IMG/VR virus record: IMGVR_UViG_3300032294_002964
Location: 1 to 64,000 of that record
Direction: 5' to 3' (one strand)
From: a virus
Length of the DNA stretch: 64,000 nucleotides
Part shown: one piece after another, positions 1 through 64,000 of the stretch
Layout of the letters: each line of letters begins with the position of its first letter
Numbering within the stretch: the stretch's first letter is position 1
Translations under genes and position numbers: made by a program
Notes under the pieces: model-generated
Databases searched by the model: none
Seen by the model: the letters and a program-made list of their open reading frames with translations, nothing else
What the model was told of the DNA's origin: nothing

Positions 1-1
1 T

Positions 2-580
2 AAAGAAGTTGCTGAAAAGATTGGAACCAAGACTGAAAATGGTTACGAACTCGATATGGGTGAGTATAAGATGGTTATCCTTAGAAATAATGGGTATCCT
101 ACTTATAACTTCTGTTCTATTTTGGATGATTACGATTATGATATTACACATATCATTCGTGGTGTAGATCATATTTCAAATCTTGATAAACAAAAGAGAA
201 TTTGGGATGAAATCTGTAAGGTTGAAGGTGAAAAGACTTTTCCAGAAGTAATTCATGCTGGTCTTCTATTTGAAGGAAATAAGAAACTTTCAAAGAGAAG
301 TGGTAACGGTACAACTGAGGATTATCAAGATGTTAATAAAAAGGCTCTTTTGAACTGGTTGTTGAAATTTGGTTGGTCACATCCAGATCCTAATTTCGAT
401 AAACACAATCCAACTTTGAGTATGGATGATATGATTAGATTATTTAACGAAGGTAATATTTCTAATCGAAATTGTAAGATTGATAAGAATAAACTTATAT
501 TCTTGAATAAACTTTGGAATAAGATGGACTCTAAAAGAGTTGTTGAAACTTATACAGAATTTGTAGAAAAGAAGGTTTAA
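2..580 (+). CDS. gltX: glutamyl-tRNA synthetase, C-terminal part (5' end outside window)
   Basis: The reading frame is open from base 2, so the gene starts upstream of the window. The visible part carries the class I aaRS core of GluRS: a TYNF segment, ITHIIRGVDHISN, and the KMSKS-loop variant KLSKRSG, followed by the stem-contact segment (ALLNWLLKFGWSH, then KIDKNKLIFLNKLW). Glutamate is activated and loaded on tRNA. After the stem-contact fold the protein stops at FVEKKV, so the roughly 150-residue anticodon-binding region of usual GluRS is absent. The stop lies in the loop of a hairpin shared with the converging gene. The short form could be a mini-GluRS or a GluQ-like enzyme. The N-terminal HIGH motif cannot be checked here. 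Confidence 0.9.
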   Translation, partial: KEVAEKIGTKTENGYELDMGEYKMVILRNNGYPTYNFCSILDDYDYDITHIIRGVDHISNLDKQKRIWDEICKVEGEKTFPEVIHAGLLFEGNKKLSKRSGNGTTEDYQDVNKKALLNWLLKFGWSHPDPNFDKHNPTLSMDDMIRLFNEGNISNRNCKIDKNKLIFLNKLWNKMDSKRVVETYTEFVEKKV

Positions 581-600
581 TACCTTCTTTTTTTCTTTTC
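569..600. terminator. bidirectional terminator between convergent genes
   Basis: AAGAAGGT and ACCTTCTT form an 8-bp perfect stem with a five-base loop, followed on the + strand by a T-rich run. The stop codons of both converging genes sit in or next to the loop, so both coding regions run into the stem. Confidence 0.75.
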
Positions 601-1344
601 AGACCTTTTACCCCACCATCTTCCGAATAACCAGGCTAATATTGGAATTATTATCTTTTCCATTGACCATTTCCAATTCTCATACCAAAATGATTTAATC
701 TGAGCTGGAGCATTTGCCTGAACATATATTTCATCAGAATATACAGTTTGTTTTACATCGTCATTTTTGAAAATAGAAATAACTAAATTTAGTTTATTCT
801 TACCACTTTTTAGAGGTGTTACATTAAATATCCACTCTGTATAACTTGAATCTACCATTTGTTTTTCTGAATTAACTTCTGATATTTTAAAAGAATCTCC
901 AGTTGGATCGACTAATTCAACTTGCATAGTGTGTGATGTTTTAATACTTTTAGTTATCACTTTACCATTTAAGTTTTGTGATATTTCAACATTTGTATTT
1001 GATCTACTTATTCTAACGATTATATCATAGTTCTTCATAACTTGCATTGTATCTGGAACTTTGTATATAACTTGACCTAAATCTGATTGGCTATTTACAT
1101 TAGTAGTTGAATTTGTATTCTTTACTACCTCTTTGATTATTGTTTCTTTTTGTGGTTGTTGTGGTCTTTGCATAGCAGACACCACTTCATTTTCAAAATT
1201 ATTTGAAGTATCAACTGGTTCTTTATTATCTACTAATGTTGAATCATTGTTTATAAAATTACCTTTTTCATTATCACCTATTGGTGCTTTTTGTGAAGCA
1301 CATCCGAATAAAAATAATGTTAATAATAAAAATAAATATCTCAT
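577..1344 (-). CDS. lipoprotein with C-terminal membrane segment; candidate unimolecular spanin
   Basis: The N-terminus is a lipoprotein signal with a lipobox ending LFGC (Cys15). A low-complexity Asn/Thr/Gln linker follows (residues about 20-90), then a probably beta-rich domain (about 95-215). Near the C-terminus is a hydrophobic stretch (IIIPILAWLFGRWWG, about 231-245) and a very basic tail (KRSEKKKRRY). An outer-membrane lipid anchor plus a C-terminal inner-membrane anchor is the layout of unimolecular spanins, which fuse the two membranes at lysis. Function is inferred from layout only. I see no holin or endolysin next to it, and a host-type surface lipoprotein remains possible. 255 aa is longer than the short T1-type u-spanin. 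Confidence 0.85.
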   Translation of the reverse strand: MRYLFLLLTLFLFGCASQKAPIGDNEKGNFINNDSTLVDNKEPVDTSNNFENEVVSAMQRPQQPQKETIIKEVVKNTNSTTNVNSQSDLGQVIYKVPDTMQVMKNYDIIVRISRSNTNVEISQNLNGKVITKSIKTSHTMQVELVDPTGDSFKISEVNSEKQMVDSSYTEWIFNVTPLKSGKNKLNLVISIFKNDDVKQTVYSDEIYVQANAPAQIKSFWYENWKWSMEKIIIPILAWLFGRWWGKRSEKKKRRY

Positions 1345-1390
1345 GTCTTATATATTTGAAATTTGAAATAATTTTTATTATATTAGCATA

Positions 1391-1398
1391 TAAGTTTG
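1391..1398 (+). promoter_or_regulatory. TAnnTTTG promoter box in front of the RNase P RNA
   Basis: TAAGTTTG matches the Bacteroidota -7 consensus TAnnTTTG and ends six bases before the first base of helix P1 (1404). A TTTG at 1362-1365 could be the -33 box, with a spacing of 25, slightly longer than usual. Confidence 0.5.
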
Positions 1399-1403
1399 TA
1401 TAA

Positions 1404-1627
1404 GAGTGTGGAGGAATCATCGCTGGTTTAAAAACTGGAGGAAGTTCACGACTACTAAACCTAACTTGGGAGATATAAAGTTGTGGCTGTTTCGGCCCAA
1501 CCTCTGGATCGTTACTACCAAGGAAGTAGCAACTCAAACAGAACGAGGGTGTCGGTTTCCCTATGAGTTCGGGTTGAGGCATAGATAAATGATGATATAG
1601 AACAGAATCGTGGCTATACTCGCACTC
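1404..1627 (+). ncRNA. rnpB: RNase P RNA (compact bacterial type)
   Basis: Catalytic RNA that trims tRNA 5' leaders. P1 pairs 1404-1410 (GAGTGTG) with 1621-1627 (CGCACTC). P2 pairs 1416-1421 (ATCATC) with 1591-1596 (GATGAT). P3 is a small hairpin at 1423-1438. Conserved region I is GGAGGAAGTTCACGACT (1437-1453), close to the bacterial GGAGGAAAGTCCGGGCT. Conserved region V is AACAGAATCGTGGCTATA (1601-1618). P4 pairs 1446-1451 with 1608-1613 with one wobble. TTGAGG (1574-1579) and TAGATAAATGAT (1582-1593) match the 3' part of the E. coli RNA. At about 224 nt it is much shorter than the usual 350-400 nt, so several peripheral helices must be reduced or missing. A T-run follows at 1641-1647. Two reading frames across it are rejected as coding. 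Confidence 0.85.
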
Positions 1628-1653
1628 AATTACAAACATATTTTTTTAAAACT

Positions 1654-1953
1654 ATGGACTTTATTCGTTATAATCTAATTTCAAAAATCTTGACTAAGTA
1701 TCGAGAAAATCGAAACATGTATAATCATGATAACTTCTTCTATTTTGAAAATAGTGTAAATAAGATTAATCGAATCGGTAAAGGATTTCTATATAATGAG
1801 GAAGAAATAATGCCACTTGAATGGCAAGATATCAAGGGAAAAGAACTCCTTGAAATTCTAAAACAAATGAATCAAAAGAATTTCTTCTTCTATAAAAACA
1901 TAGATGGTAAATTCTACAAAACCAGACCTAAGAAAAGAAATGTTAAAGAATAA
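1654..1953 (+). CDS. hypothetical protein
   Basis: 99 residues, rich in Asn, Lys, Phe and Tyr, with no signal peptide or membrane segment. Not recognised. It starts 26 bases after the RNase P RNA and may share its transcript. The C-terminus is basic (KTRPKKRNVKE) and its last codons overlap the start of the next gene by 14 bases, which suggests coupled translation. Confidence 0.7.
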   Translation: MDFIRYNLISKILTKYRENRNMYNHDNFFYFENSVNKINRIGKGFLYNEEEIMPLEWQDIKGKELLEILKQMNQKNFFFYKNIDGKFYKTRPKKRNVKE

Positions 1954-2665
1954 TTATTACGCTCCAAAGTATGACTATAACACAGAGTATTCCTGTGAGA
2001 AATCTGGATGTCATGAAGAGGGTATTTGTAGATGTGGTCGTATTGACGATGCTTATGTTGAAAGTGTAGATCTAACATATCTTACAACCGAAATTTATGA
2101 CCAATTAATACCATCTGATAAAAAATCTAAAAAGAGAGATACTAGATTATCCGAATTATTGTATGGTGGTGAGATTGTTGATAAGTATTGCATTTATAGA
2201 ATATTATCTATCAACAAAGTATGGCAAACAGATTTATGGGAGGTGAACACAACTGGTGGATATTATGGTGATGAAATTGATAGTGTTACTTTAGATATTG
2301 TAACACTTAGTAAGGTATCTACACAATGTTCGAAGCTATTTGAACTTACTACACTAAAAGATAAATTATTTTATGTGATTGAATTAGAATATGGGTTTGT
2401 TTTAGATGAAATAAAAGACTGTGATTTTGAATTGATTACAATTTATAAGAATCATATTGACTTTAAAAAGCTAAATCAAAACCATATCAAGAATGTTAAA
2501 ATGGAAGACCTATCACACTATTGGGAGGAAAAGTATGACCTACCAAGAGGAATTGTTAGAGGCGAAATTGATAACTATAAAATAGTTGATGGATTTCATA
2601 GAATTATTGCTGCTAGTGACAAAAAGTCGTTTGAAGTTTTCAGAGTTATAAAAAATGAAAATTAA
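1940..2665 (+). CDS. hypothetical protein with ParB-like DGxHR motif
   Basis: The start is taken at ATG 1940, overlapping the upstream stop, rather than a longer frame from 1904 inside that gene. The N-terminal part has a Cys cluster (SCEKSGCHEEGICRCG, about residues 14-30) that could bind a metal. Near the C-terminus IVDGFHRIIAA resembles the DGxHR motif of ParB/sulfiredoxin-fold domains, which bind nucleotides or act on phosphates. The middle of the protein is not recognised. Function unknown; the ParB-like reading rests on one short motif. Confidence 0.8.
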   Translation: MLKNNYYAPKYDYNTEYSCEKSGCHEEGICRCGRIDDAYVESVDLTYLTTEIYDQLIPSDKKSKKRDTRLSELLYGGEIVDKYCIYRILSINKVWQTDLWEVNTTGGYYGDEIDSVTLDIVTLSKVSTQCSKLFELTTLKDKLFYVIELEYGFVLDEIKDCDFELITIYKNHIDFKKLNQNHIKNVKMEDLSHYWEEKYDLPRGIVRGEIDNYKIVDGFHRIIAASDKKSFEVFRVIKNEN

Positions 2666-2685
2666 ATCATATATATACACTCAGT

Positions 2686-3189
2686 ATGATGAGTGTGCCT
2701 TGCTCCAATTGCACAGCAAAATGTTGCAAAAATTATGATGTTTTTATTGACCACGAAGATCTGAATATATCAGATGATTTATCATTTATCAAAATTATTG
2801 AATATGATAAATCATATGGATATGTTCCTAAATTTAATCTTTGGAAAGACGGTAAAAAGAAAAAGTGGGTTCTTTGCTTAAACAATCCTGAGAAAGTTTG
2901 TCAGTTTCTTAAAGATGATAAGTGTTCTATTTATGATAAACGACCATTGATATGTAGAACTTATCCACATTATGTTGATGATGATAAGATCAAAACGATG
3001 AAGAATCTATGTCCAGTGAAATGGAATTTATCAGAACTTGAAAAAGTTGAACTAAGAATCAATTATGAAAAGCTTTTAGTAAATTTTTTAGCATTTGAAA
3101 CTATTTGTGACCAATGGAATAAAATCGTTACAAAAGAGGATAATTTAGAAAAATTTCTTATATTTGTAAAAAACTATCATTTTATATGA
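2686..3189 (+). CDS. YkgJ-type Fe/Zn-binding cysteine cluster protein
   Basis: 167 aa. CSNCTAKCC at the N-terminus (CxxCxxxCC) together with a later CxFLKDDKCSIYDKRPLICRTYPHY block is the hallmark of the YkgJ/UPF0153 family, thought to bind Fe or Zn through conserved cysteines. Biochemical role is not established for the family. ATG 2686 or 2689 could be the start. The 3' end overlaps the NUDIX gene by 4 bases (ATGA-type), so both are likely in one operon. Confidence 0.85.
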   Translation: MMSVPCSNCTAKCCKNYDVFIDHEDLNISDDLSFIKIIEYDKSYGYVPKFNLWKDGKKKKWVLCLNNPEKVCQFLKDDKCSIYDKRPLICRTYPHYVDDDKIKTMKNLCPVKWNLSELEKVELRINYEKLLVNFLAFETICDQWNKIVTKEDNLEKFLIFVKNYHFI

Positions 3190-3710
3190 TTATAGATCGT
3201 AAAAATAAATACAAAGGTTATCTCAATATTGACGAGATTACCTATAAAACAAAGTCTGGTAAAGAGGGTAAACGCGAATTAATGGTTCGTCAAAATGCGG
3301 TTGCCGCACTTCTTTACAACACAGAAACTGAGAAATATATTCTAATCTCTCAATGGCGACCAGGTTCAGCATCTGATATTATTGAAATTGTGGCTGGTAC
3401 ACTTGATAAACCAGGTGAAGATCCACGAGATGCAATGAAGCGTGAGATTGATGAAGAGGTTGGATACGAAACAGATTCAATCAAATTGATTGATGAATGT
3501 TATATGTCACCGGGTGGATCAAGTGAGGTAATCACTATTTACTTCTGTGAAGTATCTAAGAAGATTGGTGCTGGTGGTGGAGTTCCTGGTGAGCTTGAAG
3601 AGATTGACACGATTGAAATGGATCGTGAAGAGTTAATGACAACTCGATTTAAAGATGCAAAAACAATTATTGCCGTAAACTGGGCAAGATATAACCATAA
3701 TGTAAAATGA
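3186..3710 (+). CDS. NUDIX hydrolase, ADP-ribose pyrophosphatase-like
   Basis: 174 aa. The NUDIX box is visible as GTLDKPGEDPRDAMKREID followed by EEVGY, carrying the metal-binding REIDEE core with one extra residue between the first Gly and Glu. The upstream ISQWRPG and AGTLDKPGE context is that of the ADP-ribose/nucleoside-diphosphate-sugar pyrophosphatase subgroup, which splits ADP-ribose into AMP and ribose 5-phosphate. Substrate is inferred. It overlaps both neighbours by 4 bases. A link with the NAD+ module at 7.2-11.4 kb is plausible but not shown by the sequence. Confidence 0.88.
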   Translation: MIIDRKNKYKGYLNIDEITYKTKSGKEGKRELMVRQNAVAALLYNTETEKYILISQWRPGSASDIIEIVAGTLDKPGEDPRDAMKREIDEEVGYETDSIKLIDECYMSPGGSSEVITIYFCEVSKKIGAGGGVPGELEEIDTIEMDREELMTTRFKDAKTIIAVNWARYNHNVK

Positions 3711-4198
3711 ATTTAGATAAATTAAAAGAACCATATGTTATTATACTCATTGGTCCCCCTTTGAGTGGTAAGACTACTTGGATTCGTCAGAATTTTGAAC
3801 CTGAAACTTTCGAACTAATTTCGAGAGATCAAATTGTCATGGATGTTCACGGAGATGAAGACTACAATACTGCTTTTAAATCTGTTGACCAGAAAGAAGT
3901 AGATAGAATTCTTGTAGGTAAACTATCACAAGCCGGAAGGGAAGGTAAGAATGCTATTGTTGATATGACCCATATGAACTCTAAAAGGAGAAAGTTTAAT
4001 CTTTCTTTCTTTGGTAAAGACTATTACAAATTAGCAGTTATTTTTCCTATCTTAAAAGATGAAGAGTATATTCAGAGAGATAAGAAGAGAACAGAGGAAG
4101 AAAATAAAAGCATACCAATGCATGTGATAAAAAATATGATTTCATCATATCAATCAATTAAAAATGACGAAGGTTTTGACAAAGTAATTTCACTTTAA
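3707..4198 (+). CDS. P-loop kinase, polynucleotide-kinase-like (AAA_33 type)
   Basis: 163 aa. Walker A GPPLSGKTT near residue 17 and the following SRDQIVMD are typical of the small kinase group that includes the 5'-kinase domain of T4 PseT. A later DMTHMNSKRR and a basic lid-like region (QRDKKRTEE) fit this. It would phosphorylate a nucleic acid 5'-OH or another small substrate; the substrate cannot be told. No phosphatase domain is fused, unlike T4 PseT. A separate HAD protein is at 6036. Confidence 0.8.
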   Translation: MNLDKLKEPYVIILIGPPLSGKTTWIRQNFEPETFELISRDQIVMDVHGDEDYNTAFKSVDQKEVDRILVGKLSQAGREGKNAIVDMTHMNSKRRKFNLSFFGKDYYKLAVIFPILKDEEYIQRDKKRTEEENKSIPMHVIKNMISSYQSIKNDEGFDKVISL

Positions 4199-4209
4199 AA
4201 TTAACAAAT

Positions 4210-4500
4210 ATGAATTCAATAGAAAAAGTTATTAGACTAACAGAAGATGCTATTCTAGCGTCCGGTAAAAAATTCAAAGAAATTGATCCTGAATCGATAA
4301 AGGGATTTCTTAAAAATCAATATGGTTTAAATAAAGATCAAATCAATATTGTGATGGAACGACTATCAGAAATTTATTCTGGTAAAAAGTCACAAAAAAT
4401 TGTGAATGTCGATGTTCCGGTTCATACAGAGGACTCTTATGTTCCTAAGGTTAAGGAGGGTCGTAAAAGTGTCTTTGGAGAAATTAAGAAGATTGCTTAA
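4210..4500 (+). CDS. hypothetical protein
   Basis: 96 aa, mostly charged and probably helical, with no membrane segment. Not recognised. It is the last gene of the run from the RNase P RNA onward and is followed directly by a strong terminator. The C-terminus is basic (KEGRKSVFGEIKKIA). Confidence 0.75.
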   Translation: MNSIEKVIRLTEDAILASGKKFKEIDPESIKGFLKNQYGLNKDQINIVMERLSEIYSGKKSQKIVNVDVPVHTEDSYVPKVKEGRKSVFGEIKKIA

Positions 4501-4503
4501 TAA

Positions 4504-4530
4504 AAAAATCCCCTTATGGGGATTTTTTAT
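4504..4530 (+). terminator. intrinsic terminator
   Basis: AAAAATCCCC and GGGGATTTTT form a 10-bp perfect stem around TTAT, ending in a T-run. It closes the 1.6-4.5 kb operon. The longer reading of the next gene would start inside this hairpin, so that start is not used. Confidence 0.9.
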
Positions 4531-4546
4531 TTTAGGAAATTATCCT

Positions 4547-4554
4547 TATATTTG
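4547..4554 (+). promoter_or_regulatory. TAnnTTTG promoter box
   Basis: TATATTTG, the Bacteroidota -7 box, lies just after the terminator and 15 bases before ATG 4570. No clear TTTG -33 box is seen. Confidence 0.5.
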
Positions 4555-4569
4555 ATAAAAATACACACA

Positions 4570-4857
4570 ATGTTTAACTCTAATAATTTTCCAACTTTGA
4601 ATCGAGCTCTCTCACTTCTTATTGTATTCATCCTATTGATGATGGTACTTTTTAGTGGATTGTTTATATCACTTGCTATAGCTGCTGCGGCTATTGTACC
4701 ACTTACTTGGATTTGGGGTCTGTTGACTGGTCAGTCCTATGATCGAGTTTGTGATAACTCGGAAGTAATTTACAAACTTAACCAACTTGGAAAATGGACA
4801 ATTGCTATAGGATTTGCAATCTTATTGATATATCTTATCTATATAATTGTATTCTAA
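4570..4857 (+). CDS. small membrane protein
   Basis: 95 aa from ATG 4570, chosen because the upstream alternative begins within the terminator stem. Two strongly hydrophobic segments are seen, about residues 14-42 (LLIVFILLMMVLFSGLFISL region) and 74-95 (TIAIGFAILLIYLIYIIVF), with a short loop that carries Asp, Arg and Cys. Probably inner membrane. Small membrane proteins with this outline occur as holins, but nothing here proves that. Confidence 0.75.
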   Translation: MFNSNNFPTLNRALSLLIVFILLMMVLFSGLFISLAIAAAAIVPLTWIWGLLTGQSYDRVCDNSEVIYKLNQLGKWTIAIGFAILLIYLIYIIVF

Positions 4858-5004
4858 TTATCTACCCTGTCCTTTGTAAGCTTTCTTGTAGTTTTTCGAG
4901 CTTTTGTTTCTAGACTCTTTCTTTTTAGAGTGCTTTCCTAGTTTTTTCTTAGCCTTTTTTGTAAAAGATCTTACATTGCTTGTTGTTGTTGATTTTTTTG
5001 CCAT
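4858..5004 (-). CDS. small very basic protein
   Basis: 48 aa, starts with MAKKSTTTSNVRSF and ends SKNYKKAYKGQGR. About 40 percent Lys/Arg, no acidic run, and a tail that I recognise as common in small phage proteins of Bacteroidota and other hosts. It probably binds nucleic acid. The stop abuts the end of the convergent membrane-protein gene. No promoter was identified for it, but codon spacing and composition support coding. Confidence 0.75.
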   Translation of the reverse strand: MAKKSTTTSNVRSFTKKAKKKLGKHSKKKESRNKSSKNYKKAYKGQGR

Positions 5005-5034
5005 TTGTTCTTCTCATTATTTTTAGTATATATT

Positions 5035-5064
5035 TTTGTTTTTTAATAATTTTCCGTATATTTG
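5035..5064 (+). promoter_or_regulatory. Bacteroidota-type promoter (TTTG, 18 bp, TATATTTG)
   Basis: TTTG at 5035-5038 and TATATTTG at 5057-5064 are 18 bases apart, inside the consensus spacing of 17-23. ATG 5084 follows 20 bases later. This is the best-formed host-type promoter with a normal leader in the window. Confidence 0.7.
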
Positions 5065-5083
5065 TAGAACAAACAACGAAAAT

Positions 5084-5431
5084 ATGGACTTTTTAACATT
5101 CAATCCTAAAAATTTAGTTTTAGTAGATGGTGACTTTGTTAAATCAAATGATTTGGCTGATTTAATCTATGAGAACGATGGATCTTACTCAAATGATTGT
5201 CAATACATGACTTTCAAGTGTGGTGATATCACGATTGATGTTAATTATGAAATGAGTGTTTCAGGTTCTATTAATGAGGATTCTGGTGACTACTGGACAC
5301 CTCCAAGTTGTGATGTTGATATTGATGATGTTGATATTTATGTAACTGCTGTTTACATAAATGAGGATGAAGTTGAATTGACATCAGAGTTGAAGACTGT
5401 TTTTGAAAAAATTGTAGATAAAAATATATGA
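5084..5431 (+). CDS. hypothetical acidic protein
   Basis: 115 aa from ATG 5084; a longer frame from 5036 would overlap the promoter. The protein is strongly acidic, with DVDIDDVDIYV near the middle, and looks like a small beta-rich fold. Not recognised. It overlaps the next gene by 4 bases. Confidence 0.75.
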   Translation: MDFLTFNPKNLVLVDGDFVKSNDLADLIYENDGSYSNDCQYMTFKCGDITIDVNYEMSVSGSINEDSGDYWTPPSCDVDIDDVDIYVTAVYINEDEVELTSELKTVFEKIVDKNI

Positions 5432-6036
5432 TTCTCAAAAGAATACCAAAGTATTTACTAAAACTTATTGTAAAAAGTCCAATTAAATTCACTATGTTGT
5501 TAGTGGTTTTAACTCTTTTATATCCAATATTTCATTTGAATTATGATAAAAAAGAAAATGTTAAGGTTATTACACATTTTAAAAATGGTGTGTCAGAGTG
5601 TTATGTTGTTCCATCGTCCGGTGAAAATGATATGAGGATTATAAAATCTGAAAGCGAACTAACTATTAATAGTGATGGTACAATTGAAGTTGATGATGAA
5701 AATGTACCACTTATTCTATCTTGGATAGGATTTGTAATATTTTCAATTATTATAGTAATTTCATCTTTTCAAGATGATGATGATTATAATTGGTCATTTA
5801 GAGACAATTTTATTGAAGTTTTACATGATGATGTTACTTGTGAGATGGATCAAATTGGCAGTGAACAAATTTACTACTACATACTTGATGGTAAATTGAT
5901 ACTTAAATCAAAGTCTCATAAGTCTCGTATCCACGATGAGGTTGAGAGATATTTTGAATCTCCAAAGATTTTCATTGATTACGAGGGAACTAAACAAAAA
6001 AGGAGAAGTAATAAACTTGATGAAATATTAGGATAA
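5428..6036 (+). CDS. membrane protein of unknown function
   Basis: 202 aa. A basic N-terminus is followed by a membrane segment (about 22-38, TMLLVVLTLLYPIF), a loop of about 50 residues, and a second segment (about 90-110, LILSWIGFVIFSIIIVIS). The C-terminal 90 residues are soluble and charged, with DDDDY directly after the membrane. Not recognised. TAATG overlap with the following HAD gene indicates one operon. Confidence 0.75.
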   Translation: MILKRIPKYLLKLIVKSPIKFTMLLVVLTLLYPIFHLNYDKKENVKVITHFKNGVSECYVVPSSGENDMRIIKSESELTINSDGTIEVDDENVPLILSWIGFVIFSIIIVISSFQDDDDYNWSFRDNFIEVLHDDVTCEMDQIGSEQIYYYILDGKLILKSKSHKSRIHDEVERYFESPKIFIDYEGTKQKRRSNKLDEILG

Positions 6037-6428
6037 TGAAAGTATCATTTGATTTTGATGGTTGCTTAGGAGATAATAAATTTGTCCAGATGATGTGTAA
6101 AATGTTCATATCATCTGGACACGATGTTTTTATTATAACAAGTCGTGATCCTCAGATGTCCAATAATGATGTTTTTAGAGTATCGGATTTGTTAGGTATA
6201 AAAAGAGAAAATATCATTATGACTAATGGTACTCTCAAAGTACATGCATTTATTCAAAATCAAATTGATATACACTTTGATAACTCATACGATGAAGTAG
6301 TTGCTATAAATGACGAATTTACAAAGGGTCCTAATATATTTCAGAAGAATGAATCTATGCCAGCAATACTTGTGAATTTTGATACAGAGGAAATGGGATA
6401 TATTCATAATTTTATTCTTAACAAATGA
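6036..6428 (+). CDS. HAD-family phosphatase
   Basis: 130 aa. FDFDGCLGD at the N-terminus is HAD motif I (DxDG), IITSR is motif II, and HFDNSYDEV is a plausible motif IV region. Small phage HAD proteins of this size act as 5'-nucleotidases or polynucleotide 3'-phosphatases. The substrate is not evident. It might supply the phosphatase half of a split T4 PseT, the kinase half being at 3707. That is inference only. Confidence 0.8.
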   Translation: MKVSFDFDGCLGDNKFVQMMCKMFISSGHDVFIITSRDPQMSNNDVFRVSDLLGIKRENIIMTNGTLKVHAFIQNQIDIHFDNSYDEVVAINDEFTKGPNIFQKNESMPAILVNFDTEEMGYIHNFILNK

Positions 6429-6814
6429 TTTGTCCTAATTGTGGAAATAGTAATCAATGTCCTTGTACTAATTGTGACCCAGATAGGACAAAACCAAATA
6501 AGTATATTTGGGTAGACACTGAGCATGGTGTTGTTCAGTGTTGTTTCTGCAATTATCAATTTAATGAAGGTGAATCACTTAATTATGAGTGGGATTTAAT
6601 GATTAAAACATATAAAGAGAGGTTAGATGATAAACTTTGTGCATTTTGGTTTGAATCAAAAAATAAAAGTGACCTCTATATATCACATGGTTTGGATGAA
6701 TTTGCCTTTAGAATGGCTTTCAGAGAACATTACAGTGTAGATCCAAGGAACCTAAAAATAGAAGAATGGTTAGTGATTAAAAGAGATTATAAATTATTCA
6801 AACTAATTGAATAA
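6425..6814 (+). CDS. zinc-ribbon protein
   Basis: 129 aa. The N-terminus holds CPNCGNSNQCPCTNC and later CCFC, enough cysteines for one or two zinc sites. A conserved-looking YEWDLMIKTYKERL follows. It recalls Lar-type and other small phage zinc-ribbon proteins, but the C-terminal half is not recognised. Overlaps the HAD gene by 4 bases. Confidence 0.75.
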   Translation: MICPNCGNSNQCPCTNCDPDRTKPNKYIWVDTEHGVVQCCFCNYQFNEGESLNYEWDLMIKTYKERLDDKLCAFWFESKNKSDLYISHGLDEFAFRMAFREHYSVDPRNLKIEEWLVIKRDYKLFKLIE

Positions 6815-6821
6815 TTTTTTG

Positions 6822-6829
6822 TATATTTG
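6822..6829 (+). promoter_or_regulatory. TAnnTTTG promoter box before the thioesterase/NAD run
   Basis: TATATTTG ends 19 bases before ATG 6849. It is the only good box in front of the thioesterase-TonB receptor-PnuC-NadR genes. No -33 TTTG at the ideal distance. Confidence 0.5.
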
Positions 6830-6848
6830 AATACTAAAATATAAAGTT

Positions 6849-7217
6849 ATGAACTTTCACGCAAGAAAACTGGTTAAACCAGAAGACCTTAATCCACGAG
6901 GTACTCTTTTTGGTGGACGACTTCTTGAATGGATTGACGAAGAAGCCGCAATCTATGCAATGTGTCAATTAGACACAAAAGATATTGTGACAAAATTGAT
7001 TTCCGAAGTTAATTTTGTATCGCCTGCTTATCCAGGTGATGTAATTAAAATTGGTGTTGAACCAACCAATTTTGGTCGAACTTCACTTACTGTTAAGGTA
7101 ACAGTTGTAAATAAAGATACCGGTAATGTGATTGTTCAAATTGATAAAATGGTATTTGTATCTCTTGATAAGGAAGGAAAACCATTTCCACACGGCAAAA
7201 CAGAACAGAAATTTTAA
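6849..7217 (+). CDS. acyl-CoA thioesterase, hotdog fold
   Basis: 122 aa. GTLFGGRLLEWIDEEAAIYA is the helix and catalytic Asp region of the YciA/BFIT-like acyl-CoA hydrolases, and VNFVSPAYPGDVI matches their conserved strand. It would cleave acyl-CoA to free acid and CoA. Length is usual for a single hotdog domain. It precedes the TonB receptor by 9 bases and appears to be the first gene of that operon. Why a phage would carry it is unclear; lipid or membrane remodelling is one guess. Confidence 0.88.
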   Translation: MNFHARKLVKPEDLNPRGTLFGGRLLEWIDEEAAIYAMCQLDTKDIVTKLISEVNFVSPAYPGDVIKIGVEPTNFGRTSLTVKVTVVNKDTGNVIVQIDKMVFVSLDKEGKPFPHGKTEQKF

Positions 7218-7226
7218 TTAATAAAC

Positions 7227-9464
7227 ATGAAATACATATTTACATTTATTTTAACACTGATAACATTTTCAGTTTTTTCACAAATTGATACCACTGTACT
7301 TCCACTAAGTACAGATAGTCTCAAACTATTAACTCTGGTTGATTCTTCTTCATTACCGGCTATTGAGATTGTTGGTATTCGTAGTAATCCTACTGATCCG
7401 ATTACTACAACAAGGATTAATATGGATTCAGTTAGATTCACTTATCAAGGTGGTGATCCATTTTTTACCATTAACCAATGGTCTCCTAATGTTCTTACAC
7501 AATCAGATAATGGTTCTCAATATGGATATTCATATATGAGAATTCGCGGATTTGATCAAACTAAAATTAATTTTACACTTAATGGAATCCCATTAAATGA
7601 AATGGAAGACCAAGGTATCTACTTTAGTAATATGCCTGGTTTTTTAAATAACATTTCTAATATACAAGTTACTCGTGGTATTGGCACATCTCAATATGGA
7701 ACAACATCTATTGGTGGTTCCGTTAATATGGAGACGATATCTCCACTACAACGGTCTTTAAGGTTTAATCTTAATCAAGGTTCTTTTAATAATAAACAAA
7801 CATCCATTATCTACAATAGTGGATTTTTAGGTAAGTCTAAATTTGCTTTTAGCTCAAATGTATCTTATTTAGCTACTGATGGATTTAGAGATAATACTCA
7901 ATCTGAAGGATTTAATTACTTTGGACAAGTTGGATATTTCTCCCGAAAAAATACGGTAAGACTATATGGATTTACTGGTATGGCAAAGAATAATCTTTCT
8001 TGGCAACCCGTTTCTCGAAATGGATATAATGTGTATTCATACGGATTTGATACACTTGGTAATTATACAACATTCGATAATGTTAACTACTTTCAAAATG
8101 GTACAAATCAAAATTATAGAACTAATGCTAATGGTAATATAGAACGTGATCGATTCAATCAAAATTTTGTGGCACTTAATTGGATAAATTATGCAAAATC
8201 AAACTTGAAGTATAACTCCTCACTTTATTTTATAAATATTAATGGATCTTACAATACAAGAGAACCTTATCATCTCAGAGGACTGGTTGTAGACAATGAA
8301 ATTATTGGTGATGAATTTTATCCTGAAATATTCAAATATAGTTTGAACTCATACCAATTTGGTGGTATGTCTAATATGGTTTATAATTGGGGTGGATTTA
8401 CATTTAATACAGGCCTTAACTATAATAATTATAGACGAGAGCATAGAAGAGGATTTTACGACAGACCAATGTCTTTTGATAGTACTCAATACTATGTTAA
8501 TACTGGATTTAAAAATGATCTTATTACATACTCAAAAATTAACTATCAGTGTAATAAGTTTAACTATTTTATTGATCTTCAATATCGAAATGTCACATTT
8601 AAATATTTAGATAATAAGTCTGGATTTGAAAAAGATTATACTGCTGAAATTTTATATCATCAATGGAATTTCTTTAACCCCAAAGCTGGTGTAAAGTTAA
8701 TTGATAGTGACTATGAGGCATGGATATCATTTGGCAAAACAAGTAGAGAAGTAACACGAACTGATCTATTTTATGGATATGATGATGTCGATATAAATAA
8801 TGGTGTTGTTTCTAATCCTCTACAGGGTAATATTACACTGAATTTTACACCAGAACAGATTTATGATGCTGAAATTGGACATAAACTAAAGTTCCGTAAT
8901 TTAGACCTATCATATAACTTTTATTATATGTTAACTCAAAATGAGAGACTTAATAACGGTACCTATAATGAAATAGGTATGCCACTAAAGTCTATTATGG
9001 ATAGAGTTGAAAGAAAAGGATTTGAACTAGAATCTAACTACAATTATAAAAAACTAAAAGTATCGGTAAATGGATCTTACTCATTGAATAATATATTCAC
9101 AGATAGTCCAGTGATTACTGTACCGGCGAATACACCAACTTATATGTTAAATCATTCAGTTTCATACGGTAGAAAATGGATGGTTTCTGTAAATGGTAGT
9201 TTGATGTCGAGAATTTACTTAGATAACACAAATGATAAAAACTATTCAACACCACAGTATTACATAATGAACTTTATTGGTTCATATAATTGTGATAGAG
9301 TTAGACTATCATTCACTATCAATAACATCTTGAATAAGAGATACTTTTTACCTGGTGGAATTATCAACAATTCAACACCAAATGGTATTGATAAGATTGC
9401 TGGATTTTATCCAGGTATGACACGAAGCTACTTTGTAAACGCTACATTTGACCTATGGAAATAA
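7227..9464 (+). CDS. TonB-dependent outer-membrane receptor
   Basis: 745 aa with a signal peptide (MKYIFTFILTLITFSVFSQ). The plug domain spans about 45-170: SYMRIRGFDQTKINFTLNGIPLNEMEDQG and VTRGIGTSQYGTTSIGGSVNM are classic plug motifs. The rest is an aromatic beta barrel ending in a Phe-rich last strand (YFVNATFDLWK), as required for outer-membrane insertion. Receptors of this type import scarce nutrients using TonB-ExbBD of the host. Its stop overlaps the PnuC start (ATGGAAATAA), which strongly suggests that its substrate is the one PnuC takes, nicotinamide riboside. A full-length copy in a phage-like context is unusual. Confidence 0.93.
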   Translation: MKYIFTFILTLITFSVFSQIDTTVLPLSTDSLKLLTLVDSSSLPAIEIVGIRSNPTDPITTTRINMDSVRFTYQGGDPFFTINQWSPNVLTQSDNGSQYGYSYMRIRGFDQTKINFTLNGIPLNEMEDQGIYFSNMPGFLNNISNIQVTRGIGTSQYGTTSIGGSVNMETISPLQRSLRFNLNQGSFNNKQTSIIYNSGFLGKSKFAFSSNVSYLATDGFRDNTQSEGFNYFGQVGYFSRKNTVRLYGFTGMAKNNLSWQPVSRNGYNVYSYGFDTLGNYTTFDNVNYFQNGTNQNYRTNANGNIERDRFNQNFVALNWINYAKSNLKYNSSLYFININGSYNTREPYHLRGLVVDNEIIGDEFYPEIFKYSLNSYQFGGMSNMVYNWGGFTFNTGLNYNNYRREHRRGFYDRPMSFDSTQYYVNTGFKNDLITYSKINYQCNKFNYFIDLQYRNVTFKYLDNKSGFEKDYTAEILYHQWNFFNPKAGVKLIDSDYEAWISFGKTSREVTRTDLFYGYDDVDINNGVVSNPLQGNITLNFTPEQIYDAEIGHKLKFRNLDLSYNFYYMLTQNERLNNGTYNEIGMPLKSIMDRVERKGFELESNYNYKKLKVSVNGSYSLNNIFTDSPVITVPANTPTYMLNHSVSYGRKWMVSVNGSLMSRIYLDNTNDKNYSTPQYYIMNFIGSYNCDRVRLSFTINNILNKRYFLPGGIINNSTPNGIDKIAGFYPGMTRSYFVNATFDLWK

Positions 9465-9991
9465 TAGCAGTTATATTTAGTCTTTTATCAGTGTGGCTAA
9501 CATCAAAGAATAATATTTGGTGTTGGCCGATTGGTATTGTAGGAGTTTTAGGATTTGCTTATCTTTTTTATACGAAAGGTGAGTGGGGTAATTTAGTTCT
9601 ACAGTTTATATTTTTATCACAATCAATAGATGGTTGGATTAATTGGAATAAACCAAGTACAAAAGTATCTAAGATAAGGAAAAATGAGTTGTATAGTCAT
9701 ATAATGGGTCTAATTGTATTAGGTACTGTTATATCAATAATAACAACAATTTCAGGAAGTACTCATGTTGTATTAGATAGCATAACAACTACTCTAAGTA
9801 TTGCGGGGATGTTCTTACTAATACACAAAAACTTAGAGGCTTGGTATCTTTGGATAGTGGCTGATATTTTATATGTGGTTTTATTTTTAAAAAATGAACT
9901 TTACCTATCATCTTTAGTATATTTTGTGTTTACTATACTAGCATATTATGGATATAAAAACTGGAAAAAACAATTAAAAAATGGGATTTAA
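9455..9991 (+). CDS. pnuC: PnuC-family nicotinamide riboside transporter
   Basis: 178 aa, about seven hydrophobic segments. WCWPIGIVGVLGFAYLFY and QSIDGWINW match the conserved Trp-rich core of PnuC. Family members import nicotinamide riboside; close relatives (PnuT, PnuX) take thiamine or riboflavin. The choice of nicotinamide riboside rests on NadR four genes down, with no thiamine gene or obvious TPP riboswitch in front. It overlaps the receptor gene by 10 bases and the next gene by 11. Confidence 0.9.
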   Translation: MEIIAVIFSLLSVWLTSKNNIWCWPIGIVGVLGFAYLFYTKGEWGNLVLQFIFLSQSIDGWINWNKPSTKVSKIRKNELYSHIMGLIVLGTVISIITTISGSTHVVLDSITTTLSIAGMFLLIHKNLEAWYLWIVADILYVVLFLKNELYLSSLVYFVFTILAYYGYKNWKKQLKNGI

Positions 9992-10223
9992 AAAGAAAAT
10001 TAAAGGACTTGATGAAGATCAAATTAAACTCTTTGTTAAAAGATCAATTGTTGATGGAACATCAACTAAAATTTTAAAATCAAAGACTCTAAAAGAGTCT
10101 GAATATTTACAACAAGTTGTTTTAGAGGCAACTGATGAAATTGGTGACCTAATAGATTCTTTAAAAGAAAGATTTGACTCACCAAAAGAGGTATTAAAAT
10201 ATTTAAATAAAAGTTTAAAATAA
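9981..10223 (+). CDS. small hypothetical protein
   Basis: 80 aa, highly charged and probably all helical, with Lys-rich N-terminus. Not recognised. It overlaps pnuC by 11 bases and the next gene by 1 (TAATG), so it is translated within the NAD operon. The opposite-strand frame here is a shadow. Confidence 0.75.
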   Translation: MGFKKKIKGLDEDQIKLFVKRSIVDGTSTKILKSKTLKESEYLQQVVLEATDEIGDLIDSLKERFDSPKEVLKYLNKSLK

Positions 10224-10444
10224 TGAAAGTAAACTATCCACAACCTGGTAGAAAATACAATCACTATAAAGGTGGGCTATATCAGGTACTATTTTTATCA
10301 AAACAAACTGAAACTGGTGAAGTTTTAGTAAACTATCAATCTTTACTATTTGGATCTTACTTCTCAAGACCTTTAGATTCTTGGAATGAACTAACTCCAG
10401 ATGGTGAAGTTAGATTTATTCTTATAGAAGATGAAAAGGTTTAA
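10223..10444 (+). CDS. DUF1653-type protein
   Basis: 73 aa. YNHYKGGLYQVLFLSKQTET, VNYQSLLFG and SRPLDSWNE give the usual DUF1653 pattern (hyKG..Y.v, vvYq, RP...F.e). This small beta-rich domain is widespread in bacteria and phages and has no established role. It lies between pnuC and nadR and overlaps nadR by 14 bases. Confidence 0.8.
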   Translation: MKVNYPQPGRKYNHYKGGLYQVLFLSKQTETGEVLVNYQSLLFGSYFSRPLDSWNELTPDGEVRFILIEDEKV

Positions 10445-11429
10445 AAATGGTTTAGTATTAGGTAAAATGTATCCTTTTACAAAGGGTCACCAGTATCTTA
10501 TTGATACTGCGATATCTAATGCTGAAACAGTTCATGTTATCATCACACATAACCTTTCACAATCTATTCCAGGTGAAGTGAGATATAATGCAATAAAAGA
10601 GACATATAAAAATAATCATAATGTAAAAGTCTATTCAATATCGGACGAAGGTATTCCAGCTTATGATTATGAGTGTGAGACATTAGAAGAGTTTTACTCA
10701 TACTGGGTACCACTTGTATATTCACAAGTTGAATACTTAGATGTCGTATTTACATCTGAAAATTACGGAGAAGACTTTGCTAAATATTTAGGGATTGAAC
10801 ATTTCTTAGTTGATAAAGATAGAACTCATGTTCCAATATCTGGCACTCTTGTTAGAGAAGATCCACATAAACATTGGGACTATATTGCAGATTCTATGAA
10901 ACCATATTTTGTTAAAAGAATTGCTATCATGGGACCAGAGTCTGTTGGTAAGTCAACATTAGCTAAAAATGTTTCTAATACTTTAGGAACTAATTTTGTA
11001 CCAGAGTATGGAAGATTAGTTTATGAAATTAATAATTCAGTGACTATTGATGATTTCATTCCAATCTCAATAGGTCGTCAAGAAATTGAAGACTGGATGA
11101 TAAAACACTCAAAAAAATTCATAATTTGTGATACAGAGGATATAACGACATATCTTTTTTCAAAGATGTATTGTCCTGATGAATATAAAAAAGTCGAACC
11201 ATACTTCTTAAATTTGCTTGAATCGAAGTCTAAATATGATCTTTACATCTTATTAAAACCAGATTGTGAAGGTGTTCAAGATGGAACAAGAAACTTTTTA
11301 GAAGAAAGATGGGATCACTATGAAGTAATAAAATCTGAATTAATCAATCGAGGTTGTAATTTCGTAGAGATCGGTGGAGATTGGATTGAAAGGAGTAAAA
11401 AATCATTAAGACTAATCAATGATTTATAA
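10431..11429 (+). CDS. nadR: NadR-like NMN adenylyltransferase / ribosylnicotinamide kinase
   Basis: 332 aa with two domains. Residues about 1-165 are the nucleotidyltransferase: GKMYPFTKGHQYLI gives the GxxxPxxxGH site and ISGTLVR the second signature. Residues about 168-332 are the kinase: GPESVGKST is Walker A, and CDTEDITTYLF follows. Together they phosphorylate nicotinamide riboside to NMN and adenylate it to NAD+. The DNA-binding domain of enterobacterial NadR is absent, as in many other lineages. With PnuC and the receptor this makes a full route from outside the cell to NAD+. Confidence 0.93.
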   Translation: MKRFKNGLVLGKMYPFTKGHQYLIDTAISNAETVHVIITHNLSQSIPGEVRYNAIKETYKNNHNVKVYSISDEGIPAYDYECETLEEFYSYWVPLVYSQVEYLDVVFTSENYGEDFAKYLGIEHFLVDKDRTHVPISGTLVREDPHKHWDYIADSMKPYFVKRIAIMGPESVGKSTLAKNVSNTLGTNFVPEYGRLVYEINNSVTIDDFIPISIGRQEIEDWMIKHSKKFIICDTEDITTYLFSKMYCPDEYKKVEPYFLNLLESKSKYDLYILLKPDCEGVQDGTRNFLEERWDHYEVIKSELINRGCNFVEIGGDWIERSKKSLRLINDL

Positions 11430-11703
11430 AGATAAAATAAAATGCTTTTTCGGATTTCATGATTGGGAATATTCTACTTGGGAAAGTGAAAAGTACTCCA
11501 TCACTACAAAATCTGATATGAGTCATATTAATGAATTACTTGAAAGACAATATCACTATCCATCCAGGTTTTGTCAATGTTGCTATAAAAAACAAAGAAG
11601 ACATATAGTTGACCTTGGTAGGACTATCTTATGGAGAGATACCGATAAATTAACATTAAAAGAAATAAGACAAAAAAAATTAAAAAAAATATTAAATGAG
11701 TAG
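11419..11703 (+). CDS. small protein with CFFGFHDW motif and Cys pair
   Basis: 94 aa. The N-terminal KCFFGFHDWEYS and later RFCQCCYKKQRR recall small phage and bacterial proteins with a GxHxW...RxCxxCxxxQ layout, possibly metal binding. The C-terminus is very Lys-rich. It overlaps nadR by 11 bases and the next gene by 8. Confidence 0.75.
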   Translation: MIYKDKIKCFFGFHDWEYSTWESEKYSITTKSDMSHINELLERQYHYPSRFCQCCYKKQRRHIVDLGRTILWRDTDKLTLKEIRQKKLKKILNE

Positions 11704-12097
11704 CGAAGAACTTTTTATAATTATGGTATTTTTTATATTTATGTTCTCATTTTTATTCTTATTGAGATATTTTGTAGTTAAAAATAGTGCTTCAGCATCT
11801 TACATCACAAAAAGAAGATGGAAGAATATTAACTGGAGAGTAATTTTCAAATATTGGACAATTTGTCAAGGATTTATGATCATTTCCAGAATAGGTGAGA
11901 TTTGGGAAAATATCTACCTTATTATTTTAACACCAATACTTTTAATTACATTCTTACTTTTTTTCTATCTTACACATAATGTCGGTCCAGTTAAAGAGTA
12001 TGGTGAAGAACAAATATTAGATCAAGAAGATTTTCAGAACTATGAAAAGTCGTTTAATCGTCAAAAGAAAATAGATAAAATCATCAAGAGATTTTAA
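11696..12097 (+). CDS. membrane protein of unknown function
   Basis: 133 aa. Hydrophobic segments at about 5-27 (FIIMVFFIFMFSFLFLL) and 75-95 (YLIILTPILLITFLLFF), and possibly a weaker one at 50-65. A basic loop (KRRWKNINWR) follows the first. The C-terminal 35 residues are charged. Not recognised. Last gene of the NAD operon before a late-type promoter motif. Confidence 0.75.
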   Translation: MSSEELFIIMVFFIFMFSFLFLLRYFVVKNSASASYITKRRWKNINWRVIFKYWTICQGFMIISRIGEIWENIYLIILTPILLITFLLFFYLTHNVGPVKEYGEEQILDQEDFQNYEKSFNRQKKIDKIIKRF

Positions 12098-12105
12098 TAT
12101 ATAAA
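12094..12105 (+). promoter_or_regulatory. TTAATATATAAA motif (candidate late promoter)
   Basis: TTAATATATAAA, the exact 12-base form of the recurrent motif, ends 18 bases before ATG 12124. Confidence 0.55.
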
Positions 12106-12123
12106 AGAAATTATCACCTCAGT

Positions 12124-12420
12124 ATGGGACAATTACATGACAGTCAACAAGAAGAACTTTTAGCAAAATTAGCAGGTTTTTATAGAAGAAGATATCCTAA
12201 TCAGTCAGATTTTGAAAAAAAATTCAACGATGCTGCTGAAGATCTAATTGATACTGGTGATATTGAAAGAACAGTATATTTAACTTTTTGCACTGAGAAT
12301 GATATCGAACCTAAGATTAAAAAGAAATCATCATCTTCTTCATCAAGTAGTTCATCTAGCTCATACTACGATAGTGGATGTGGAGGTGGAGGTAGAGGAT
12401 ATAGCAGACCATCTTGTTAA
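12124..12420 (+). CDS. small protein with poly-Ser and Gly/Cys-rich tail
   Basis: 98 aa. The first 65 residues are a charged helical domain (MGQLHDSQQEELLAKLAGFYRR start). After KKK comes a run of 12 serines, YYDSGCGGGGRGYSRPSC. The codons of the serine run alternate between TCA, TCT, AGT and AGC, so it is kept as protein, not as a DNA repeat. The tail resembles disordered, cysteine-ended display tails. Function unknown. Confidence 0.8.
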   Translation: MGQLHDSQQEELLAKLAGFYRRRYPNQSDFEKKFNDAAEDLIDTGDIERTVYLTFCTENDIEPKIKKKSSSSSSSSSSSSYYDSGCGGGGRGYSRPSC

Positions 12421-12431
12421 TAAATAAATTT

Positions 12432-13334
12432 ATGTTAGAGAGTATAGATCTTTTTGGTAAAAACATACCATTAAAAACTCATGTCTGTCACTTATTTGGC
12501 CAAGATGCTCAAGAGGTTGAAGAACCGTATGTTCATCTTTATATAAGAACAAAATTTTGTAATGCTAAGTGTCAGTTCTGCACTTATGCTGACGATGCTA
12601 ATAAATTTAATGAAAAGAGACTTATAGAGATTTTTAATGAAGTAACTTCTAAAATTAAAATTTCTAAGGTCGCTGTATCTGGTGGTGAGCCAACTTTATA
12701 TTGGGATAACTTTCAAACAATCACACATCTTGCAAAAGAATGGGCACCTAAAGCTGAGCTATCTATGAATACTGATGGTTTTAGATGGAGACAATTTTTA
12801 GAAGATCCAATTTCTAAATTATACGACTATATTCAATTATCGAGACATCACTATGATGATAAATTAAATGATGAAATTTTTAGAACTAAAACACCAACTT
12901 CAGAAGAGATAAAAGATATTGCTGAGAATTATGCAAGAGATATTCATCAGATTCAATTTAGATGTAATCTAATTAAAGGATATATTGATAATAAAGAAGA
13001 GGTTTTTAAATTCTTAGACTGGGCAAACTCAGTTAGTATTAATGATGTTGGACTTGTATCTTTAATGCCGGTTAACGATTACTCAAAAGAAAAATTTATC
13101 TATTTTCATATTAAAGAGTTAATAGGTGATAACTTTTTATTAACTAAAACTTGGAATAGATATGGTGGTGGTTGTGAGTGTTTTAACTATGTTTATATGC
13201 CACCAGAAGATCAATTTAGAAGACCAATTCGTGTATATCATAAAAACACATTTAAACCATCTGATGTAAGAGAAACATTAGTATTTGATGGTTATAATTT
13301 GAGATTAGGATTTGATGGTGAGATTATTTATTAA
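12432..13334 (+). CDS. radical SAM enzyme
   Basis: 300 aa from ATG 12432. RTKFCNAKCQFCTYAD holds the CxxxCxxC cluster (Cys43, Cys47, Cys50) for the 4Fe-4S centre, and AVSGGEPTLYW is the SAM-binding GGEP motif. It would generate a 5'-deoxyadenosyl radical. Substrate is unknown: the general outline is near 7-carboxy-deazaguanine synthase and peptide-modifying enzymes, but no partner gene is seen nearby. No SPASM-type C-terminal Cys cluster; there are only two further cysteines (GGCECF). Confidence 0.85.
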   Translation: MLESIDLFGKNIPLKTHVCHLFGQDAQEVEEPYVHLYIRTKFCNAKCQFCTYADDANKFNEKRLIEIFNEVTSKIKISKVAVSGGEPTLYWDNFQTITHLAKEWAPKAELSMNTDGFRWRQFLEDPISKLYDYIQLSRHHYDDKLNDEIFRTKTPTSEEIKDIAENYARDIHQIQFRCNLIKGYIDNKEEVFKFLDWANSVSINDVGLVSLMPVNDYSKEKFIYFHIKELIGDNFLLTKTWNRYGGGCECFNYVYMPPEDQFRRPIRVYHKNTFKPSDVRETLVFDGYNLRLGFDGEIIY

Positions 13335-13606
13335 ACCTCATCCATAAATAATTCTTCTAAGTAATCAATTACTTCCATATATCCATCATAAAGACCACAC
13401 TTCTCATCTAAGTAGGCAGCAATTTCGTGAGACTTCTGTTCAACAGACAAACCATCATTATTAGCGATTTCTGAGAATCTTGATTTCAAATCTTCACGAC
13501 CATCATATAGATCAAAATCTTTATCTGATAACCATTTTGTGAATTTATCCCAGTGTGATTCATAACCGTGTGAATCGAACTCCTCGTATATTCTTAAATA
13601 TTTCAT
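13331..13606 (-). CDS. small acidic protein with CTS-like N-terminus
   Basis: 91 aa, starts MKYLRIYEEFDSHG. The first eight residues fit the recurrent N-terminal peptide of this window with I6-Y7-E8 as a possible cleavage site. The rest is acidic and helical (YLDEKCG, YLEELFMDEV). Not recognised. Overlaps the end of the converging radical SAM gene by 4 bases; 2 bases from the next gene upstream. Confidence 0.8.
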   Translation of the reverse strand: MKYLRIYEEFDSHGYESHWDKFTKWLSDKDFDLYDGREDLKSRFSEIANNDGLSVEQKSHEIAAYLDEKCGLYDGYMEVIDYLEELFMDEV

Positions 13607-13608
13607 AG

Positions 13609-13938
13609 TTAGTAAAACTTTATTTCATTTTTAAAACTACCTATAGTTTCTTTATCATCTATTAATCTAACGGATAAAACATTTAATTTTGGTTTAGGCT
13701 CAAATGCTTCAACCTTTTCATACCATAAATCAATAAAATCATCTTGAGCATTCTGCTCGCTATTTGAAGATATTAAATACTCATAGTTTTGAGATGTCCA
13801 TTTTTTTGAATATTTACTCTGGTACCAATCTTCTTCTTTAGCTTCAAAATTAGTAACATTATATGTTACTAAATACTTTGAAAGTTTTTTACTTTTAAAG
13901 AAGGAGAAAAGTCCTTCAAATGTTTTTAAATGTTTCAT
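13609..13938 (-). CDS. hypothetical protein with CTS-like N-terminus
   Basis: 109 aa, starts MKHLKTFEGLFSFFKSKK. The first seven residues equal the shared MKHLKT[FY] peptide, but the [IL]-x-E site is not clear (TFE at 6-8). The remainder is a mixed alpha/beta protein with a DDFIDLWYEKVEAF segment. Not recognised. Confidence 0.75.
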   Translation of the reverse strand: MKHLKTFEGLFSFFKSKKLSKYLVTYNVTNFEAKEEDWYQSKYSKKWTSQNYEYLISSNSEQNAQDDFIDLWYEKVEAFEPKPKLNVLSVRLIDDKETIGSFKNEIKFY

Positions 13939-13956
13939 AATTAATCTTCACTTTCT

Positions 13957-14595
13957 TCACTTTTCTGACTGAGCTAATGATATAAATGCTGGTATGAAAA
14001 TTATTAATCTTTTATCAATACTACTATTTATATTAACCTCCCAAGAGTCTCCTATGGATAGATATGCTTTACTCATTTTAATCTGGCCACCACTCATATC
14101 TGATATATCTACATTTGTAGTAAAGAAATCTAGTTTATCTGATTTACCAATCACTTTTCCACTAGCATCTTTAATCGAATATTTGGAATATATAGAAAAC
14201 ATTGATTCAATTATTTCTTGTTCTACACTTCCTATTTTATTACCACTCTCATCGGATATATTTATAACAGTTCCTAAACTAAAAACCTCTTGTTTAGCGG
14301 TTGCTTTTAACTTTCCACTCTGATCAAAATATTCAAATTTATTTCCAAAACTAAGAGTTCTTTGTTCTACTCTACCACCGGTTGATATTTGCATATCCAT
14401 TCCGATGGCAAGTAACTCTTGATCCATCGTAAAAGAATTACTATTTCTCGATTCTTCACTTTTAGTTTTATCTTGGTAATTTGGTGATGGGTCACATCCA
14501 ACCAATCCTGTAGCAAGTGCACCTCCGACAAGAGCACCTTTCCAATTTACTTCTTCATCTATTGAATATGACTTATATGTTTTTAAATGCTTCAT
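13957..14595 (-). CDS. LURP-one/tubby-like domain protein with CTS-like N-terminus and lipobox-like segment
   Basis: 212 aa. The N-terminus MKHLKTYKSYSIDE fits the shared peptide with I12-D13-E14. Directly after it comes a hydrophobic Gly/Ala stretch ending in GLVGC (about residues 20-33), lipobox-like. From about 75 to 195 repeated strands such as FEYFDQSGKLKATAKQE and YSIKDASGKVIGKSDK are typical of LURP-one-related domains, which resemble phospholipid scramblases. A packaged protein that becomes membrane-anchored after injection is one possible reading. The role is unknown. Confidence 0.8.
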   Translation of the reverse strand: MKHLKTYKSYSIDEEVNWKGALVGGALATGLVGCDPSPNYQDKTKSEESRNSNSFTMDQELLAIGMDMQISTGGRVEQRTLSFGNKFEYFDQSGKLKATAKQEVFSLGTVINISDESGNKIGSVEQEIIESMFSIYSKYSIKDASGKVIGKSDKLDFFTTNVDISDMSGGQIKMSKAYLSIGDSWEVNINSSIDKRLIIFIPAFISLAQSEK

Positions 14596-14602
14596 TTTTT
14601 AA

Positions 14603-14959
14603 TTATCTTTTATATGGTTCAACTGAAAGAACCTCAACTTTTGAATCATCTTTAACTGCAACTATACAATCACAATCTACCTTACCACATTCCATTTCTG
14701 ATTTTTGAACATCGATATTAGATGAATCACATTTAGCTGTGATTAAATACAATTCACTTCCTTTATTTTCTAAGAAGTCTGGATTAACTTTTTCTCTATC
14801 AGAGAAATAAAACTCACCTGGCTCAGACAAATCAACAACTGAATGAGATGTTAGTCTATAAAGCATAACCTCACCTGTTAGTTCTGCAGCCTTACATAAA
14901 GAAGGAGATTCAGTATTTTCATTAATTTTAAAATTTTTAAATGAATTGATAATTTTCAT
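14603..14959 (-). CDS. small protein with CTS-like N-terminus
   Basis: 118 aa from ATG 14959, chosen over an upstream ATG at 15001 because MKIINSFKNFKINENTES is the shared N-terminal peptide (I12-N13-E14, then N). The body has six cysteines (including CGKVDCDC) and no membrane segment. Not recognised. It is the first gene of a four-gene run on this strand. Confidence 0.78.
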   Translation of the reverse strand: MKIINSFKNFKINENTESPSLCKAAELTGEVMLYRLTSHSVVDLSEPGEFYFSDREKVNPDFLENKGSELYLITAKCDSSNIDVQKSEMECGKVDCDCIVAVKDDSKVEVLSVEPYKR

Positions 14960-14977
14960 ATTATGATTTAGTTTTCT

Positions 14978-14988
14978 GTATATATTAA
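14978..14988 (-). promoter_or_regulatory. TTAATATATAC motif (candidate late promoter)
   Basis: Read on the minus strand as TTAATATATAC, 18 bases upstream of start 14959. Confidence 0.5.
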
Positions 14989-15050
14989 AAAAATGTTCCA
15001 ATAAATGAACTTTGATAAAAATAATAGTATAACATATATGTTGTTTGTTT

Positions 15051-15130
15051 GTGAGTTCAAAAACATTATTTTGTTATCTTCTTCTCAAAGAAATTGAACT
15101 CACGTAGAAAACCCCTTTTAAAGGGGTTTT
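15051..15130 (+). ncRNA. possible structured small RNA or leader before the MgtC-like gene
   Basis: GTGAGTTCAA (15051-15060) pairs perfectly over 10 bp with TTGAACTCAC (15094-15103), enclosing 33 bases. A strong terminator follows after four bases. The pair of stems would make a compact RNA of about 80-90 nt, or an attenuator. A 12-bp palindrome (AACATATATGTT, 15031-15042) lies just before it. No known family recognised. Confidence 0.45.
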
Positions 15131-15135
15131 TTATT
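15108..15135 (+). terminator. intrinsic terminator
   Basis: AAAACCCCTTT and AAAGGGGTTTT form an 11-bp stem with loop TA, then a T-run. It lies 20 bases before the MgtC-like start, so it ends an upstream RNA or controls read-through. Confidence 0.85.
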
Positions 15136-15153
15136 TTTATAAATAAAATAGAT

Positions 15154-15609
15154 ATGAACTTTGATCCAGAATTTTTACCACTAATTACATTACTATTACC
15201 AAAGGTCCTAATTGCCACTATATGTGGATTAATAATTGGATATGACCGTGAAATTAAACAAAAAGTTGCCGGTATTAGAACCAATATATTAATATGTGTT
15301 GGTTGTACAATACTAACTGCAACATCTTTCTATTTAGCAAAAGATAATCCTGCTATTGATCCAACACGAATCATCGGTCAAATTATTACCGGAATCGGAT
15401 TTTTAGGAGCAGGTGTTATTATGAAGAACGATGATAAAATTGTTGGAGTTACAACTGCTGCTTTTATCTGGGTTATTAGTTCTATAGGAATTTTAATAGC
15501 GTGTATAGATTCTTTTTCCACTCCTATAATTTTAACTATTGGATTATTAATAATTAGCCGTATATTTGAAAAAGTAGAAACATATATAAAAACTAAAAAT
15601 AAAGAATGA
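15154..15609 (+). CDS. MgtC/SapB-family membrane protein
   Basis: 151 aa from ATG 15154; a longer frame from 15094 would include the terminator and is rejected. About four hydrophobic segments; LIIGYDREIKQKVAGIRTNILICVG and ITGIGFLGAGVIMKNDD with TTAAFIWV are the conserved MgtC blocks. Family members modulate Mg2+ homeostasis and F-type ATPase in bacteria. The usual soluble C-terminal domain is missing, as in short SapB-type members. Overlaps the CYTH gene by 4 bases. Confidence 0.88.
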   Translation: MNFDPEFLPLITLLLPKVLIATICGLIIGYDREIKQKVAGIRTNILICVGCTILTATSFYLAKDNPAIDPTRIIGQIITGIGFLGAGVIMKNDDKIVGVTTAAFIWVISSIGILIACIDSFSTPIILTIGLLIISRIFEKVETYIKTKNKE

Positions 15610-16115
15610 AACTTGAAATCGAGCGCAAATTTCTCTTGAAATCTTTACCAGAGATTGAACCAGAACAAATCGTTGAGATTGAACAATTTTATTTTAAAAA
15701 TCAAAGTGGAGTCTGGGAAAGAGCTCGAAGTTGGTTTTCATCAAATGGTGAGAAACGGTATATTCATACTGTAAAAAAATCTGTTTCTAAAAGTGTCAAT
15801 ATTGAAGATGAGCACGACTTGTCTGAAAAACAATTTAAGTCATTTAGAGATAAGTGTTATAAAACTCCTAATGAGTCTAAGTATATAAGAAAAACTAGAC
15901 ACATTTACAAAGATGGTGATCTTAAATGGGAAATTGACGAATTCAATAATGACTATAAGTTGATTATTGCTGAGATTGAAATTCCAACAAAAGATTATGA
16001 AGTTATAATTCCGGACTACCTAAAAGAATTAGTATTGATTGAAGTAACTGGAATGAAACCATTTAGTAATCGTAGTCTATCTTTAAAAATAAAAAAACTA
16101 GCGAATGTACAATAA
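15606..16115 (+). CDS. CYTH domain (triphosphate tunnel) protein
   Basis: 169 aa. LEIERKFLL at the N-terminus is the ExExK signature of the CYTH/TTM fold; later strands carry the alternating charged residues (KWEIDEFN, LIIAEIEIP) that line the tunnel. Members hydrolyse tripolyphosphate or make cyclic nucleotides. Size fits single-domain bacterial enzymes that cleave inorganic triphosphate. Activity not certain. Overlaps the next gene by 11 bases. Confidence 0.88.
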   Translation: MKLEIERKFLLKSLPEIEPEQIVEIEQFYFKNQSGVWERARSWFSSNGEKRYIHTVKKSVSKSVNIEDEHDLSEKQFKSFRDKCYKTPNESKYIRKTRHIYKDGDLKWEIDEFNNDYKLIIAEIEIPTKDYEVIIPDYLKELVLIEVTGMKPFSNRSLSLKIKKLANVQ

Positions 16116-16713
16116 TAATTTAGAATTAAGAATGTATGGATTAGTTCCATACCAACTTATGGGAATACAACAAGGTATTCAATATGGACACGCAACTGAT
16201 GAATTTGCTCTAAGAGTTATTAAATCTCTAATGGGTAAGAGTAACGAAATACCTACAAAAGATATTGAGACATATGTTGACTGGTTAGAAAACTGGAAAA
16301 CATATATCGTACTAAATGGTGGTACTACCAATAACAGAATTGAAAATGGATCATACGTTGGAACCCTAAATAATCACAGGGAGACATTAGATAAAAATGG
16401 TGTTTTTAATGTTTCATTTAATGAGCCAGATTTAGGTGATCAATTAACTGGTGTTGTTTTCATTGTGGATGAAAGAGTCTTTTTAAAGAGTAAAAGAGAT
16501 AAGTATGTTTATTTAGATTTTGAAGATTGGGTATTTGAAAATCCTAATCATTATATTTCCACTCTCAAGAGAACCGATAAATGGATAATTAAATCACTTA
16601 GAGAAAACACTAAAAAAACAGATCCAGATTATTATAATAAATGGGTTGAGTATATGGGTGGTGAAAAGAATGTCTTTTTACGAGACTTTCTAAAAGATTT
16701 TAGATTGGCTTAA
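16105..16713 (+). CDS. conserved phage-type protein of unknown function
   Basis: 202 aa. The N-terminal MYGLVPYQLMGIQQGIQYGHA plus the later TYIVLNGGTT is a pattern I associate with uncharacterised large-phage proteins. It has a faint resemblance to peptidyl-tRNA hydrolase 2 (the GxQxxHA helix), too weak to name it so. The C-terminus is basic. TAATG overlap with the next gene. Confidence 0.75.
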   Translation: MYNNNLELRMYGLVPYQLMGIQQGIQYGHATDEFALRVIKSLMGKSNEIPTKDIETYVDWLENWKTYIVLNGGTTNNRIENGSYVGTLNNHRETLDKNGVFNVSFNEPDLGDQLTGVVFIVDERVFLKSKRDKYVYLDFEDWVFENPNHYISTLKRTDKWIIKSLRENTKKTDPDYYNKWVEYMGGEKNVFLRDFLKDFRLA

Positions 16714-17063
16714 TGCAAATTAAATTAAATAACGAGATATTTAACTGTTTAAATGGAAGTGTTCAACTATCTATTGGAACTCATGCTACTCTTTATTTAA
16801 CTTTTGATTTAGTTAAATATCCTTCATATGAGAATGTTCTAATTAAACTATATGAATCTGATAATACATTTAAATTAGTATCTTCAAAATTTGAAGCAAC
16901 AGGTTCTAAAATAAAAACACTTGATATTGATTATAGCTCTAAAAGATTAGAAATATCTATACACTGTGATGTACTTAATACAACCGATATTAATCTTAGA
17001 AGAGAAGATTTAATCAATGAACTTTTAGAAAAAACTTTTAAGGGTGAACAAGATATAAATTAA
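16713..17063 (+). CDS. hypothetical protein
   Basis: 116 aa, probably beta-rich in the first 90 residues (NGSVQLSIGTHATLYLTFDLV), with a short charged C-terminal helix. Not recognised. It is the last small gene before the ClpC-like gene, 19 bases upstream of it. Confidence 0.75.
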   Translation: MQIKLNNEIFNCLNGSVQLSIGTHATLYLTFDLVKYPSYENVLIKLYESDNTFKLVSSKFEATGSKIKTLDIDYSSKRLEISIHCDVLNTTDINLRREDLINELLEKTFKGEQDIN

Positions 17064-17082
17064 TAATAAAAACAAGATATTT

Positions 17083-19194
17083 ATGGATAAAATAATTTCA
17101 GATGAAAACTACATCAAGGAAAATTACGACATCAAAAATGCGTTATCTGAGGATGATGATGATGTTGATGATAGTTTTAAACAAAAGAAAAACCAAGGTA
17201 ATTCAAAAACACCTATACTCGATTCATACAGTCGAGACCTTACTAAGTTAGCCGAGGAGGGAAAGCTTGATCCAATCGTAGGTCGTATGAAAGAAATTGA
17301 GAGAGTTTCTCAAATTCTATCAAGACGCAAAAAAAACAATCCAATTCTTATTGGTGAACCAGGTGTTGGTAAATCTGCAATTGCAGAAGGATTGGCACTT
17401 AAAATTGTTCAGCGTAAATGTTCAAGAGTTCTTTTTAATAAAAGAATTGTAACATTAGACTTGGCTTCTATGGTTGCTGGTACTAAATACCGTGGTCAAT
17501 TTGAAGAAAGAATTAAAGCACTTATGGGTGAGTTAGAAAAGAATCCAGATGTTATTCTTTTCATTGATGAAATTCATACTATGATTGGTGCTGGTGGTGC
17601 TTCAGGTTCTCTCGACGCATCTAATATGTTTAAACCAGCTTTAGCGCGTGGTGAAATTCAAATCATTGGAGCAACTACAATAGATGAATATCGTAAGCAC
17701 ATTGAAAAAGATGGTGCACTTGAAAGGAGATTCCAGAAAGTTATGGTTGAACCCGCATCTGTTGATGAAACATTGGAAATTCTTGGCAACATTAAAGATA
17801 AATATGAGTCACATCACAATGTAAATTATACAGAAGATGCTATAAAGGCATGTGTTGATTTAACATCTCGATACATGACTGATCGTTTCTTACCAGATAA
17901 GGCTATTGATGCTCTTGATGAAGCTGGATCACGCGTTCATATTTCTAATATTGTTGTTCCTAAAGAAGTAACAGATATTGAGCAAAAACTTCTTGATATT
18001 AAGGACAAAAAACAAGAAGTTGTTAAGAGTCAGAGATATGAAGAAGCTGCAAAGCTTCGTGATGTTGAGAAACAACTTCAAAAACAACTTGAAGAGGCTC
18101 GTAAGAAGTGGGATGAAGATACTAAAGAAAATCGTCAAACTGTAACTGAAGAAAATGTTGCTGAAGTAGTCTCAATGATGACTGGCATTCCACTTCAAAA
18201 GGTTTCTCAAAATGAGAATAAAAAGCTTGCAATGATGCAAGAAATGATGAAAGGTAAGGTAATTGGACAGGATGAGGCTATTCAAAAAGTAGTTAAAGCA
18301 ATTCAAAGAGGTCGTGTTGGATTGAAAGATCCTAATCGTCCAATCGGTTCTTTTATTTTCTTGGGACCTACTGGAGTTGGTAAAACAGAATTGGCTAAAC
18401 AATTGGCTAAGTATCTATTTGATTCAGAAGATTCACTTATTCGTGTTGATATGTCTGAATTTATGGAAAAGTTTGCAGTATCAAGATTGATTGGAGCGCC
18501 TCCAGGATATGTTGGGCATGACGAGGGTGGTCAACTAACTGAAAAAGTTAGACGCAAACCTTACTCTGTAATTCTTCTCGACGAGATTGAGAAAGCTCAT
18601 CCAGAAGTATTTAACTTACTATTGCAAGTTCTTGATGATGGTCAATTGACTGATTCACTTGGTCGTAAAGTTAATTTTAAGAATACTATTATCATTATGA
18701 CCTCTAATACCGGTTCAAGAAAATTGAAAGATTTCGGTGTGGGTGTAGGTTTTAATACTAAGAGTAGAGAAGGTTCTAAATCTTCAGAAGAGAAAAGTGT
18801 TGTTGAAAAGGAATTGAAGAAGACATTTGCTCCTGAGTTTTTAAATCGTATTGATGATGTAATAACTTTCAACTCACTTGAAAGAGAAGAAATTACTAAG
18901 ATCATATCTCTTGAGGTTGATAAATTAAAAAATCGAGTTAAAGACTTAGAATATGAATTGGAACTATCAGAAGAAGCATTGAATGTAATTGTTGATAATG
19001 GATTTGACCCACAATATGGAGCAAGACCTCTAAAGAGAGCAATTCAAAGATATGTTGAGGATGTTTTAACAGAAGAGATTATTACAAATAATCCAGAAAA
19101 GGGATCTAAGCTATTGTTGGACTACAACAAAGAAGATGATAAAATGTTTGTAACTATAAAGAAGAATACAAAGAAAAAGAAAACTGGAGAATAA
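17083..19194 (+). CDS. clpC: ClpC-like AAA+ unfoldase without the Clp-N domain
   Basis: 703 aa, about 100-140 shorter than host ClpC. Residues 1-45 are an acidic leader in place of the Clp-N domain. D1 has GEPGVGKSA and FIDEIHT. The middle domain carries the UVR-like [13 protein letters not shown]2 has [19 protein letters not shown] and [14 protein letters not shown] segment in D2 matches the ClpP-docking loop (VGF) of ClpC, so the protein may feed host ClpP. Without the N domain it should not use McsB/MecA-like adaptors in the usual way. It unfolds proteins with ATP. Closed by a bidirectional terminator. Confidence 0.93.
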
Positions 19195-19226
19195 AAAAAA
19201 CCCACTCAAATGAGTGGGTTTTTTAT
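19193..19226. terminator. bidirectional terminator, copy 1 of a recurrent hairpin
   Basis: CCCACTCAAATGAGTGGG (19201-19218), flanked by A-run and T-run, between convergent clpC and the last gene of the glycan cassette. The same stem recurs at 39994 and 55369. Confidence 0.9.
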
Positions 19227-20692
19227 TATTTTATTATAAGAACAACATTATTATCACTTTTATTACTCTCATTTGGTATTTTAATAATTTGCATAAAGTT
19301 ATATTTAGACTTATTAAGTGATATATACTCCTCAAATTTATCAAAATCATCACAATGAACATCTTCTATTATAAAAAAACCGCCAATTTTTAAATTTTTG
19401 ATAAAATTTTCAAAAAATACTATATTAGCACTAAATGTATGTAACCCGTCTTCTATAATAATGTCAAATTTAAAATTGAAATTATTAGACAAATCATCTA
19501 TAATTGATGTGTTAGTCTGGTCGCAAAAATATGTTTTAATCCTATTCTCTTGTACCAAGATATCCTTATCAATATCCGCACCATATATTTCTGCATTTTT
19601 AAAATAGTCTCTCCATCCTCTAAGTGATCCACATGGATTTCCTTGACCACTCATATTAGATGGTATATTTAAGTTGTTAGTTCCTAATCCCAATTCAAAG
19701 ACATATTTCACATCATCTTTAATTTTATTAAAAATAAAATCATAAAATCTTGTGTAATTATGGTGACCATTTCCTTTATCACTACCATTGAGATTCATTA
19801 TTTCACAAAGGGTTGTCGTTCTTTCGTACATTTTTAATTCAAAAAAATCATTCATATTTTTTATTTTTTTTTCTTTGATAAACTCAAATACTGGAAACCA
19901 GTCGCCAGAAGTTGGATTATCTTTATATTTAACAGAGCTAATAACATTACATTTATCATCATTTGATGCTGCAAGTATAGATAATATAGTTTGATCATCA
20001 TCTATTATTTCAAACTCAATGAATTCATTTACAATCCTTTTAAATTCATTATAAAAATGAATTATTAAATTAGTAGGTATAATATAAAATCCACCACAAA
20101 CTAAAACATTATCTAACATTTTTGAGTAAAAAAATGGGTCTTTAGATGGCTGAATATTCTGTCTATTAAATAAAATTATTTTATCAGAATTAGGACTTAT
20201 TAATTTTTTATTCTTTATCTCTTCTATATAACGAGGATCACCATGACCTATTCCAAAATCAATCCAAGCTATGTTATCAGAAAATATAAGCTCACGTTCA
20301 TATGCAATCTTAATGAATTCAGTTTTAGCAAACATCAGAGCGACATATTCTGGATTAGAATATTCTGGTGGATTAGAAGGATCCCTTCTTTTATATTCCT
20401 TAATTTTATCAGAATTTTGAATATTTTTGATAGTATCAACCATATTAAAATACTCTAAATCGGTTTTATCTATTATTTGGAAATTAATTTTTGTTCTAAA
20501 ATTCGAATCTACCTTTTTAATGATTTCATTTTTAATAAAATCGCTACAAAAAACGATTAAATCTAATTCTATATTTGAGTAAAATTCTATAAAATTATTG
20601 ATATATTTATCATTACTTCTTTTATAATTATTGGACCAATTTCCTCTATCTATATCAATAAAAGAGGTTATGCATTGAATTTCACTAGTCAT
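19226..20692 (-). CDS. fusion: HtrL/YibB-type glycosyltransferase and class I methyltransferase
   Basis: 488 aa. The first about 285 residues resemble the HtrL_YibB family (CITSFIDIDRGNW at the start, AWIDFGIGH, GGFYIIPTN), a putative glycosyltransferase group. From about 295 a methyltransferase follows: GSDKGNGHHNYTRFYD, FELGLGTNN (SAM motif I), SLRGWRDYF, DIDKD, and IIEDGLH, as in macrocin O-methyltransferase and cephalosporin-hydroxylase-like proteins. It probably adds and methylates sugars in one polypeptide. Last gene of the cassette; I know of no standard gene with this order. Confidence 0.82.
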   Translation of the reverse strand: MTSEIQCITSFIDIDRGNWSNNYKRSNDKYINNFIEFYSNIELDLIVFCSDFIKNEIIKKVDSNFRTKINFQIIDKTDLEYFNMVDTIKNIQNSDKIKEYKRRDPSNPPEYSNPEYVALMFAKTEFIKIAYERELIFSDNIAWIDFGIGHGDPRYIEEIKNKKLISPNSDKIILFNRQNIQPSKDPFFYSKMLDNVLVCGGFYIIPTNLIIHFYNEFKRIVNEFIEFEIIDDDQTILSILAASNDDKCNVISSVKYKDNPTSGDWFPVFEFIKEKKIKNMNDFFELKMYERTTTLCEIMNLNGSDKGNGHHNYTRFYDFIFNKIKDDVKYVFELGLGTNNLNIPSNMSGQGNPCGSLRGWRDYFKNAEIYGADIDKDILVQENRIKTYFCDQTNTSIIDDLSNNFNFKFDIIIEDGLHTFSANIVFFENFIKNLKIGGFFIIEDVHCDDFDKFEEYISLNKSKYNFMQIIKIPNESNKSDNNVVLIIK

Positions 20693-20785
20693 TTTTATTT
20701 TATATTTTTTATACTATTTGAATTTTCACACGGTATATTTTTACTAAGAAAAATTTGACTATCGTTTAATACTATTTTCACACTT

Positions 20786-21433
20786 TTAATTTATTCTTTT
20801 GTAAAACTCATCAGAGCAGATTTTATCAATATACATATATCCATTATTCAATAAAATATCTCTAATATTTGAATTATCATTATTTTCAATTCCAATAATT
20901 TTAATATTGTATTTTTTAAAATCTATTCCCTTCAGAATTTTTTCTTCTGATCCCTCTGTATCTATTGATAGATAATCAATATCATTCATATTATTTTCTT
21001 CCAGAATAGAAGATAGTGTTCTACACTCAACACTTAATGTTTCAAAATCAGAATTATGTTCAATTGACTCTCGTAAAAGTCGATTCCAGTGATCGTTTGA
21101 ATAGTTTTCTTTGATACCACTTATCATACTTATATAGTCATAACCGGCTATAAATTCGGCATGTCCATTATAATCACTTATTGCACAATTATATTTTTTA
21201 CAAGTTCTAATTGAATTTTTTAGTTTTTGGAAACTAACAGGATGTGGCTCGATGCATATCCCACTCCAATTAAGTTCTAAATCCATATAAGCGGTATTAG
21301 ATGCAATAAATGGATCACAAGCACCAACCTCAACATAATTTAAATTGTTTACTCTACCTAATAACTTATCAAGTACAAACTCCCAGGGCTGTGGATATGG
21401 TAAATGTTGTTCTATATAATATGGTCTATTCAT
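20786..21433 (-). CDS. FkbM-family methyltransferase
   Basis: 215 aa. YVEVGACDPFIASNT is SAM motif I and IDYLSIDTEGSEEKIL the FkbM signature. Such enzymes O-methylate sugars of glycans. One of four FkbM-type copies in this cassette; this one is closest in layout to the copy at 31061 (both keep the SNT motif and an IEPHP/IEPNP segment). An intergenic gap of 93 bases separates it from the fusion gene. Confidence 0.88.
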   Translation of the reverse strand: MNRPYYIEQHLPYPQPWEFVLDKLLGRVNNLNYVEVGACDPFIASNTAYMDLELNWSGICIEPHPVSFQKLKNSIRTCKKYNCAISDYNGHAEFIAGYDYISMISGIKENYSNDHWNRLLRESIEHNSDFETLSVECRTLSSILEENNMNDIDYLSIDTEGSEEKILKGIDFKKYNIKIIGIENNDNSNIRDILLNNGYMYIDKICSDEFYKRIN

Positions 21434-21479
21434 TTTACGGTATTTTTTTGTTTATAATTTTTTATAAGCGTTGAAAAAA

Positions 21480-22424
21480 TTATGATAAATCGTATAATTT
21501 TATAAATTTTTCCATAACAATACTAGGTATATATTCCTGATAGCAATTCCAATTGTCAAATTTATTACTATCAAAATTTAAAAGTAAATTCATTAAATCC
21601 TCATAATTATTATATAATAATGCTTTATTTCCTAGTATATCAATATGATTTCTTTCAGGTGATCCATTCCAAGTAATCACTGGCTTATTTTTTATAGAAA
21701 ATTCCGCACACGTCAAACCGAAAGATTCTCCGATTTGTCTGGCATGTAAATGTGCATCACAAGTATTTATAAATTTAACTTTAAAATTCAAATCTGGATT
21801 TGGCTCTAAAAATATACACCTTTCATGTTCTATAAATTTTTCAGTATTTTGAAATAGAAAATAATAATTATGATTGAGTGGTAAAATATCTCTTATAACT
21901 TCCTTCACAAAGTTTATATCAAATGAGTCATATCCACCGTTTCTACCAAATACAATAGAATTAGAAGGTATAGATAACTCTTCTCTCAAATTATTTTCAT
22001 TTTCAGGCAGATTAATCATATGTGGAACATAATCTATTCCAGATATTTTACTTAACCAAGGTGAGCATACATAATATTTATCACCGTGTATATTATAACT
22101 TGATATATTAGCGGAAACTGCCATTATTAAATTTTTACAAACGCTTGATATAACACCATCATTTGAACCACCTTTAATTGCAAAAAAATAATCACACTTC
22201 TCATCAATTAATATTTTATCTATTTCATTTTTGTAATTATATCCAAATATCTTAAACTCTTTAATCATTTTTTCTTTAACAAGATCACTATTTTCTAAAT
22301 AATTCTTATTATATAAAATAATACATTCAAAATTATAAAAATGTTTCAAATAGTACGCATAATCATATAAAGCTACTGTGGTTCCTCTTATTGATAGTAT
22401 ATTATCATGTAATGCTATTTTCAT
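21480..22424 (-). CDS. GT-B glycosyltransferase (GT4-like)
   Basis: 314 aa. The C-terminal half has the GT4-type nucleotide-sugar site: FGRNGGYDSFD, then CDAHLHARQIGESFGLTCAEF with the conserved E(x)7E-like arrangement, and NKPVITWNG. The N-terminal Rossmann half begins MKIALHDNILSIRGTT. Sugar and acceptor unknown. Shorter than usual GT4 enzymes (350-400). Confidence 0.8.
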   Translation of the reverse strand: MKIALHDNILSIRGTTVALYDYAYYLKHFYNFECIILYNKNYLENSDLVKEKMIKEFKIFGYNYKNEIDKILIDEKCDYFFAIKGGSNDGVISSVCKNLIMAVSANISSYNIHGDKYYVCSPWLSKISGIDYVPHMINLPENENNLREELSIPSNSIVFGRNGGYDSFDINFVKEVIRDILPLNHNYYFLFQNTEKFIEHERCIFLEPNPDLNFKVKFINTCDAHLHARQIGESFGLTCAEFSIKNKPVITWNGSPERNHIDILGNKALLYNNYEDLMNLLLNFDSNKFDNWNCYQEYIPSIVMEKFIKLYDLS

Positions 22425-22446
22425 TCCTTAATAATTTTATTAAAAA

Positions 22447-23082
22447 TCATAGTTTATTTTTATTTTGAAATAAAACATTTCCCATATCTACCCAAGGCAA
22501 ATCTTCAAAAACTATTTCAAAATTATTCTTTATCATAAATTCTTTAAATTCTGGATATAACATAACACCCTCATAGGTCTCAATAAGAGAAACTTCAGAA
22601 TAAATAAATTTGGTATTTCTTAAACAATTTGGTGATGATTTTAACACTATTGGTTCCAATCCTTGCATATCTAGCCACATGAAGTCGATAATGTTCAAAT
22701 TATTAGATTCATAAAAGTCATCTAAATTTATACATTCTATATCTATTTCCTCTTTAAATGATATTTCTGGATGTACTTGTAAATGATCTTTTGGTTTTAA
22801 TAATGATGAAGATACTGCTACATGACCAAACCTATCACTGAAATATATTTTAGATTTCTCAGTTTTATTAGAAAGTGCTAAATTGTAAATCTCAACGTTT
22901 AATTTACCACTTGTGTTTTTAAGTGTATCATTAAAAAGATGAGGTATTGGTTCGAATCCATATATTTTACCATTGATAAAATAATTTGAGAAAAAAAGTG
23001 TATCTGATCCACCTGCTGTTCCAGCCTCAATTACAATACAATCATCCTTCAGATTATTTACTATCCATTTTTTTATATCCAT
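22447..23082 (-). CDS. FkbM-family methyltransferase
   Basis: 211 aa. VIEAGTAGGSDTLFFSNYF is motif I, GFEPIPHLFND follows, and IDFMWLDMQGLEP replaces the usual DVEG by DMQG. Probably a sugar O-methyltransferase. The shift in the last motif is also seen in some genuine members, so activity is likely kept. Confidence 0.82.
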   Translation of the reverse strand: MDIKKWIVNNLKDDCIVIEAGTAGGSDTLFFSNYFINGKIYGFEPIPHLFNDTLKNTSGKLNVEIYNLALSNKTEKSKIYFSDRFGHVAVSSSLLKPKDHLQVHPEISFKEEIDIECINLDDFYESNNLNIIDFMWLDMQGLEPIVLKSSPNCLRNTKFIYSEVSLIETYEGVMLYPEFKEFMIKNNFEIVFEDLPWVDMGNVLFQNKNKL

Positions 23083-23088
23083 TTTTTA

Positions 23089-23937
23089 TTATTTTTTTAT
23101 AATTGTTTCTATTTTGTTTAAAATTTTTGATAAGTCAATATTTGTTTGAAAAATTGGTTCATCATTAATTTTTTTATATAAAATATTATCATTATCTATT
23201 TTTTTTATATCCTCTATCATATCATCCATATTATTATAATTAATAAGGTTAATACAAGAATTTATATTAAAATCTACACTAAAAGACTTATCTGAGTAAT
23301 ATATTGGTATACAACCTGATACTTTAGCATGTAATAATTTCTCAGTGAAATATCCAGGATAAATTGAGTTTTCAAAACACATAGCAAATTTATATTCTGA
23401 TATTAAATCCATTTTTATTTTTTCACCATCCGGAATCTGTTTGAGATGTATTTTGCCAAAAGCATCAACACTTTTATATGTTGATAGTTTACTTAAAAAA
23501 TTCATTCTTATATTTTCTTTTCTGCTAAAAACAGTGCAGCAAAATTTATTCTTTTTTTTAGTGTTAAACTCATTTTCCCCATATAGATAATTAACTGGTA
23601 TTAGATACTCAGGATTTTTATAGGTTGATACACCAAACCAGTCTATATAAAAATACCATAAAGGTAGTCTTATATTTCTACTATTATAAGAGTCAATATC
23701 AAATGATAGAGAGTAGTCACACTGATTAAAATTTGGTCTAATATTTTCACCAGTGTAGAATATTTTTTTACAATGATTATATTTTTTATGTTCATTGCCA
23801 AAGCAACTATAGATTATAACATCGGCTTTTTCTGGACCTACTAGTTCCAAATTAGATACTAACTCTCTTATACTATAGAATAGAAAATTTCTATCATCTA
23901 TAAAATCATACCAAAAATCTAAAAAAGATATCTTCAT
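23089..23937 (-). CDS. GT10-like alpha-1,3-fucosyltransferase
   Basis: 282 aa. IFYTGENIRPNFNQCDYSLSFD and FAMCFENSIYPGYFTEKLLHA with GCIPIYYSD are the GT10 signature blocks (donor GDP-fucose). A second GT10 copy lies at 31738. Fucose donor use is inferred from family. Starts 3 bases before the end of the neighbouring GT25 gene. Confidence 0.87.
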   Translation of the reverse strand: MKISFLDFWYDFIDDRNFLFYSIRELVSNLELVGPEKADVIIYSCFGNEHKKYNHCKKIFYTGENIRPNFNQCDYSLSFDIDSYNSRNIRLPLWYFYIDWFGVSTYKNPEYLIPVNYLYGENEFNTKKKNKFCCTVFSRKENIRMNFLSKLSTYKSVDAFGKIHLKQIPDGEKIKMDLISEYKFAMCFENSIYPGYFTEKLLHAKVSGCIPIYYSDKSFSVDFNINSCINLINYNNMDDMIEDIKKIDNDNILYKKINDEPIFQTNIDLSKILNKIETIIKK

Positions 23938-23939
23938 TT

Positions 23940-24608
23940 TTAATTATTTTTATTTAAAGAAATTTTCCAATTAACGTCATTTTGTATAGTAGTTTCAAAT
24001 TCTGAATTTTGACTAGCTAAACTTGGTTCAAACCACCAATTATTTAAATTGAATTTATTAATTAATTTATTATAGAAAAAATCAGCTGGATATTTTGCAA
24101 ATTCTTCTATACTATCAACTACTTTTTCTATACATTTTTGACTAATTATAAAAGAATGAGTACATCTAGAACCATTCATTCTATAAACATTTTGATTGTT
24201 TACTATTTCAGCATGTAAGTCACAACAAGATCCCACCCATGCCAAATCCCAGTCTTCTGGTAACTGACTTTTATAGTTATTAAATCTATTTATAAAATCA
24301 TTTCCTAAAATAACATCATCTTCAAGTACTAAAATAGATTTATATTTTTTATAAGCATCTTTTAATATCCAACAATGTTTTAGTAACAAAGAGATTTCAG
24401 AAAGTTTAAGTATCCTGCCATTCTCCTCATCTTCAAAAATTTTAGTATATTGTTTTGATATCTCTATTAAATTCCAGTTATCTTTATCATAAACCTCTAC
24501 CCATTCATAATCAGATATTCCTAATGTGCTTAAGTGTTTAATTAGTCCTTCTTTTCTGTTAGAAAGTTTACTCCAATGGCAAATGTAAATTTTATCGATA
24601 TTTAACAT
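23940..24608 (-). CDS. GT25-family glycosyltransferase
   Basis: 222 aa. KIYICHWSKLSNRKE at the start, LSEISLLLKH, SILVLEDDVILG (the EDD metal-binding motif) and SRCTHSFIISQKC are typical of the LPS-type galactosyltransferases of GT25. Complete in length. Likely transfers a hexose to the growing glycan. Confidence 0.87.
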   Translation of the reverse strand: MLNIDKIYICHWSKLSNRKEGLIKHLSTLGISDYEWVEVYDKDNWNLIEISKQYTKIFEDEENGRILKLSEISLLLKHCWILKDAYKKYKSILVLEDDVILGNDFINRFNNYKSQLPEDWDLAWVGSCCDLHAEIVNNQNVYRMNGSRCTHSFIISQKCIEKVVDSIEEFAKYPADFFYNKLINKFNLNNWWFEPSLASQNSEFETTIQNDVNWKISLNKNN

Positions 24609-24611
24609 AAT

Positions 24612-25373
24612 TTATTTATATTTTTCATAAATTTCTTTCATCTGATTTGGTCTAATATAATGGAAAGACATAGGTTTTTTTAAGCAATCTTGCAATGAGA
24701 TAGGATAATCTAAGTACCACTTTGCATTCTCATCACCATTGATAGCACCTTCATAATGAGATGGTGGTTGACTAAGTATATAAGGAACATGAGTAAGATC
24801 AATATTAAAGTATTTTTTTATCATATATCCAATCGCAACATCAGAGAATGGATAAGCACCTCCCGATATTTCTATCCAATGTTTATTAAATTCATCAATA
24901 ACTTCATAGCACTTTTTCATTAGAGAGTTACTAATAAAAAAACCTGCTCCCCCGGCAACCGCTCTAAATGTACTATCTTTTTTATCTTGAACCTCATGTA
25001 TTGAAGGAATGTGTGACCAAAATCCACAAGGTTGACAAAGTATTAAATCCGATTTAGGATCATATTTTTTTAATTCATTTTCTGTTGAATTTCTAAATAA
25101 TATAGCATCACAACTTGTCATACAGTACCAATCAAGTGAATCATCATCTTCAAACATGTATTTGAATCCTAATTGTTGTTTTAAAAAATGACTGTTATAG
25201 TCCTCACCTGCTTCTTTTATTGGAATTAAAGATGTATCACCACCATTACCTCCAAAAAGATAGACTTTATTAAAATCATTTATCCAAGTATTTTTACAAG
25301 CGGTATATCTCTCAACTAAATTACTTGAGGTAACAACACCAACTGATATATTATTGTTTTTATCCATTACCAT
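24612..25373 (-). CDS. Fringe/GT31-like glycosyltransferase
   Basis: 253 aa. VGVVTSSNLVERYTACKNTW, MTSCDAILF in the place of the DxD, and AVAGGAGFFISNSLM with FSDVAIGYMIKK resemble the Fringe type of GT31. ATG 25373 or 25367 may start it; both overlap the stop of the gene upstream (25360). Fringe-like enzymes are rare in phages. Sugar not known. Confidence 0.78.
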   Translation of the reverse strand: MVMDKNNNISVGVVTSSNLVERYTACKNTWINDFNKVYLFGGNGGDTSLIPIKEAGEDYNSHFLKQQLGFKYMFEDDDSLDWYCMTSCDAILFRNSTENELKKYDPKSDLILCQPCGFWSHIPSIHEVQDKKDSTFRAVAGGAGFFISNSLMKKCYEVIDEFNKHWIEISGGAYPFSDVAIGYMIKKYFNIDLTHVPYILSQPPSHYEGAINGDENAKWYLDYPISLQDCLKKPMSFHYIRPNQMKEIYEKYK

Positions 25374-26163
25374 TACTCAATTCTTTTTTAATAAAATATT
25401 TCCAATATCCTATTTTAATTTTATTTAAATTCCAGTCTTTGTTTATAAACTCATCATATTTACTATTAAGGAAATTTTCATTTATTTCAGACCAGTCATT
25501 AATAAAAAGTATTGGTAAGTCCTTAAAAAGTGAGTGTGTATTTTCATATCTAACTATTGGTATAGATCCCATGTATAATGATTCCCAAAGTCTATGTGTG
25601 TCTATGCCGTTTCCTCTTGGACAAAATACAAACTTTGAAGACTTTATTTCTCTTAGGTATTTTATCCGACCATCAATTGTATTATTAATGCTACCAATTA
25701 AATTCCATTTTTGATTGTAAAATAAGTTATAAATCAACCTTCTTTCTGATTCATAATTACTTAGATTGAAGTTTAAATAGGATAAGTTGGACTTATCTAT
25801 TTCTTCTTTAAAAACAGACAGCATTATTTCTTGATTTCCATAAATTCTATGTATAGGTGAATCATCACAATCATTAGTTATTCCTAGTGGAATTCCGAAT
25901 GTGTTTTCACAATCACTACTTTTATTAATACAAAAAACTTTTTCAAAATTTTTACTTATTCTATCTGTCACTGGATAATCTGAATGTCCTATAAAAGTTA
26001 TCTTGTCAATTTTTTGTGGATGTATTTGTCCTCTCCAATTTAATTGTCCATGATAAAAAAAATCAGTTTTTATGTAACAAATATTATTCTCTTTGCTGAA
26101 TTCTAAAAATCTATCTTGTGTTATGATATCATCAACATTCCAGTCTAACTCTTGTATTTTCAT
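25360..26163 (-). CDS. exostosin-like (GT47-type) glycosyltransferase
   Basis: 267 aa from ATG 26163 (an in-frame ATG at 26178 is also possible). KFVFCPRGNGIDTHRLWESLYMGSIPIV, here cited as CPRGNGIDTHRLWESL, is the typical exostosin-domain donor site. The N-terminal half lacks a signal peptide or membrane anchor, so it should be cytoplasmic. Overlaps both neighbours. Confidence 0.82.
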   Translation of the reverse strand: MKIQELDWNVDDIITQDRFLEFSKENNICYIKTDFFYHGQLNWRGQIHPQKIDKITFIGHSDYPVTDRISKNFEKVFCINKSSDCENTFGIPLGITNDCDDSPIHRIYGNQEIMLSVFKEEIDKSNLSYLNFNLSNYESERRLIYNLFYNQKWNLIGSINNTIDGRIKYLREIKSSKFVFCPRGNGIDTHRLWESLYMGSIPIVRYENTHSLFKDLPILFINDWSEINENFLNSKYDEFINKDWNLNKIKIGYWKYFIKKELSNGNG

Positions 26164-26941
26164 AATTTTTAAGATCATTTATTGTGTCAATTAATAAATT
26201 CTCATATGTGTATAGATTACTATGAGACTTTAGATAATATTCTTTTCTCTTTTCATATTCATTGTATTTAGAAATATTTTCAACTACATAATCATCATAA
26301 TTCATATTGAAATTTTTATATAAATCTCTAATAAAATCGTTGACAAATATTAATCTACCCGAACCTATAATTTTATGATCTGTTGATTTTATAGACTGTT
26401 GAACAACAAAATTTGGATGTACTATATCTCGATAGAAATATGTATCTCCTATTTCTATCATTTTTTTCTCCATTATAGAACTAAATATTTTCCCAAATAA
26501 GAAGTTACTATCTCTTCTTATGGAGTTGAAATTAAAAGGATATAGTATTATAACATTACTATAATCTTCTTTATTATCTATAATATATTTTGATATTTTA
26601 TATTTTGATTGTAAATATGGAGTGGTATAGAAATTAAAGTTATCTGATAGTGAAATTTGACCATCATATTGATTCCACAGCTCGCAGGTAGAATATACAA
26701 TAACTTTTCTAGAAATTTCTTTTAGTTCATCAATGATTTTTAATGTAAGATAAAAATTAACTTCATCATAAACTTTTAAATCTTTGATAAATTTTCTAGA
26801 TTCGCCTAAGCAAATAAACACTCTATCCCAATTTTGATCTTTTAATTTATCAATATCTAAGTTTCTAGATGAAACTCTAACATATTCTTTTGGAAAGTAA
26901 TATGATAGTTGAGAAGTATTTCCAATTATTAGGCTGTTCAT
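26132..26941 (-). CDS. NAD-dependent sugar epimerase/dehydratase-like (extended SDR)
   Basis: 269 aa. The N-terminal LIIGNTSQLSYYF is a degenerate nucleotide-binding start; VYSTCELW and YLQSKYKISKYII carry the Ser-Thr and YxxSK active-site pattern of extended SDR enzymes. It may make or modify the nucleotide sugar used by the cassette. The glycine-rich motif is weaker than usual, so the cofactor site is less certain. Overlaps the genes on both sides. Confidence 0.75.
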   Translation of the reverse strand: MNSLIIGNTSQLSYYFPKEYVRVSSRNLDIDKLKDQNWDRVFICLGESRKFIKDLKVYDEVNFYLTLKIIDELKEISRKVIVYSTCELWNQYDGQISLSDNFNFYTTPYLQSKYKISKYIIDNKEDYSNVIILYPFNFNSIRRDSNFLFGKIFSSIMEKKMIEIGDTYFYRDIVHPNFVVQQSIKSTDHKIIGSGRLIFVNDFIRDLYKNFNMNYDDYVVENISKYNEYEKRKEYYLKSHSNLYTYENLLIDTINDLKNYENTRVRLEC

Positions 26942-28017
26942 TTTATATTATTTAATATATTACTCCACTCAGTATAAATTTTATCTTTTCTTATTGAGTT
27001 GAATTGTTCCATATTTTTAGAAACTTCTTGTAGATTTGTTTGTTGCAACTTCAATGAAAGTTCTTCAAAACTATCAAAATAGATAATATGAGGCATCCAT
27101 TCTTGATTATAAAAATCAGAATATTTAATCCAATTAGACATTATTTCTAAATTGTTATATCTATTTGGATCATTATTGCTATCACAATTTATAACTGAAC
27201 CCGGTGGCATCCAAGTTATTGGATTCCAAGATAATTCACTGAGTACTTGACCAGGATATTTACTAAATAATTCTAACATTAGATTATAACTTGGACAAAA
27301 AATAGGAAAATTTGCAGTATAATACTCAAATATTGACATAGTTGAGCAATTATAAGGTATAATTATAATTCCTTTATATGAATAGAGATCTGTCCATTCA
27401 AATTTTCCAAGTGATGATTTATCAATAATAGAATTCTGATCAAATTTTATTGGTAGTCTTCCAGAATATAAAAATTGAGATTTAGTTGGATTATATTTTG
27501 AATTAGTATATTCACAAATATTTGGTATCAATTTACACTCTCTTTGTACGAAAAATTCAAAATATTTTTTATCATATTCAGAATTAGCAACCGGTATTAT
27601 TATTCCATCATCTATTCCTTTTCTCAAATAATCATTAAAATAGTTCCATTTTTCAGCATTACTTTGAAAAGGAACTTCATACCTTATAGGTACTTGTATA
27701 ATTATTGGTTTTTTGAATTTCTCATAAAGAAGTGAAAAAGAAGGAGGATAAGTACATAAAAATGCATCATATTGTTCCAGTTCATTCTTATATCTCTCAT
27801 AGAAATCATCAGACATTTTTTTATCAAGAGACCACCATCTTGGTCTACCGTTTGATAAAATGTCCTGATTAACAATCTCTACCTTAACTGAGTCGTTTCC
27901 AAATATCCAATTTGATCCTGATATCGACCAACTAGTAACTTCATTTCCAAGATTTTCAAAAATTTGTTTCAGGTCAGCAATTACTGATACATGGCAGTCT
28001 AAATTAAATATCTTCAT
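26938..28017 (-). CDS. putative GT-B glycosyltransferase
   Basis: 359 aa, the second largest enzyme of the cassette. Two Rossmann-like halves: N-terminal MKIFNLDCHVSVIADLK and CTYPPSFSLLYEKF; C-terminal IIIPYNCSTMSIFEYYTANFPIFCPS, resembling the donor-binding E-containing region of GT-B enzymes. Exact family not recognised. Overlaps the epimerase gene by 4 bases. Confidence 0.7.
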   Translation of the reverse strand: MKIFNLDCHVSVIADLKQIFENLGNEVTSWSISGSNWIFGNDSVKVEIVNQDILSNGRPRWWSLDKKMSDDFYERYKNELEQYDAFLCTYPPSFSLLYEKFKKPIIIQVPIRYEVPFQSNAEKWNYFNDYLRKGIDDGIIIPVANSEYDKKYFEFFVQRECKLIPNICEYTNSKYNPTKSQFLYSGRLPIKFDQNSIIDKSSLGKFEWTDLYSYKGIIIIPYNCSTMSIFEYYTANFPIFCPSYNLMLELFSKYPGQVLSELSWNPITWMPPGSVINCDSNNDPNRYNNLEIMSNWIKYSDFYNQEWMPHIIYFDSFEELSLKLQQTNLQEVSKNMEQFNSIRKDKIYTEWSNILNNIK

Positions 28018-28018
28018 T

Positions 28019-28687
28019 TTAATTGTTTAAATATATTTGATATGGCATACCGTTTTTACCTATACCTGGTCTTGGAATAGTTTCACCGTAATAAATTGGA
28101 GAATCGTCAACAATATTTCTAAAGTCAAGATTATTATCTTTTAAGACATTATAAATCTCTAACCAATCTTCAGCAAAATGACATTCAATAATAGCAAATT
28201 TACATTTTCTTAATGTGTTTAAGCCACCTTTGATAACTCTTAATTCAGCTCCTTCAACATCTATTTTAATATAATCTACTTGTTTATCTTCAAAGTACTC
28301 ATCCAGTGAAATAGATTTTACATTGCCTATTACATTCATTTTACGATGTGCTGTATCGTGACCTACAATATTTGAAACATGATTGCCAGAATTGTTATTA
28401 TCACCATATATATCAACATATCCAGAAATATCTGATATTCCTATATTCTCAATTATACAGTTTTTTGATTGTAGATGTTTAATTGCCTCAAAATTAAAAG
28501 GATTTAATTCAAAGGAATATATTAATCCATTATCACCCGCTAATTTTTTAAAAAATGATGTTATAACTCCATTACAAGCACCTACATCACAGTAGATACC
28601 ACCTGATTTTGCATTTTCTTGAAATTTAATGGATATTAGTCTATCCCAATCATTTACTTGTATTTTATATTTTTCCCAAGCTTCCAT
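28019..28687 (-). CDS. FkbM-family methyltransferase
   Basis: 222 aa. YCDVGACNGVITSFF is motif I, SFELNPFNFEAI the second, VDYIKIDVEGAELRVIKGG the full FkbM signature. Third of four in the cassette. Most typical of the four by motif. Confidence 0.9.
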   Translation of the reverse strand: MEAWEKYKIQVNDWDRLISIKFQENAKSGGIYCDVGACNGVITSFFKKLAGDNGLIYSFELNPFNFEAIKHLQSKNCIIENIGISDISGYVDIYGDNNNSGNHVSNIVGHDTAHRKMNVIGNVKSISLDEYFEDKQVDYIKIDVEGAELRVIKGGLNTLRKCKFAIIECHFAEDWLEIYNVLKDNNLDFRNIVDDSPIYYGETIPRPGIGKNGMPYQIYLNN

Positions 28688-28701
28688 ATTTTTATTATTT
28701 T

Positions 28702-29532
28702 TTACCAGTATGTTGATCCCTCAACTACTTGATGATTTCTTGTTTTTTCTGAATCATATGGTCTTTTCCAATTTGAATTATAATACTTATTAACAGCCGC
28801 CATATTATCCCATCTATTTCCTTTAATACCAAACATAATTTGCAATCCACCTCCAACATGTACAACTGGTTTACCCATTTTCTTTATTTGATTGCAAATG
28901 GGTAATCCGTATGCACCACATCCAACAAGTGCTATATCAAAATTTAATTTTTGAATATTATTTACCATGTTCTCATAGCAAACATTCCAAGGTAGATCCG
29001 TATTACCACCACCGTGTGTTTGATATGTTTTAAAGGTAATTAAATCAAAATCCGGTAATATACTTTTATCTTCAAAAAGTAATTCTTTTTTAGAATATTG
29101 TTCACGAATAGAATCTTCAAATGGATGAACTACTAATACTCTTCTATTTTCCAAAAATTTACTCCACGGATTTTCATGGTAGAATGGCTCTAATGCTTGT
29201 AATCCAGATATAAACTCAGCATTTTTGCAATAAAAATTAGATATTATAAACTCTTCTGAATTTACATTATCAGGAAACCATATTGTTAATAAATCCATAT
29301 TTGACAAGGCATCAACATATTCATTTATAAAATAATCTAGCACAAAATCAGTAGGTGGTGTTATACCAGCATGATTAGATGCATGCCATCTTAGTGAGTC
29401 ATCCCAAGACTTTTTATTAAAAAAGTATTTAACTACTTGTTGCTCTACTGCTCCCATTTTTCCTGCTACAAATGGTATAGAAGATGATATTAACTCTCCT
29501 ATTTTTTTATTTCCTTGTTCTATTGATATCAT
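28702..29532 (-). CDS. GT-D type glycosyltransferase (DUF1792-like)
   Basis: 276 aa. The N-terminal FVAGKMGAVEQQV takes the place of the R.GDGE region, and the C-terminal ALVGCGAYGLPICNQIK, then GKPVVHVGGGLQIMFGIKG with RWD, is the pattern of the GT-D fold family that extends glucose on Ser-rich glycoproteins in Gram-positive bacteria. This points to protein glycosylation, though the acceptor is not known here. Confidence 0.8.
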   Translation of the reverse strand: MISIEQGNKKIGELISSSIPFVAGKMGAVEQQVVKYFFNKKSWDDSLRWHASNHAGITPPTDFVLDYFINEYVDALSNMDLLTIWFPDNVNSEEFIISNFYCKNAEFISGLQALEPFYHENPWSKFLENRRVLVVHPFEDSIREQYSKKELLFEDKSILPDFDLITFKTYQTHGGGNTDLPWNVCYENMVNNIQKLNFDIALVGCGAYGLPICNQIKKMGKPVVHVGGGLQIMFGIKGNRWDNMAAVNKYYNSNWKRPYDSEKTRNHQVVEGSTYW

Positions 29533-29535
29533 ATT

Positions 29536-30210
29536 TTATCCTAATACATTTTTTATTATTTTCCAATAATCTGCATGTCTTACATCATTCTCATCAAAAA
29601 CATCTCCAACAAACTCATAGTTATTTCTTTTTGTTGGAAATGGTTTAATTTCACCACCAAAGCTTAAATTGAATTCAGAATGTTCTAAAGATCTGTTCTT
29701 AACAAACGGATAAATAACTGTTCCAAGAAAATCCTGATCAATTCCCTTTCTTCCAAACTTATTCCATTTTTCAATAATTTCAGAAAATCTTATATTTCTC
29801 AATATACCATTTCTACATCCCCACATACCACCTAAAATTGGAACCGTATGATACGGATGATCTCTCATAATGTGAAAGTCTTTATCAGACTCAATCCAAT
29901 CTTTTATTGCAAAAACCTCTCTATCTGAGAATCTAGAGTCACAATCTCTTGATAGAAATATATCAACATCTTCCTCCGCTGCCCAAAATCTCCAAAACAT
30001 CCCATGAAAAGAATCTTTAGATTTTACTAACACAACCTCGACATTATCACCCCTGATAGAATCAATTAATTTTGAATCACAAGTATCATCAATGTAAAAT
30101 CTTGATATCCATCCTGGAAAATATTTGTTCACCAAATCTATATTTTTTAACGCTCCTACCCAATACATTGGCGCATCTCCCCAAAGTGAGTATGATACTA
30201 TATTTTTCAT
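29536..30210 (-). CDS. GT-A type glycosyltransferase
   Basis: 224 aa. FLSRDCDSRFSDRE contains the DxD metal site (DCDS), and ILGGMWGCRNG and GIDQDFLGTVIYPF resemble conserved blocks of small GT-A enzymes in polysaccharide loci. The start YSLWGDAPMYWVGALKN is also typical of this group. Sugar unknown. Confidence 0.8.
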   Translation of the reverse strand: MKNIVSYSLWGDAPMYWVGALKNIDLVNKYFPGWISRFYIDDTCDSKLIDSIRGDNVEVVLVKSKDSFHGMFWRFWAAEEDVDIFLSRDCDSRFSDREVFAIKDWIESDKDFHIMRDHPYHTVPILGGMWGCRNGILRNIRFSEIIEKWNKFGRKGIDQDFLGTVIYPFVKNRSLEHSEFNLSFGGEIKPFPTKRNNYEFVGDVFDENDVRHADYWKIIKNVLG

Positions 30211-30219
30211 ATCTAAATT

Positions 30220-31068
30220 TTATTTTTTAATGTGGCAATCTATCCAGTTATTTTCTAAAACTCTATAACCTGTATTATATACTCCATAGATATATTCTTT
30301 AGGATTTAAATATTGATAAACCCCATCTGAATTATTTCTAAAAAAACAAATCCACATTCCCACATTCCCACTATTAGTAATCAGTTTAGAACACTTACTT
30401 AAAATATGACTTATAGCTAAAAATATTACAGCCTGATTTAATCTTTGATTTGGTGGTATATGATACTGTGTTGAAGTTGTAGGATTTGAATAAATTTTAT
30501 AAGTTTCATTAAAATAAATTGAATCTGGGTATAATTTTAAAACTTTATCATAAAACTCTATTTCATCACTTTGTATTAATATCTTAAAATCTGGATTACT
30601 TTCTTTTACCTCAACTAATTTATCGATCATTTCCTCATGAGTGGGTAAATTAGTCTCAAGGTGCTTATTTAAACCCCTAAAGCATATAGCTATTGTTTTA
30701 TCAAAATCTATGTTATATGAATTTACTAATTTTTTTAAGACATCTTTAACGTAATTTGAAGGACTGAAATATTTATTTACTAAATGTTGAATATTTTTAT
30801 AATCTAATTTATTATATTCAATAAATTGATCTTCATTTGTTTCGAAAAAATCAATATAATCATCTATGATAGGACCGTTTTCTACAACACTATCAAAAAA
30901 GTAATTAGTAACATCAAGTGGTGTATCTTTATAATAGGCCCATTGTTTACTTGAATCAACAATTGGATATATTTTATTTTTATTATAAAATTCAATTATT
31001 CTTTTTAATCTGATTGTACAACTACTAAAGAATCCAGCATTATGATCTATAAAAATTGTATTATCCAT
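30220..31068 (-). CDS. putative fucosyltransferase-like enzyme (GT23/NodZ-like)
   Basis: 282 aa. AICFRGLNKHLETNLPTHEE with FKILIQSDEIEFYDKV recalls the H-x-R-x-[TG]-[DN]-K block and the SDE segment of GT23 O- or N-linked fucosyltransferases. Similarity is in pattern only. Overlaps the following methyltransferase gene by 8 bases. If right, it is a third fucosyl-type enzyme in the cassette. Confidence 0.68.
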   Translation of the reverse strand: MDNTIFIDHNAGFFSSCTIRLKRIIEFYNKNKIYPIVDSSKQWAYYKDTPLDVTNYFFDSVVENGPIIDDYIDFFETNEDQFIEYNKLDYKNIQHLVNKYFSPSNYVKDVLKKLVNSYNIDFDKTIAICFRGLNKHLETNLPTHEEMIDKLVEVKESNPDFKILIQSDEIEFYDKVLKLYPDSIYFNETYKIYSNPTTSTQYHIPPNQRLNQAVIFLAISHILSKCSKLITNSGNVGMWICFFRNNSDGVYQYLNPKEYIYGVYNTGYRVLENNWIDCHIKK

Positions 31069-31735
31069 TATTATAATTATTTTTTACAAAAACACAATCC
31101 CATTGAATATTACCAACGAGTGAGTATCCTTTTTCCTTTAGAAATTCTGTTTCTTCATTAAGACCATAATTATTCTCTATTAAAAAACAAGTAATATCAA
31201 CTTTATCAAAATTTATTGACTTTAAAACACTAAGCTCTGCACCTTCCACATCTATTGAAATTAAGTCAATGTTTTTAACATTATGTTTATCAAACAGAGT
31301 CTCTAATCTCAGAGCTTTCATTTTAATTACTTCTTTTGTTGAATATAGCTCATGATCTTTTGGATATGAACTATACATTTGAAGCTCTCTATTAATTCTT
31401 TCTAAGTGTTGGCTATTATAAAATTCCATAATTCCTGATAATACATTACAAGGACCACTTATTGATAAAAAATTAACATCCATTTCAATATCAGAAATTG
31501 CACAATTCTCTTTTATTGATAATTCTCTAGATACATTAAGCATTTTACTAAACTCTATAGGATTTGGTTCAATTAAAAGACCCGACCAATTTCTTTCCTT
31601 TTCAAAGAAATAAGTATTTGATGCTCCGAATCCATCTAAAGCACCCACTTCAACAAAAAAACCATCTTTTTTTCCTTTAAAAATTTGAGAATCTAAAATT
31701 ACGTCTTGTTGAATTTGTGATTTACTATTTATCAT
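31061..31735 (-). CDS. FkbM-family methyltransferase
   Basis: 224 aa. FVEVGALDGFGASNTYFFE (motif I), LIEPNPIEF and IDLISIDVEGAELSVLKS. Fourth FkbM copy of the cassette and similar in layout to the one at 20786, so one may derive from the other by duplication. Confidence 0.9.
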   Translation of the reverse strand: MINSKSQIQQDVILDSQIFKGKKDGFFVEVGALDGFGASNTYFFEKERNWSGLLIEPNPIEFSKMLNVSRELSIKENCAISDIEMDVNFLSISGPCNVLSGIMEFYNSQHLERINRELQMYSSYPKDHELYSTKEVIKMKALRLETLFDKHNVKNIDLISIDVEGAELSVLKSINFDKVDITCFLIENNYGLNEETEFLKEKGYSLVGNIQWDCVFVKNNYNNG

Positions 31736-31737
31736 TT

Positions 31738-32565
31738 TTAATTAAAAATTTTATATAAGAAAAATTTTATATTTTCAATCTTATTTTCTTCTGGTATTAT
31801 ATTATCTATAAACCAAGGTGTTTTAAGCATTTCTAAATATTTATCTTGATTGTTATCAAGATAAATAATATATTCGATCATTTGTCCAATTGAAACATGT
31901 TCATAAAAGCTGACAAATGACTTTATATTAAATTCTTTTCCAATTAAAGGATTTCCCCAATATAAAGGAATTGAATTAACCGTCATTGGTTCCATTATTT
32001 TTTCAGTAGTGTAACCAGGGTGTTGAGGTCTATATGCATTATTTTCAAAAGCTACTGAAAATTTATATTCTGATTGAAATTTTCTTTTATCTGGAACAGC
32101 GTATCCGATATTATTCATCCATCTTCCGCCAGAATCTATTCTCTTATATTTAGATAATTGTTGAACGAACATATTTCTTTCTTGACAATTACCATTTGAT
32201 GCTACAAAATTACAAAACTTTCTATTGACCATAGATTCTTCTATAATCTTAGGTCTTATTAAATCATAGTATCCATCATATAATAAGTAATGTGGTAGTC
32301 TATAATTTCTATCATCATCTAAGTATTCAAATGAGAAAGACCACTGACAATAACCTAAAGGTGGTGCAACATTCTCACCGGTATAAAATATTTTAATACA
32401 ATTATAATTTTGATGTTGATTACCAAATACTGAAAAGAACAAATAATCTGGATTATTTGATATTTCTATATCAAATTCATCTTTTAAAAGATTGTAGAAA
32501 TAATTATTAGTTTTATCAAAACCACCCCAAAAATCAGAAAAATCTATTTTAATCTTCTTTTTCAT
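31738..32565 (-). CDS. GT10-like alpha-1,3-fucosyltransferase
   Basis: 275 aa. IFYTGENVAPPLGYCQWSFSFE, YKFSVAFENNAYRPQHPGYTTE and IMEPMTVNSIPLYWGNP are the GT10 blocks, here more canonical than in the copy at 23089 (shared FYTGEN and FENxxY...GY.TEK). It starts 4 bases inside the upstream gene. Confidence 0.88.
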   Translation of the reverse strand: MKKKIKIDFSDFWGGFDKTNNYFYNLLKDEFDIEISNNPDYLFFSVFGNQHQNYNCIKIFYTGENVAPPLGYCQWSFSFEYLDDDRNYRLPHYLLYDGYYDLIRPKIIEESMVNRKFCNFVASNGNCQERNMFVQQLSKYKRIDSGGRWMNNIGYAVPDKRKFQSEYKFSVAFENNAYRPQHPGYTTEKIMEPMTVNSIPLYWGNPLIGKEFNIKSFVSFYEHVSIGQMIEYIIYLDNNQDKYLEMLKTPWFIDNIIPEENKIENIKFFLYKIFN

Positions 32566-33251
32566 AATCTTTCTAATACTGGCATATTTTTTCTAGTGTT
32601 CCAAGTTATCTCATCTTCTTGCCACTTTGCATGATATTGAACATCTAATTGATCAGCTCTTCTTTTACCAGCGGCATGATGTAAATGTTCAAATATGGTT
32701 GTATCGTTAATTCTATCATCTATTAACATTCCAGTATCTTTTAAATTGATGTATAACTCACAGTCAGAATACATATGAGTATAGACTGGACTATAAATTG
32801 TTTTGTTTAATTTTTCAAAACATCCCCAGGTCATAATTGGAATAGTTATTGCGGGGTATTGCATATTAGATGAGTCCGGAAGTTGATATCCATCTCTAAC
32901 CATAAGACCACCTTCTTTACCTTCTAATTTAGAAATTAGATATTGATCCCAATTTTGTGGTGGTAGAAAATCATCCGATGCGAAAACAACAATATCACCA
33001 GATTGTCCTTCAGTTGTAGAAGATAATTGATAAGATGGATAACAAACTCCAATTTTATCAGTTTTTACAGTTATTATTCTATAATCTAAATTATTAGATT
33101 TAAAATACTCTTTAATATAATCAGAGTGTTGTTCAACATTGACCGCAATGTGTGTTTTAATATTTTTTGTATTTGTAGACCTACCAATCCAGTAAGGATG
33201 CATTTGTTTAAATACCTCTGGTCTTATAGTGCACCATAATAAATGAATCAT
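32562..33251 (-). CDS. GT-A (GT2-like) glycosyltransferase
   Basis: 229 aa, first gene of the cassette after the virion genes. IVVFASDDFLPPQNWDQYL holds the DD metal site, and the N-terminus MIHLLWCTIRPEVF is a short strand start. ITIPIMTWGCFEKLN probably forms the acceptor side. Preceded by a 15-base element also found before the gene at 38904. Confidence 0.75.
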   Translation of the reverse strand: MIHLLWCTIRPEVFKQMHPYWIGRSTNTKNIKTHIAVNVEQHSDYIKEYFKSNNLDYRIITVKTDKIGVCYPSYQLSSTTEGQSGDIVVFASDDFLPPQNWDQYLISKLEGKEGGLMVRDGYQLPDSSNMQYPAITIPIMTWGCFEKLNKTIYSPVYTHMYSDCELYINLKDTGMLIDDRINDTTIFEHLHHAAGKRRADQLDVQYHAKWQEDEITWNTRKNMPVLERL

Positions 33252-33280
33252 TAAAATAATAAATTTTAATAATTATATCT

Positions 33281-33295
33281 AATTTTAGATACTTG
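33281..33295 (-). repeat. upstream element CAAGTATCTAAAATT, copy 1
   Basis: Minus-strand CAAGTATCTAAAATT, 30 bases upstream of start 33251 and between the virion genes and the glycan cassette. The same 15 bases occur at 39943-39957 before start 39932. Candidate regulatory site shared by both genes. Confidence 0.4.
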
Positions 33296-33300
33296 GTTTC

Positions 33301-33897
33301 TTAAATCTTTTGAATAATTGTAGGAACAGATCCTAACTCCAATACCTTACTTCTATCTAAAAGGAATTCTATATCATAGAAGTTAAAGTGGAATGTTAAA
33401 GTAAATTCCTTTGAAGATACTTTCTGTTGTGAGTAGTCAAACTTATTATCACTTAATCCCTTTAATATAATTTCTCTAAATGAGATTTTATAAATACCAT
33501 CTCTGTGTATATCTACAGCAGTAATTGTAAACGGGTGTAGATATAGATTATCAGTATCTAAATAATGTTTCGCAAGAATATCAAAAATAATCCAATAATT
33601 TATATCAGCATCTACTGATGCAAATGAAATTGTTATCTCATGTCCACCTATATCTTGTATATTTTTAGCTGGTTTATACATTCTCTCTTTACCTCTAATT
33701 AAGTGTTGCATTGGCACCTCAAAAGAAACTCCTGGAAAGCTAACAGCCTTTATAGTTGAGTTTAAATAATCAATTACATTCTCATATTGAATCCAATTTT
33801 TTTCTAAAATTGGAGTATATGATTGTATAACCTCTGCGGGTATAAAATTAGGTGGTAGGTTAAAAACAAACTGACTGGACTGACTACTTAATCTCAT
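33301..33897 (-). CDS. virion-type protein, possibly tail-tube-like
   Basis: 198 aa. A beta-rich protein with the strand pattern of small tail-tube proteins: VSFPGVSFEVPMQHLI, GGHEITISFASVDADINYW, and DGIYKISFREIILKG. The order (FPGVSFE, RGKERMYK, then ITISF..DxxxNYW) is like T4 gp19-type or related tube proteins of large phages. I cannot fix the exact gene product. It ends the virion gene run, 49 bases before the glycan cassette, so the two may be co-transcribed. Confidence 0.8.
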   Translation of the reverse strand: MRLSSQSSQFVFNLPPNFIPAEVIQSYTPILEKNWIQYENVIDYLNSTIKAVSFPGVSFEVPMQHLIRGKERMYKPAKNIQDIGGHEITISFASVDADINYWIIFDILAKHYLDTDNLYLHPFTITAVDIHRDGIYKISFREIILKGLSDNKFDYSQQKVSSKEFTLTFHFNFYDIEFLLDRSKVLELGSVPTIIQKI

Positions 33898-33899
33898 GT

Positions 33900-33911
33900 T
33901 TTATATATTAC
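33900..33911 (-). promoter_or_regulatory. GTAATATATAAA motif (candidate late promoter)
   Basis: Minus-strand GTAATATATAAA, only 2 bases in front of the start at 33897 and overlapping the stop of the gene upstream. One of the short-spacing members of the motif set. Confidence 0.45.
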
Positions 33912-35848
33912 TTTTTCTTTTTCTTTTGAAACTTAGTTAATCCATTGTTTATAGAATTGGCATTTGTTGTTCCTTTTTTCTGTAAGTTTTTAGAAACTCT
34001 ATCATTTGATGTAATTGGAACCTTTTTTCTAACCACAATCGCAACTTCTTGCTCTCTTGGTGGATCAATAATTAAAGGTGGTTCATCATCTACAGTGTCA
34101 CCGATTAATTCTATATTTCCACTTCCAACTAAATCATCAATATTGGATCCACTAATTATATCAGATAATGATCCTCCAAAGCTTGTAGCTGTGTCAAGTA
34201 TTGTAAATAAACCAGAATAAATAATGTTTTTAAAATTCTGATTTGTTGTAGTTATGTAGAAGTTGACAAATCCAGATTTAAACACATTTTTTAAACTAAC
34301 AAATCTATCCTCAGTTACTTTAAATTGGCACATTCCTAATCTAGCCACAGTTTCTTGAGTAATATATTGTGGAAACTCAATTAAATCTGAGTCACTTTTA
34401 AATACTAATTTTAATTGCTCACAATTTGTAAGATCTAATGGTTCTAAAACATCACCAATTGTTGTGCTATTTCTCTTAGTCTTAAAAGCAAGTGAAAACT
34501 TAAAAACATTATCAAATGGTCTTATTCCTATTTTCATAGCACCTATAGGATGATAATTATCAATTTTCTTAGGCATCGTAACATTTAAAGCCTGTGGAGA
34601 ATATGCTGTGACAATTCTTCCAAAATCTGCTATTGAAATTAATGCCGGAACTGGAACCTCTAATGTATTTTCAGGTAATGCTGATTTACCAAGTTCCTCA
34701 ATTCTATATCGATCAAATTTATTTTTAGAATAAATTTTTGGTTTAGAAACATCTCTAACATTTATCTTTTTAAGATTAACTAAATATTTAGATAATTGAT
34801 CTGGCTTCATACCATATGAAGCTTTTCTAACAACTATATTACCATCATCTCTATTGATAAGTCTCATTTCAACTTCTATAATTGAAGTGGTTGTTGAGTA
34901 TTTTATAATAGGTCTAAATTCTATAATTTCGGTAAAATCTTTTTCTATTTTATATGTTTGTGTCTTACCTTTTATATTTTCCTCAAAAACGGTAACATCA
35001 AATTCTAAATAGTAGAATTTATTTAACCTAAGAGAATCATCCATAAATATGGCAAAGGATTCAAATGTGTCGTTATAGGTTGCGTATATTTCAAAATAAT
35101 CACCCTGTTTAGACTCCTGCATATAGATACCCAATGCATCTAACTGTGGTCTCTGTGGAACCTGTTGAATTACCTTTTGTGTTGTTAAAAAGGTAGTAGT
35201 AGTTCCTATTGTTGTAATTTTAGTTATGAATCTAAAATCAATAAATATCGGAGCAGTCTGTGATAATCCATCACCTCCAGTTAAGTAGTAATTTATAGTC
35301 CCATCTTTAGCATATCCATCCTCTCTTTGTAATCCAATAAAATAAATAGAGGGAACATTTAATTCAATATATTTATTCCAAGATATATCTTGATATAATA
35401 ATGGTGATACATATGTGTTTAAAATTGGCTTGGATGTATCGTTCGCATTATAATAGAAATTAGATATTTCATAAAATTTTTTATTTCTATAATCATATGT
35501 GTAAAGTCTTAAATATATTCCTTGATACTCTTCAAATGTATAATTAGCGGGAAAATATATTTTAAGTCTATCATGAAGAATTGGTTCGGAAGGTGAATAT
35601 CCAGTTACAGATAAAAAATTATACTTAGATGTGTCTAATTTACCATACTTATTCAAAGGCTCATCTATTACAACTAGTTGATTGTCTTGACTATTATTGG
35701 TTATAGTTGTATCTGCGCCAACATATGAATTAATTAAATCTCTAGAATTTTTAACTATTTTATATGGCTCTAAAATATAATTAGATGAGTCATATACCCA
35801 CTCTAATAAAACATTTTTATTTAATCTTTTAAATTCAGACCTCATCAT
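33908..35848 (-). CDS. large virion-type protein, paralogue of the next gene
   Basis: 646 aa. The first about 360 residues align by eye with the first about 380 of the protein at 35855: LLEWVYDSSNYILEPYKIV, LKIYFPANYTFEEYQGIYLRLYTYDY, TGGDGLSQTAPIFIDFRFI, and VRKASYGM all have counterparts. This looks like a repeated beta-rich structural module. The C-terminal half differs; it ends in a basic low-complexity tail (KKVPITSNDR to KKKK). Fits baseplate or head-surface proteins of large phages; no exact family recognised. Confidence 0.82.
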   Translation of the reverse strand: MMRSEFKRLNKNVLLEWVYDSSNYILEPYKIVKNSRDLINSYVGADTTITNNSQDNQLVVIDEPLNKYGKLDTSKYNFLSVTGYSPSEPILHDRLKIYFPANYTFEEYQGIYLRLYTYDYRNKKFYEISNFYYNANDTSKPILNTYVSPLLYQDISWNKYIELNVPSIYFIGLQREDGYAKDGTINYYLTGGDGLSQTAPIFIDFRFITKITTIGTTTTFLTTQKVIQQVPQRPQLDALGIYMQESKQGDYFEIYATYNDTFESFAIFMDDSLRLNKFYYLEFDVTVFEENIKGKTQTYKIEKDFTEIIEFRPIIKYSTTTSIIEVEMRLINRDDGNIVVRKASYGMKPDQLSKYLVNLKKINVRDVSKPKIYSKNKFDRYRIEELGKSALPENTLEVPVPALISIADFGRIVTAYSPQALNVTMPKKIDNYHPIGAMKIGIRPFDNVFKFSLAFKTKRNSTTIGDVLEPLDLTNCEQLKLVFKSDSDLIEFPQYITQETVARLGMCQFKVTEDRFVSLKNVFKSGFVNFYITTTNQNFKNIIYSGLFTILDTATSFGGSLSDIISGSNIDDLVGSGNIELIGDTVDDEPPLIIDPPREQEVAIVVRKKVPITSNDRVSKNLQKKGTTNANSINNGLTKFQKKKKK

Positions 35849-35854
35849 TTAAAA

Positions 35855-38464
35855 TTATTTTTTACGCCCTCTTGGAATATCAGAATTAGGTGGATAGTAA
35901 TTAGTATCACTATTAGGTGGTGTAGATGGTGGTAATTGTTTTTTAGGACTACTTTTTGGAGGATTTTGTTGTATAATCTTATTAGATTTAATTAAATCCT
36001 TATCCTTTTTACTTTTTGGAATAAACTCACCAACTGTTACTTCTTGATATTTTAATCCTATACCCCATTTTACTCTTTTATTTAAAAGACCCGAATTAAT
36101 ATATTCTAATAAATCTTTCGATAAATCTTCAAAATCTGGATTTACTCTTGCTCTTTTAAGAATTGGTTTCAACTCAAGTTCTGGTGTAAACCAACTTCTA
36201 ACACCCTCAAATGGATCGATATTTAACCCCTTGAAGTATCCTAAAATCAGATCTATTTTTCTATCATTTATATCTGATATATCTTTCTTTAGAAGAGGAA
36301 CATTACTCTTTCCTGTTAGAGATTTTACTAAATTCTTAGTTTTATTTATCATACTCTCTTTAGTCTCTGGTTTGAATCCTAAAGATGGAACAGTAAATAG
36401 AAGTATTTTAAACTCTCTCATATTTTGAGGTAGTTTAAACTTATTATTTGGATTAATTCCAATCTCAATTGCTTTTTGCGATGCTTTCCATCTAGGATTA
36501 AACATAAATGAAGCACCTGATAATCCAGAGCCTTTCTTGATTTCCTGATTATCTGAATTACTAACTGTATTAGTATTTACACCCTTAGGTATATTAGTAC
36601 CAGAATCTATTGCGTCCTTAACAGATTGTGTAACATCAGGTTTCTCTGGTTGAACAACTGGTTCAGAAAGTCTTATCTGTTTCAAATCATAGTCGGTTAA
36701 CATTTTATTCATGTTTGTAGCAGAATCCCAAGGTAAGAAAAATGAGTTGTAAATTATCTTCTTAACACCAAATTCATCGACACCATTGATATAGAACAAG
36801 TCATACCCACTAGATGATATTTTTTTAATATCTTGATATGAGCTTTCTGGTATTTTAAATACAACTATACCATCTTCTAATTTATTTTCTGAGCTGTCTT
36901 TATAAATATCAAAACTTAAATCCTTTTTATCACTTTTGATTGTTAATTTTAAATTCTGTAATTTAGTTAAATCAATAGGTAGTTCATTGACTCCATCAGT
37001 CTCTATGAGTTTTAATTTAATAAAGTTATCAAATGGAAAGATATAAAAAAGAGATTTGTTATTTGGTATATAAGAAATTTTATCAAAAACAAAATTCCTA
37101 TCATCATTTACTATGTAATAATTACTTGAAAACAAATTAAATGGTATGCTTTTTAATTTTAAAATTGGTTTTGTTCCAAACGCATTGTTACTAGTATTTG
37201 GTAATATTGTAGATTTTATATAATGGACTTCTTTTCTTTTAGCCTTTCTAAGATTTATTTTACTAAGATTTCTTGCATATTTTGATATATCACCAGCACC
37301 ACCAGTACCATTACCAGTTTTTAATCTATCATTTGGCTCACTTCCCATCTTAGCTCCCCCACCTTGTAGCATTCCATATGATGCTTTTCTTTCAATAAAA
37401 GTACCATCAACTGAATCTATCAATCTCATAGTAGCATCTATTATAGCAGTAGTTGTTGTAAACTTTAATATTGGTCTATATTCAATTTCTTCTCCAAAGT
37501 CTTCATTTACTATAAAGGTTGTAGTTTTTGTTTTGACATTTTTTTCAAACAACTCGATAGTGTATTCGACATAATATCTATTTCCCTCATAATAGGACTC
37601 ATCTATGAAATTTTCAAAATCACCAAGAGTACCATTATAAGTTCCATATATTAAGAAGAAATCTCCTTGTGATGATTCCTCTATTCTAACTCCAAGCTTT
37701 TCAAATTCCGGAGTCTGTGGAACAACAACTGTTTTTTTACTAGTTAAGTTAAAGAATTTATTACCGCCAACCGTATCAACACTTGATATAAAATGAAAAT
37801 CTAAAAATACTGGAGCAGTTTTAGAAAGACCCAAACCATCTGTGAGATTGAAGTTTATTGAGTTTTCTCTTGTTACATTAAGTGATCTTTGATCCGAAAC
37901 TTTTGTTGTTGATGGAATCTGAATTTTAATATACTTACCCCATTGCTTTTCATTAATTAATAAATTAGGAGATGAATACTCTAATTTATAATTTTGTTCA
38001 ATATCAGTCATATTGAAAAAATAATTAGAAAGCTCAACTACTTTTGTATTATCAAAATTATAAGTATAAATTCTAAGATAGAATCCTTTATATTCACCAA
38101 AAGTCCAGTCTACTGGAATATGAACTTTAATTGTGTCATATCTAACAGGAATTGATCTTGCAAAATTTCTTACTTGTAAAAATGATGAAACATTGCTGTC
38201 AACTTGATTTGGCTGACTCGATAGAGGAACTTTACCATATCTATTTTGAATAGTATCTATTTTATAGATCTGATTGTATAAGTCATTATTAGTTTGTTTA
38301 TATCCTCTCGGTGTTGGACGAATCTCATCACCAGATATGAAACATTTAAGTCCGGTTCTTGTATTATGTAAAACATTATATGGCTCACCAATCAAATTAG
38401 AGTCATCATAAATGTATTCAATTAGAATATTTGGATCAATATTAAAATACTTAGATACTTTCAT
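35855..38464 (-). CDS. large virion-type protein with paralogous N-terminal module
   Basis: 869 aa, the largest protein of this region. N-terminal module shared with the gene at 33908 (LIEYIYDDSNLIGEPYNVL, VHIPVDWTFGEYKGFYLRIY, LTDGLGLSKTAPVFLDFHFI, ERKASYGM). A Gly-rich linker (GNGTGGAGD) separates it from a second, unique half. The end is Pro/Asn/Ser-rich (PPKSSPKKQLPPSTPPNSD). No signal peptide, so virion rather than secreted. Preceded by a late-type motif and a terminator of the gene upstream. Confidence 0.82.
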   Translation of the reverse strand: MKVSKYFNIDPNILIEYIYDDSNLIGEPYNVLHNTRTGLKCFISGDEIRPTPRGYKQTNNDLYNQIYKIDTIQNRYGKVPLSSQPNQVDSNVSSFLQVRNFARSIPVRYDTIKVHIPVDWTFGEYKGFYLRIYTYNFDNTKVVELSNYFFNMTDIEQNYKLEYSSPNLLINEKQWGKYIKIQIPSTTKVSDQRSLNVTRENSINFNLTDGLGLSKTAPVFLDFHFISSVDTVGGNKFFNLTSKKTVVVPQTPEFEKLGVRIEESSQGDFFLIYGTYNGTLGDFENFIDESYYEGNRYYVEYTIELFEKNVKTKTTTFIVNEDFGEEIEYRPILKFTTTTAIIDATMRLIDSVDGTFIERKASYGMLQGGGAKMGSEPNDRLKTGNGTGGAGDISKYARNLSKINLRKAKRKEVHYIKSTILPNTSNNAFGTKPILKLKSIPFNLFSSNYYIVNDDRNFVFDKISYIPNNKSLFYIFPFDNFIKLKLIETDGVNELPIDLTKLQNLKLTIKSDKKDLSFDIYKDSSENKLEDGIVVFKIPESSYQDIKKISSSGYDLFYINGVDEFGVKKIIYNSFFLPWDSATNMNKMLTDYDLKQIRLSEPVVQPEKPDVTQSVKDAIDSGTNIPKGVNTNTVSNSDNQEIKKGSGLSGASFMFNPRWKASQKAIEIGINPNNKFKLPQNMREFKILLFTVPSLGFKPETKESMINKTKNLVKSLTGKSNVPLLKKDISDINDRKIDLILGYFKGLNIDPFEGVRSWFTPELELKPILKRARVNPDFEDLSKDLLEYINSGLLNKRVKWGIGLKYQEVTVGEFIPKSKKDKDLIKSNKIIQQNPPKSSPKKQLPPSTPPNSDTNYYPPNSDIPRGRKK

Positions 38465-38481
38465 CCTAAGATAAAATTTTA

Positions 38482-38494
38482 GGATATATATTAA
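38482..38494 (-). promoter_or_regulatory. TTAATATATATCC motif (candidate late promoter)
   Basis: Minus-strand TTAATATATATCC directly after the T-run of the preceding terminator and 17 bases before the start at 38464. Terminator and promoter are back to back. The leader also has TCCTAA/TTAGGA, which could pair near the start codon. Confidence 0.55.
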
Positions 38495-38495
38495 A

Positions 38496-38517
38496 AAACC
38501 TCTCTTATGAGAGGTTT
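38496..38517 (-). terminator. intrinsic terminator
   Basis: AAACCTCTC and GAGAGGTTT form a 9-bp perfect stem with a four-base loop. On the minus strand a T-run follows. It overlaps the stop of the gene at 38505. Confidence 0.8.
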
Positions 38518-38903
38518 AATTTCTTAATATATTCTTGTACTTCTGACTTTATTTCAACATCAGACATCTCAGGATATCTTTGTCTGATATCTCTAAATAG
38601 TTCAAGTTCATCTTTTTTTAACTCATCCATTTTCTCATTGATGGAATCAATATATTTTTCTAATGTGTTGGATTCACTTTCTAAGTCTATTAGTATTTTT
38701 AAAAATTCACCCTTTGCGGAATCGACACTGTTTATTTTAGTGTCATCAATTTTATTTTTAATTTCAACTAATTCTTGATGCTTCTCTCCAATTGAGGAAA
38801 CGATGTCTCTCATCATTTTCTCATAAGTTGACAAGTCTGTTGTTAAGTTTAAATAGTCTTTTCTTATATTCACAGCTCTTTTTAAGAAGATTTCTTGTAT
38901 CAT
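38505..38903 (-). CDS. coiled-coil protein
   Basis: 132 aa, almost wholly helical, with heptad-like spacing (LIDLESESNTLEKYIDSINEKMDEL) and a charged C-terminus. No domain recognised. Starts directly at the stop of the gene upstream, so co-translated. A scaffold or chaperone for the neighbouring virion proteins is a guess. Confidence 0.8.
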   Translation of the reverse strand: MIQEIFLKRAVNIRKDYLNLTTDLSTYEKMMRDIVSSIGEKHQELVEIKNKIDDTKINSVDSAKGEFLKILIDLESESNTLEKYIDSINEKMDELKKDELELFRDIRQRYPEMSDVEIKSEVQEYIKKLNLS

Positions 38904-39932
38904 TTAGGCATTCATATTTTTTGGAGGCTCAGGCTCTTTACCTTCTTTTAACATTCTACTTTTTGGAGGAGGTGGTGGATTAGGTATTGTCTGTTTTTTT
39001 CTATTACTAGCCTTCTTGACAACAGGTTTAGGCTCGGCTGTTTCTTTTAATGTAACCGAATCAGTAATTTGTGTATTAACACCTTTCTTTTCGGAAGCAC
39101 CGTTTTTCTTATCAATCATAGATTTTATCTCATTGATAATTCTATCTCTAATAATCGATGGATCTTTTAGCAGGTTATTTGTAAATTCGTCCGCTAAAAA
39201 CTCAATAATTGATATCTCATATGAATCCTCCATCATTTCAATGAAGTCTAATCTTGGAATCTTTCCATCTATTTTAAGATTTATTTTAAATTCATTATTA
39301 CGCTTTACATTTTTAAACATAGTAATAACTGGATCTTGAACTTCTATTCTCTGAATAGGTGGCTCTTGATTTTGAACAGTATTCATTCTTCTATCATTGT
39401 TTTCTATTATTGGAGTTGAACTTTCAACATTTTGTTGAGGATCTTCTAATATTCTAGAAAAAACCTCATTTTGTCTTCTCAGACTATCATCTACGGATGT
39501 AGCTCCATATTTTCTCTTTAATTCCTCAATTTCGTCCTCTGGATCAGCCATTATAATAGCTGACTCATTATTTACATTTTGATAAAAATCTGGATTAGAA
39601 TTTCTTATTGCTTGTGATAGACCATCACCACTATTATCATCAGGAATTTTATCCATTGGTATAGATTTAATTTGCTGAGCAAATGTGTTATAAGTATTTT
39701 GATTATCAAAAAACTTTGAAGGATCTACATAATCTTGTTTTGATGGATTTGAAGGTGCTGATTCATTCATAGTAGTATAACTATTTATTGGTACGAATAT
39801 TTTATCATTCATTAAAAGAGATGTATTAACTTTCTCTTTATTTGATGTTATAGCAACATTTTGATAAACATCAACTATTTCAAATTCATCACCTGTTAAT
39901 TTATTTTTAAACCTTTTGTTAATAAAACTCAT
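38904..39932 (-). CDS. virion-associated protein, unrecognised
   Basis: 342 aa from ATG 39932; the longer frame from 39998 runs back through the shared upstream element and the terminator, so it is not used. N-terminal SFINKRFKNKLTGDEFEIVDVYQN forms a small beta start. The middle is Asn/Gln/Ser-rich and likely disordered, followed by a helical domain (about 235-290) and a Pro-rich tail (NPPPPPKSRMLKEG). Disorder and position suggest a virion accessory protein. No family recognised. Confidence 0.78.
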   Translation of the reverse strand: MSFINKRFKNKLTGDEFEIVDVYQNVAITSNKEKVNTSLLMNDKIFVPINSYTTMNESAPSNPSKQDYVDPSKFFDNQNTYNTFAQQIKSIPMDKIPDDNSGDGLSQAIRNSNPDFYQNVNNESAIIMADPEDEIEELKRKYGATSVDDSLRRQNEVFSRILEDPQQNVESSTPIIENNDRRMNTVQNQEPPIQRIEVQDPVITMFKNVKRNNEFKINLKIDGKIPRLDFIEMMEDSYEISIIEFLADEFTNNLLKDPSIIRDRIINEIKSMIDKKNGASEKKGVNTQITDSVTLKETAEPKPVVKKASNRKKQTIPNPPPPPKSRMLKEGKEPEPPKNMNA

Positions 39933-39942
39933 AAAAATATTT

Positions 39943-39957
39943 AATTTTAGATACTTG
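39943..39957 (-). repeat. upstream element CAAGTATCTAAAATT, copy 2
   Basis: Minus-strand CAAGTATCTAAAATT, 10 bases before the start at 39932. Identical to 33281-33295. Confidence 0.4.
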
Positions 39958-39987
39958 TTATAATTGCCAATCCTTAAAAAGTTTATA

Positions 39988-40016
39988 AAAAAACCCACTC
40001 ATTTGAGTGGGTTTTA
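39988..40016. terminator. bidirectional terminator, copy 2 of a recurrent hairpin
   Basis: CCCACTC-ATTT-GAGTGGG (39994-40011) with flanking A and T runs, directly after the gp32-like gene. It differs from the copies at 19201 and 55369 only in the loop. Confidence 0.88.
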
Positions 40017-40033
40017 TTTATATTTTGATTTAA

Positions 40034-40996
40034 TTAAAAATCTTTAAAGAAGTCATCATCATCACCATCAGTTGATGGAGTTGAATTTGTAGAAGTCATT
40101 GACTCTTCAAAATCAAAATCTTCAGATGTTGGTTTTGACTCTGCTTTAGATGACACAAAGCTCTGTGAAGATTTACCAGTCATGAAACCAATGATTTCAT
40201 TAATCTTACCTTGTTGTGCCTCATCCAATCTTTTTGGAGCGAAATCTTCTAAGTTGTGCTCACGATCCATTAAGAACTCTCTAATAGTAGTTTGAGCCTT
40301 TGGATCAACTTTACCATCTACACCAAGTGGAGCATTTTTGAATACACCTTTGTCTTTGAAATAAATAGGAAGTGAAGATGTTTCTGGTTTGAACATAGAC
40401 ATTTTATAGTCTGGATATGTTTCATCACCAGTTTGAATTTCTTTCACTAAAAGAACGAAGTCTTTACCAGCTGAAAGATCAAATACATTACAAGATACAC
40501 CTGAAATCTCACCATTCTTTTCTGCTGAAATCTTATCTTTGATTGTCTTACCGTATTGGAAAGTCATAATTTTACCAACTAATTCTGGTTGTTGTTCATC
40601 TTCAAGAACTAAAATATAGGAATAATACTTCTTAGAGTAGTTTAACATTTTTGCTCTTTCTTGAAGAATCGCATTCTTAGAGTTAGTTAATTGGTAGTAA
40701 AGATCACTAAGAGCACATTTGTCACCAAAGTTCTTAGGACTATCGAAATAACCTGAAAGCTCTTTTTGATTTTTGATATTAACATAGTGAGAAATTTTCT
40801 CAATTGCTAATTGACCTACTTTACCATCTTGGGTTAAGTTAGGAAGGAAACGAACTACCGAACGGTATCCTTTCTTTTTGTCCTTTACTTTTGATAAATC
40901 GATACGATAAATACCATCTGTATTGGTTTTTGTTTGTTCATTCAAAAAGTCCATTTTTGAATCTAAATTGCCGAATAAATCATCGAATTCTGCCAT
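40034..40996 (-). CDS. T4 gp32-like single-stranded DNA-binding protein
   Basis: 320 aa. YRIDLSKVKDKKKGYRSVVRFLPN, the FDSPKNFGDKCALSDLYY block and YYSYILVLEDEQQPELVGKI are those of gp32 proteins of T4-like phages. The C-terminus is Ser/Thr-rich and ends DGDDDDFFKDF, the acidic tail that recruits replication partners. Only one Cys of the T4 zinc site is visible in the core, so zinc binding may be lost. It coats ssDNA during replication, recombination and repair. This is the clearest phage hallmark in the window. Confidence 0.93.
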   Translation of the reverse strand: MAEFDDLFGNLDSKMDFLNEQTKTNTDGIYRIDLSKVKDKKKGYRSVVRFLPNLTQDGKVGQLAIEKISHYVNIKNQKELSGYFDSPKNFGDKCALSDLYYQLTNSKNAILQERAKMLNYSKKYYSYILVLEDEQQPELVGKIMTFQYGKTIKDKISAEKNGEISGVSCNVFDLSAGKDFVLLVKEIQTGDETYPDYKMSMFKPETSSLPIYFKDKGVFKNAPLGVDGKVDPKAQTTIREFLMDREHNLEDFAPKRLDEAQQGKINEIIGFMTGKSSQSFVSSKAESKPTSEDFDFEESMTSTNSTPSTDGDDDDFFKDF

Positions 40997-41077
40997 AATT
41001 GCCGTTAATTTTTTTAATTTTTTGAAATATCTTTTGGATAATTCAATTAAATATTATATCTTTGTTAGTTGTGAAAG

Positions 41078-41096
41078 TTTATCTATTTTAGATAAA
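41078..41096. promoter_or_regulatory. 8-bp inverted repeat upstream of the gp32-like gene
   Basis: TTTATCTA-TTT-TAGATAAA, overlapping the end of the gene at 41088 and about 80 bases before the gp32-like start. gp32 of T4 controls its own mRNA, so an operator here would make sense, but the stem is AT-only and may be a weak terminator. Confidence 0.35.
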
Positions 41097-41681
41097 ATAT
41101 TTCACTATATCCTTATTTAAGCCTCCATGATCAAAAATTTTACAGAATTTAAGATATTCATCATCTGAACCTCTAAAAAAAGTTCCTTCAAATCCTAATT
41201 TAGTTACCACATCACCAACATCAGAAACTGAATCTTCTGTCCAAAGACATCCAAATGGTCTAAATTCTGTTTCACTATATAATACCTTTAAGCAGTTAAT
41301 TAGAACTTCGAAATTATCCTGATCAAATAGACTATCATTAAATGAAACACACATATATTCATAAGATGGTATATCACCAGATAAGATATATTTTAATTTA
41401 TTCTTTTTGTTATCTGGAACCTCTCTATTAATTATTAGATAATCTGACATTAGTCCTAATTGATTATTAGTTAGTGTTGTATTTAATATATCTACAAAAT
41501 CATCAGTATCGGTTATTGTTCTTAATCTTGCAGATTCAAAATATACATACCCAATATCGAATCCACTTATATTACCTATATTATCTGTGAAATCATAAAA
41601 ATAGCTTTTAACCTCATCTAATGATGGGAACTTACTTTCTAAATTATTAGACTCAAATATTTTGAATTTTTTTATTATCAT
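41088..41681 (-). CDS. hypothetical protein with CTS-like N-terminus
   Basis: 197 aa, begins MIIKKFKIFESNN (I8-F9-E10, then S). The body is a mixed alpha/beta domain with a WTEDSVSDVGDVVTKLGFEG segment. Not recognised. Overlaps the 2H phosphoesterase gene by 4 bases. Confidence 0.8.
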   Translation of the reverse strand: MIIKKFKIFESNNLESKFPSLDEVKSYFYDFTDNIGNISGFDIGYVYFESARLRTITDTDDFVDILNTTLTNNQLGLMSDYLIINREVPDNKKNKLKYILSGDIPSYEYMCVSFNDSLFDQDNFEVLINCLKVLYSETEFRPFGCLWTEDSVSDVGDVVTKLGFEGTFFRGSDDEYLKFCKIFDHGGLNKDIVKYFI

Positions 41682-42214
41682 AATTGAATATTATATTCTG
41701 ATTTATCCGGTCTAACATAAACAATTTTAGAAATGTTCTTTATTTGATATTTGTAATTAGAATCGGCATATTTTTGTCCTAAACCTTTTTTAACATAGGC
41801 AATTGTAATATGTGGTTTATATTCTGGAAATTGATTAGAATTCGGAAGTTCTGATAATTTCTTATAAACCTCTTCTAATTTAGGTGTCTTATTCACTTCA
41901 AGTTTAACAACATCAAATTCTGGATTTTCAAATAATGAAATACCACTAATTTCCACTTTGAAGTCATCTTCGGTAGCATCTTGAAAACAACTTTGTATTT
42001 GCTCATCTGTAACTGTATCATGTATACCATATAATAAAGTTAGGTGTGGTCTTGGTTGTATTCCATAATTTTTACCTTCTACTTTATAAATATCTTCTTG
42101 TTGTATTGAATCTAATAGGTCGGACCAATTTGCAAAGTTATAGTCAACCATTACACAACCATACTCATATCTTGTTTGTGATTCTTTTATAAATTGTTTG
42201 TAATTTTTCATCAT
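41678..42214 (-). CDS. 2H phosphoesterase (2'-5' RNA ligase-like) with CTS-like N-terminus
   Basis: 178 aa. Two HxTx motifs are seen, HLTLLYG (about residue 57) and HITIAYV (about 146), giving the active site of the 2H family, which opens cyclic 2',3'-phosphates or cleaves 2'-5' linkages. In front sits MMKNYKQFIKES, very close to the T4 internal-protein leader MKTYQEFIAE, with I9-K10-E11 as cleavage site. This suggests delivery with the DNA. Phage 2H enzymes can degrade cyclic nucleotide immune signals or assist RNA repair; which applies is unknown. Confidence 0.88.
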   Translation of the reverse strand: MMKNYKQFIKESQTRYEYGCVMVDYNFANWSDLLDSIQQEDIYKVEGKNYGIQPRPHLTLLYGIHDTVTDEQIQSCFQDATEDDFKVEISGISLFENPEFDVVKLEVNKTPKLEEVYKKLSELPNSNQFPEYKPHITIAYVKKGLGQKYADSNYKYQIKNISKIVYVRPDKSEYNIQL

Positions 42215-42246
42215 AAACTATTTATTAAATTTTTGATACAAAGATT

Positions 42247-42591
42247 GTGAATTGGTATAAAATATTTTTATGTGTTAGTGTTTTGTTTTTTGCACAGATA
42301 GTTACTTGGTTCCAGATGTTTGGTCAATTTAAGTGGGATTTCTTCAAAAACAATTTATTCTTAGTTTGTCTTACTGGTATACCAATAACATTAATGTATT
42401 ATTACTCAACTAAATATGGAGTGGAAGGATTTGGAAATTCTTGGTCTTTAAGAATAGTTCAATTTGTAATGGGTATAACTATATTTACGCTATTCAATTA
42501 TTTCTTATTAGATGAGGGTATAGATAAAAAAAACACAATCTGTTTAGGATTGTGTTTTATAATTGTTTTAATACAAGCTTTTTGGAAGTAA
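42247..42591 (+). CDS. small membrane protein (GTG start)
   Basis: 114 aa, starting at GTG 42247. Four hydrophobic segments (about 4-20, 33-50, 69-86, 94-112). No family recognised. A strong hairpin lies within its last codons (42530-42558), so the terminator for this region is encoded inside the fourth membrane segment. Alone on the + strand between two minus-strand genes. Confidence 0.7.
   Translation: MNWYKIFLCVSVLFFAQIVTWFQMFGQFKWDFFKNNLFLVCLTGIPITLMYYYSTKYGVEGFGNSWSLRIVQFVMGITIFTLFNYFLLDEGIDKKNTICLGLCFIIVLIQAFWK
42530..42560. terminator. hairpin terminator inside coding sequence
   Basis: AAAACACAATC and GATTGTGTTTT form an 11-bp perfect stem around TGTTTAG, with flanking A and T runs. 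It lies in the 3' end of the membrane-protein gene and could stop transcription from both sides. Confidence 0.65.
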
Positions 42592-43440
42592 TTATTTTCT
42601 TTTATCCATCCAATTTGATATCTCCTGTATGCTATTGAACTCCTTTTGAACTCTATCATTTGATATTAATTGGTATTTATGATCTTCATATCCTGGTTGT
42701 CTTCCAAGAGCGATTTTTATTAGAAAATAATTTTCCCACTGAAAATAACCCATTGGTGTTGAATTTGTTTTCTCAGTGTTTACATATTTAAATCCTAAAC
42801 TTTCTAATTCATTTTTTTCATAATTGCTCCAATAATGTGTTGAGTGTATACCGTTAGATTTAGGTTTTAAAAAATCTAAAAACGCCTCATTTTTTTTAAA
42901 AGGACTTTTCAAGTGTTTTAAATTCCAACCAGGAATAAATGACTTATTTTTTTTCTGAAAATCTTCATATGATTCAATTCCTTTATCAACAACATTTCTT
43001 TCATATCCTAAATTAGCACCTTTAAGTTTTGGAGTACTATCATCAATAGTAGTTGATTTAGTTGCTTTTCTAATCTTTTCTAATTGTTTAACAGTTGATT
43101 CTCTTGGAAGAGCCCCTTCGTTACTTGGTATTTCCTCAGCTGAAACAATTTCTATCGTACCATCTTCATTAAATTTCAAACCAAAAGAAACAATTCTTCT
43201 ATTACCAACAACTGGTAAAACTTGACCCTTTAATATTTCAAAGTCGCTTTGACCTTGAAAATCAGGACCAAATGATTTAATAGCAGATGTTACTCTACCA
43301 CCAATTGGTAATTCTATTTTAAAGTCAAAATTTTGACCAGAATTACTAGTTATCATTCTTTCAATAGATCTTGGTAGAAGTTCAAAAAGTTCTTTTTTTG
43401 TACCTGCTCCGTAATTTACTCTACATCCTGTTATTTTCAT
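42592..43440 (-). CDS. hypothetical protein
   Basis: 282 aa. The N-terminal 115 residues look beta-rich (FDFKIELPIGGRVTSAIKSFG), the middle is a basic linker, and the C-terminus is a small alpha/beta part with repeated Trp. No CTS-like start (MKITGCRVNYGAG). Not recognised. Preceded by a late-type motif. Confidence 0.78.
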   Translation of the reverse strand: MKITGCRVNYGAGTKKELFELLPRSIERMITSNSGQNFDFKIELPIGGRVTSAIKSFGPDFQGQSDFEILKGQVLPVVGNRRIVSFGLKFNEDGTIEIVSAEEIPSNEGALPRESTVKQLEKIRKATKSTTIDDSTPKLKGANLGYERNVVDKGIESYEDFQKKNKSFIPGWNLKHLKSPFKKNEAFLDFLKPKSNGIHSTHYWSNYEKNELESLGFKYVNTEKTNSTPMGYFQWENYFLIKIALGRQPGYEDHKYQLISNDRVQKEFNSIQEISNWMDKRK

Positions 43441-43462
43441 ATTTAAGATTAAAATTTATAAT

Positions 43463-43473
43463 GTATATATTAA
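43463..43473 (-). promoter_or_regulatory. TTAATATATAC motif (candidate late promoter)
   Basis: Minus-strand TTAATATATAC, 22 bases before the start at 43440. Confidence 0.5.
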
Positions 43474-43515
43474 AATCCATTTTTTATTTTAAATACTCCT
43501 ATTCTTCTAACTAAA

Positions 43516-43548
43516 TTTGGTAATATGTTAGAATTTTACTAAATTTGC
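43516..43548 (+). promoter_or_regulatory. Bacteroidota-type promoter (TTTG, 20 bp, TAAATTTGC)
   Basis: TTTG at 43516-43519 and TAAATTTGC at 43540-43548, 20 bases apart: a full match to TTTG-N17-23-TAnnTTTGC. The ATG at 43552 is only 4 bases downstream, so transcription should begin at or just beyond the start codon. Confidence 0.65.
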
Positions 43549-43551
43549 ACT

Positions 43552-44085
43552 ATGATAAAGCGCCACAGAAATATTGCTCACTTAAATTCATTGATATTAG
43601 GTTCTATTGAATCTAATAGAGTCGATGAGTTAATGCATTATATTTCTGTTTATCCAAAAGATTTAATTGAAAAGCACCACAAAAATGGTCACTCTGCTTT
43701 TTTAGAAAACGCTCTATTGAAGGCAAGAAATGAATGTGCAAAATTTTTAATTGAATCTGGATTTATTGTTAGAAATCCTGAATTTATTATTTTAGATACT
43801 AAAATTGAAAACCTTGAATTTGCGATGAAAAATATGGAGTCATTGGGATTTCATTTTAGAGAAGAATTTAAAAGTGGATTAGTAAGAAGAATATTGGAAC
43901 CATATAAAGTATTGGATAATCCTAGAAGAGTTAACATTGCTTTAGAATACTTAGAAAGTGGATTTTTTACAGAGATTCAATTTGAAGAGGCTTTAGATAA
44001 AATTTTTAAGTCTAGTAAAGGTAAAAGATTTGAAAATGTTGTAAGATCTTATATACGTGAATATAAACTTAATAAAATTCTATGA
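43552..44085 (+). CDS. ankyrin-like helical repeat protein
   Basis: 177 aa. Paired helices with SNRVDELMHYI, HSAFLENALLKARNECAKFLIESG resemble degenerate ankyrin repeats. The rest is helical without clear repeats. Protein-protein binding is the likely role. ATG is almost on the promoter -7 box, so either the mRNA is leaderless or the true start is at a later codon. Overlaps the next gene by 4 bases. Confidence 0.75.
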   Translation: MIKRHRNIAHLNSLILGSIESNRVDELMHYISVYPKDLIEKHHKNGHSAFLENALLKARNECAKFLIESGFIVRNPEFIILDTKIENLEFAMKNMESLGFHFREEFKSGLVRRILEPYKVLDNPRRVNIALEYLESGFFTEIQFEEALDKIFKSSKGKRFENVVRSYIREYKLNKIL

Positions 44086-44441
44086 ACTGGTTGCAAATTG
44101 ATAGCTATAAATTTGAAGTAATTGATGATGGCTTTAAATATAGTGGACCACTAAAATCTTATCAAAAAGATATGTGGTCCAATTTTTCATATCATACTAT
44201 TAAAATAAAGTGTCCAAGTGATATACATTTAATAGGATTGCGCGATAAGATCTTTTCTGATATGAAATATAAAAAAGATGGTCAATATTATAGTTGCATC
44301 TTTAAACTGAAATCGACCAGAATTTTATCAGATTTTGGACACTTTAAAATTATTAAAGTTGAAGTTGAAGATATAAATATTGATGAAGTATCAAAGGATG
44401 TAGAAAGAGATTTAAAACTTTCTGACTTATTTGGATTATAA
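44082..44441 (+). CDS. hypothetical protein
   Basis: 119 aa, probably beta-rich (YKFEVIDDGFKYSG, HTIKIKCPSDIHLIGL), with an acidic helical C-terminus. Not recognised. Coupled to the upstream gene by an ATGA overlap. Confidence 0.72.
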   Translation: MNWLQIDSYKFEVIDDGFKYSGPLKSYQKDMWSNFSYHTIKIKCPSDIHLIGLRDKIFSDMKYKKDGQYYSCIFKLKSTRILSDFGHFKIIKVEVEDINIDEVSKDVERDLKLSDLFGL

Positions 44442-44469
44442 GATGTTGTCTATAATCTAATAATAATAT

Positions 44470-44784
44470 ATGAAAAGCGAAATCAAAATTGAATTCTCAA
44501 ACAAGAAAGAACTGAAAAGAGTTATTGAAAAGGCTTACTTTGAAGAAGGTTATTTAGGTAAACTTTTAACCAAGAATAATTTTGTAGAAATAACACCTGA
44601 AGTAGATGATATTCTCTACACAGTTGTTAAAGGTTTAAATAACGCAACTATTAAAGTTACTAACAATGATTTGATTGATGGATCTTGTAGATTTATAGTA
44701 GACGATACTGGGGAAAATCCAAAGCTATTCCCAATTTCTATGTATTGTATCGTTGATGATAATAAAAAATACATTTTTTACTAA
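44470..44784 (+). CDS. hypothetical protein
   Basis: 104 aa, charged helical N-terminus and beta C-terminus. Not recognised. Its stop is one base before the GMP reductase start, so both are probably translated from one mRNA. Confidence 0.72.
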   Translation: MKSEIKIEFSNKKELKRVIEKAYFEEGYLGKLLTKNNFVEITPEVDDILYTVVKGLNNATIKVTNNDLIDGSCRFIVDDTGENPKLFPISMYCIVDDNKKYIFY

Positions 44785-44785
44785 A

Positions 44786-45727
44786 ATGAATAAATTTGAT
44801 TTTGAGCAAGTTAACCTTGTTCCACGCAAGTGTGTCGTTGATTCAAGGAGTGAGTGTGATACTTCTGTAAAATTCGGAAACTTCACATTTAAAATGCCTA
44901 TTGTTCCTGCAAACATGGAATGTGTCATTGATGAAAATGTTGCTATAAAATTGGCAAAGGCAGGATACTTTTATATAATTCACCGATTTAATGTTAATCC
45001 GATCTTATTCATTCTGCAAATGAAGAATCTTGGATTGGTTTCATCTATATCACTTGGAGTTAATGAAGACTCTTATAAGATTATTGATGAAATGAAGTCT
45101 ACTAGTATGATACCAGACTTTATAACAATTGATATCGCACACGGTCATTCAATCAAAATGGAAAGAATGATTAAATATATCAAAGAAAACTTACCTACTG
45201 TGTTTGTAATTGCTGGTAATATTTCAACATCTGACGCAGTTAGAGATTTAGAAGAATGGGGAGCTGACGCAACTAAGGTTGGAATTGGACCGGGAATGGC
45301 TTGTACTACTTGGCCGACAACTGGATTTGGATCGAGAAATTGTCAAGCTGCTACGGTATACAACTGTTCTCTTGTTGCTACTAAACCAATTGTTGCTGAT
45401 GGTGGTATTCGTGTACCAGGTGACATTGCTAAAAGTTTAGTTCTTGGTGCTACTATGGTAATGGTTGGTGGGATGTTATCCGGATTTAAAGACTCTCCAG
45501 GTCACTTAGTTAGTATTGATGGTAAATACAAAAAAGAATTTTGGGGATCAGCATCACAATTTCAATCAGGAAAATCAAATCGTATTGAAGGTACTAAAAT
45601 TCTAGTTGATTATAAAGATCGTTCTATTTTAGATGAAATGAAATATTTAGAAGAATGTCTTCAAAGTTCAATTTCATACGGTGGTGGAACCGATCTTAGT
45701 TGTTTTTCTAAGGTTAAGTGGATTTAA
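44786..45727 (+). CDS. guaC: GMP reductase
   Basis: 313 aa from ATG 44786. AGNISTSDAVRDLEEWGADATKVGIGPG (here in part) and ACTTWPTTGFG hold the catalytic Cys173; ADGGIRVPGDIAKSLVLGA and SSISYGGGTDL are the phosphate-binding and C-terminal blocks of the Bacillus-type GuaC. It turns GMP into IMP with NADPH. IMP dehydrogenase is excluded by the lack of CBS domains and by the GuaC-like C-terminus. It would help rebuild adenine nucleotides from guanine ones in an AT-rich phage, an inference. Confidence 0.92.
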   Translation: MNKFDFEQVNLVPRKCVVDSRSECDTSVKFGNFTFKMPIVPANMECVIDENVAIKLAKAGYFYIIHRFNVNPILFILQMKNLGLVSSISLGVNEDSYKIIDEMKSTSMIPDFITIDIAHGHSIKMERMIKYIKENLPTVFVIAGNISTSDAVRDLEEWGADATKVGIGPGMACTTWPTTGFGSRNCQAATVYNCSLVATKPIVADGGIRVPGDIAKSLVLGATMVMVGGMLSGFKDSPGHLVSIDGKYKKEFWGSASQFQSGKSNRIEGTKILVDYKDRSILDEMKYLEECLQSSISYGGGTDLSCFSKVKWI

Positions 45728-46410
45728 ACTTCAAAGGTTACTTTAAAATCACCATGACTATAGTTATAACTGCTGAAACCAAATCTATTACACACTAAAT
45801 CAAATAGTTCTTCTACTTCTTTATCAATTTTACCATTGTAACTTGTGGATTCAAATTCTATTGTTACTTCAACCGCTTCTTTTGAATAATGTGGTCTATA
45901 ATAGTCAAATGATAGATTTGTCAATCCGTATTTACTAAATAGTGACTCAATATCTTCTTCATCTGGCCATTTAAAATCTTCATCTAGCTTTTGGTCTGGT
46001 TTAGAAAAATAGAATGATAACATCATGAATTTAACATCACCTTCATTATTAGGTGGTGGACTAGTACTAATTTTCATATCATACATTGACCAATCTTCAT
46101 CTTTTAATCTACCTATTGTAGTTTGTATTTGACTAACAATAGATACAAAATCTGTATAATCTTTAACATCATGGAATACAATAATAAAGTGACCTCTGAT
46201 CACATTTCCAGTATTTATAATTGGTTTGAAATTTTTATAACGAGAACTTTTATCAATATAGTCTTGATAATTCATATCATCAATAGGTGACTTAAACAAG
46301 ATTTTTCTATCATCATCTAAAAAATCTCGCATAGCATCAATAATTATATCCACTTCATTTTCATGAGTGTGATTTTCATTTATTCTATTGAAATATTTTA
46401 AGTGTTTCAT
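45724..46410 (-). CDS. hypothetical protein with CTS-like N-terminus
   Basis: 228 aa. Start MKHLKYFNRINENH with I10-N11-E12, then N. Two alpha/beta units with ferredoxin-like strand and helix order (DIIIDAMRDFLDD, then later DIESLFSKYGLTNLSF). Not recognised. First from the 3' side of six consecutive genes with this type of start on the minus strand. Confidence 0.82.
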   Translation of the reverse strand: MKHLKYFNRINENHTHENEVDIIIDAMRDFLDDDRKILFKSPIDDMNYQDYIDKSSRYKNFKPIINTGNVIRGHFIIVFHDVKDYTDFVSIVSQIQTTIGRLKDEDWSMYDMKISTSPPPNNEGDVKFMMLSFYFSKPDQKLDEDFKWPDEEDIESLFSKYGLTNLSFDYYRPHYSKEAVEVTIEFESTSYNGKIDKEVEELFDLVCNRFGFSSYNYSHGDFKVTFEV

Positions 46411-46934
46411 TTTTTATCCTCTTCTATTGATGTATAATAAAAATCACATTTTAAATCTAAGAAATTTATAACATCATCAAATTTCATTTGTTTATCAAAA
46501 ATCTCTTTTCTTACATATTTATGCAAGTTGTCTAATGATTTTTGATAATATTCGTCTTTTATATCCATTTTAGACCAGTCAAAAGATGCTGATTTTTTAC
46601 TATAAATTGAAAAACCTATTTTAATAACGCCAAAGTTGTCAGTCTTAACATTTAAAATAACAACTGGTTTCCATGCGTGTTTAGCAGCAGATAGTGATGT
46701 ATTAAATTCTTTATGATATTTTTCTAACCATTCGCTATTACAAGGTCCACCACTCCACTCACCATTTCTTATGTACATCTCCTTATAATCTTCAATCATC
46801 TTTGTAATTAAATCTTGATCTTTGCATTCGTATTTAGTACCGATTGAAATAGATACATCACATTCAGAACCATAGATATCTATAAGTCCTAAATCATCTT
46901 CTTCAAATTCTTCAAATATTTTTAAATATTTCAT
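46407..46934 (-). CDS. hypothetical protein with CTS-like N-terminus
   Basis: 175 aa. Start MKYLKIFEEFEEDD, I6-F7-E8. The body is alpha/beta with YTS at the end; KHAWKPVVILNVKTDN is the most hydrophobic strand. Not recognised. Overlaps both neighbours by 4 bases. Confidence 0.8.
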   Translation of the reverse strand: MKYLKIFEEFEEDDLGLIDIYGSECDVSISIGTKYECKDQDLITKMIEDYKEMYIRNGEWSGGPCNSEWLEKYHKEFNTSLSAAKHAWKPVVILNVKTDNFGVIKIGFSIYSKKSASFDWSKMDIKDEYYQKSLDNLHKYVRKEIFDKQMKFDDVINFLDLKCDFYYTSIEEDKK

Positions 46935-47425
46935 ACTTCTAAAACAAATTGACCTCTATAAGCTTTAAAATCTTCTTTCTTCATTACAGTAATAACAGTT
47001 AAAGTGAACTCATTATCACCTGCCTCTAACTGACAAACAATATTTAAATTAGATTTTTTATTCTTTATAACAAATCTATTTGGTTCACCTGCTCTAACAC
47101 CACGAGTTGGATAATCATCTTCATCTTGATAAATATCAAATCTATCTTGCATTAATGCAATTGTTAATTCTTCAACTCCTGATTCAATTGTATCTAATAT
47201 TTCATCTTTAGATATACCAGCTTCAATTTTACCACCAGTATCAGTAACCCCATGTCTATATTGTCTTGAAAGAGCATGACCGATGGCCTCTACATCAATT
47301 CTAATTTCAACTGGCTGTTTGATATCACCAATAAATTCTGGACCCTTTCTATCCATTAATTTTGGACTCACATATCCAGGTCTAATGGCTTCAGATATTT
47401 GTTTGAATGATTTTAAATGTCTCAT
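46931..47425 (-). CDS. hypothetical protein with CTS-like N-terminus
   Basis: 164 aa. Start MRHLKSFKQISEA with I10-S11-E12, then A, an almost ideal T4-type cut. The body has HALSRQYRHGVTDTGG and RFVIKNKKSNLNIVCQLE, resembling small phage proteins with an exchange-type or toxin-like beta sheet, no family assigned. A late-type motif is 3 bases upstream. Confidence 0.82.
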   Translation of the reverse strand: MRHLKSFKQISEAIRPGYVSPKLMDRKGPEFIGDIKQPVEIRIDVEAIGHALSRQYRHGVTDTGGKIEAGISKDEILDTIESGVEELTIALMQDRFDIYQDEDDYPTRGVRAGEPNRFVIKNKKSNLNIVCQLEAGDNEFTLTVITVMKKEDFKAYRGQFVLEV

Positions 47426-47428
47426 AGA

Positions 47429-47440
47429 TTTATATATTAA
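47429..47440 (-). promoter_or_regulatory. TTAATATATAAA motif (candidate late promoter)
   Basis: Exact 12-base motif on the minus strand, 3 bases before start 47425. Short-spacing class. Confidence 0.5.
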
Positions 47441-47455
47441 TTTAATAATATACTA

Positions 47456-47839
47456 TTAACGCCCGTAAATATTTATTGTATAGACAGATCCACCTGTCCA
47501 ACCTATTTCACACTCAAGGCCTAATCTACTTAGTCTGTTGATGAACTCTCTCATATCCATTTGAAAGTCCTCTCCTAAATATCCATCAACACCAGCAGAT
47601 CCAAAATAATCATCAAATAATATATCAATGGAAGCACACCAAGAACTTTCACTAGGAAATCTAAGAGAATAACAATTATCAAGGTCTCCTGAGTGCCATC
47701 GTTGTAGATCATCAAAGTTATCTACATATTTTAAATCATATTGATCTGCATACTCTCTAAATATATCTAAAATATCATCCAGATAATCATTGATTAAATA
47801 TTTTTTAGACTCATTAAAATTTTTGAATTTTTTTATCAT
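47456..47839 (-). CDS. hypothetical protein with CTS-like N-terminus
   Basis: 127 aa. Start MIKKFKNFNESKK with F8-N9-E10, then S. Acidic body with LDDILDIFREYADQYDL, a helix found in similar form in several proteins of this group. Not recognised. Confidence 0.8.
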   Translation of the reverse strand: MIKKFKNFNESKKYLINDYLDDILDIFREYADQYDLKYVDNFDDLQRWHSGDLDNCYSLRFPSESSWCASIDILFDDYFGSAGVDGYLGEDFQMDMREFINRLSRLGLECEIGWTGGSVYTINIYGR

Positions 47840-47843
47840 TTAA

Positions 47844-48698
47844 TTAGTAAATTATTATTCCAAGTTCGTGAAGTTCTTCACTACCATATTCCTCAATAAA
47901 TTCATCTACTGGATAGAATTCATTTTCGTTTGTTAATTCGATGTCAATATTTAAATCATACTCAGACAAGAATGATTGTAGTCTTTTAATAGTTGGTAAA
48001 ATATGATCATTAAATCTAAAAAAATTAAAAGAATTATCTTCTAAATCTATATTAATAGAGTCTTTTAATTCTGAATCTTTTTTCTCATAAAGCTTATGAT
48101 ATTGACCTATAGTAGAATCAACATCTATATCGTGTTCTTCTAAATCCAATAATATATCTTTAATATCATCAAAAATTAATTCAAGTGTTGACCTATCAAC
48201 TGACTCATTAATATCTTCTAAATCTCTAAAAGTTAAATCTAAATAAATAACATGTCTTAGAGATTGTTTTTTGGCGAATGGTAACTCATCAATATATCTT
48301 TTCATTCTTGAAATACTATTGAACCAAACACCATCAAATGTTCTTAAATAGATACTAGATAACTCTATATTAAATTGACTCTCTACGTGTTTTATAGATG
48401 ATTCAACCTCTTCAAAAAAATCATCATCAATAGCAAAAACTCCTTTTTCAAGTGGTTTCAATCTTATTGAAAAGCTTTTAAAGCTACCAAGATATCTACC
48501 ATCTGGTCCTATTTTTGAAAATTCATTATGATCTGTAACTATTTCTTTATCACCCAATGATAGTGCATGTCCAGTATAAACATCTGAAACTTCTAATCCA
48601 CAATCTTTCACACCAACAAAAATATCTGAAATCTCTTGAACAGTTTCCTCACTCTCTTTATTAGATTCAAATAGTTTATATGATTTTAAATATCTCAT
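47844..48698 (-). CDS. hypothetical protein with CTS-like N-terminus
   Basis: 284 aa, the largest of this run. Start MRYLKSYKLFESNKES with L9-F10-E11, then S. Two repeats of a helix-strand unit are suggested by EISDIFVGVKDCGLEVSDVY and FDDIKDILLDLEEHDIDVDS. Acidic. Not recognised. Confidence 0.82.
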   Translation of the reverse strand: MRYLKSYKLFESNKESEETVQEISDIFVGVKDCGLEVSDVYTGHALSLGDKEIVTDHNEFSKIGPDGRYLGSFKSFSIRLKPLEKGVFAIDDDFFEEVESSIKHVESQFNIELSSIYLRTFDGVWFNSISRMKRYIDELPFAKKQSLRHVIYLDLTFRDLEDINESVDRSTLELIFDDIKDILLDLEEHDIDVDSTIGQYHKLYEKKDSELKDSINIDLEDNSFNFFRFNDHILPTIKRLQSFLSEYDLNIDIELTNENEFYPVDEFIEEYGSEELHELGIIIY

Positions 48699-48701
48699 AG
48701 A

Positions 48702-48713
48702 TTATATATAAAA
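48702..48713 (-). promoter_or_regulatory. late-promoter-like motif, degenerate
   Basis: Minus-strand TTTTATATATAA, 3 bases before start 48698 and on the stop of the upstream gene. Weaker match than the others. Confidence 0.35.
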
Positions 48714-49088
48714 GTCTATATTTATTCTGGATGTATATGGCCAATTTTCATCCATTTTAAGACCAGATGTTCTCAATCCTCTACTATCTAAATAGATGTA
48801 AAATGGAGAAATATCACCATCAGCACGATGAAAGTTTGCACTATATCTATAACCAATTTCATTCATAATAGAAATTGACTTTTTTAAGGTATTTGAAATT
48901 AGGCTATCAAAGAAGAATATACCTCTACTTTTAATTGTAACTCTATATTCACTATTTCCACTATCATCATATCCTTTAAAAACTTCAACATCATATCCCT
49001 CATCTATTAAGTCTGTAAATATATCTTTAAGATGTTCTTGAACATCATCTAATGACTCATTTATGTTAAAATATTTAAGATACTTCAT
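48702..49088 (-). CDS. hypothetical protein with CTS-like N-terminus
   Basis: 128 aa. Start MKYLKYFNINESLDD with I9-N10-E11, then S. EHLKDIFTDLIDEGYDVEVF is the helix-strand unit seen in related forms at 47844 and 61402. Not recognised. Overlaps the neck-type gene by one base. Confidence 0.82.
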   Translation of the reverse strand: MKYLKYFNINESLDDVQEHLKDIFTDLIDEGYDVEVFKGYDDSGNSEYRVTIKSRGIFFFDSLISNTLKKSISIMNEIGYRYSANFHRADGDISPFYIYLDSRGLRTSGLKMDENWPYTSRINIDFYI

Positions 49089-49867
49089 TACCTTTTAACC
49101 ATGTAGAAGAAGCTTGAGTTTGATTGACCTTTTATTTCTTCTTCAACTTCTTTTATTTCTTCATTTCCCTGTGTAATCATATCAGCAGAATTTATCTTAA
49201 CACCACCTGGTAAAGTGTAGTCATATCTACCAGTTAAATTACCATATTGTTTCTTAGCCCAACCGGTTACCCACTTTACAAATAAATCATCCTTGAATAA
49301 GTATTCAGGTCTTATATTAGCATAACCTTCAATCACAACATCATATTTTACATTTGTTAAAATGTGTAATCTATGTTGCAATTGATTAAAGTGATATTTA
49401 AGTGTATATTTATTTAATTGATTCAACATATCAGACATCGAATCAAGTATTGTTTTATAAACACCTAACTCACCTATTGTTGTTACATATGATGATAGAT
49501 ATGGTTGATTAGTAACACCAAGGTTTACAGATAGGTTTGGTGTGTTTATACCTAATTGTAATAAGCTCTGTGATCTAACTTCGTATAAATATGAAATAGT
49601 TTGTATCTCACAAGGCACATTAACATATCTATACTTTGTAAATTCTTCTGTTTGAAATGCTTCTTGATGTATCATAAAATACATTTTTTGAACAGCATAC
49701 TGATAATTTCTATAAAAATAAGGAAGTGCCCTTGTTTCTATAATTCTTCGGATTTCAGAATCTGGTAAAACTTTTGGAAGTGCACAACCCACCGTTATTT
49801 CATTTTGAACGAAGTCTATTAATTCTTCAATGGTATATCCATCATTGTATGGTACATATTCATCCAT
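49088..49867 (-). CDS. virion structural protein, neck/head-completion-like
   Basis: 259 aa. IEELIDFVQNEITVGCALPKVLPDSEIRRII and YANIRPEYLFKDDLFVKWVTGWAKKQYGNLTGRY with LPGGVKINSADMI match the layout of a neck or head-to-tail joining protein widespread in large myophages (helix-turn N-terminus, later LxGG..ing motif). T4 gp13/gp14-like role is inferred. Acidic C-terminal helix. Preceded by an exact late-type motif. Confidence 0.8.
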   Translation of the reverse strand: MDEYVPYNDGYTIEELIDFVQNEITVGCALPKVLPDSEIRRIIETRALPYFYRNYQYAVQKMYFMIHQEAFQTEEFTKYRYVNVPCEIQTISYLYEVRSQSLLQLGINTPNLSVNLGVTNQPYLSSYVTTIGELGVYKTILDSMSDMLNQLNKYTLKYHFNQLQHRLHILTNVKYDVVIEGYANIRPEYLFKDDLFVKWVTGWAKKQYGNLTGRYDYTLPGGVKINSADMITQGNEEIKEVEEEIKGQSNSSFFYMVKR

Positions 49868-49886
49868 AGGTTTGGTCTATATTTTA

Positions 49887-49898
49887 TTTATATATTAA
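49887..49898 (-). promoter_or_regulatory. TTAATATATAAA motif (candidate late promoter)
   Basis: Exact 12-base motif on the minus strand, 19 bases before start 49867. The sequence continues to TAAATAAA, so it also contains TATAAATA, the T4 late box. Confidence 0.6.
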
Positions 49899-49952
49899 AT
49901 CAAACAAATCAACTTAGAACATACTATAAATAGTAAAATATTTTTAAATTTA

Positions 49953-51068
49953 ATGAAGACTATTGGACTATGTATGATTGTAAAAGACGAATCTCATGTT
50001 ATAACGAGATGTCTAGACTCAGTAAAAAGACTATTAGATTATGTTCTTATTGTAGATACTGGTTCGATTGACGGAACGCCTCAAGTTATTTATAACTGGT
50101 TATCTCAAAATCAAATTCCAGGTGAGGTTATAATAGAGCCTTGGAAAAACTTTGCATATAATAGAAGTTTTGCTTTAAAGAAACTTAGAGAAAAAGAAGA
50201 TATCGACTATGCTTTAATGATAGATGCTGATGAAATTTTAGTATTTGAGAATGATTTTAATGTAGAAATTTTTAAGTCAAGTTTATACGCAGACATATAT
50301 GACATATTAACAAATATGGGAGGATTTACATATAATAGACCAACTTTAACATCGAATAGAAGAAATTCAAGATACGAGGGAGTTGTTCACGAGTTTTTAG
50401 CAATGGATGATGGTGGATCAAAAGACTCAGCAAGGGGATTTTATAATTGCCCTATACAAGATAGTGCTAGAAATAGAAGTTCTAATAAATTTTTAAAAGA
50501 TGCTGAACTTCTAGAAGAGGCTCTAAAAGATCCAGAATTAAGTGATTGGTTTAGATCAAGGTATACTTTTTATTTAGCACAGTGCTATAGAGATGGTGGT
50601 AAACCAGAGTTATCTTTAGAAAGATACTTAGAAAGATCAAAACAAGGGTTCTGGGAAGAAGAAGTTTACATGAGTCTTTATACAGCAGCTAACTTAATGA
50701 AGGGTTTAAATTATTCTAAAGAAAAAGTTTTACAGACATATATGGAAGCACATGAGGCTCTACCATATAGAGCAGAGGCTATTCACGGTGCAATTAATTA
50801 CTGTCGATACAATGGATTAAATCAACAAGGATACATTTTAGGCAAGCATGCTATTACAATAAAATGTCCCGAAAATTCACTTTTTGTAGAAAAGTGGATT
50901 TATGACTACGGAATATTAGATGAATTTTCTATTTTAGCTTTTTGGGCTGGAAATTTTCAAGAATCTAAAGAAGCATGTGAAAGACTACTGTTTGAAAATA
51001 AAATACCCGACCATTATGTTGATCGGGTTAAATCTAATTTACAGTTTGCAATTGATAGACTTAGTTAA
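49953..51068 (+). CDS. GT2 glycosyltransferase with helical-repeat C-terminus
   Basis: 371 aa. CMIVKDESHVITRCLDSVK, VLIVDTGSIDGT and YALMIDADEILVF are GT2 motifs (DxD: DAD). From about 200 on, TPR-like helices (LLEEALKDPELSDWFRSRYTFYLAQCY) follow. This GT2-TPR layout occurs in many glycan loci and some giant viruses. Acceptor unknown. It lies outside the cassette, on the opposite strand. Confidence 0.88.
   Translation: MKTIGLCMIVKDESHVITRCLDSVKRLLDYVLIVDTGSIDGTPQVIYNWLSQNQIPGEVIIEPWKNFAYNRSFALKKLREKEDIDYALMIDADEILVFENDFNVEIFKSSLYADIYDILTNMGGFTYNRPTLTSNRRNSRYEGVVHEFLAMDDGGSKDSARGFYNCPIQDSARNRSSNKFLKDAELLEEALKDPELSDWFRSRYTFYLAQCYRDGGKPELSLERYLERSKQGFWEEEVYMSLYTAANLMKGLNYSKEKVLQTYMEAHEALPYRAEAIHGAINYCRYNGLNQQGYILGKHAITIKCPENSLFVEKWIYDYGILDEFSILAFWAGNFQESKEACERLLFENKIPDHYVDRVKSNLQFAIDRLS
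51005..51028 (-). terminator. terminator of the dnaJ run, inside the opposite gene
   Basis: On the minus strand ACCCGATC and GGTCGGGT make an 8-bp stem with one wobble, followed by TATTTTATTTT. It falls within the last codons of the GT2 gene on the other strand. Confidence 0.6.
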
Positions 51069-52113
51069 AATTAGGTGATTCTTTTAATTTAGATAGAATT
51101 TCTCTCTCACTCGTCGAGATGTTTTGAGGAATCTTTATATTCATTCTGATAAATAAATCACCAATTGCACCTCTTAGATTAAGATCTGGAACACCCTTTC
51201 CTTGAAATCTCAGTACCTTTCCATGTTCAGTTCCAGGTTGAACTGAGAAGCTCATTTCACCATGTGGTGTTGATATTTTATATTCCTTTCCTAAAATTGC
51301 ATCGATAACTGAAACATATTGATCATAAACTAAATTATTATTTTCTCTTTTAAAAAAAGGATCTTGTTTCTCTTCTATGTGAATAATTAAGTCACCTGGT
51401 TGTCCTAACTTTATCCAATTTCCCATTTGATTCATTGATAAGTTTACACCACCAACTGCACCACTTGGTATTTTTATATCTACTGTTTCTTCTTTAGGAA
51501 CAGTTCCCTGACCTCTACAATTATTACAATTTGTTTTAGTAATTTGTCCGTGACCATTGCAAGAGGTACAATTAATTATCTGTTGAATTGTACCAAATGG
51601 AGTTTGTTGAACAACTCTTCTTTGTCCAGTTCCTTGACAAATACCACAATTTGTTAAATCTCTACCACCATACCCATCGCAAGTATTACACTTAACTTGT
51701 CTTGTATATCTAAGTGTTTTATCAACACCTTTTATAATATCACCGATAGTTACATCAACTTTTATTCTAAGATCGTTTCCTCTTCTATTTTGTCTTTGAG
51801 AATTCATATTTCCAAATCCAAAAATATCACCAAATCTTGAAAAGATATCATCCATTCCGAATCCACCAAATGGACTTCCACCTCCTCCAAAATTACCACC
51901 TACAGAACCATATGTGTCATATTCTTGTTTCTTTTGTGGATCTGATAATACATCAAATGCCTCAGCACATTCTTTAAACTTTTCTTCAGCTGTAGAATCA
52001 CCTGGATTTTTATCCGGATGATACTTCATAGCCATCTTTCTATATGATTTTTTTATTTCATCAGCTGATGATCCTCTATCAACTTCAAGTATTTGATAAT
52101 AATCTTTACTCAT
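51061..52113 (-). CDS. dnaJ: DnaJ co-chaperone
   Basis: 350 aa, full length. J domain 1-65 with YHPDKNPG; Gly/Phe-rich linker (about 70-95); four zinc repeats CNTCDGYG, CGICQGTG, CTSCNGHG and CNNCRGQG (about 135-195); then the substrate-binding C-terminal domains. It brings clients to DnaK and stimulates its ATPase. It is the last gene of a dnaJ / unknown / grpE / unknown run on this strand, with dnaK 3.3 kb away on the same strand. Confidence 0.96.
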   Translation of the reverse strand: MSKDYYQILEVDRGSSADEIKKSYRKMAMKYHPDKNPGDSTAEEKFKECAEAFDVLSDPQKKQEYDTYGSVGGNFGGGGSPFGGFGMDDIFSRFGDIFGFGNMNSQRQNRRGNDLRIKVDVTIGDIIKGVDKTLRYTRQVKCNTCDGYGGRDLTNCGICQGTGQRRVVQQTPFGTIQQIINCTSCNGHGQITKTNCNNCRGQGTVPKEETVDIKIPSGAVGGVNLSMNQMGNWIKLGQPGDLIIHIEEKQDPFFKRENNNLVYDQYVSVIDAILGKEYKISTPHGEMSFSVQPGTEHGKVLRFQGKGVPDLNLRGAIGDLFIRMNIKIPQNISTSEREILSKLKESPNFN

Positions 52114-52157
52114 ATTTTAATTATTCTTTTTATTTTATTTTAACAAAAATTATACCA

Positions 52158-52688
52158 CTATATACTTAGATGTCTGGATAATTTTATATCTCTAATTTCT
52201 TTTTTCATCTCATCAACTGAAATAGAAGCTAAATAACTAATTTTAGATCCTATATAATCTTCTACTATTAAGGTTAGAATTTCAGAATTAGTATCAATAT
52301 TTTCAAAGTCATTTAATTTATCATGATTTTTTAAAAATTTATTTGATAAGAACTCCAAAAATTCTCTTAAATTAAATTGCAATTGATACAATTCAAGTCT
52401 ATAGTTATGTATCTCACCCGGTACTGATGAGAAAATACCTGGCTTATTAATAAAAAACATAGAATAAGCTCTTCTAAGAGTCGGTAGTATATACTCAATT
52501 GGACTATTAGAGTTCTCTATTTTTTTATAGAAAACTGGATCGGTAAATAAATCATAGTGTAAAGTTGTGGAGTCTTTAAATAACTCTTTAAGGTGTTTAA
52601 CATCCTCTGTGTTATTTATTCCTCCACACAATGTGCTATAAAGAATCTCATTATCTAAGTCCTTTAATGATTTAAAGTCACCACTCAT
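52158..52688 (-). CDS. hypothetical protein within the chaperone run
   Basis: 176 aa, mainly helical. Not recognised. It overlaps grpE by 4 bases and lies 44 bases from dnaJ. Its place between two chaperone genes suggests a link with them, or simply a shared transcript. Confidence 0.78.
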   Translation of the reverse strand: MSGDFKSLKDLDNEILYSTLCGGINNTEDVKHLKELFKDSTTLHYDLFTDPVFYKKIENSNSPIEYILPTLRRAYSMFFINKPGIFSSVPGEIHNYRLELYQLQFNLREFLEFLSNKFLKNHDKLNDFENIDTNSEILTLIVEDYIGSKISYLASISVDEMKKEIRDIKLSRHLSI

Positions 52689-53188
52689 TTTGATAAAATA
52701 ACTTTTGGATATCTAAATGGCTTACCATTTATTGTATATCCTTTTGATACAACATCAATTATTTTTTTCTCACCAGTCTCTAACATTGAAACCACCTCGT
52801 GTAAATCAGAATCGTATGTCTCTGTTTGAATTTCTTCAATTCCTTGATTTTTCAAAAAATTATGAACTTTATTAAGAATAATATTAATTCCCTCAGATTC
52901 ACCAATTGATTTTTTTGCTATGTGTAAATCATTATCTAAATCAAGAATTGAATTTAACATTTTACCCTTAGTGCTAATTACTAATTCTTCTTTTTCTTTT
53001 TGAACACGCTTCTTATAGTTTTCAAATTCAGCATAGAGTCTCATGTATGAGTCTTTTGATTTAATCTCAGCATACTCATCCATTATCTCATTTAAAACTA
53101 ATTCACCTGCTTCATCGTGAATAATTTTGAACTTCTTATTATCCTCACCAAGAAGTTTCTTTTCTCTTAAAAATTCTACTGTATCCAT
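52685..53188 (-). CDS. grpE: GrpE nucleotide exchange factor
   Basis: 167 aa. MRLYAEFENYKKRVQKEKEE is the long-helix hallmark of GrpE; ILDLDNDLHIAKK and the C-terminal beta wing (EVVSMLETGEKKIIDVVSKGY) complete it. It releases ADP from DnaK. The N-terminal part is unusual: about 40 residues with a charged helical leader in place of the normal disordered one. Confidence 0.93.
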   Translation of the reverse strand: MDTVEFLREKKLLGEDNKKFKIIHDEAGELVLNEIMDEYAEIKSKDSYMRLYAEFENYKKRVQKEKEELVISTKGKMLNSILDLDNDLHIAKKSIGESEGINIILNKVHNFLKNQGIEEIQTETYDSDLHEVVSMLETGEKKIIDVVSKGYTINGKPFRYPKVILSK

Positions 53189-53189
53189 A

Positions 53190-53675
53190 TTAATAATTAA
53201 ATGAAAGTAATTTTTTTACATTATTTGAAACAACAAACTCATAAGTACCAAATTGGTCAGATACTTTCTGAACATCTAATTTTTCTATTTTAATTTTGAA
53301 ATCATCGATGTAGTCAACAAGCTCTGATAATGACTGCTTATATACACTGTTTGGAATCCAATAGTCTGGAAACTTATCTAAGAACTTATCTACAAAAATT
53401 TCTAATGCTTTTTTTCTAATCAATACTTGATTATTGTTATTTATAGACTTATTAGCTAGGAAATCTACAAGATAAGTATTAAACTTATGTATTAAGTTAT
53501 CGGTCTCAATCACCTTTAATAATCCAACAACTAATGCGTCTCTTTCTGATATTTCAAATTCTTTATTCTCTTTTAATATTTTTTCACCTTCTTTGTCAGA
53601 TCCAACTACATAGTAAACATAGTGATCCCAAAGGCATCTTCGTACCAAATCTTCTGGTGTAACTTTTATATTCAT
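53190..53675 (-). CDS. hypothetical protein
   Basis: 161 aa, helical, with an acidic N-terminal half. Not recognised. Its stop is one base before the grpE start, so it belongs to the chaperone run and is its first gene. The divergent spacer upstream holds a 16-bp palindrome. Confidence 0.78.
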   Translation of the reverse strand: MNIKVTPEDLVRRCLWDHYVYYVVGSDKEGEKILKENKEFEISERDALVVGLLKVIETDNLIHKFNTYLVDFLANKSINNNNQVLIRKKALEIFVDKFLDKFPDYWIPNSVYKQSLSELVDYIDDFKIKIEKLDVQKVSDQFGTYEFVVSNNVKKLLSFNY

Positions 53676-53779
53676 TAACGGATATTATAATTTTATATTT
53701 ATAAGGCTAAATAAGGCAAAAGTTGAATATTAAAATCATCTGAAAAAACTTTGAAAAAATCACATTTTTAATAAAAAAA

Positions 53780-53795
53780 ATGTTATATATAACAT
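53780..53795. promoter_or_regulatory. 16-bp perfect palindrome in divergent spacer
   Basis: ATGTTATATATAACAT, between the chaperone run (start 53675) and the gene at 53832. A candidate operator for either side, although AT-only palindromes also arise by chance in such AT-rich DNA. Confidence 0.4.
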
Positions 53796-53831
53796 ATTAT
53801 AAAAATAACAAAAAAATAACATTTAAATGAG

Positions 53832-54065
53832 TTGAAAGACCTTATCCAAACTGAGGTTGACACACCTGACGGTGTGGGCCTCCTTGAACAAATTTACGTG
53901 ACTGAACTTGGTCATGTTATGGCAAGAATTTATTACAGAAAAAAAGGTATCTGGATAAATAAAAAAATTACATCTCTCAATTCACTTTTAGAAGGAACTG
54001 GTATAATCTCTACAGGTGAATATAAGGTCAAAAAAAGTAAATTACATAAAACTAATTATGGCTGA
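53832..54065 (+). CDS. small basic protein (TTG start)
   Basis: 77 aa read from TTG 53832; the ATG at 53827 is followed at once by a stop. Beta-rich N-terminal 45 residues (VGLLEQIYVTELGHVMARIYYRKK) resemble small SH3-like or DUF domains that appear in DUF-rich phage genomes. The start is uncertain. The C-terminus is Lys-rich. Confidence 0.6.
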   Translation: MKDLIQTEVDTPDGVGLLEQIYVTELGHVMARIYYRKKGIWINKKITSLNSLLEGTGIISTGEYKVKKSKLHKTNYG

Positions 54066-54086
54066 CTGACAAATCAACTTAAAGAT

Positions 54087-54098
54087 TTAATATATAAA
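54087..54098 (+). promoter_or_regulatory. TTAATATATAAA motif (candidate late promoter)
   Basis: Exact 12-base motif, 20 bases before ATG 54119, continuing as TAAATAAA (contains TATAAATA). Confidence 0.6.
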
Positions 54099-54118
54099 TA
54101 AAATTATTTAACTATTAA

Positions 54119-55357
54119 ATGATTAGTTATTCAGAATATTTACTTGAAAAAAAGCTAGAAAAACTCTTTGAGTCTAATATTAAGTTCTCAAAGGGTTTTT
54201 TGGGTGCATTAAACTCCATAGATACACCATTATCTAAAAAAATAATGTCATTGCAAAATAATGATGTTGATGTTCAATACAACTATATTGATGTTACTGA
54301 AGAAAATGATAGTGTGAGTTTCACACCTGATAGAAAAGCTCAAGAAATAATAGCTGGTAAAGAAGAAGTATATAAAGTGGTTGATAGTGGAAGATATTTA
54401 ACAAATTCTGAAAGAAATCAACATATCTATGATAGACTAAATCATGAAAGACCTGAAAGTGTTTATCAACCAGAGGTTGGAACAGTTGGTAAAATATTAG
54501 GTGAAACTACTGGAACAACTGGTAAAATATACTGTCTTTTTGAGTGTACGAGTGAGGGTGATAAAGGTAAAAGAACAATTATAAACAAAGAGGCTTTAGA
54601 GTCTTATGATGCCAGCTTTGACAAAGTTTGGAGCACAAGTAGAAATAAGATAAAAATAGGAAGAGTTATTAGAGCTCTTCTTAGAGCAGCTGGTATCCAA
54701 TCAAATGATGCTGAAATTGAAAAGTTTGTAAATCAATACAAATCTACAATTGATATTATCAATGACGCATTCAATAAATTTGATGTTGTCAAGGCTTTTG
54801 ATATTATACACTGGTACAATTATGAAAATTATACTTATGGGACAAATAAGGGGACTTTAGGAAGTTCTTGTATGGCAGAAGTTCCAGATTCTTGGCTTTA
54901 TATTTATAGAGCTAATCCAGATATTTGTAATTTGGTTATACTATATGATGAAAGTGGTAAAATCCAAGATGGTAAATATAAATCTGAAAAGATAATAGGA
55001 AGAGCACTTCTTTGGACAACAAGAGATGGATATAAATTCATGGATAGAATTTACACTGCAAAAGATAGTGATATTGATCTATTCAAAAAATTTGCAGATA
55101 GAAATGGCTGGTGGTCTAAAAGAAATCAAAATTCAGGAAGCGGATTTTCAATTGAAAAGGGCGCTGAGGTTAAAAGTACACCAACTATAATAGTTGATCT
55201 TCAAAAATGGGATGATGAATTTCCATATCTTGATTCACTCATGTATTTAAATAATGAAACTGGTGAAATTTCAAACGATGGTGAATCTATAAAAGCAAAT
55301 TATCTATTACAAAGTACAAGTGGTGGATATGATGAAATAGAAGAGGATGATTATTAA
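54119..55357 (+). CDS. large unrecognised protein with CTS-like N-terminus
   Basis: 412 aa. Start MISYSEYLLEKKLEKLFESN has two possible cuts, L8-L9-E10 or L16-F17-E18 followed by S. The body has a block around NYTYGTNKGTLGSSCMAEV, then WLYIYRANPDICNLVILYDESG and GRALLWTTRDGYKFMDRIY, which I associate with uncharacterised proteins of large phages; a Gly-Ser-Ser-Cys could be catalytic. The C-terminus is acidic (DEIEEDDY). Only gene of this type on the + strand. Driven by an exact late-type motif, so probably a virion cargo protein. Confidence 0.85.
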   Translation: MISYSEYLLEKKLEKLFESNIKFSKGFLGALNSIDTPLSKKIMSLQNNDVDVQYNYIDVTEENDSVSFTPDRKAQEIIAGKEEVYKVVDSGRYLTNSERNQHIYDRLNHERPESVYQPEVGTVGKILGETTGTTGKIYCLFECTSEGDKGKRTIINKEALESYDASFDKVWSTSRNKIKIGRVIRALLRAAGIQSNDAEIEKFVNQYKSTIDIINDAFNKFDVVKAFDIIHWYNYENYTYGTNKGTLGSSCMAEVPDSWLYIYRANPDICNLVILYDESGKIQDGKYKSEKIIGRALLWTTRDGYKFMDRIYTAKDSDIDLFKKFADRNGWWSKRNQNSGSGFSIEKGAEVKSTPTIIVDLQKWDDEFPYLDSLMYLNNETGEISNDGESIKANYLLQSTSGGYDEIEEDDY

Positions 55358-55362
55358 AAATA

Positions 55363-55391
55363 AAAAAACCCACTCAAATGAGTGGGTTTTT
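55363..55391. terminator. bidirectional terminator, copy 3 of a recurrent hairpin
   Basis: CCCACTCAAATGAGTGGG (55369-55386) with flanking A and T runs, between convergent genes (54119 and dnaK). Same 18 bases as at 19201. Confidence 0.9.
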
Positions 55392-55395
55392 AGTT

Positions 55396-57267
55396 TTACT
55401 TAACTTCTTCAAAGTTTATGTCTTCTGCTTGAGGTTGACCATCTTGTTGTGGTTCTTGAGTAGAAGCCTGTGAATACAAGTTTGTACTAATTTTATTCCA
55501 AGATTCATTTAGTTTTTCCATCTCAGAATCAATCTTAGTAATATCTTGATCTTTATGAGCTGTTCTCAATTCATTTAAAATTGAGTTCAACTCAGTCTTA
55601 TCATCTTCGGTCAATTTCTCATCAAACTCTTTAATTTGTTTTTCTGTTTGGAAAATCATATTATCAGCTTGATTTAATTTATCTACTTTCTCTTTCTCAA
55701 GTCTATCAGATTCAGCATTTGCTTCAGCTTCCGCCTTCATTCTTTCGATTTCTTCTTTAGAAAGTTGAGATCCACCTTCAATTCGTATTTTATTTTCTTT
55801 ACCAGTTGCCTGATCTTTTGCAGTTACTGAAAGTATGCCATTAGCATCAATGTCAATTGTACATTCAATTTTTGGAACACCGCGAGGTGCTGACATGATT
55901 CCATCAAGATGGAATCTACCAAGTGAACGATTATCACGAGCCATTGGTCTTTCACCTTGTAGTACATGTATTTCTACGGAAGGTTGGTTATCAGATGCTG
56001 TAGAGAATACTTCAGATTTACGAGTTGGTATAGTAGTGTTAGCTTCAATTAGTTTTGTAAATACACCACCCATAGTCTCAATACCTAAAGAAAGTGGAGT
56101 AACATCTAAAAGAAGGACATCAGTGATGTTTCCAGTTAATACTGCTCCTTGAATAGCCGCTCCAATAGCAACAACTTCATCAGGATTTACAGATTTATTT
56201 GGCTTTTTACCAAAATTTTTCTCAATTGCCTCTTGAATTGATGGAATTCTTGTTGACCCACCAACTAAAATAATTTCATCAATGTCTGATGCCTTTATCT
56301 TTGCATTTGTGAGTGCATTTTTAGCACATTGAATAGCTCTATCAACAAGTGATGATGTCAATTGTTCAAATTTAGACCTTGTCATTTTCTTAACAAAGTG
56401 TAGAGGCATTCCATCTTTTGCAGTAATATAAGGAAGATTAATTTCACTTTCTGTTGTTGAACTTAATTCAATCTTAGCTTTCTCAGCGGCATCTTTTAAT
56501 CTTTGAAGGGCCATTGGATCTTTAGAAAGATCCATTGAGTTTTCAGATTTAAACTCTTCAACCATCCAGTTAATAATAGCATTGTCGAAATCGTCACCAC
56601 CTAAGTGAACATCACCATCAGTAGATTTTACTTCAAAAACACCGTCACCGATTTCAAGTACTGATACATCGTGTGTACCACCACCACAGTCAAATACTAA
56701 AATTTTAGCATCTTTATTCTTTTTATCAAGGCCATATGCCAAAGCTGCAGCAGTTGGTTCATTGATAATACGCTCAACTTCAAGACCAGCTATTTTACCA
56801 GCCTCAATAGTTGCAGTTCTTTCAGCATCTCCAAAATATGCGGGTACAGTAATAACTGCTCTTGTAACTTCGTGACCAAGATAGTCCTCTGCAGTTTTTT
56901 TCATTTTTTGAAGAATCATCGCTGAAATTTCCTGAGGAGTATACTTGCGATCATCGATTTGAACTGCCGGAACATTATTACCAGTTTTAACTACTTTATA
57001 AGGTACTCTTTTGATTTCATCTGTGCAGATTGAAAAATCCTTACCAATGAATCTCTTAATAGAGTAAACTGTTTTTTCTGGGTTAGTTACTGCCTGTCTT
57101 TTGGCAGGATCTCCGATTTTACGATCTTTGTCAGTAAATCCAACAACTGATGGTGTTGTTCTCTTACCTTCTGAATTTGTGATTACAATTGGGTCATTTC
57201 CTTCAACCACAGCTACAGCACTGTTTGTGGTTCCCAAATCAATTCCTATAATTACGTTTTTGCTCAT
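55396..57267 (-). CDS. dnaK: DnaK (Hsp70) chaperone
   Basis: 623 aa, full length. Nucleotide-binding domain: [63 protein letters not shown]. Note CGGG where DLGGGT is usual (Cys for Leu). Substrate domain: [20 protein letters not shown]. Lid and a C-terminal tail ending NFEEVK. With DnaJ and GrpE it forms a complete Hsp70 cycle. Very similar in style to Bacteroidota host DnaK, which suggests capture from a host. Confidence 0.96.
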
Positions 57268-57349
57268 ATAATTTATTTTTTTATAACTTGATTTTCAAAT
57301 TGTATGCCAAAAATTTAAATTAGTTTATTTTACTACATTTGACACATTG

Positions 57350-57368
57350 ATATGACATTTTGTCATAT
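57350..57368. promoter_or_regulatory. 8-bp inverted repeat upstream of dnaK
   Basis: ATATGACA-TTT-TGTCATAT, about 83 bases before the dnaK start and 49 bases after the end of the PKD gene on the same strand. No T-run follows, so it looks like an operator more than a terminator. No CIRCE element is seen. Confidence 0.4.
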
Positions 57369-57416
57369 TCATTTACAGTAGATTATTCTATGAAAAAAAT
57401 AATTAAAAGTTTAAAT

Positions 57417-60059
57417 TTATCTGACTAATGTTACTCTACCTCTATAAACGTGTGTAACATCGAAAACATCAGTTACAAAAAACTGATATGCATAAACATC
57501 TATTTGACAATCTACACCATTTAAAGTACCATCCCAAATAGGTGGTTCAGACGAAGTTTGATCAAAAATCTTCTCACCCCATCTATTAAATATTTGCATT
57601 GTAACACTTTTATAATTTGTACCCTTTCCATAAAATACTTCATTTCTTTTATCATCTGTTGGTGTAAAGGCATTTGGTATATAAAAAGTAAATATTGGAG
57701 TTACATTCACAGTACCATAAGAACTATCGACACAACCATATTGATTTTCTGCCAGTAGTGTTATTAAAAAATTACCTGAGTATAAATAAGAGTGTTGTGG
57801 ATTAGATAGAGAACTATAAGTACCATCTCCAAAATCCCAAGTGTAACTTGTAGCACCTACTGAATAATTTGTAAAACTTACTAAAGGATTATATTCATCA
57901 ACTTCAGTTGGAAATACAGTAAATCCAGCAGTCGGTGTCGGTCTAACTAAGATAATAGCTGGTGATGAATTTGAAGTACATCCATTTATGTTTGTAACTT
58001 GTAAAGTTACTTGATAAACTCCACTTGAATTATAAGTGTGTGTTGGGCTTTGTAAGCTTGAAAATTGACCATCTCCAAAACTCCAGTTCCAAGAATTTAT
58101 TATACCAGAAGAGGAGTCATTAAAATCCAGTGTTAATGGTGGACATCCAGCACCACTATTAGGAGTAAAAGATACAACCGGCAGTGGATTTATAACAATT
58201 GGACCTTGGTCAGTACCTACACAACCAAAATTTGATGTAGCCGTTAATGTAACATTAAATGTATTTGCTGATGTATAAGTGTGTGTTGGATTTGGTACAT
58301 TCGAAATTATATTGTCTCCAAAATTCCAAACATAATTTATAATTTGTGATGTTGGTGATATTGTACTTAAATTTGTAAATAGTATATCACTATTTACACA
58401 TTGATTACCAGAATTAGTAAAGTTAACAATAGGGTTAGGATATATTGTTACTGGATTAGTAATGTTTGATGAGCAGGATAAAGATCCATCAGTTGATAAA
58501 ACTAAAAGATTTACATTATATGTTCCTTCTGAAGAATATGTATATGTTGGATTTTGAAGAAGTGATGTTGATCCAAATTCTCCAAATGACCACAGATATT
58601 GATTAGATATTGACCAAGATGGTGTTTGTGAATTATTTAAAAATTGTGTCTGAATACCTTGACAATTATTTTGAGCTAAAAAGCTAGAAACTGGATTTTG
58701 CCTAATATTAACAACATCAGAAACTGTATCTCTACAACTTGTGCCTTGTATTCTAACTATTAAATCAACATTATATGTTCCAGAATTCGGATATGTATAA
58801 ATTGGAGATTGTAACTGTGATGAGATATTATTACCAAACAACCAAGTATATTCTATGTTATATCCAAACTCTGGTGGTGTTGTGTTTATAAATGATGTTG
58901 GATTTCCAAGACAATTATCATTTACCAAAAAGCTAGCTGTTGGAATTGGATAAACATTTATATTTTGCGATATTTGATCAGTGCAACCGTTATCAGTTAT
59001 AACTTCTAATGTGACAATATACGTACCTGGTGAGATGTATATATGTGATGGATTTGTTAATGTAGATGTTGTTCCATCCCCGAAATTCCATAAGTAAGTT
59101 CCTAATCCATTGTTAGAAATTGTACTTGTGTTTGTGAAATTGAAAGTACCCTCACACTCACCAGTATATGTAAAAGATGGTGTTGGTATTGTTGGCTCTA
59201 AAGCTGCTTCTAATGTTAATTCACAACCTGTAGTTGTTGTTATATAACAACTAAGTGTATCATATAGAGTTGGATCTACAGTTATACTTGGTGTTGTTTC
59301 ACCAGTTTCCCATAAATATGTTGCAAAACCAAATGGTGCCGATAATACGGCTTCGGATTGATTTAAACAGTATTGAACATTTATTTGATTTGGTGAGCAG
59401 GATATAGCATCTATATAAGCGTACCCAAAGTGTCCACCGAGTGAGCAGTCACCTGTTTCGAATTCCAAAGTAACGGTTTGGCCGACATATGCGCTCAAAT
59501 CAACAGAAACAGTTGACCAATCTCTCCAAGCGATATTAACGGGATCTCCCTGACTATCAATACTTGGGCAGCTTTGAAACCCTGGTAGGTTAGAGGCTGC
59601 TGTTACCATATATTCTGTACATTCTATTACACTACCGTCTGATCGTCTAACTCTTGAATTAAATCTTGGTTGTTCATCATCAGTATGTCCTGGATCTTCA
59701 AATACTACCGCATATGCATATTGAACTAGTGTACTTTGTGGAGTAACAATAAATGTAAACGATAGAGCCTCAGCTTCAGCTCCAATATTATCATTTCCTA
59801 ATCTAGCAGAGAAACTACCAGAATATACAGTTGATAGTCCACCACAAGTATTTGGATCTATACCTTGTGTCATTAGTGTTTGTCTACCATTTACAATTCC
59901 ATTATTTGGTAAAGCTATTGGACAACATTCACCTCTTCTACCTTGCCATCCAGTGAAATTACCTAGTTCGAAGTCAGCATTATAGCAACCTTGTGAGAAC
60001 AAGTTCAATGTCAGTATTAAAGACATCGCTAACATCAAATAACTTTTCCATAAAGACAT
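57417..60059 (-). CDS. PKD-repeat surface protein with T9SS type B C-terminal domain
   Basis: 880 aa. Signal peptide about 1-22 (SYLMLAMSLILTLNLFSQG). An N-terminal region (25-225) with paired cysteines has the look of a jelly-roll or MAM-like ligand domain. About six PKD repeats follow, marked by YLWNFGDGTTS, YTWLFGNN, YLWSFGEF, YVWNFGDN, WNWSFGDG and YTWDFGDG. The last 90 residues (FYIPNAFTPTDDKRNEVFYG, IFNRWGEKIFD, YAYQFFVTD) are the gliding-type C-terminal signal used by the Bacteroidota type IX secretion system. So it should be secreted and attached to the host cell surface. A late-type motif precedes it. Confidence 0.93.
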   Translation of the reverse strand: MSLWKSYLMLAMSLILTLNLFSQGCYNADFELGNFTGWQGRRGECCPIALPNNGIVNGRQTLMTQGIDPNTCGGLSTVYSGSFSARLGNDNIGAEAEALSFTFIVTPQSTLVQYAYAVVFEDPGHTDDEQPRFNSRVRRSDGSVIECTEYMVTAASNLPGFQSCPSIDSQGDPVNIAWRDWSTVSVDLSAYVGQTVTLEFETGDCSLGGHFGYAYIDAISCSPNQINVQYCLNQSEAVLSAPFGFATYLWETGETTPSITVDPTLYDTLSCYITTTTGCELTLEAALEPTIPTPSFTYTGECEGTFNFTNTSTISNNGLGTYLWNFGDGTTSTLTNPSHIYISPGTYIVTLEVITDNGCTDQISQNINVYPIPTASFLVNDNCLGNPTSFINTTPPEFGYNIEYTWLFGNNISSQLQSPIYTYPNSGTYNVDLIVRIQGTSCRDTVSDVVNIRQNPVSSFLAQNNCQGIQTQFLNNSQTPSWSISNQYLWSFGEFGSTSLLQNPTYTYSSEGTYNVNLLVLSTDGSLSCSSNITNPVTIYPNPIVNFTNSGNQCVNSDILFTNLSTISPTSQIINYVWNFGDNIISNVPNPTHTYTSANTFNVTLTATSNFGCVGTDQGPIVINPLPVVSFTPNSGAGCPPLTLDFNDSSSGIINSWNWSFGDGQFSSLQSPTHTYNSSGVYQVTLQVTNINGCTSNSSPAIILVRPTPTAGFTVFPTEVDEYNPLVSFTNYSVGATSYTWDFGDGTYSSLSNPQHSYLYSGNFLITLLAENQYGCVDSSYGTVNVTPIFTFYIPNAFTPTDDKRNEVFYGKGTNYKSVTMQIFNRWGEKIFDQTSSEPPIWDGTLNGVDCQIDVYAYQFFVTDVFDVTHVYRGRVTLVR

Positions 60060-60076
60060 TGGTATTAGTTCCTTGC

Positions 60077-60088
60077 ATTATATATTAA
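60077..60088 (-). promoter_or_regulatory. TTAATATATAAT motif (candidate late promoter)
   Basis: Minus-strand TTAATATATAAT, 17 bases before start 60059. Confidence 0.55.
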
Positions 60089-60130
60089 CTAAAAATTGTA
60101 ATATAGTACAAACTGTCTATTTTAAAAGAA

Positions 60131-60156
60131 AAAAGACAACTTTAAAAGTGTCTTAA
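60131..60156 (-). terminator. intrinsic terminator after the RNA ligase gene
   Basis: Minus-strand AAGACACTT pairs with AAGTTGTCTT with one bulged base, followed by a T-run. It overlaps the ligase stop and separates it from the PKD gene. Confidence 0.65.
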
Positions 60157-61415
60157 TTATCTTCATTTTCAGGATCAGACTCTTGAAAGAATAGTGTTGG
60201 ATCTTTCTTCTTCAAGAAGTCTCTTGACTTTAAAAGTCTTTCATTTTGATCTCTGACCCAATCTTTTGCGAGTTCATACGGCTCAATCCCTTTAGTCATT
60301 TGCATTACATAACCAAAGTTTGGTTCTTTCTTATAGTATTTAAGAGCATATTCCTTTCTATCAGAACCCATATCAAGGAATACTTGATATGATTTCTTAA
60401 TATCTTCTTCTTTATCACTAACCGCCTTCTTGATAATAGAAATTATCTTATTAATTCTCTCATGTGCTTCTTTTTCATCTTCTGGGACTTGTCCTAAGAT
60501 ATCATCAATCTTATCATCTAAGATATAACCTACGATGATATGTTCACGATACAAATCATTTGTAAGAAGACCATGACGCTCGCAATACCAAGGAGTCTTG
60601 ATTTTGAAAAAGAAATCTTTTCCATATTCATCCTCAGTTTGAACAATCACACCTTCTTTATCAACTTGAGTTGCATTCACTTCAATAAGTGAATCTAAAT
60701 CTTTAGAATCATCTTCAAATGGTGCAATTCTGATAGTAGATATCTTATCTAAGTGATCTTTTATATTTAAATGTTTTCCAGTAGAATTATCTCTCATTCT
60801 CAAAAGAATAAGATCCTCTTCCAAGTATCTTAATACAATTCTATTTGCAGGAGATACATACTCAAAAATTGCAGTAATATTGTTATCTATACACCAATCA
60901 ACAAATTCTTTAACATCTGCTCTGGTTCTATAAACTCTATTGATACCATTAGCTTGTTCATTATCAAATCCCATTTTAGATTTACCTAAAATTTTACCAT
61001 TTGGTAATTGAATATATGATGCAATAGATCCATCCTCTTTGTTGTTTACAAATTTTATTTTGTAATTTTTAACAATAGAGTATGCAGACTCTGGTACTTG
61101 ATTTAAGTTAAAGAACTTCTCAAGTAGTAAGAATCTTTTATATAGAGTACCATCAGTATTAAATACGAAAGTAAGACCTCTCATTTCATATGCTTTAACT
61201 TCTGGTCTATTTTCTAATGGAGTGACAAAATCTCGATATTGAGCAAGTCGGTAATTGAAAACAGATATTGGATATCCATCAATCACAAATTTAGACTCAT
61301 AGAATGGAGACTCTTCTCTAGAGCACATCTCGACACAATCTTCATAAGTTGGAAGATAGTGTGATGATAAGTCTGTTGATTCTTTTAAAAATTCTATGTA
61401 GTTAAATATTTTCAT
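60153..61415 (-). CDS. rnlA: T4 Rnl1-type RNA ligase with CTS-like N-terminal extension
   Basis: 420 aa. The nucleotidyl-transfer Lys126 lies in NNKEDGSIASY (motif I, KxDGS); EKFFNLNQVP just before it and FEYVSPANRIVL, EGVIVQTEDEY and FFFKIKTPWY after it match T4 Rnl1. Compared with T4 Rnl1, which starts directly at the catalytic fold, this protein has about 20 extra N-terminal residues, MKIFNYIEFLKES, with L10-K11-E12, then S, as cut site. It joins 3'-OH and 5'-phosphate RNA ends, for example in tRNA repair after anticodon-nuclease attack. The extension suggests that it is carried in the virion. It overlaps the next gene upstream by 14 bases. Confidence 0.93.
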   Translation of the reverse strand: MKIFNYIEFLKESTDLSSHYLPTYEDCVEMCSREESPFYESKFVIDGYPISVFNYRLAQYRDFVTPLENRPEVKAYEMRGLTFVFNTDGTLYKRFLLLEKFFNLNQVPESAYSIVKNYKIKFVNNKEDGSIASYIQLPNGKILGKSKMGFDNEQANGINRVYRTRADVKEFVDWCIDNNITAIFEYVSPANRIVLRYLEEDLILLRMRDNSTGKHLNIKDHLDKISTIRIAPFEDDSKDLDSLIEVNATQVDKEGVIVQTEDEYGKDFFFKIKTPWYCERHGLLTNDLYREHIIVGYILDDKIDDILGQVPEDEKEAHERINKIISIIKKAVSDKEEDIKKSYQVFLDMGSDRKEYALKYYKKEPNFGYVMQMTKGIEPYELAKDWVRDQNERLLKSRDFLKKKDPTLFFQESDPENEDN

Positions 61416-62055
61416 TCTTTATGAATTCAAATTTTGGATGCAAATATATGGAATTATCTTTTTCTTCTATATCAAAATCTTTTTTAATCATTTGCATTGC
61501 TTCTTCATATGTGTCTTTGTAATCTTGTACAAAGCTTAGATCTTTAATATATTTAGTGTGTTTATTGACATTTAATTTTATACCATCGTCATATAGACCA
61601 ATTGAAATTTTACCGTTATACTTAGTATTGAATATTTTCTGAATAATAATAAACTTGTTAATATTATTAATCATAAACATATCTTGAATTATAGATATTG
61701 TGTATTCCACTCCATATCCATTTTCAACACTAACTTTATCCTCATCAACTCCAATTTCATCACAGAAATTACCTAAACATCCTAAAAAATCTTGTTGAAA
61801 CTCTTTATATTCTTTGAAATTTAAAACATTATGACTTGGTCTACTAATGTAAATTACAATTTGTTTATTACATTCTACCTGATCTACTTTAGTACTATCT
61901 AAAAATCTTTTTAAAGCTTGTGAAATTGTTTTACCTGACTCTCCGTTTCCATCACTATGAACAACATAATGTTCACTTCCTATTCTAGGAATCCAACCAT
62001 TATCAATTAAATCAATAAATGCATCTCTTAGTAATTCCTCTGTTATTTTTTTCAT
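61402..62055 (-). CDS. hypothetical protein
   Basis: 217 aa. N-terminal ELLRDAFIDLIDNGWIPRIG is a helix-strand unit like that in the CTS-bearing proteins at 48702 and 47844, but the protein has no CTS-like leader (MKKITEELL). Alpha/beta throughout. Not recognised. Overlaps both neighbours. Confidence 0.8.
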   Translation of the reverse strand: MKKITEELLRDAFIDLIDNGWIPRIGSEHYVVHSDGNGESGKTISQALKRFLDSTKVDQVECNKQIVIYISRPSHNVLNFKEYKEFQQDFLGCLGNFCDEIGVDEDKVSVENGYGVEYTISIIQDMFMINNINKFIIIQKIFNTKYNGKISIGLYDDGIKLNVNKHTKYIKDLSFVQDYKDTYEEAMQMIKKDFDIEEKDNSIYLHPKFEFIKNENI

Positions 62056-62549
62056 CTTTCTATATAATCTTTGTGTACTATTGTTATGGAATGATCAACA
62101 TTCCAGAAAATTTCAGAATCTATTGAGTGTAATGCTTTTGACCATAGATCATCATAACCAAGCGATTGATACCTATTACGAAGATGGTGCAACTCATTCG
62201 TTGGATTGTCTTTTGGTAAAATTTTATCAACTTGTTTAACTGTTTTTATTTTAGTATCGTCAAATAATACATATAAATCTTCTGATGATAAGTGTGAAAT
62301 TATACTTTTAAATTCATTTTTAAACTCTTCGATATTAATATTGTTTAAGTCAAATCTAATAGTGTATCGATACTCAAACATATCAGAGATGTCACTTGGG
62401 ACAGCTTTCTGAATACGTTTACAGTATACACCACTTAGATCTCCTAAATTATTCATTAAATCTCTGATAAAATCAGATAGATAATTTACATCTAATTTTG
62501 TTGGATTGCCTTTATTAGCTTTAAAAAAGTCCACAAATTTTTTAATCAT
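62052..62549 (-). CDS. hypothetical protein
   Basis: 165 aa. Start MIKKFVDFFKANKG resembles the shared leader in its aromatic/basic pattern but lacks the [IL]-x-E site. The body has YRYTIRFDLNNINIEEF, a strand-helix unit. Not recognised. A late-type motif lies close upstream. Confidence 0.8.
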   Translation of the reverse strand: MIKKFVDFFKANKGNPTKLDVNYLSDFIRDLMNNLGDLSGVYCKRIQKAVPSDISDMFEYRYTIRFDLNNINIEEFKNEFKSIISHLSSEDLYVLFDDTKIKTVKQVDKILPKDNPTNELHHLRNRYQSLGYDDLWSKALHSIDSEIFWNVDHSITIVHKDYIER

Positions 62550-62553
62550 AATA

Positions 62554-62567
62554 GATTATATATTATT
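62554..62567 (-). promoter_or_regulatory. AATAATATATAATC motif (candidate late promoter)
   Basis: Minus-strand AATAATATATAATC, 4 bases before start 62549. Short-spacing class. Confidence 0.4.
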
Positions 62568-62629
62568 TTTTAAAAAATCATTTATAATTTTAAATAAATA
62601 ACAGTTGGTGATTTATTTTCAAATATAGA

Positions 62630-62641
62630 TTAATATATAAT
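62630..62641 (+). promoter_or_regulatory. TTAATATATAAT motif (candidate late promoter)
   Basis: TTAATATATAAT on the + strand, 2 bases before ATG 62644. Short-spacing class. Confidence 0.5.
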
Positions 62642-62643
62642 TT

Positions 62644-62892
62644 ATGATAGACTATAAAAAGGAAATAATACCTGTAATTAAATGGTTAGCAATAGACCTA
62701 TTCGAGGTTGTAATTGATATTGAGTTATCAAATGGGTTATTATTTAACACAATTGAGTGGAGAAAAGATAAGAAAAAAGTCTATCTACACAAAATAGAAA
62801 ATAACTTAGATTATCAATTTGACTTTGATGACTTTGATATAGAAACCAAAAAAGAAATCTACTACTTTCTAGTTAGGAATTTTCTGAACTAA
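62644..62892 (+). CDS. small hypothetical protein
   Basis: 82 aa, acidic, with DFDDFDIETKKEIYYFL at the end. Not recognised. It overlaps the converging gene at 62873 by 20 bases. The only + strand gene in the last 6 kb. Confidence 0.72.
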   Translation: MIDYKKEIIPVIKWLAIDLFEVVIDIELSNGLLFNTIEWRKDKKKVYLHKIENNLDYQFDFDDFDIETKKEIYYFLVRNFLN

Positions 62893-63379
62893 ATCTATTT
62901 TTATTTTTCTGTTCTAAATACTTCTTCACATCATCATAAGTAACTGCACCTGGATTAACTTTCAGTGTTTCCGCATTTCCTTCTTTTTTAACTTCAAGTT
63001 TCTTTTCCTCAGCTATCTTCATTCTTTCTTCATATTGAGTCTCCATCGTTTTTAATAGATGTCCTAAATAAAAATCAATACCTTTATCTTTTACCATTTT
63101 TGAATCGAAATTAAAAATAAACTCTTCTGCATTATAATATAGCGCAAAAACATCCTCGTTTATATAATAGTCAATATAAACTATTATATCACCAATTGTT
63201 CCCTGCATATTAATATTGGTTTTATATTGATTGTTATAGAAAAAGCTGAACTTATCCTTTTCATTGTACCTTCGCTGACCATTATGTTCAACAGTGGTAA
63301 CAAGTCCTAAATTTTGACGATAATATTTGGACTTTTTTAATTCATTAATTAAAGTTGGTCTTGTAACTATATTATACAT
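62873..63379 (-). CDS. hypothetical protein
   Basis: 168 aa. The N-terminal 110 residues look beta-rich with repeated Tyr and Asn, the rest is a charged helix ending in KNKNRFSSENS. Not recognised, no CTS-like leader. 20-base gap to the gene upstream. Confidence 0.75.
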   Translation of the reverse strand: MYNIVTRPTLINELKKSKYYRQNLGLVTTVEHNGQRRYNEKDKFSFFYNNQYKTNINMQGTIGDIIVYIDYYINEDVFALYYNAEEFIFNFDSKMVKDKGIDFYLGHLLKTMETQYEERMKIAEEKKLEVKKEGNAETLKVNPGAVTYDDVKKYLEQKNKNRFSSENS

Positions 63380-63399
63380 AAATTATGTATTTAAGAACA

Positions 63400-63963
63400 T
63401 TATTCCCCTACCTCGATCTCTAGATTTTCCTCTTTTCCAAAGTTTTTATCATATTCAATTTTAAGATCAACTAAGAAGTTGTCATCTATTGATTCTATTT
63501 CAACATTTTTACTTAAAACTGGATAGACAGTACCATCTTCATCATACTTCTTAAATTTAACATAACAGTTCTTAATATCTTTATAAGAGAAATTTTTTGT
63601 TTTATCTTTAACTATTGCCTCTTCTAATGGTATAGATATGTAAAGATCATATCTAGATTTATCACTGTCTTCAAAATAAAATTTTATATTATCATTAAGT
63701 GCTGAATATTTACTAAACTCGCTATCAACTAAATTTAAACCTAAATCTTGAAAAGATATTTTAGACTTATCCTTTTCTTCTTTCTGACCTCTCTTTAAAG
63801 CATCACTCATTTTAATTAAATTATCATCAGTAGCTTCCTCTTTATTCTCTTCAAAATAAGACTCTATTTTGATCTTTAATTTATGTAGAGCTGTTTTAAC
63901 ATACTCTTCAGGAGTTTCATAAACATTTTCATTTATAAAATCTGTAAATTTTGATATCTTCAT
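63400..63963 (-). CDS. hypothetical protein with CTS-like N-terminus
   Basis: 187 aa. Start MKISKFTDFINENVYE with I10-N11-E12, then N, one of the closest matches to the T4 leader pattern. The body is acidic with helices (KSYFEENK-like) and a C-terminal strand part. Not recognised. The upstream 37 bases reach the window end, so its promoter is not visible. Confidence 0.82.
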   Translation of the reverse strand: MKISKFTDFINENVYETPEEYVKTALHKLKIKIESYFEENKEEATDDNLIKMSDALKRGQKEEKDKSKISFQDLGLNLVDSEFSKYSALNDNIKFYFEDSDKSRYDLYISIPLEEAIVKDKTKNFSYKDIKNCYVKFKKYDEDGTVYPVLSKNVEIESIDDNFLVDLKIEYDKNFGKEENLEIEVGE

Positions 63964-64000
63964 TTTATATGTGTGTTTTTATAATCAACCTTTAGTCCTA

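Follow-up and report, generated by a model that had tools for sequence, protein, structure and literature searches.

A probable nicotinamide riboside salvage operon with its own outer-membrane receptor in a huge phage

Several described systems share components with the locus analyzed here. The chemistry of NadR, the uptake of nicotinamide riboside (NR) by PnuC and the trapping of the substrate are known (PMC7221760). In KVP40-type phages and in Atu_ph07, PnuC and NadR form an NAD salvage route from NR (PMC6102473), as in our locus, but an outer-membrane receptor of the kind described below is not part of it. The OMthi-PnuT-Tnr3 system of Bacteroidetes (PMC5613172) follows the same logic of a receptor, a Pnu transporter and a trapping kinase, and in B. 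thetaiotaomicron it provides a genetic precedent for such genes acting as a unit. It differs in that the kinase is a thiamine pyrophosphokinase (TPK), a TPP riboswitch is present and the receptor belongs to a separate clade. NARP1 (Adps/Namat, PMC12774641) raises NAD in infected cells, as we propose for the present cassette; however, it uses internal ADPR and nicotinamide, whereas our cassette would bring in an external precursor. Among the window genes run through general family scans, no match to Adps or Namat appeared. For LR745206 and Mar_Mega_1, a receptor of the same type has been described, labeled SusC and linked to carbohydrate uptake (PMC9723777). In the open-access literature we found no paper that joins phage, TonB-dependent receptor, PnuC and NadR, and none that ties such a phage receptor to NAD.

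The window (the whole stretch of DNA analyzed, 64 000 nucleotides of IMG/VR record IMGVR_UViG_3300032294_002964) belongs to a 92-kb record that represents part of the genome of a huge phage. According to ORF calls, the receptor, PnuC and NadR genes form one overlapping string on the plus strand. The TonB-dependent outer-membrane receptor (745 aa, 7227..9464), a predicted NR receptor, has 10 bp in common with the start of the gene for PnuC, the inner-membrane NR transporter (178 aa, 9455..9991). PnuC overlaps by 11 bp an ORF for an 80-aa protein of unassigned function (9981..10223), for which no Pfam, NCBIfam or PHROG match was obtained. This ORF abuts (shared position 10223) the one coding for a 73-aa DUF1653 protein (10223..10444; PF07866, 2.2e-12), which in turn overlaps by 14 bp the gene for bifunctional NadR (10431..11429). 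The coordinates bear out the initial sequence-only reading, which described overlapping or touching receptor, PnuC and NadR genes with two small genes between. The same reading placed the start of the module at 6849, and this has to be corrected, as 6849..7217 (plus strand) codes for an unrelated hotdog-fold acyl-CoA thioesterase-like protein (PF03061 (4HBT), 1e-16; phrog_18230), the gene of which ends 9 bp 5' of the receptor gene. Neither the thioesterase nor either of the small genes has a relative in the related loci compared, so we consider them to be neighbors outside the conserved cassette. The description of the NAD+ module as 'complete' holds for the receptor, PnuC and NadR, all of which are intact, but not for the energy supply: neither TonB nor ExbB was found in the 92-kb fragment, so that energy transduction would have to come from the host.

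For all three proteins of the cassette, the family matches greatly exceed what chance would give. PnuC matches both PF04973 (1.1e-44, 152.9 bits) and TIGR01528 (8e-24, 84.6 bits) above the cut-offs and aligns with the N. mucosa PnuC structure (4QTN). Its WxxW motif and D108 are common to NR and thiamine types, so these residues do not separate the two. NadR matches the equivalog-domain model TIGR01526 with an E-value of 1.8e-66, though with a bit score under the curated cut-off, and the phage NadR family phrog_3462 with 3.5e-72. It consists of an N-terminal NMN adenylyltransferase (NMNAT) and a C-terminal ribosylnicotinamide kinase (RNK) without the HTH domain, and aligns lengthwise with solved NadR structures (8x7f, 1lw7 and 9x6f). 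Loss of the NadR active site, named at the outset as a finding that would speak against NR salvage, was not observed. The NMNAT motifs (H/T)xGH and SxTxxR and the RNK Walker A/B motifs are kept (TxGH, SGTxVR, Walker A GPESVGKS, DTEDITT and DGTR), and the T variant of the NMNAT motif (H/T)xGH also occurs in the solved 9x6f.

The receptor is full length, with a signal helix, a plug and a 22-stranded-type barrel. Pfam matches above the cut-off are TonB_dep_Rec_b-barrel (3.5e-15) and Plug (5.9e-10). Its AlphaFold2 model (pLDDT 84.5, the N-terminal linker being disordered) matches PDB folds at a probability of 1.00, and the best match is PqqU/YncD (E 1e-38).

We used phylogenetic analysis to reveal the kinship of the receptor. 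In the trees, the window receptor and all the other phage receptors join the NadR-linked bacterial receptors with SH-aLRT support of 99 and 99.9. In a more careful tree, the clade comprises exactly the full-NadR-linked and phage sequences (UFBoot 93, SH-aLRT 92), although this membership is partly by design, because the bacterial comparison loci were picked by likeness to phage receptors; gene context played no part in the picking. A set of receptors that are 40–48% like a fecal thiamine receptor (L146–L175) was left out, because their 1.5-kb flanks hide gene context; in their place we used larger regions, 60 of them surrounding Pnu genes and 20 surrounding weaker receptor matches. Grouping of the receptor with thiamine, cobalamin or siderophore receptors had also been named as a possible counterargument. 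Instead, it lies in the PnuC/NadR-linked clade, apart from the thiamine receptors, and the AU test rejects (p=0.025) its placement in the main thiamine clade. Fifty-two alignment columns distinguish NadR-linked receptors from thiamine-type ones; the window receptor has the NadR-type residue at 26 of them, whereas thiamine-type receptors have at most 13% such residues. TPP riboswitches were detected in 12 of the 14 thiamine-linked loci, but in none of the 10 NadR-linked bacterial or the 10 phage loci; none was found at E<=1 in positions 1–20000 of the window, nor in loci L002–L004. Thiamine pyrophosphokinase is likewise absent from the neighboring genes in the window and from all 23 viral loci. 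Two features of the trees call for caution. The window receptor is the most diverged one (end branch of 1.5–1.7), being 33–35% identical to the LR745206 and LR756502 receptors, whereas for NadR the identity is 53–59%; the ligand of the receptor could therefore have shifted. In addition, receptors beside THI5-like genes (L105, L106 and L112) occupy the basal positions of the wider receptor clade, so thiamine-type specificity is likely the outgroup state.

Chromosomal operons of Bacteroidota consisting of the receptor, PnuC and NadR occur, for instance, in Flammeovirga, Zobellia, Niastella and Dysgonomonas (L046, L085, L101 and L080), and have the same content, order, overlap and receptor clade as the window. 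The window differs in residing in a huge phage, in having two small genes before nadR and in its more diverged receptor. Moreover, NrtR, an NAD regulator, is encoded upstream in several host loci, whereas the window has none. A search with nothing but the receptor led to 80 bacterial loci. In 69 of them Pnu and/or NadR/RNK is encoded no more than 6 kb away, and in none is thiamine pyrophosphokinase; the PnuC start usually lies at the receptor stop. At the same time, 17 host loci combine the receptor with NadR without PnuC, and 11 have neither. The hosts of these phages are likely Bacteroidota.

The cassette is not confined to the window. The sequence-only reading knew of no other phage with such a receptor next to NAD genes, yet LR756502 (642 kb), LR745206 (635 kb) and LR756501/503 (735 kb) carry these three genes in identical order, and in Lak phages the cassette is present but split. 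The window NadR is 52–59% identical to that of two of these phages. LR756502 and LR745206 lack the genes inserted in the window, whereas LR756501 has extra genes between the receptor and PnuC and adds NAPRT, NadE and PncA around the cassette, as well as TonB. A scan of viral contigs with a single receptor sequence returned no matches; with an alignment of four phage receptors it yielded 23 viral loci, and in 21 of these contigs, found by the receptor alone, NadR adjoins the receptor. Within the phage collection, no receptor match falls outside huge/Lak phages and small contigs of fecal origin. In related phages the receptor, PnuC and NadR are under purifying selection, with dN/dS of ~0.04–0.17 in comparisons that are diverged, the window itself being without a close relative.

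Taken together, the three genes probably represent a phage-borne copy of a Bacteroidota-type NR salvage operon that works across the envelope. Computational analysis establishes the identity, intactness, order and conservation of the genes, their purifying selection in related phages and the kinship of the receptor. Support for NR salvage comes from the family matches and intact motifs, the tight linkage of the receptor to Pnu/NadR but not TPK in bacteria, the low dN/dS in related phages and NrtR upstream in host loci. Further support comes from the receptor trees, the separating residues, the lack of TPP riboswitches, the presence of NAPRT, NadE and PncA around the cassette in the 735-kb phage and the precedent of OMthi-PnuT-Tnr3. 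The divergence of the window receptor, the basal THI5-linked receptors, the host loci lacking PnuC or both genes and the PnuC residues common to NR and thiamine types count against it. If expressed during infection, the phage receptor would be inserted into the host outer membrane, where TonB-ExbBD would power the import of NR, or of some closely related product of NAD breakdown, into the periplasm. Facilitated diffusion through PnuC would then carry NR across the inner membrane. In the cytoplasm, NadR would phosphorylate it to NMN, trapping the substrate, and adenylate NMN to NAD. Such import and conversion would make the NAD supply of the infected cell independent of host biosynthesis. The phage may benefit because the added NAD could serve replication of a huge genome and/or offset NAD-consuming defense.

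The latter purpose deserves separate consideration. With the same biochemistry, the cassette could act primarily in counter-defense, refilling NAD from extracellular NR while NADases (Thoeris, DSR and others) drain it. NAD reconstitution by phages against NAD-depleting immunity is established for NARP1 (PMC12774641), an outside source of NR would help where host NAD is already spent, and the cassette is carried by very diverse huge phages. However, many phages with PnuC and NadR are described as performing plain NAD salvage (KVP40, cited in PMC9723777), the module itself has no match to defense or anti-defense families, and NR uptake would help only where NR is present. We regard this purpose as possible but hold it tentatively; the sequence contains nothing to tell an anti-NADase role from plain NAD supply.

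Other explanations change the role of the receptor or the origin of the DNA. Import of thiamine or its precursor, with the NAD genes as mere neighbors, is suggested by the shared layout of Bacteroidota thiamine operons (receptor-PnuT-TPK; L007, PMC5613172) and by the THI5-linked basal receptors, but the lack of TPK and a TPP riboswitch at the locus, the AU test, the 26 NadR-type residues and the tight linkage to NadR in both phages and hosts make it improbable. The published SusC annotation for the LR745206 and Mar_Mega_1 receptor (PMC9723777) is strongly disfavored. Pfam reveals only plug and barrel domains without the SusC N-terminal carboxypeptidase-like domain, no SusD is encoded among the neighboring genes, many Zobellia receptor paralogs reach ~1000 aa or more compared with 745 aa here, and the receptor is linked to PnuC/NadR. 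A surface role, such as superinfection exclusion through the masking or swapping of phage receptors, would leave PnuC and NadR as an independent pair of auxiliary metabolic genes. TonB-dependent transporters often serve as phage receptors, FhuA bound to T5 pb5 and to the exclusion lipoprotein Llp is among the fold matches, and in the window lineage the receptor diverges faster than NadR. Yet hosts have operons with this composition outside any phage context and the receptor is co-inherited with NadR in distant phages, so we consider this role quite unlikely. Finally, the operon is bacterial in origin and common in hosts, as expected if the contig were bacterial or chimeric. That is extremely improbable: the record codes for a gp32-like SSB, a phrog_562 (tail-fiber/RNA ligase) protein and T4-type topoisomerase-like ORFs along with homologs common only to huge phages. 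Its NadR groups with other phage NadRs (support of 99), and the record has radical-SAM synteny in common with LR745206. No terminase was found in the 92-kb record, which a fragment allows for; a terminase is present in ten records that carry the cassette, LR756502, LR745206 and LR756501 among them.

NR salvage thus being the preferred reading, the analysis supplies a candidate ligand for an entire clade of unassigned receptors in Bacteroidota and amends the 'SusC' annotation of megaphage receptors. A bolder proposal, which we consider rather doubtful, is that huge phages of Bacteroidota re-equip the host envelope with their own TonB-dependent vitamin receptor, and in the case of one 735-kb phage with a TonB protein as well, replacing NAD drained by immunity from extracellular NR. 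So far, phage NAD salvage has been seen as a matter of the cytoplasm and the inner membrane. If the bolder proposal is true, the outcome of NADase defense would depend on nutrients outside the cell. More generally, a conserved cassette that begins at the outer membrane would mean that phages alter what the infected cell takes up, and both phage success and NADase immunity would be tied to vitamin B3 precursors in the environment.

The sequence-only reading described a complete NAD+ acquisition module, with its own outer-membrane receptor, at 6849-11429. The core of that module stands: a 745-aa TonB-dependent receptor (7227-9464, plus strand), PnuC (9455-9991, plus strand) and a 332-aa NadR (10431-11429, plus strand) form a string in which every junction is an overlap of 1-14 bp. 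Family matches for the receptor and NadR, and scores over curated cut-offs for PnuC, are decisive as to family identity. The start does not stand, as 6849 belongs to a hotdog thioesterase that has no counterpart in related cassettes. Neither do the two short ORFs between PnuC and NadR (80-aa and DUF1653), which we therefore regard as local insertions. The IMG/VR record comprises 92,077 bases, of which the window covers 1-64000.

The cassette proteins look functional, judging from motifs and models. The possible loss of NadR active sites was checked, and all motifs are kept: TxGH and SGTxVR in the NMNAT part, and Walker A GPESVGKS, DTEDITT and DGTR in the ribosylnicotinamide kinase part. The T-for-H variant of TxGH also occurs in the solved homologue 9x6f. 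The receptor model (AlphaFold2, 53-sequence alignment; pLDDT 84.5, pTM 0.85) is a predicted plug-and-barrel. Its top solved match is the small-molecule receptor PqqU/YncD and the remainder are mostly siderophore receptors, matches that inform on the fold only.

One alternative is that the receptor belongs with thiamine receptors. We took the 80 best relatives from 84,980 genomes, chosen by likeness to the phage receptors and coming chiefly from Bacteroidota and Gemmatimonadota. Their neighbours were Pnu and NadR in 37 cases, Pnu and kinase-only NadR in 15, NadR without Pnu in 17 and neither in 11; thiamine pyrophosphokinase (TPK) adjoined none of the 80. Thiamine receptors were assembled separately, through TPK, PnuT and L007, a locus of receptor-PnuT-TPK layout. 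All 27 phage rows of a 129-row tree fall together with every NadR-linked row in a single clade (SH-aLRT 99), to which neither the main thiamine clade (100) nor the L007-type clade (100) belongs; a 48-row tree splits NadR-linked from thiamine receptors at 99.9 support. Forcing the window receptor into the thiamine clade was rejected (p-AU 0.025). At 52 diagnostic columns it carries 26 NadR-type residues (thiamine types, 0-13%). Of 14 thiamine-type loci, 12 have a TPP riboswitch immediately before the receptor gene, vs 0/10 NadR-linked bacterial and 0/10 phage loci, with none in the phage stretches L002-L004 or window 1-20000. About nine of the bacterial loci carry upstream the gene for NrtR, which regulates NAD genes.

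A careful 44-row tree that included THI5-linked relatives united the full-NadR-linked and all phage rows (UFBoot 93, SH-aLRT 92), leaving THI5-linked and kinase-only rows outside; the place of the window receptor inside the NadR-linked clade has this 93/92 support, short of 100. The wider clade has at its base receptors (L105, L106, L112) that adjoin NMT1/THI5-like genes, hinting at a thiamine-precursor lineage beside the nicotinamide riboside (NR) lineage. Receptor-NadR pairs without PnuC nearby were also seen in Hymenobacter, Paraflavitalea, Niastella and Chryseobacterium (L063, L066, L068, L074, L084, L097).

The window receptor shares only 33-35% identity with its counterparts in the huge phages LR745206 and LR756502, vs 53-59% for NadR, and its branch is unusually long (1.5-1.7), while NadR is not so diverged. 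Either quicker evolution or a receptor swap would fit, and its loops or even its ligand may therefore have shifted.

The cassette recurs among phages, and the window is one of many carriers. Receptor alignment alone gathered 23 viral loci: 21 have NadR, or just its kinase part, no more than 6 kb away, and 15 have PnuC too; a terminase is present in 10 of 28 carrier records. Gene order in LR756502, LR745206 and LR756501/503 is the same as in the window, and Lak phages have the cassette split. Across diverged phage pairs, dN/dS of ~0.04-0.17 indicates purifying selection on all three genes. LR756501.1 packs NAPRT, NadE, receptor, PnuC, NadR and PncA into ~8.5 kb (L003 7049-15522). Near 470 kb, ~42 kb from the cassette receptor of this 735-kb phage, it encodes a complete 266-aa TonB-like protein with a Pro-rich linker (L314 6221-7021; TonB_C E 4.9e-23). 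The phages searched yielded no ExbB, and host ExbBD would therefore still be required. Four viral contig fragments (L023, L024, L025, L028) have receptor and NadR with PnuC nowhere in the record; three also have NAPRT, and L025 has a weak macro-domain match. In these, host PnuC or another inner-membrane carrier may serve.

By its gene content the record is a phage: it encodes a gp32-like ssDNA-binding protein, a tail-fibre attachment/RNA-ligase family protein, T4-type topoisomerase-like ORFs and a large protein with relatives solely in huge-phage genomes (LR756502, LR745206, LR756504, LR756501/503, LR756500). Its NadR clusters with those of LR756502, LR745206 and two IMG/VR contigs (SH-aLRT 99), and the downstream radical-SAM gene is 69% identical to its LR745206 counterpart, which likewise follows NadR. 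An 880-aa protein (57417-60059, minus strand) combines six PKD repeats with a type IX secretion signal domain (CHU_C), which suggests export via a host T9SS and points to a Bacteroidota host. Also phage-encoded are a Clp-type AAA+ ATPase (17083-19194), an IMP dehydrogenase-like protein (44753-45727) and a full-length DnaK/HSP70 (55396-57267; E 8e-251).

Beside the cassette, in at least five phage loci (window 12124-13334, plus strand; L004 13489-14659; L014 9488-10661; L002 13941-15227; L018 9813-11095), a radical-SAM enzyme adjoins a small protein whose C-terminal tail is rich in Ser, Cys and Gly. The enzyme's best NCBIfam match is HxsC, with weak viperin likeness; a RiPP-like precursor/maturase pair is possible. 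An RNase P RNA-like element (1404-1627, plus strand) spans the full Rfam RNaseP_arch model with GAGGAA and AACAGAA core motifs, scoring 40.7 bits (E 4e-10), below the gathering score; stretches L002-L004 showed none. It would be unusual for a phage to encode an RNase P RNA.

PnuC and NadR were already known from many phages (PMC6102473), and the phage receptors of LR745206 and Mar_Mega_1 have been published as SusC, for carbohydrate uptake (PMC9723777). The open-access literature searched contained no paper joining phage, TonB-dependent receptor, PnuC and NadR, so the parts have precedent but bringing them together, and reading them in this way, appears to be new. The layout of receptor, Pnu transporter and kinase is that of OMthi-PnuT-Tnr3 of B. 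thetaiotaomicron, whose thiamine uptake logic was shown genetically (PMC5613172). By analogy, cargo would cross the outer membrane via the receptor and the inner membrane via the Pnu facilitator, and the kinase would trap it inside the cell; here the trapping enzyme is NadR, for which the cargo is expected to be NR (PMC7221760). Substrate, expression and benefit, like every step beyond gene identity, are what we infer. Nothing in the analysis tells plain NAD supply from the counter-defence that the sequence-only reading had raised; phages do rebuild NAD against NAD-depleting immunity (PMC12774641), and with this precedent it is plausible that the cassette serves the same end.
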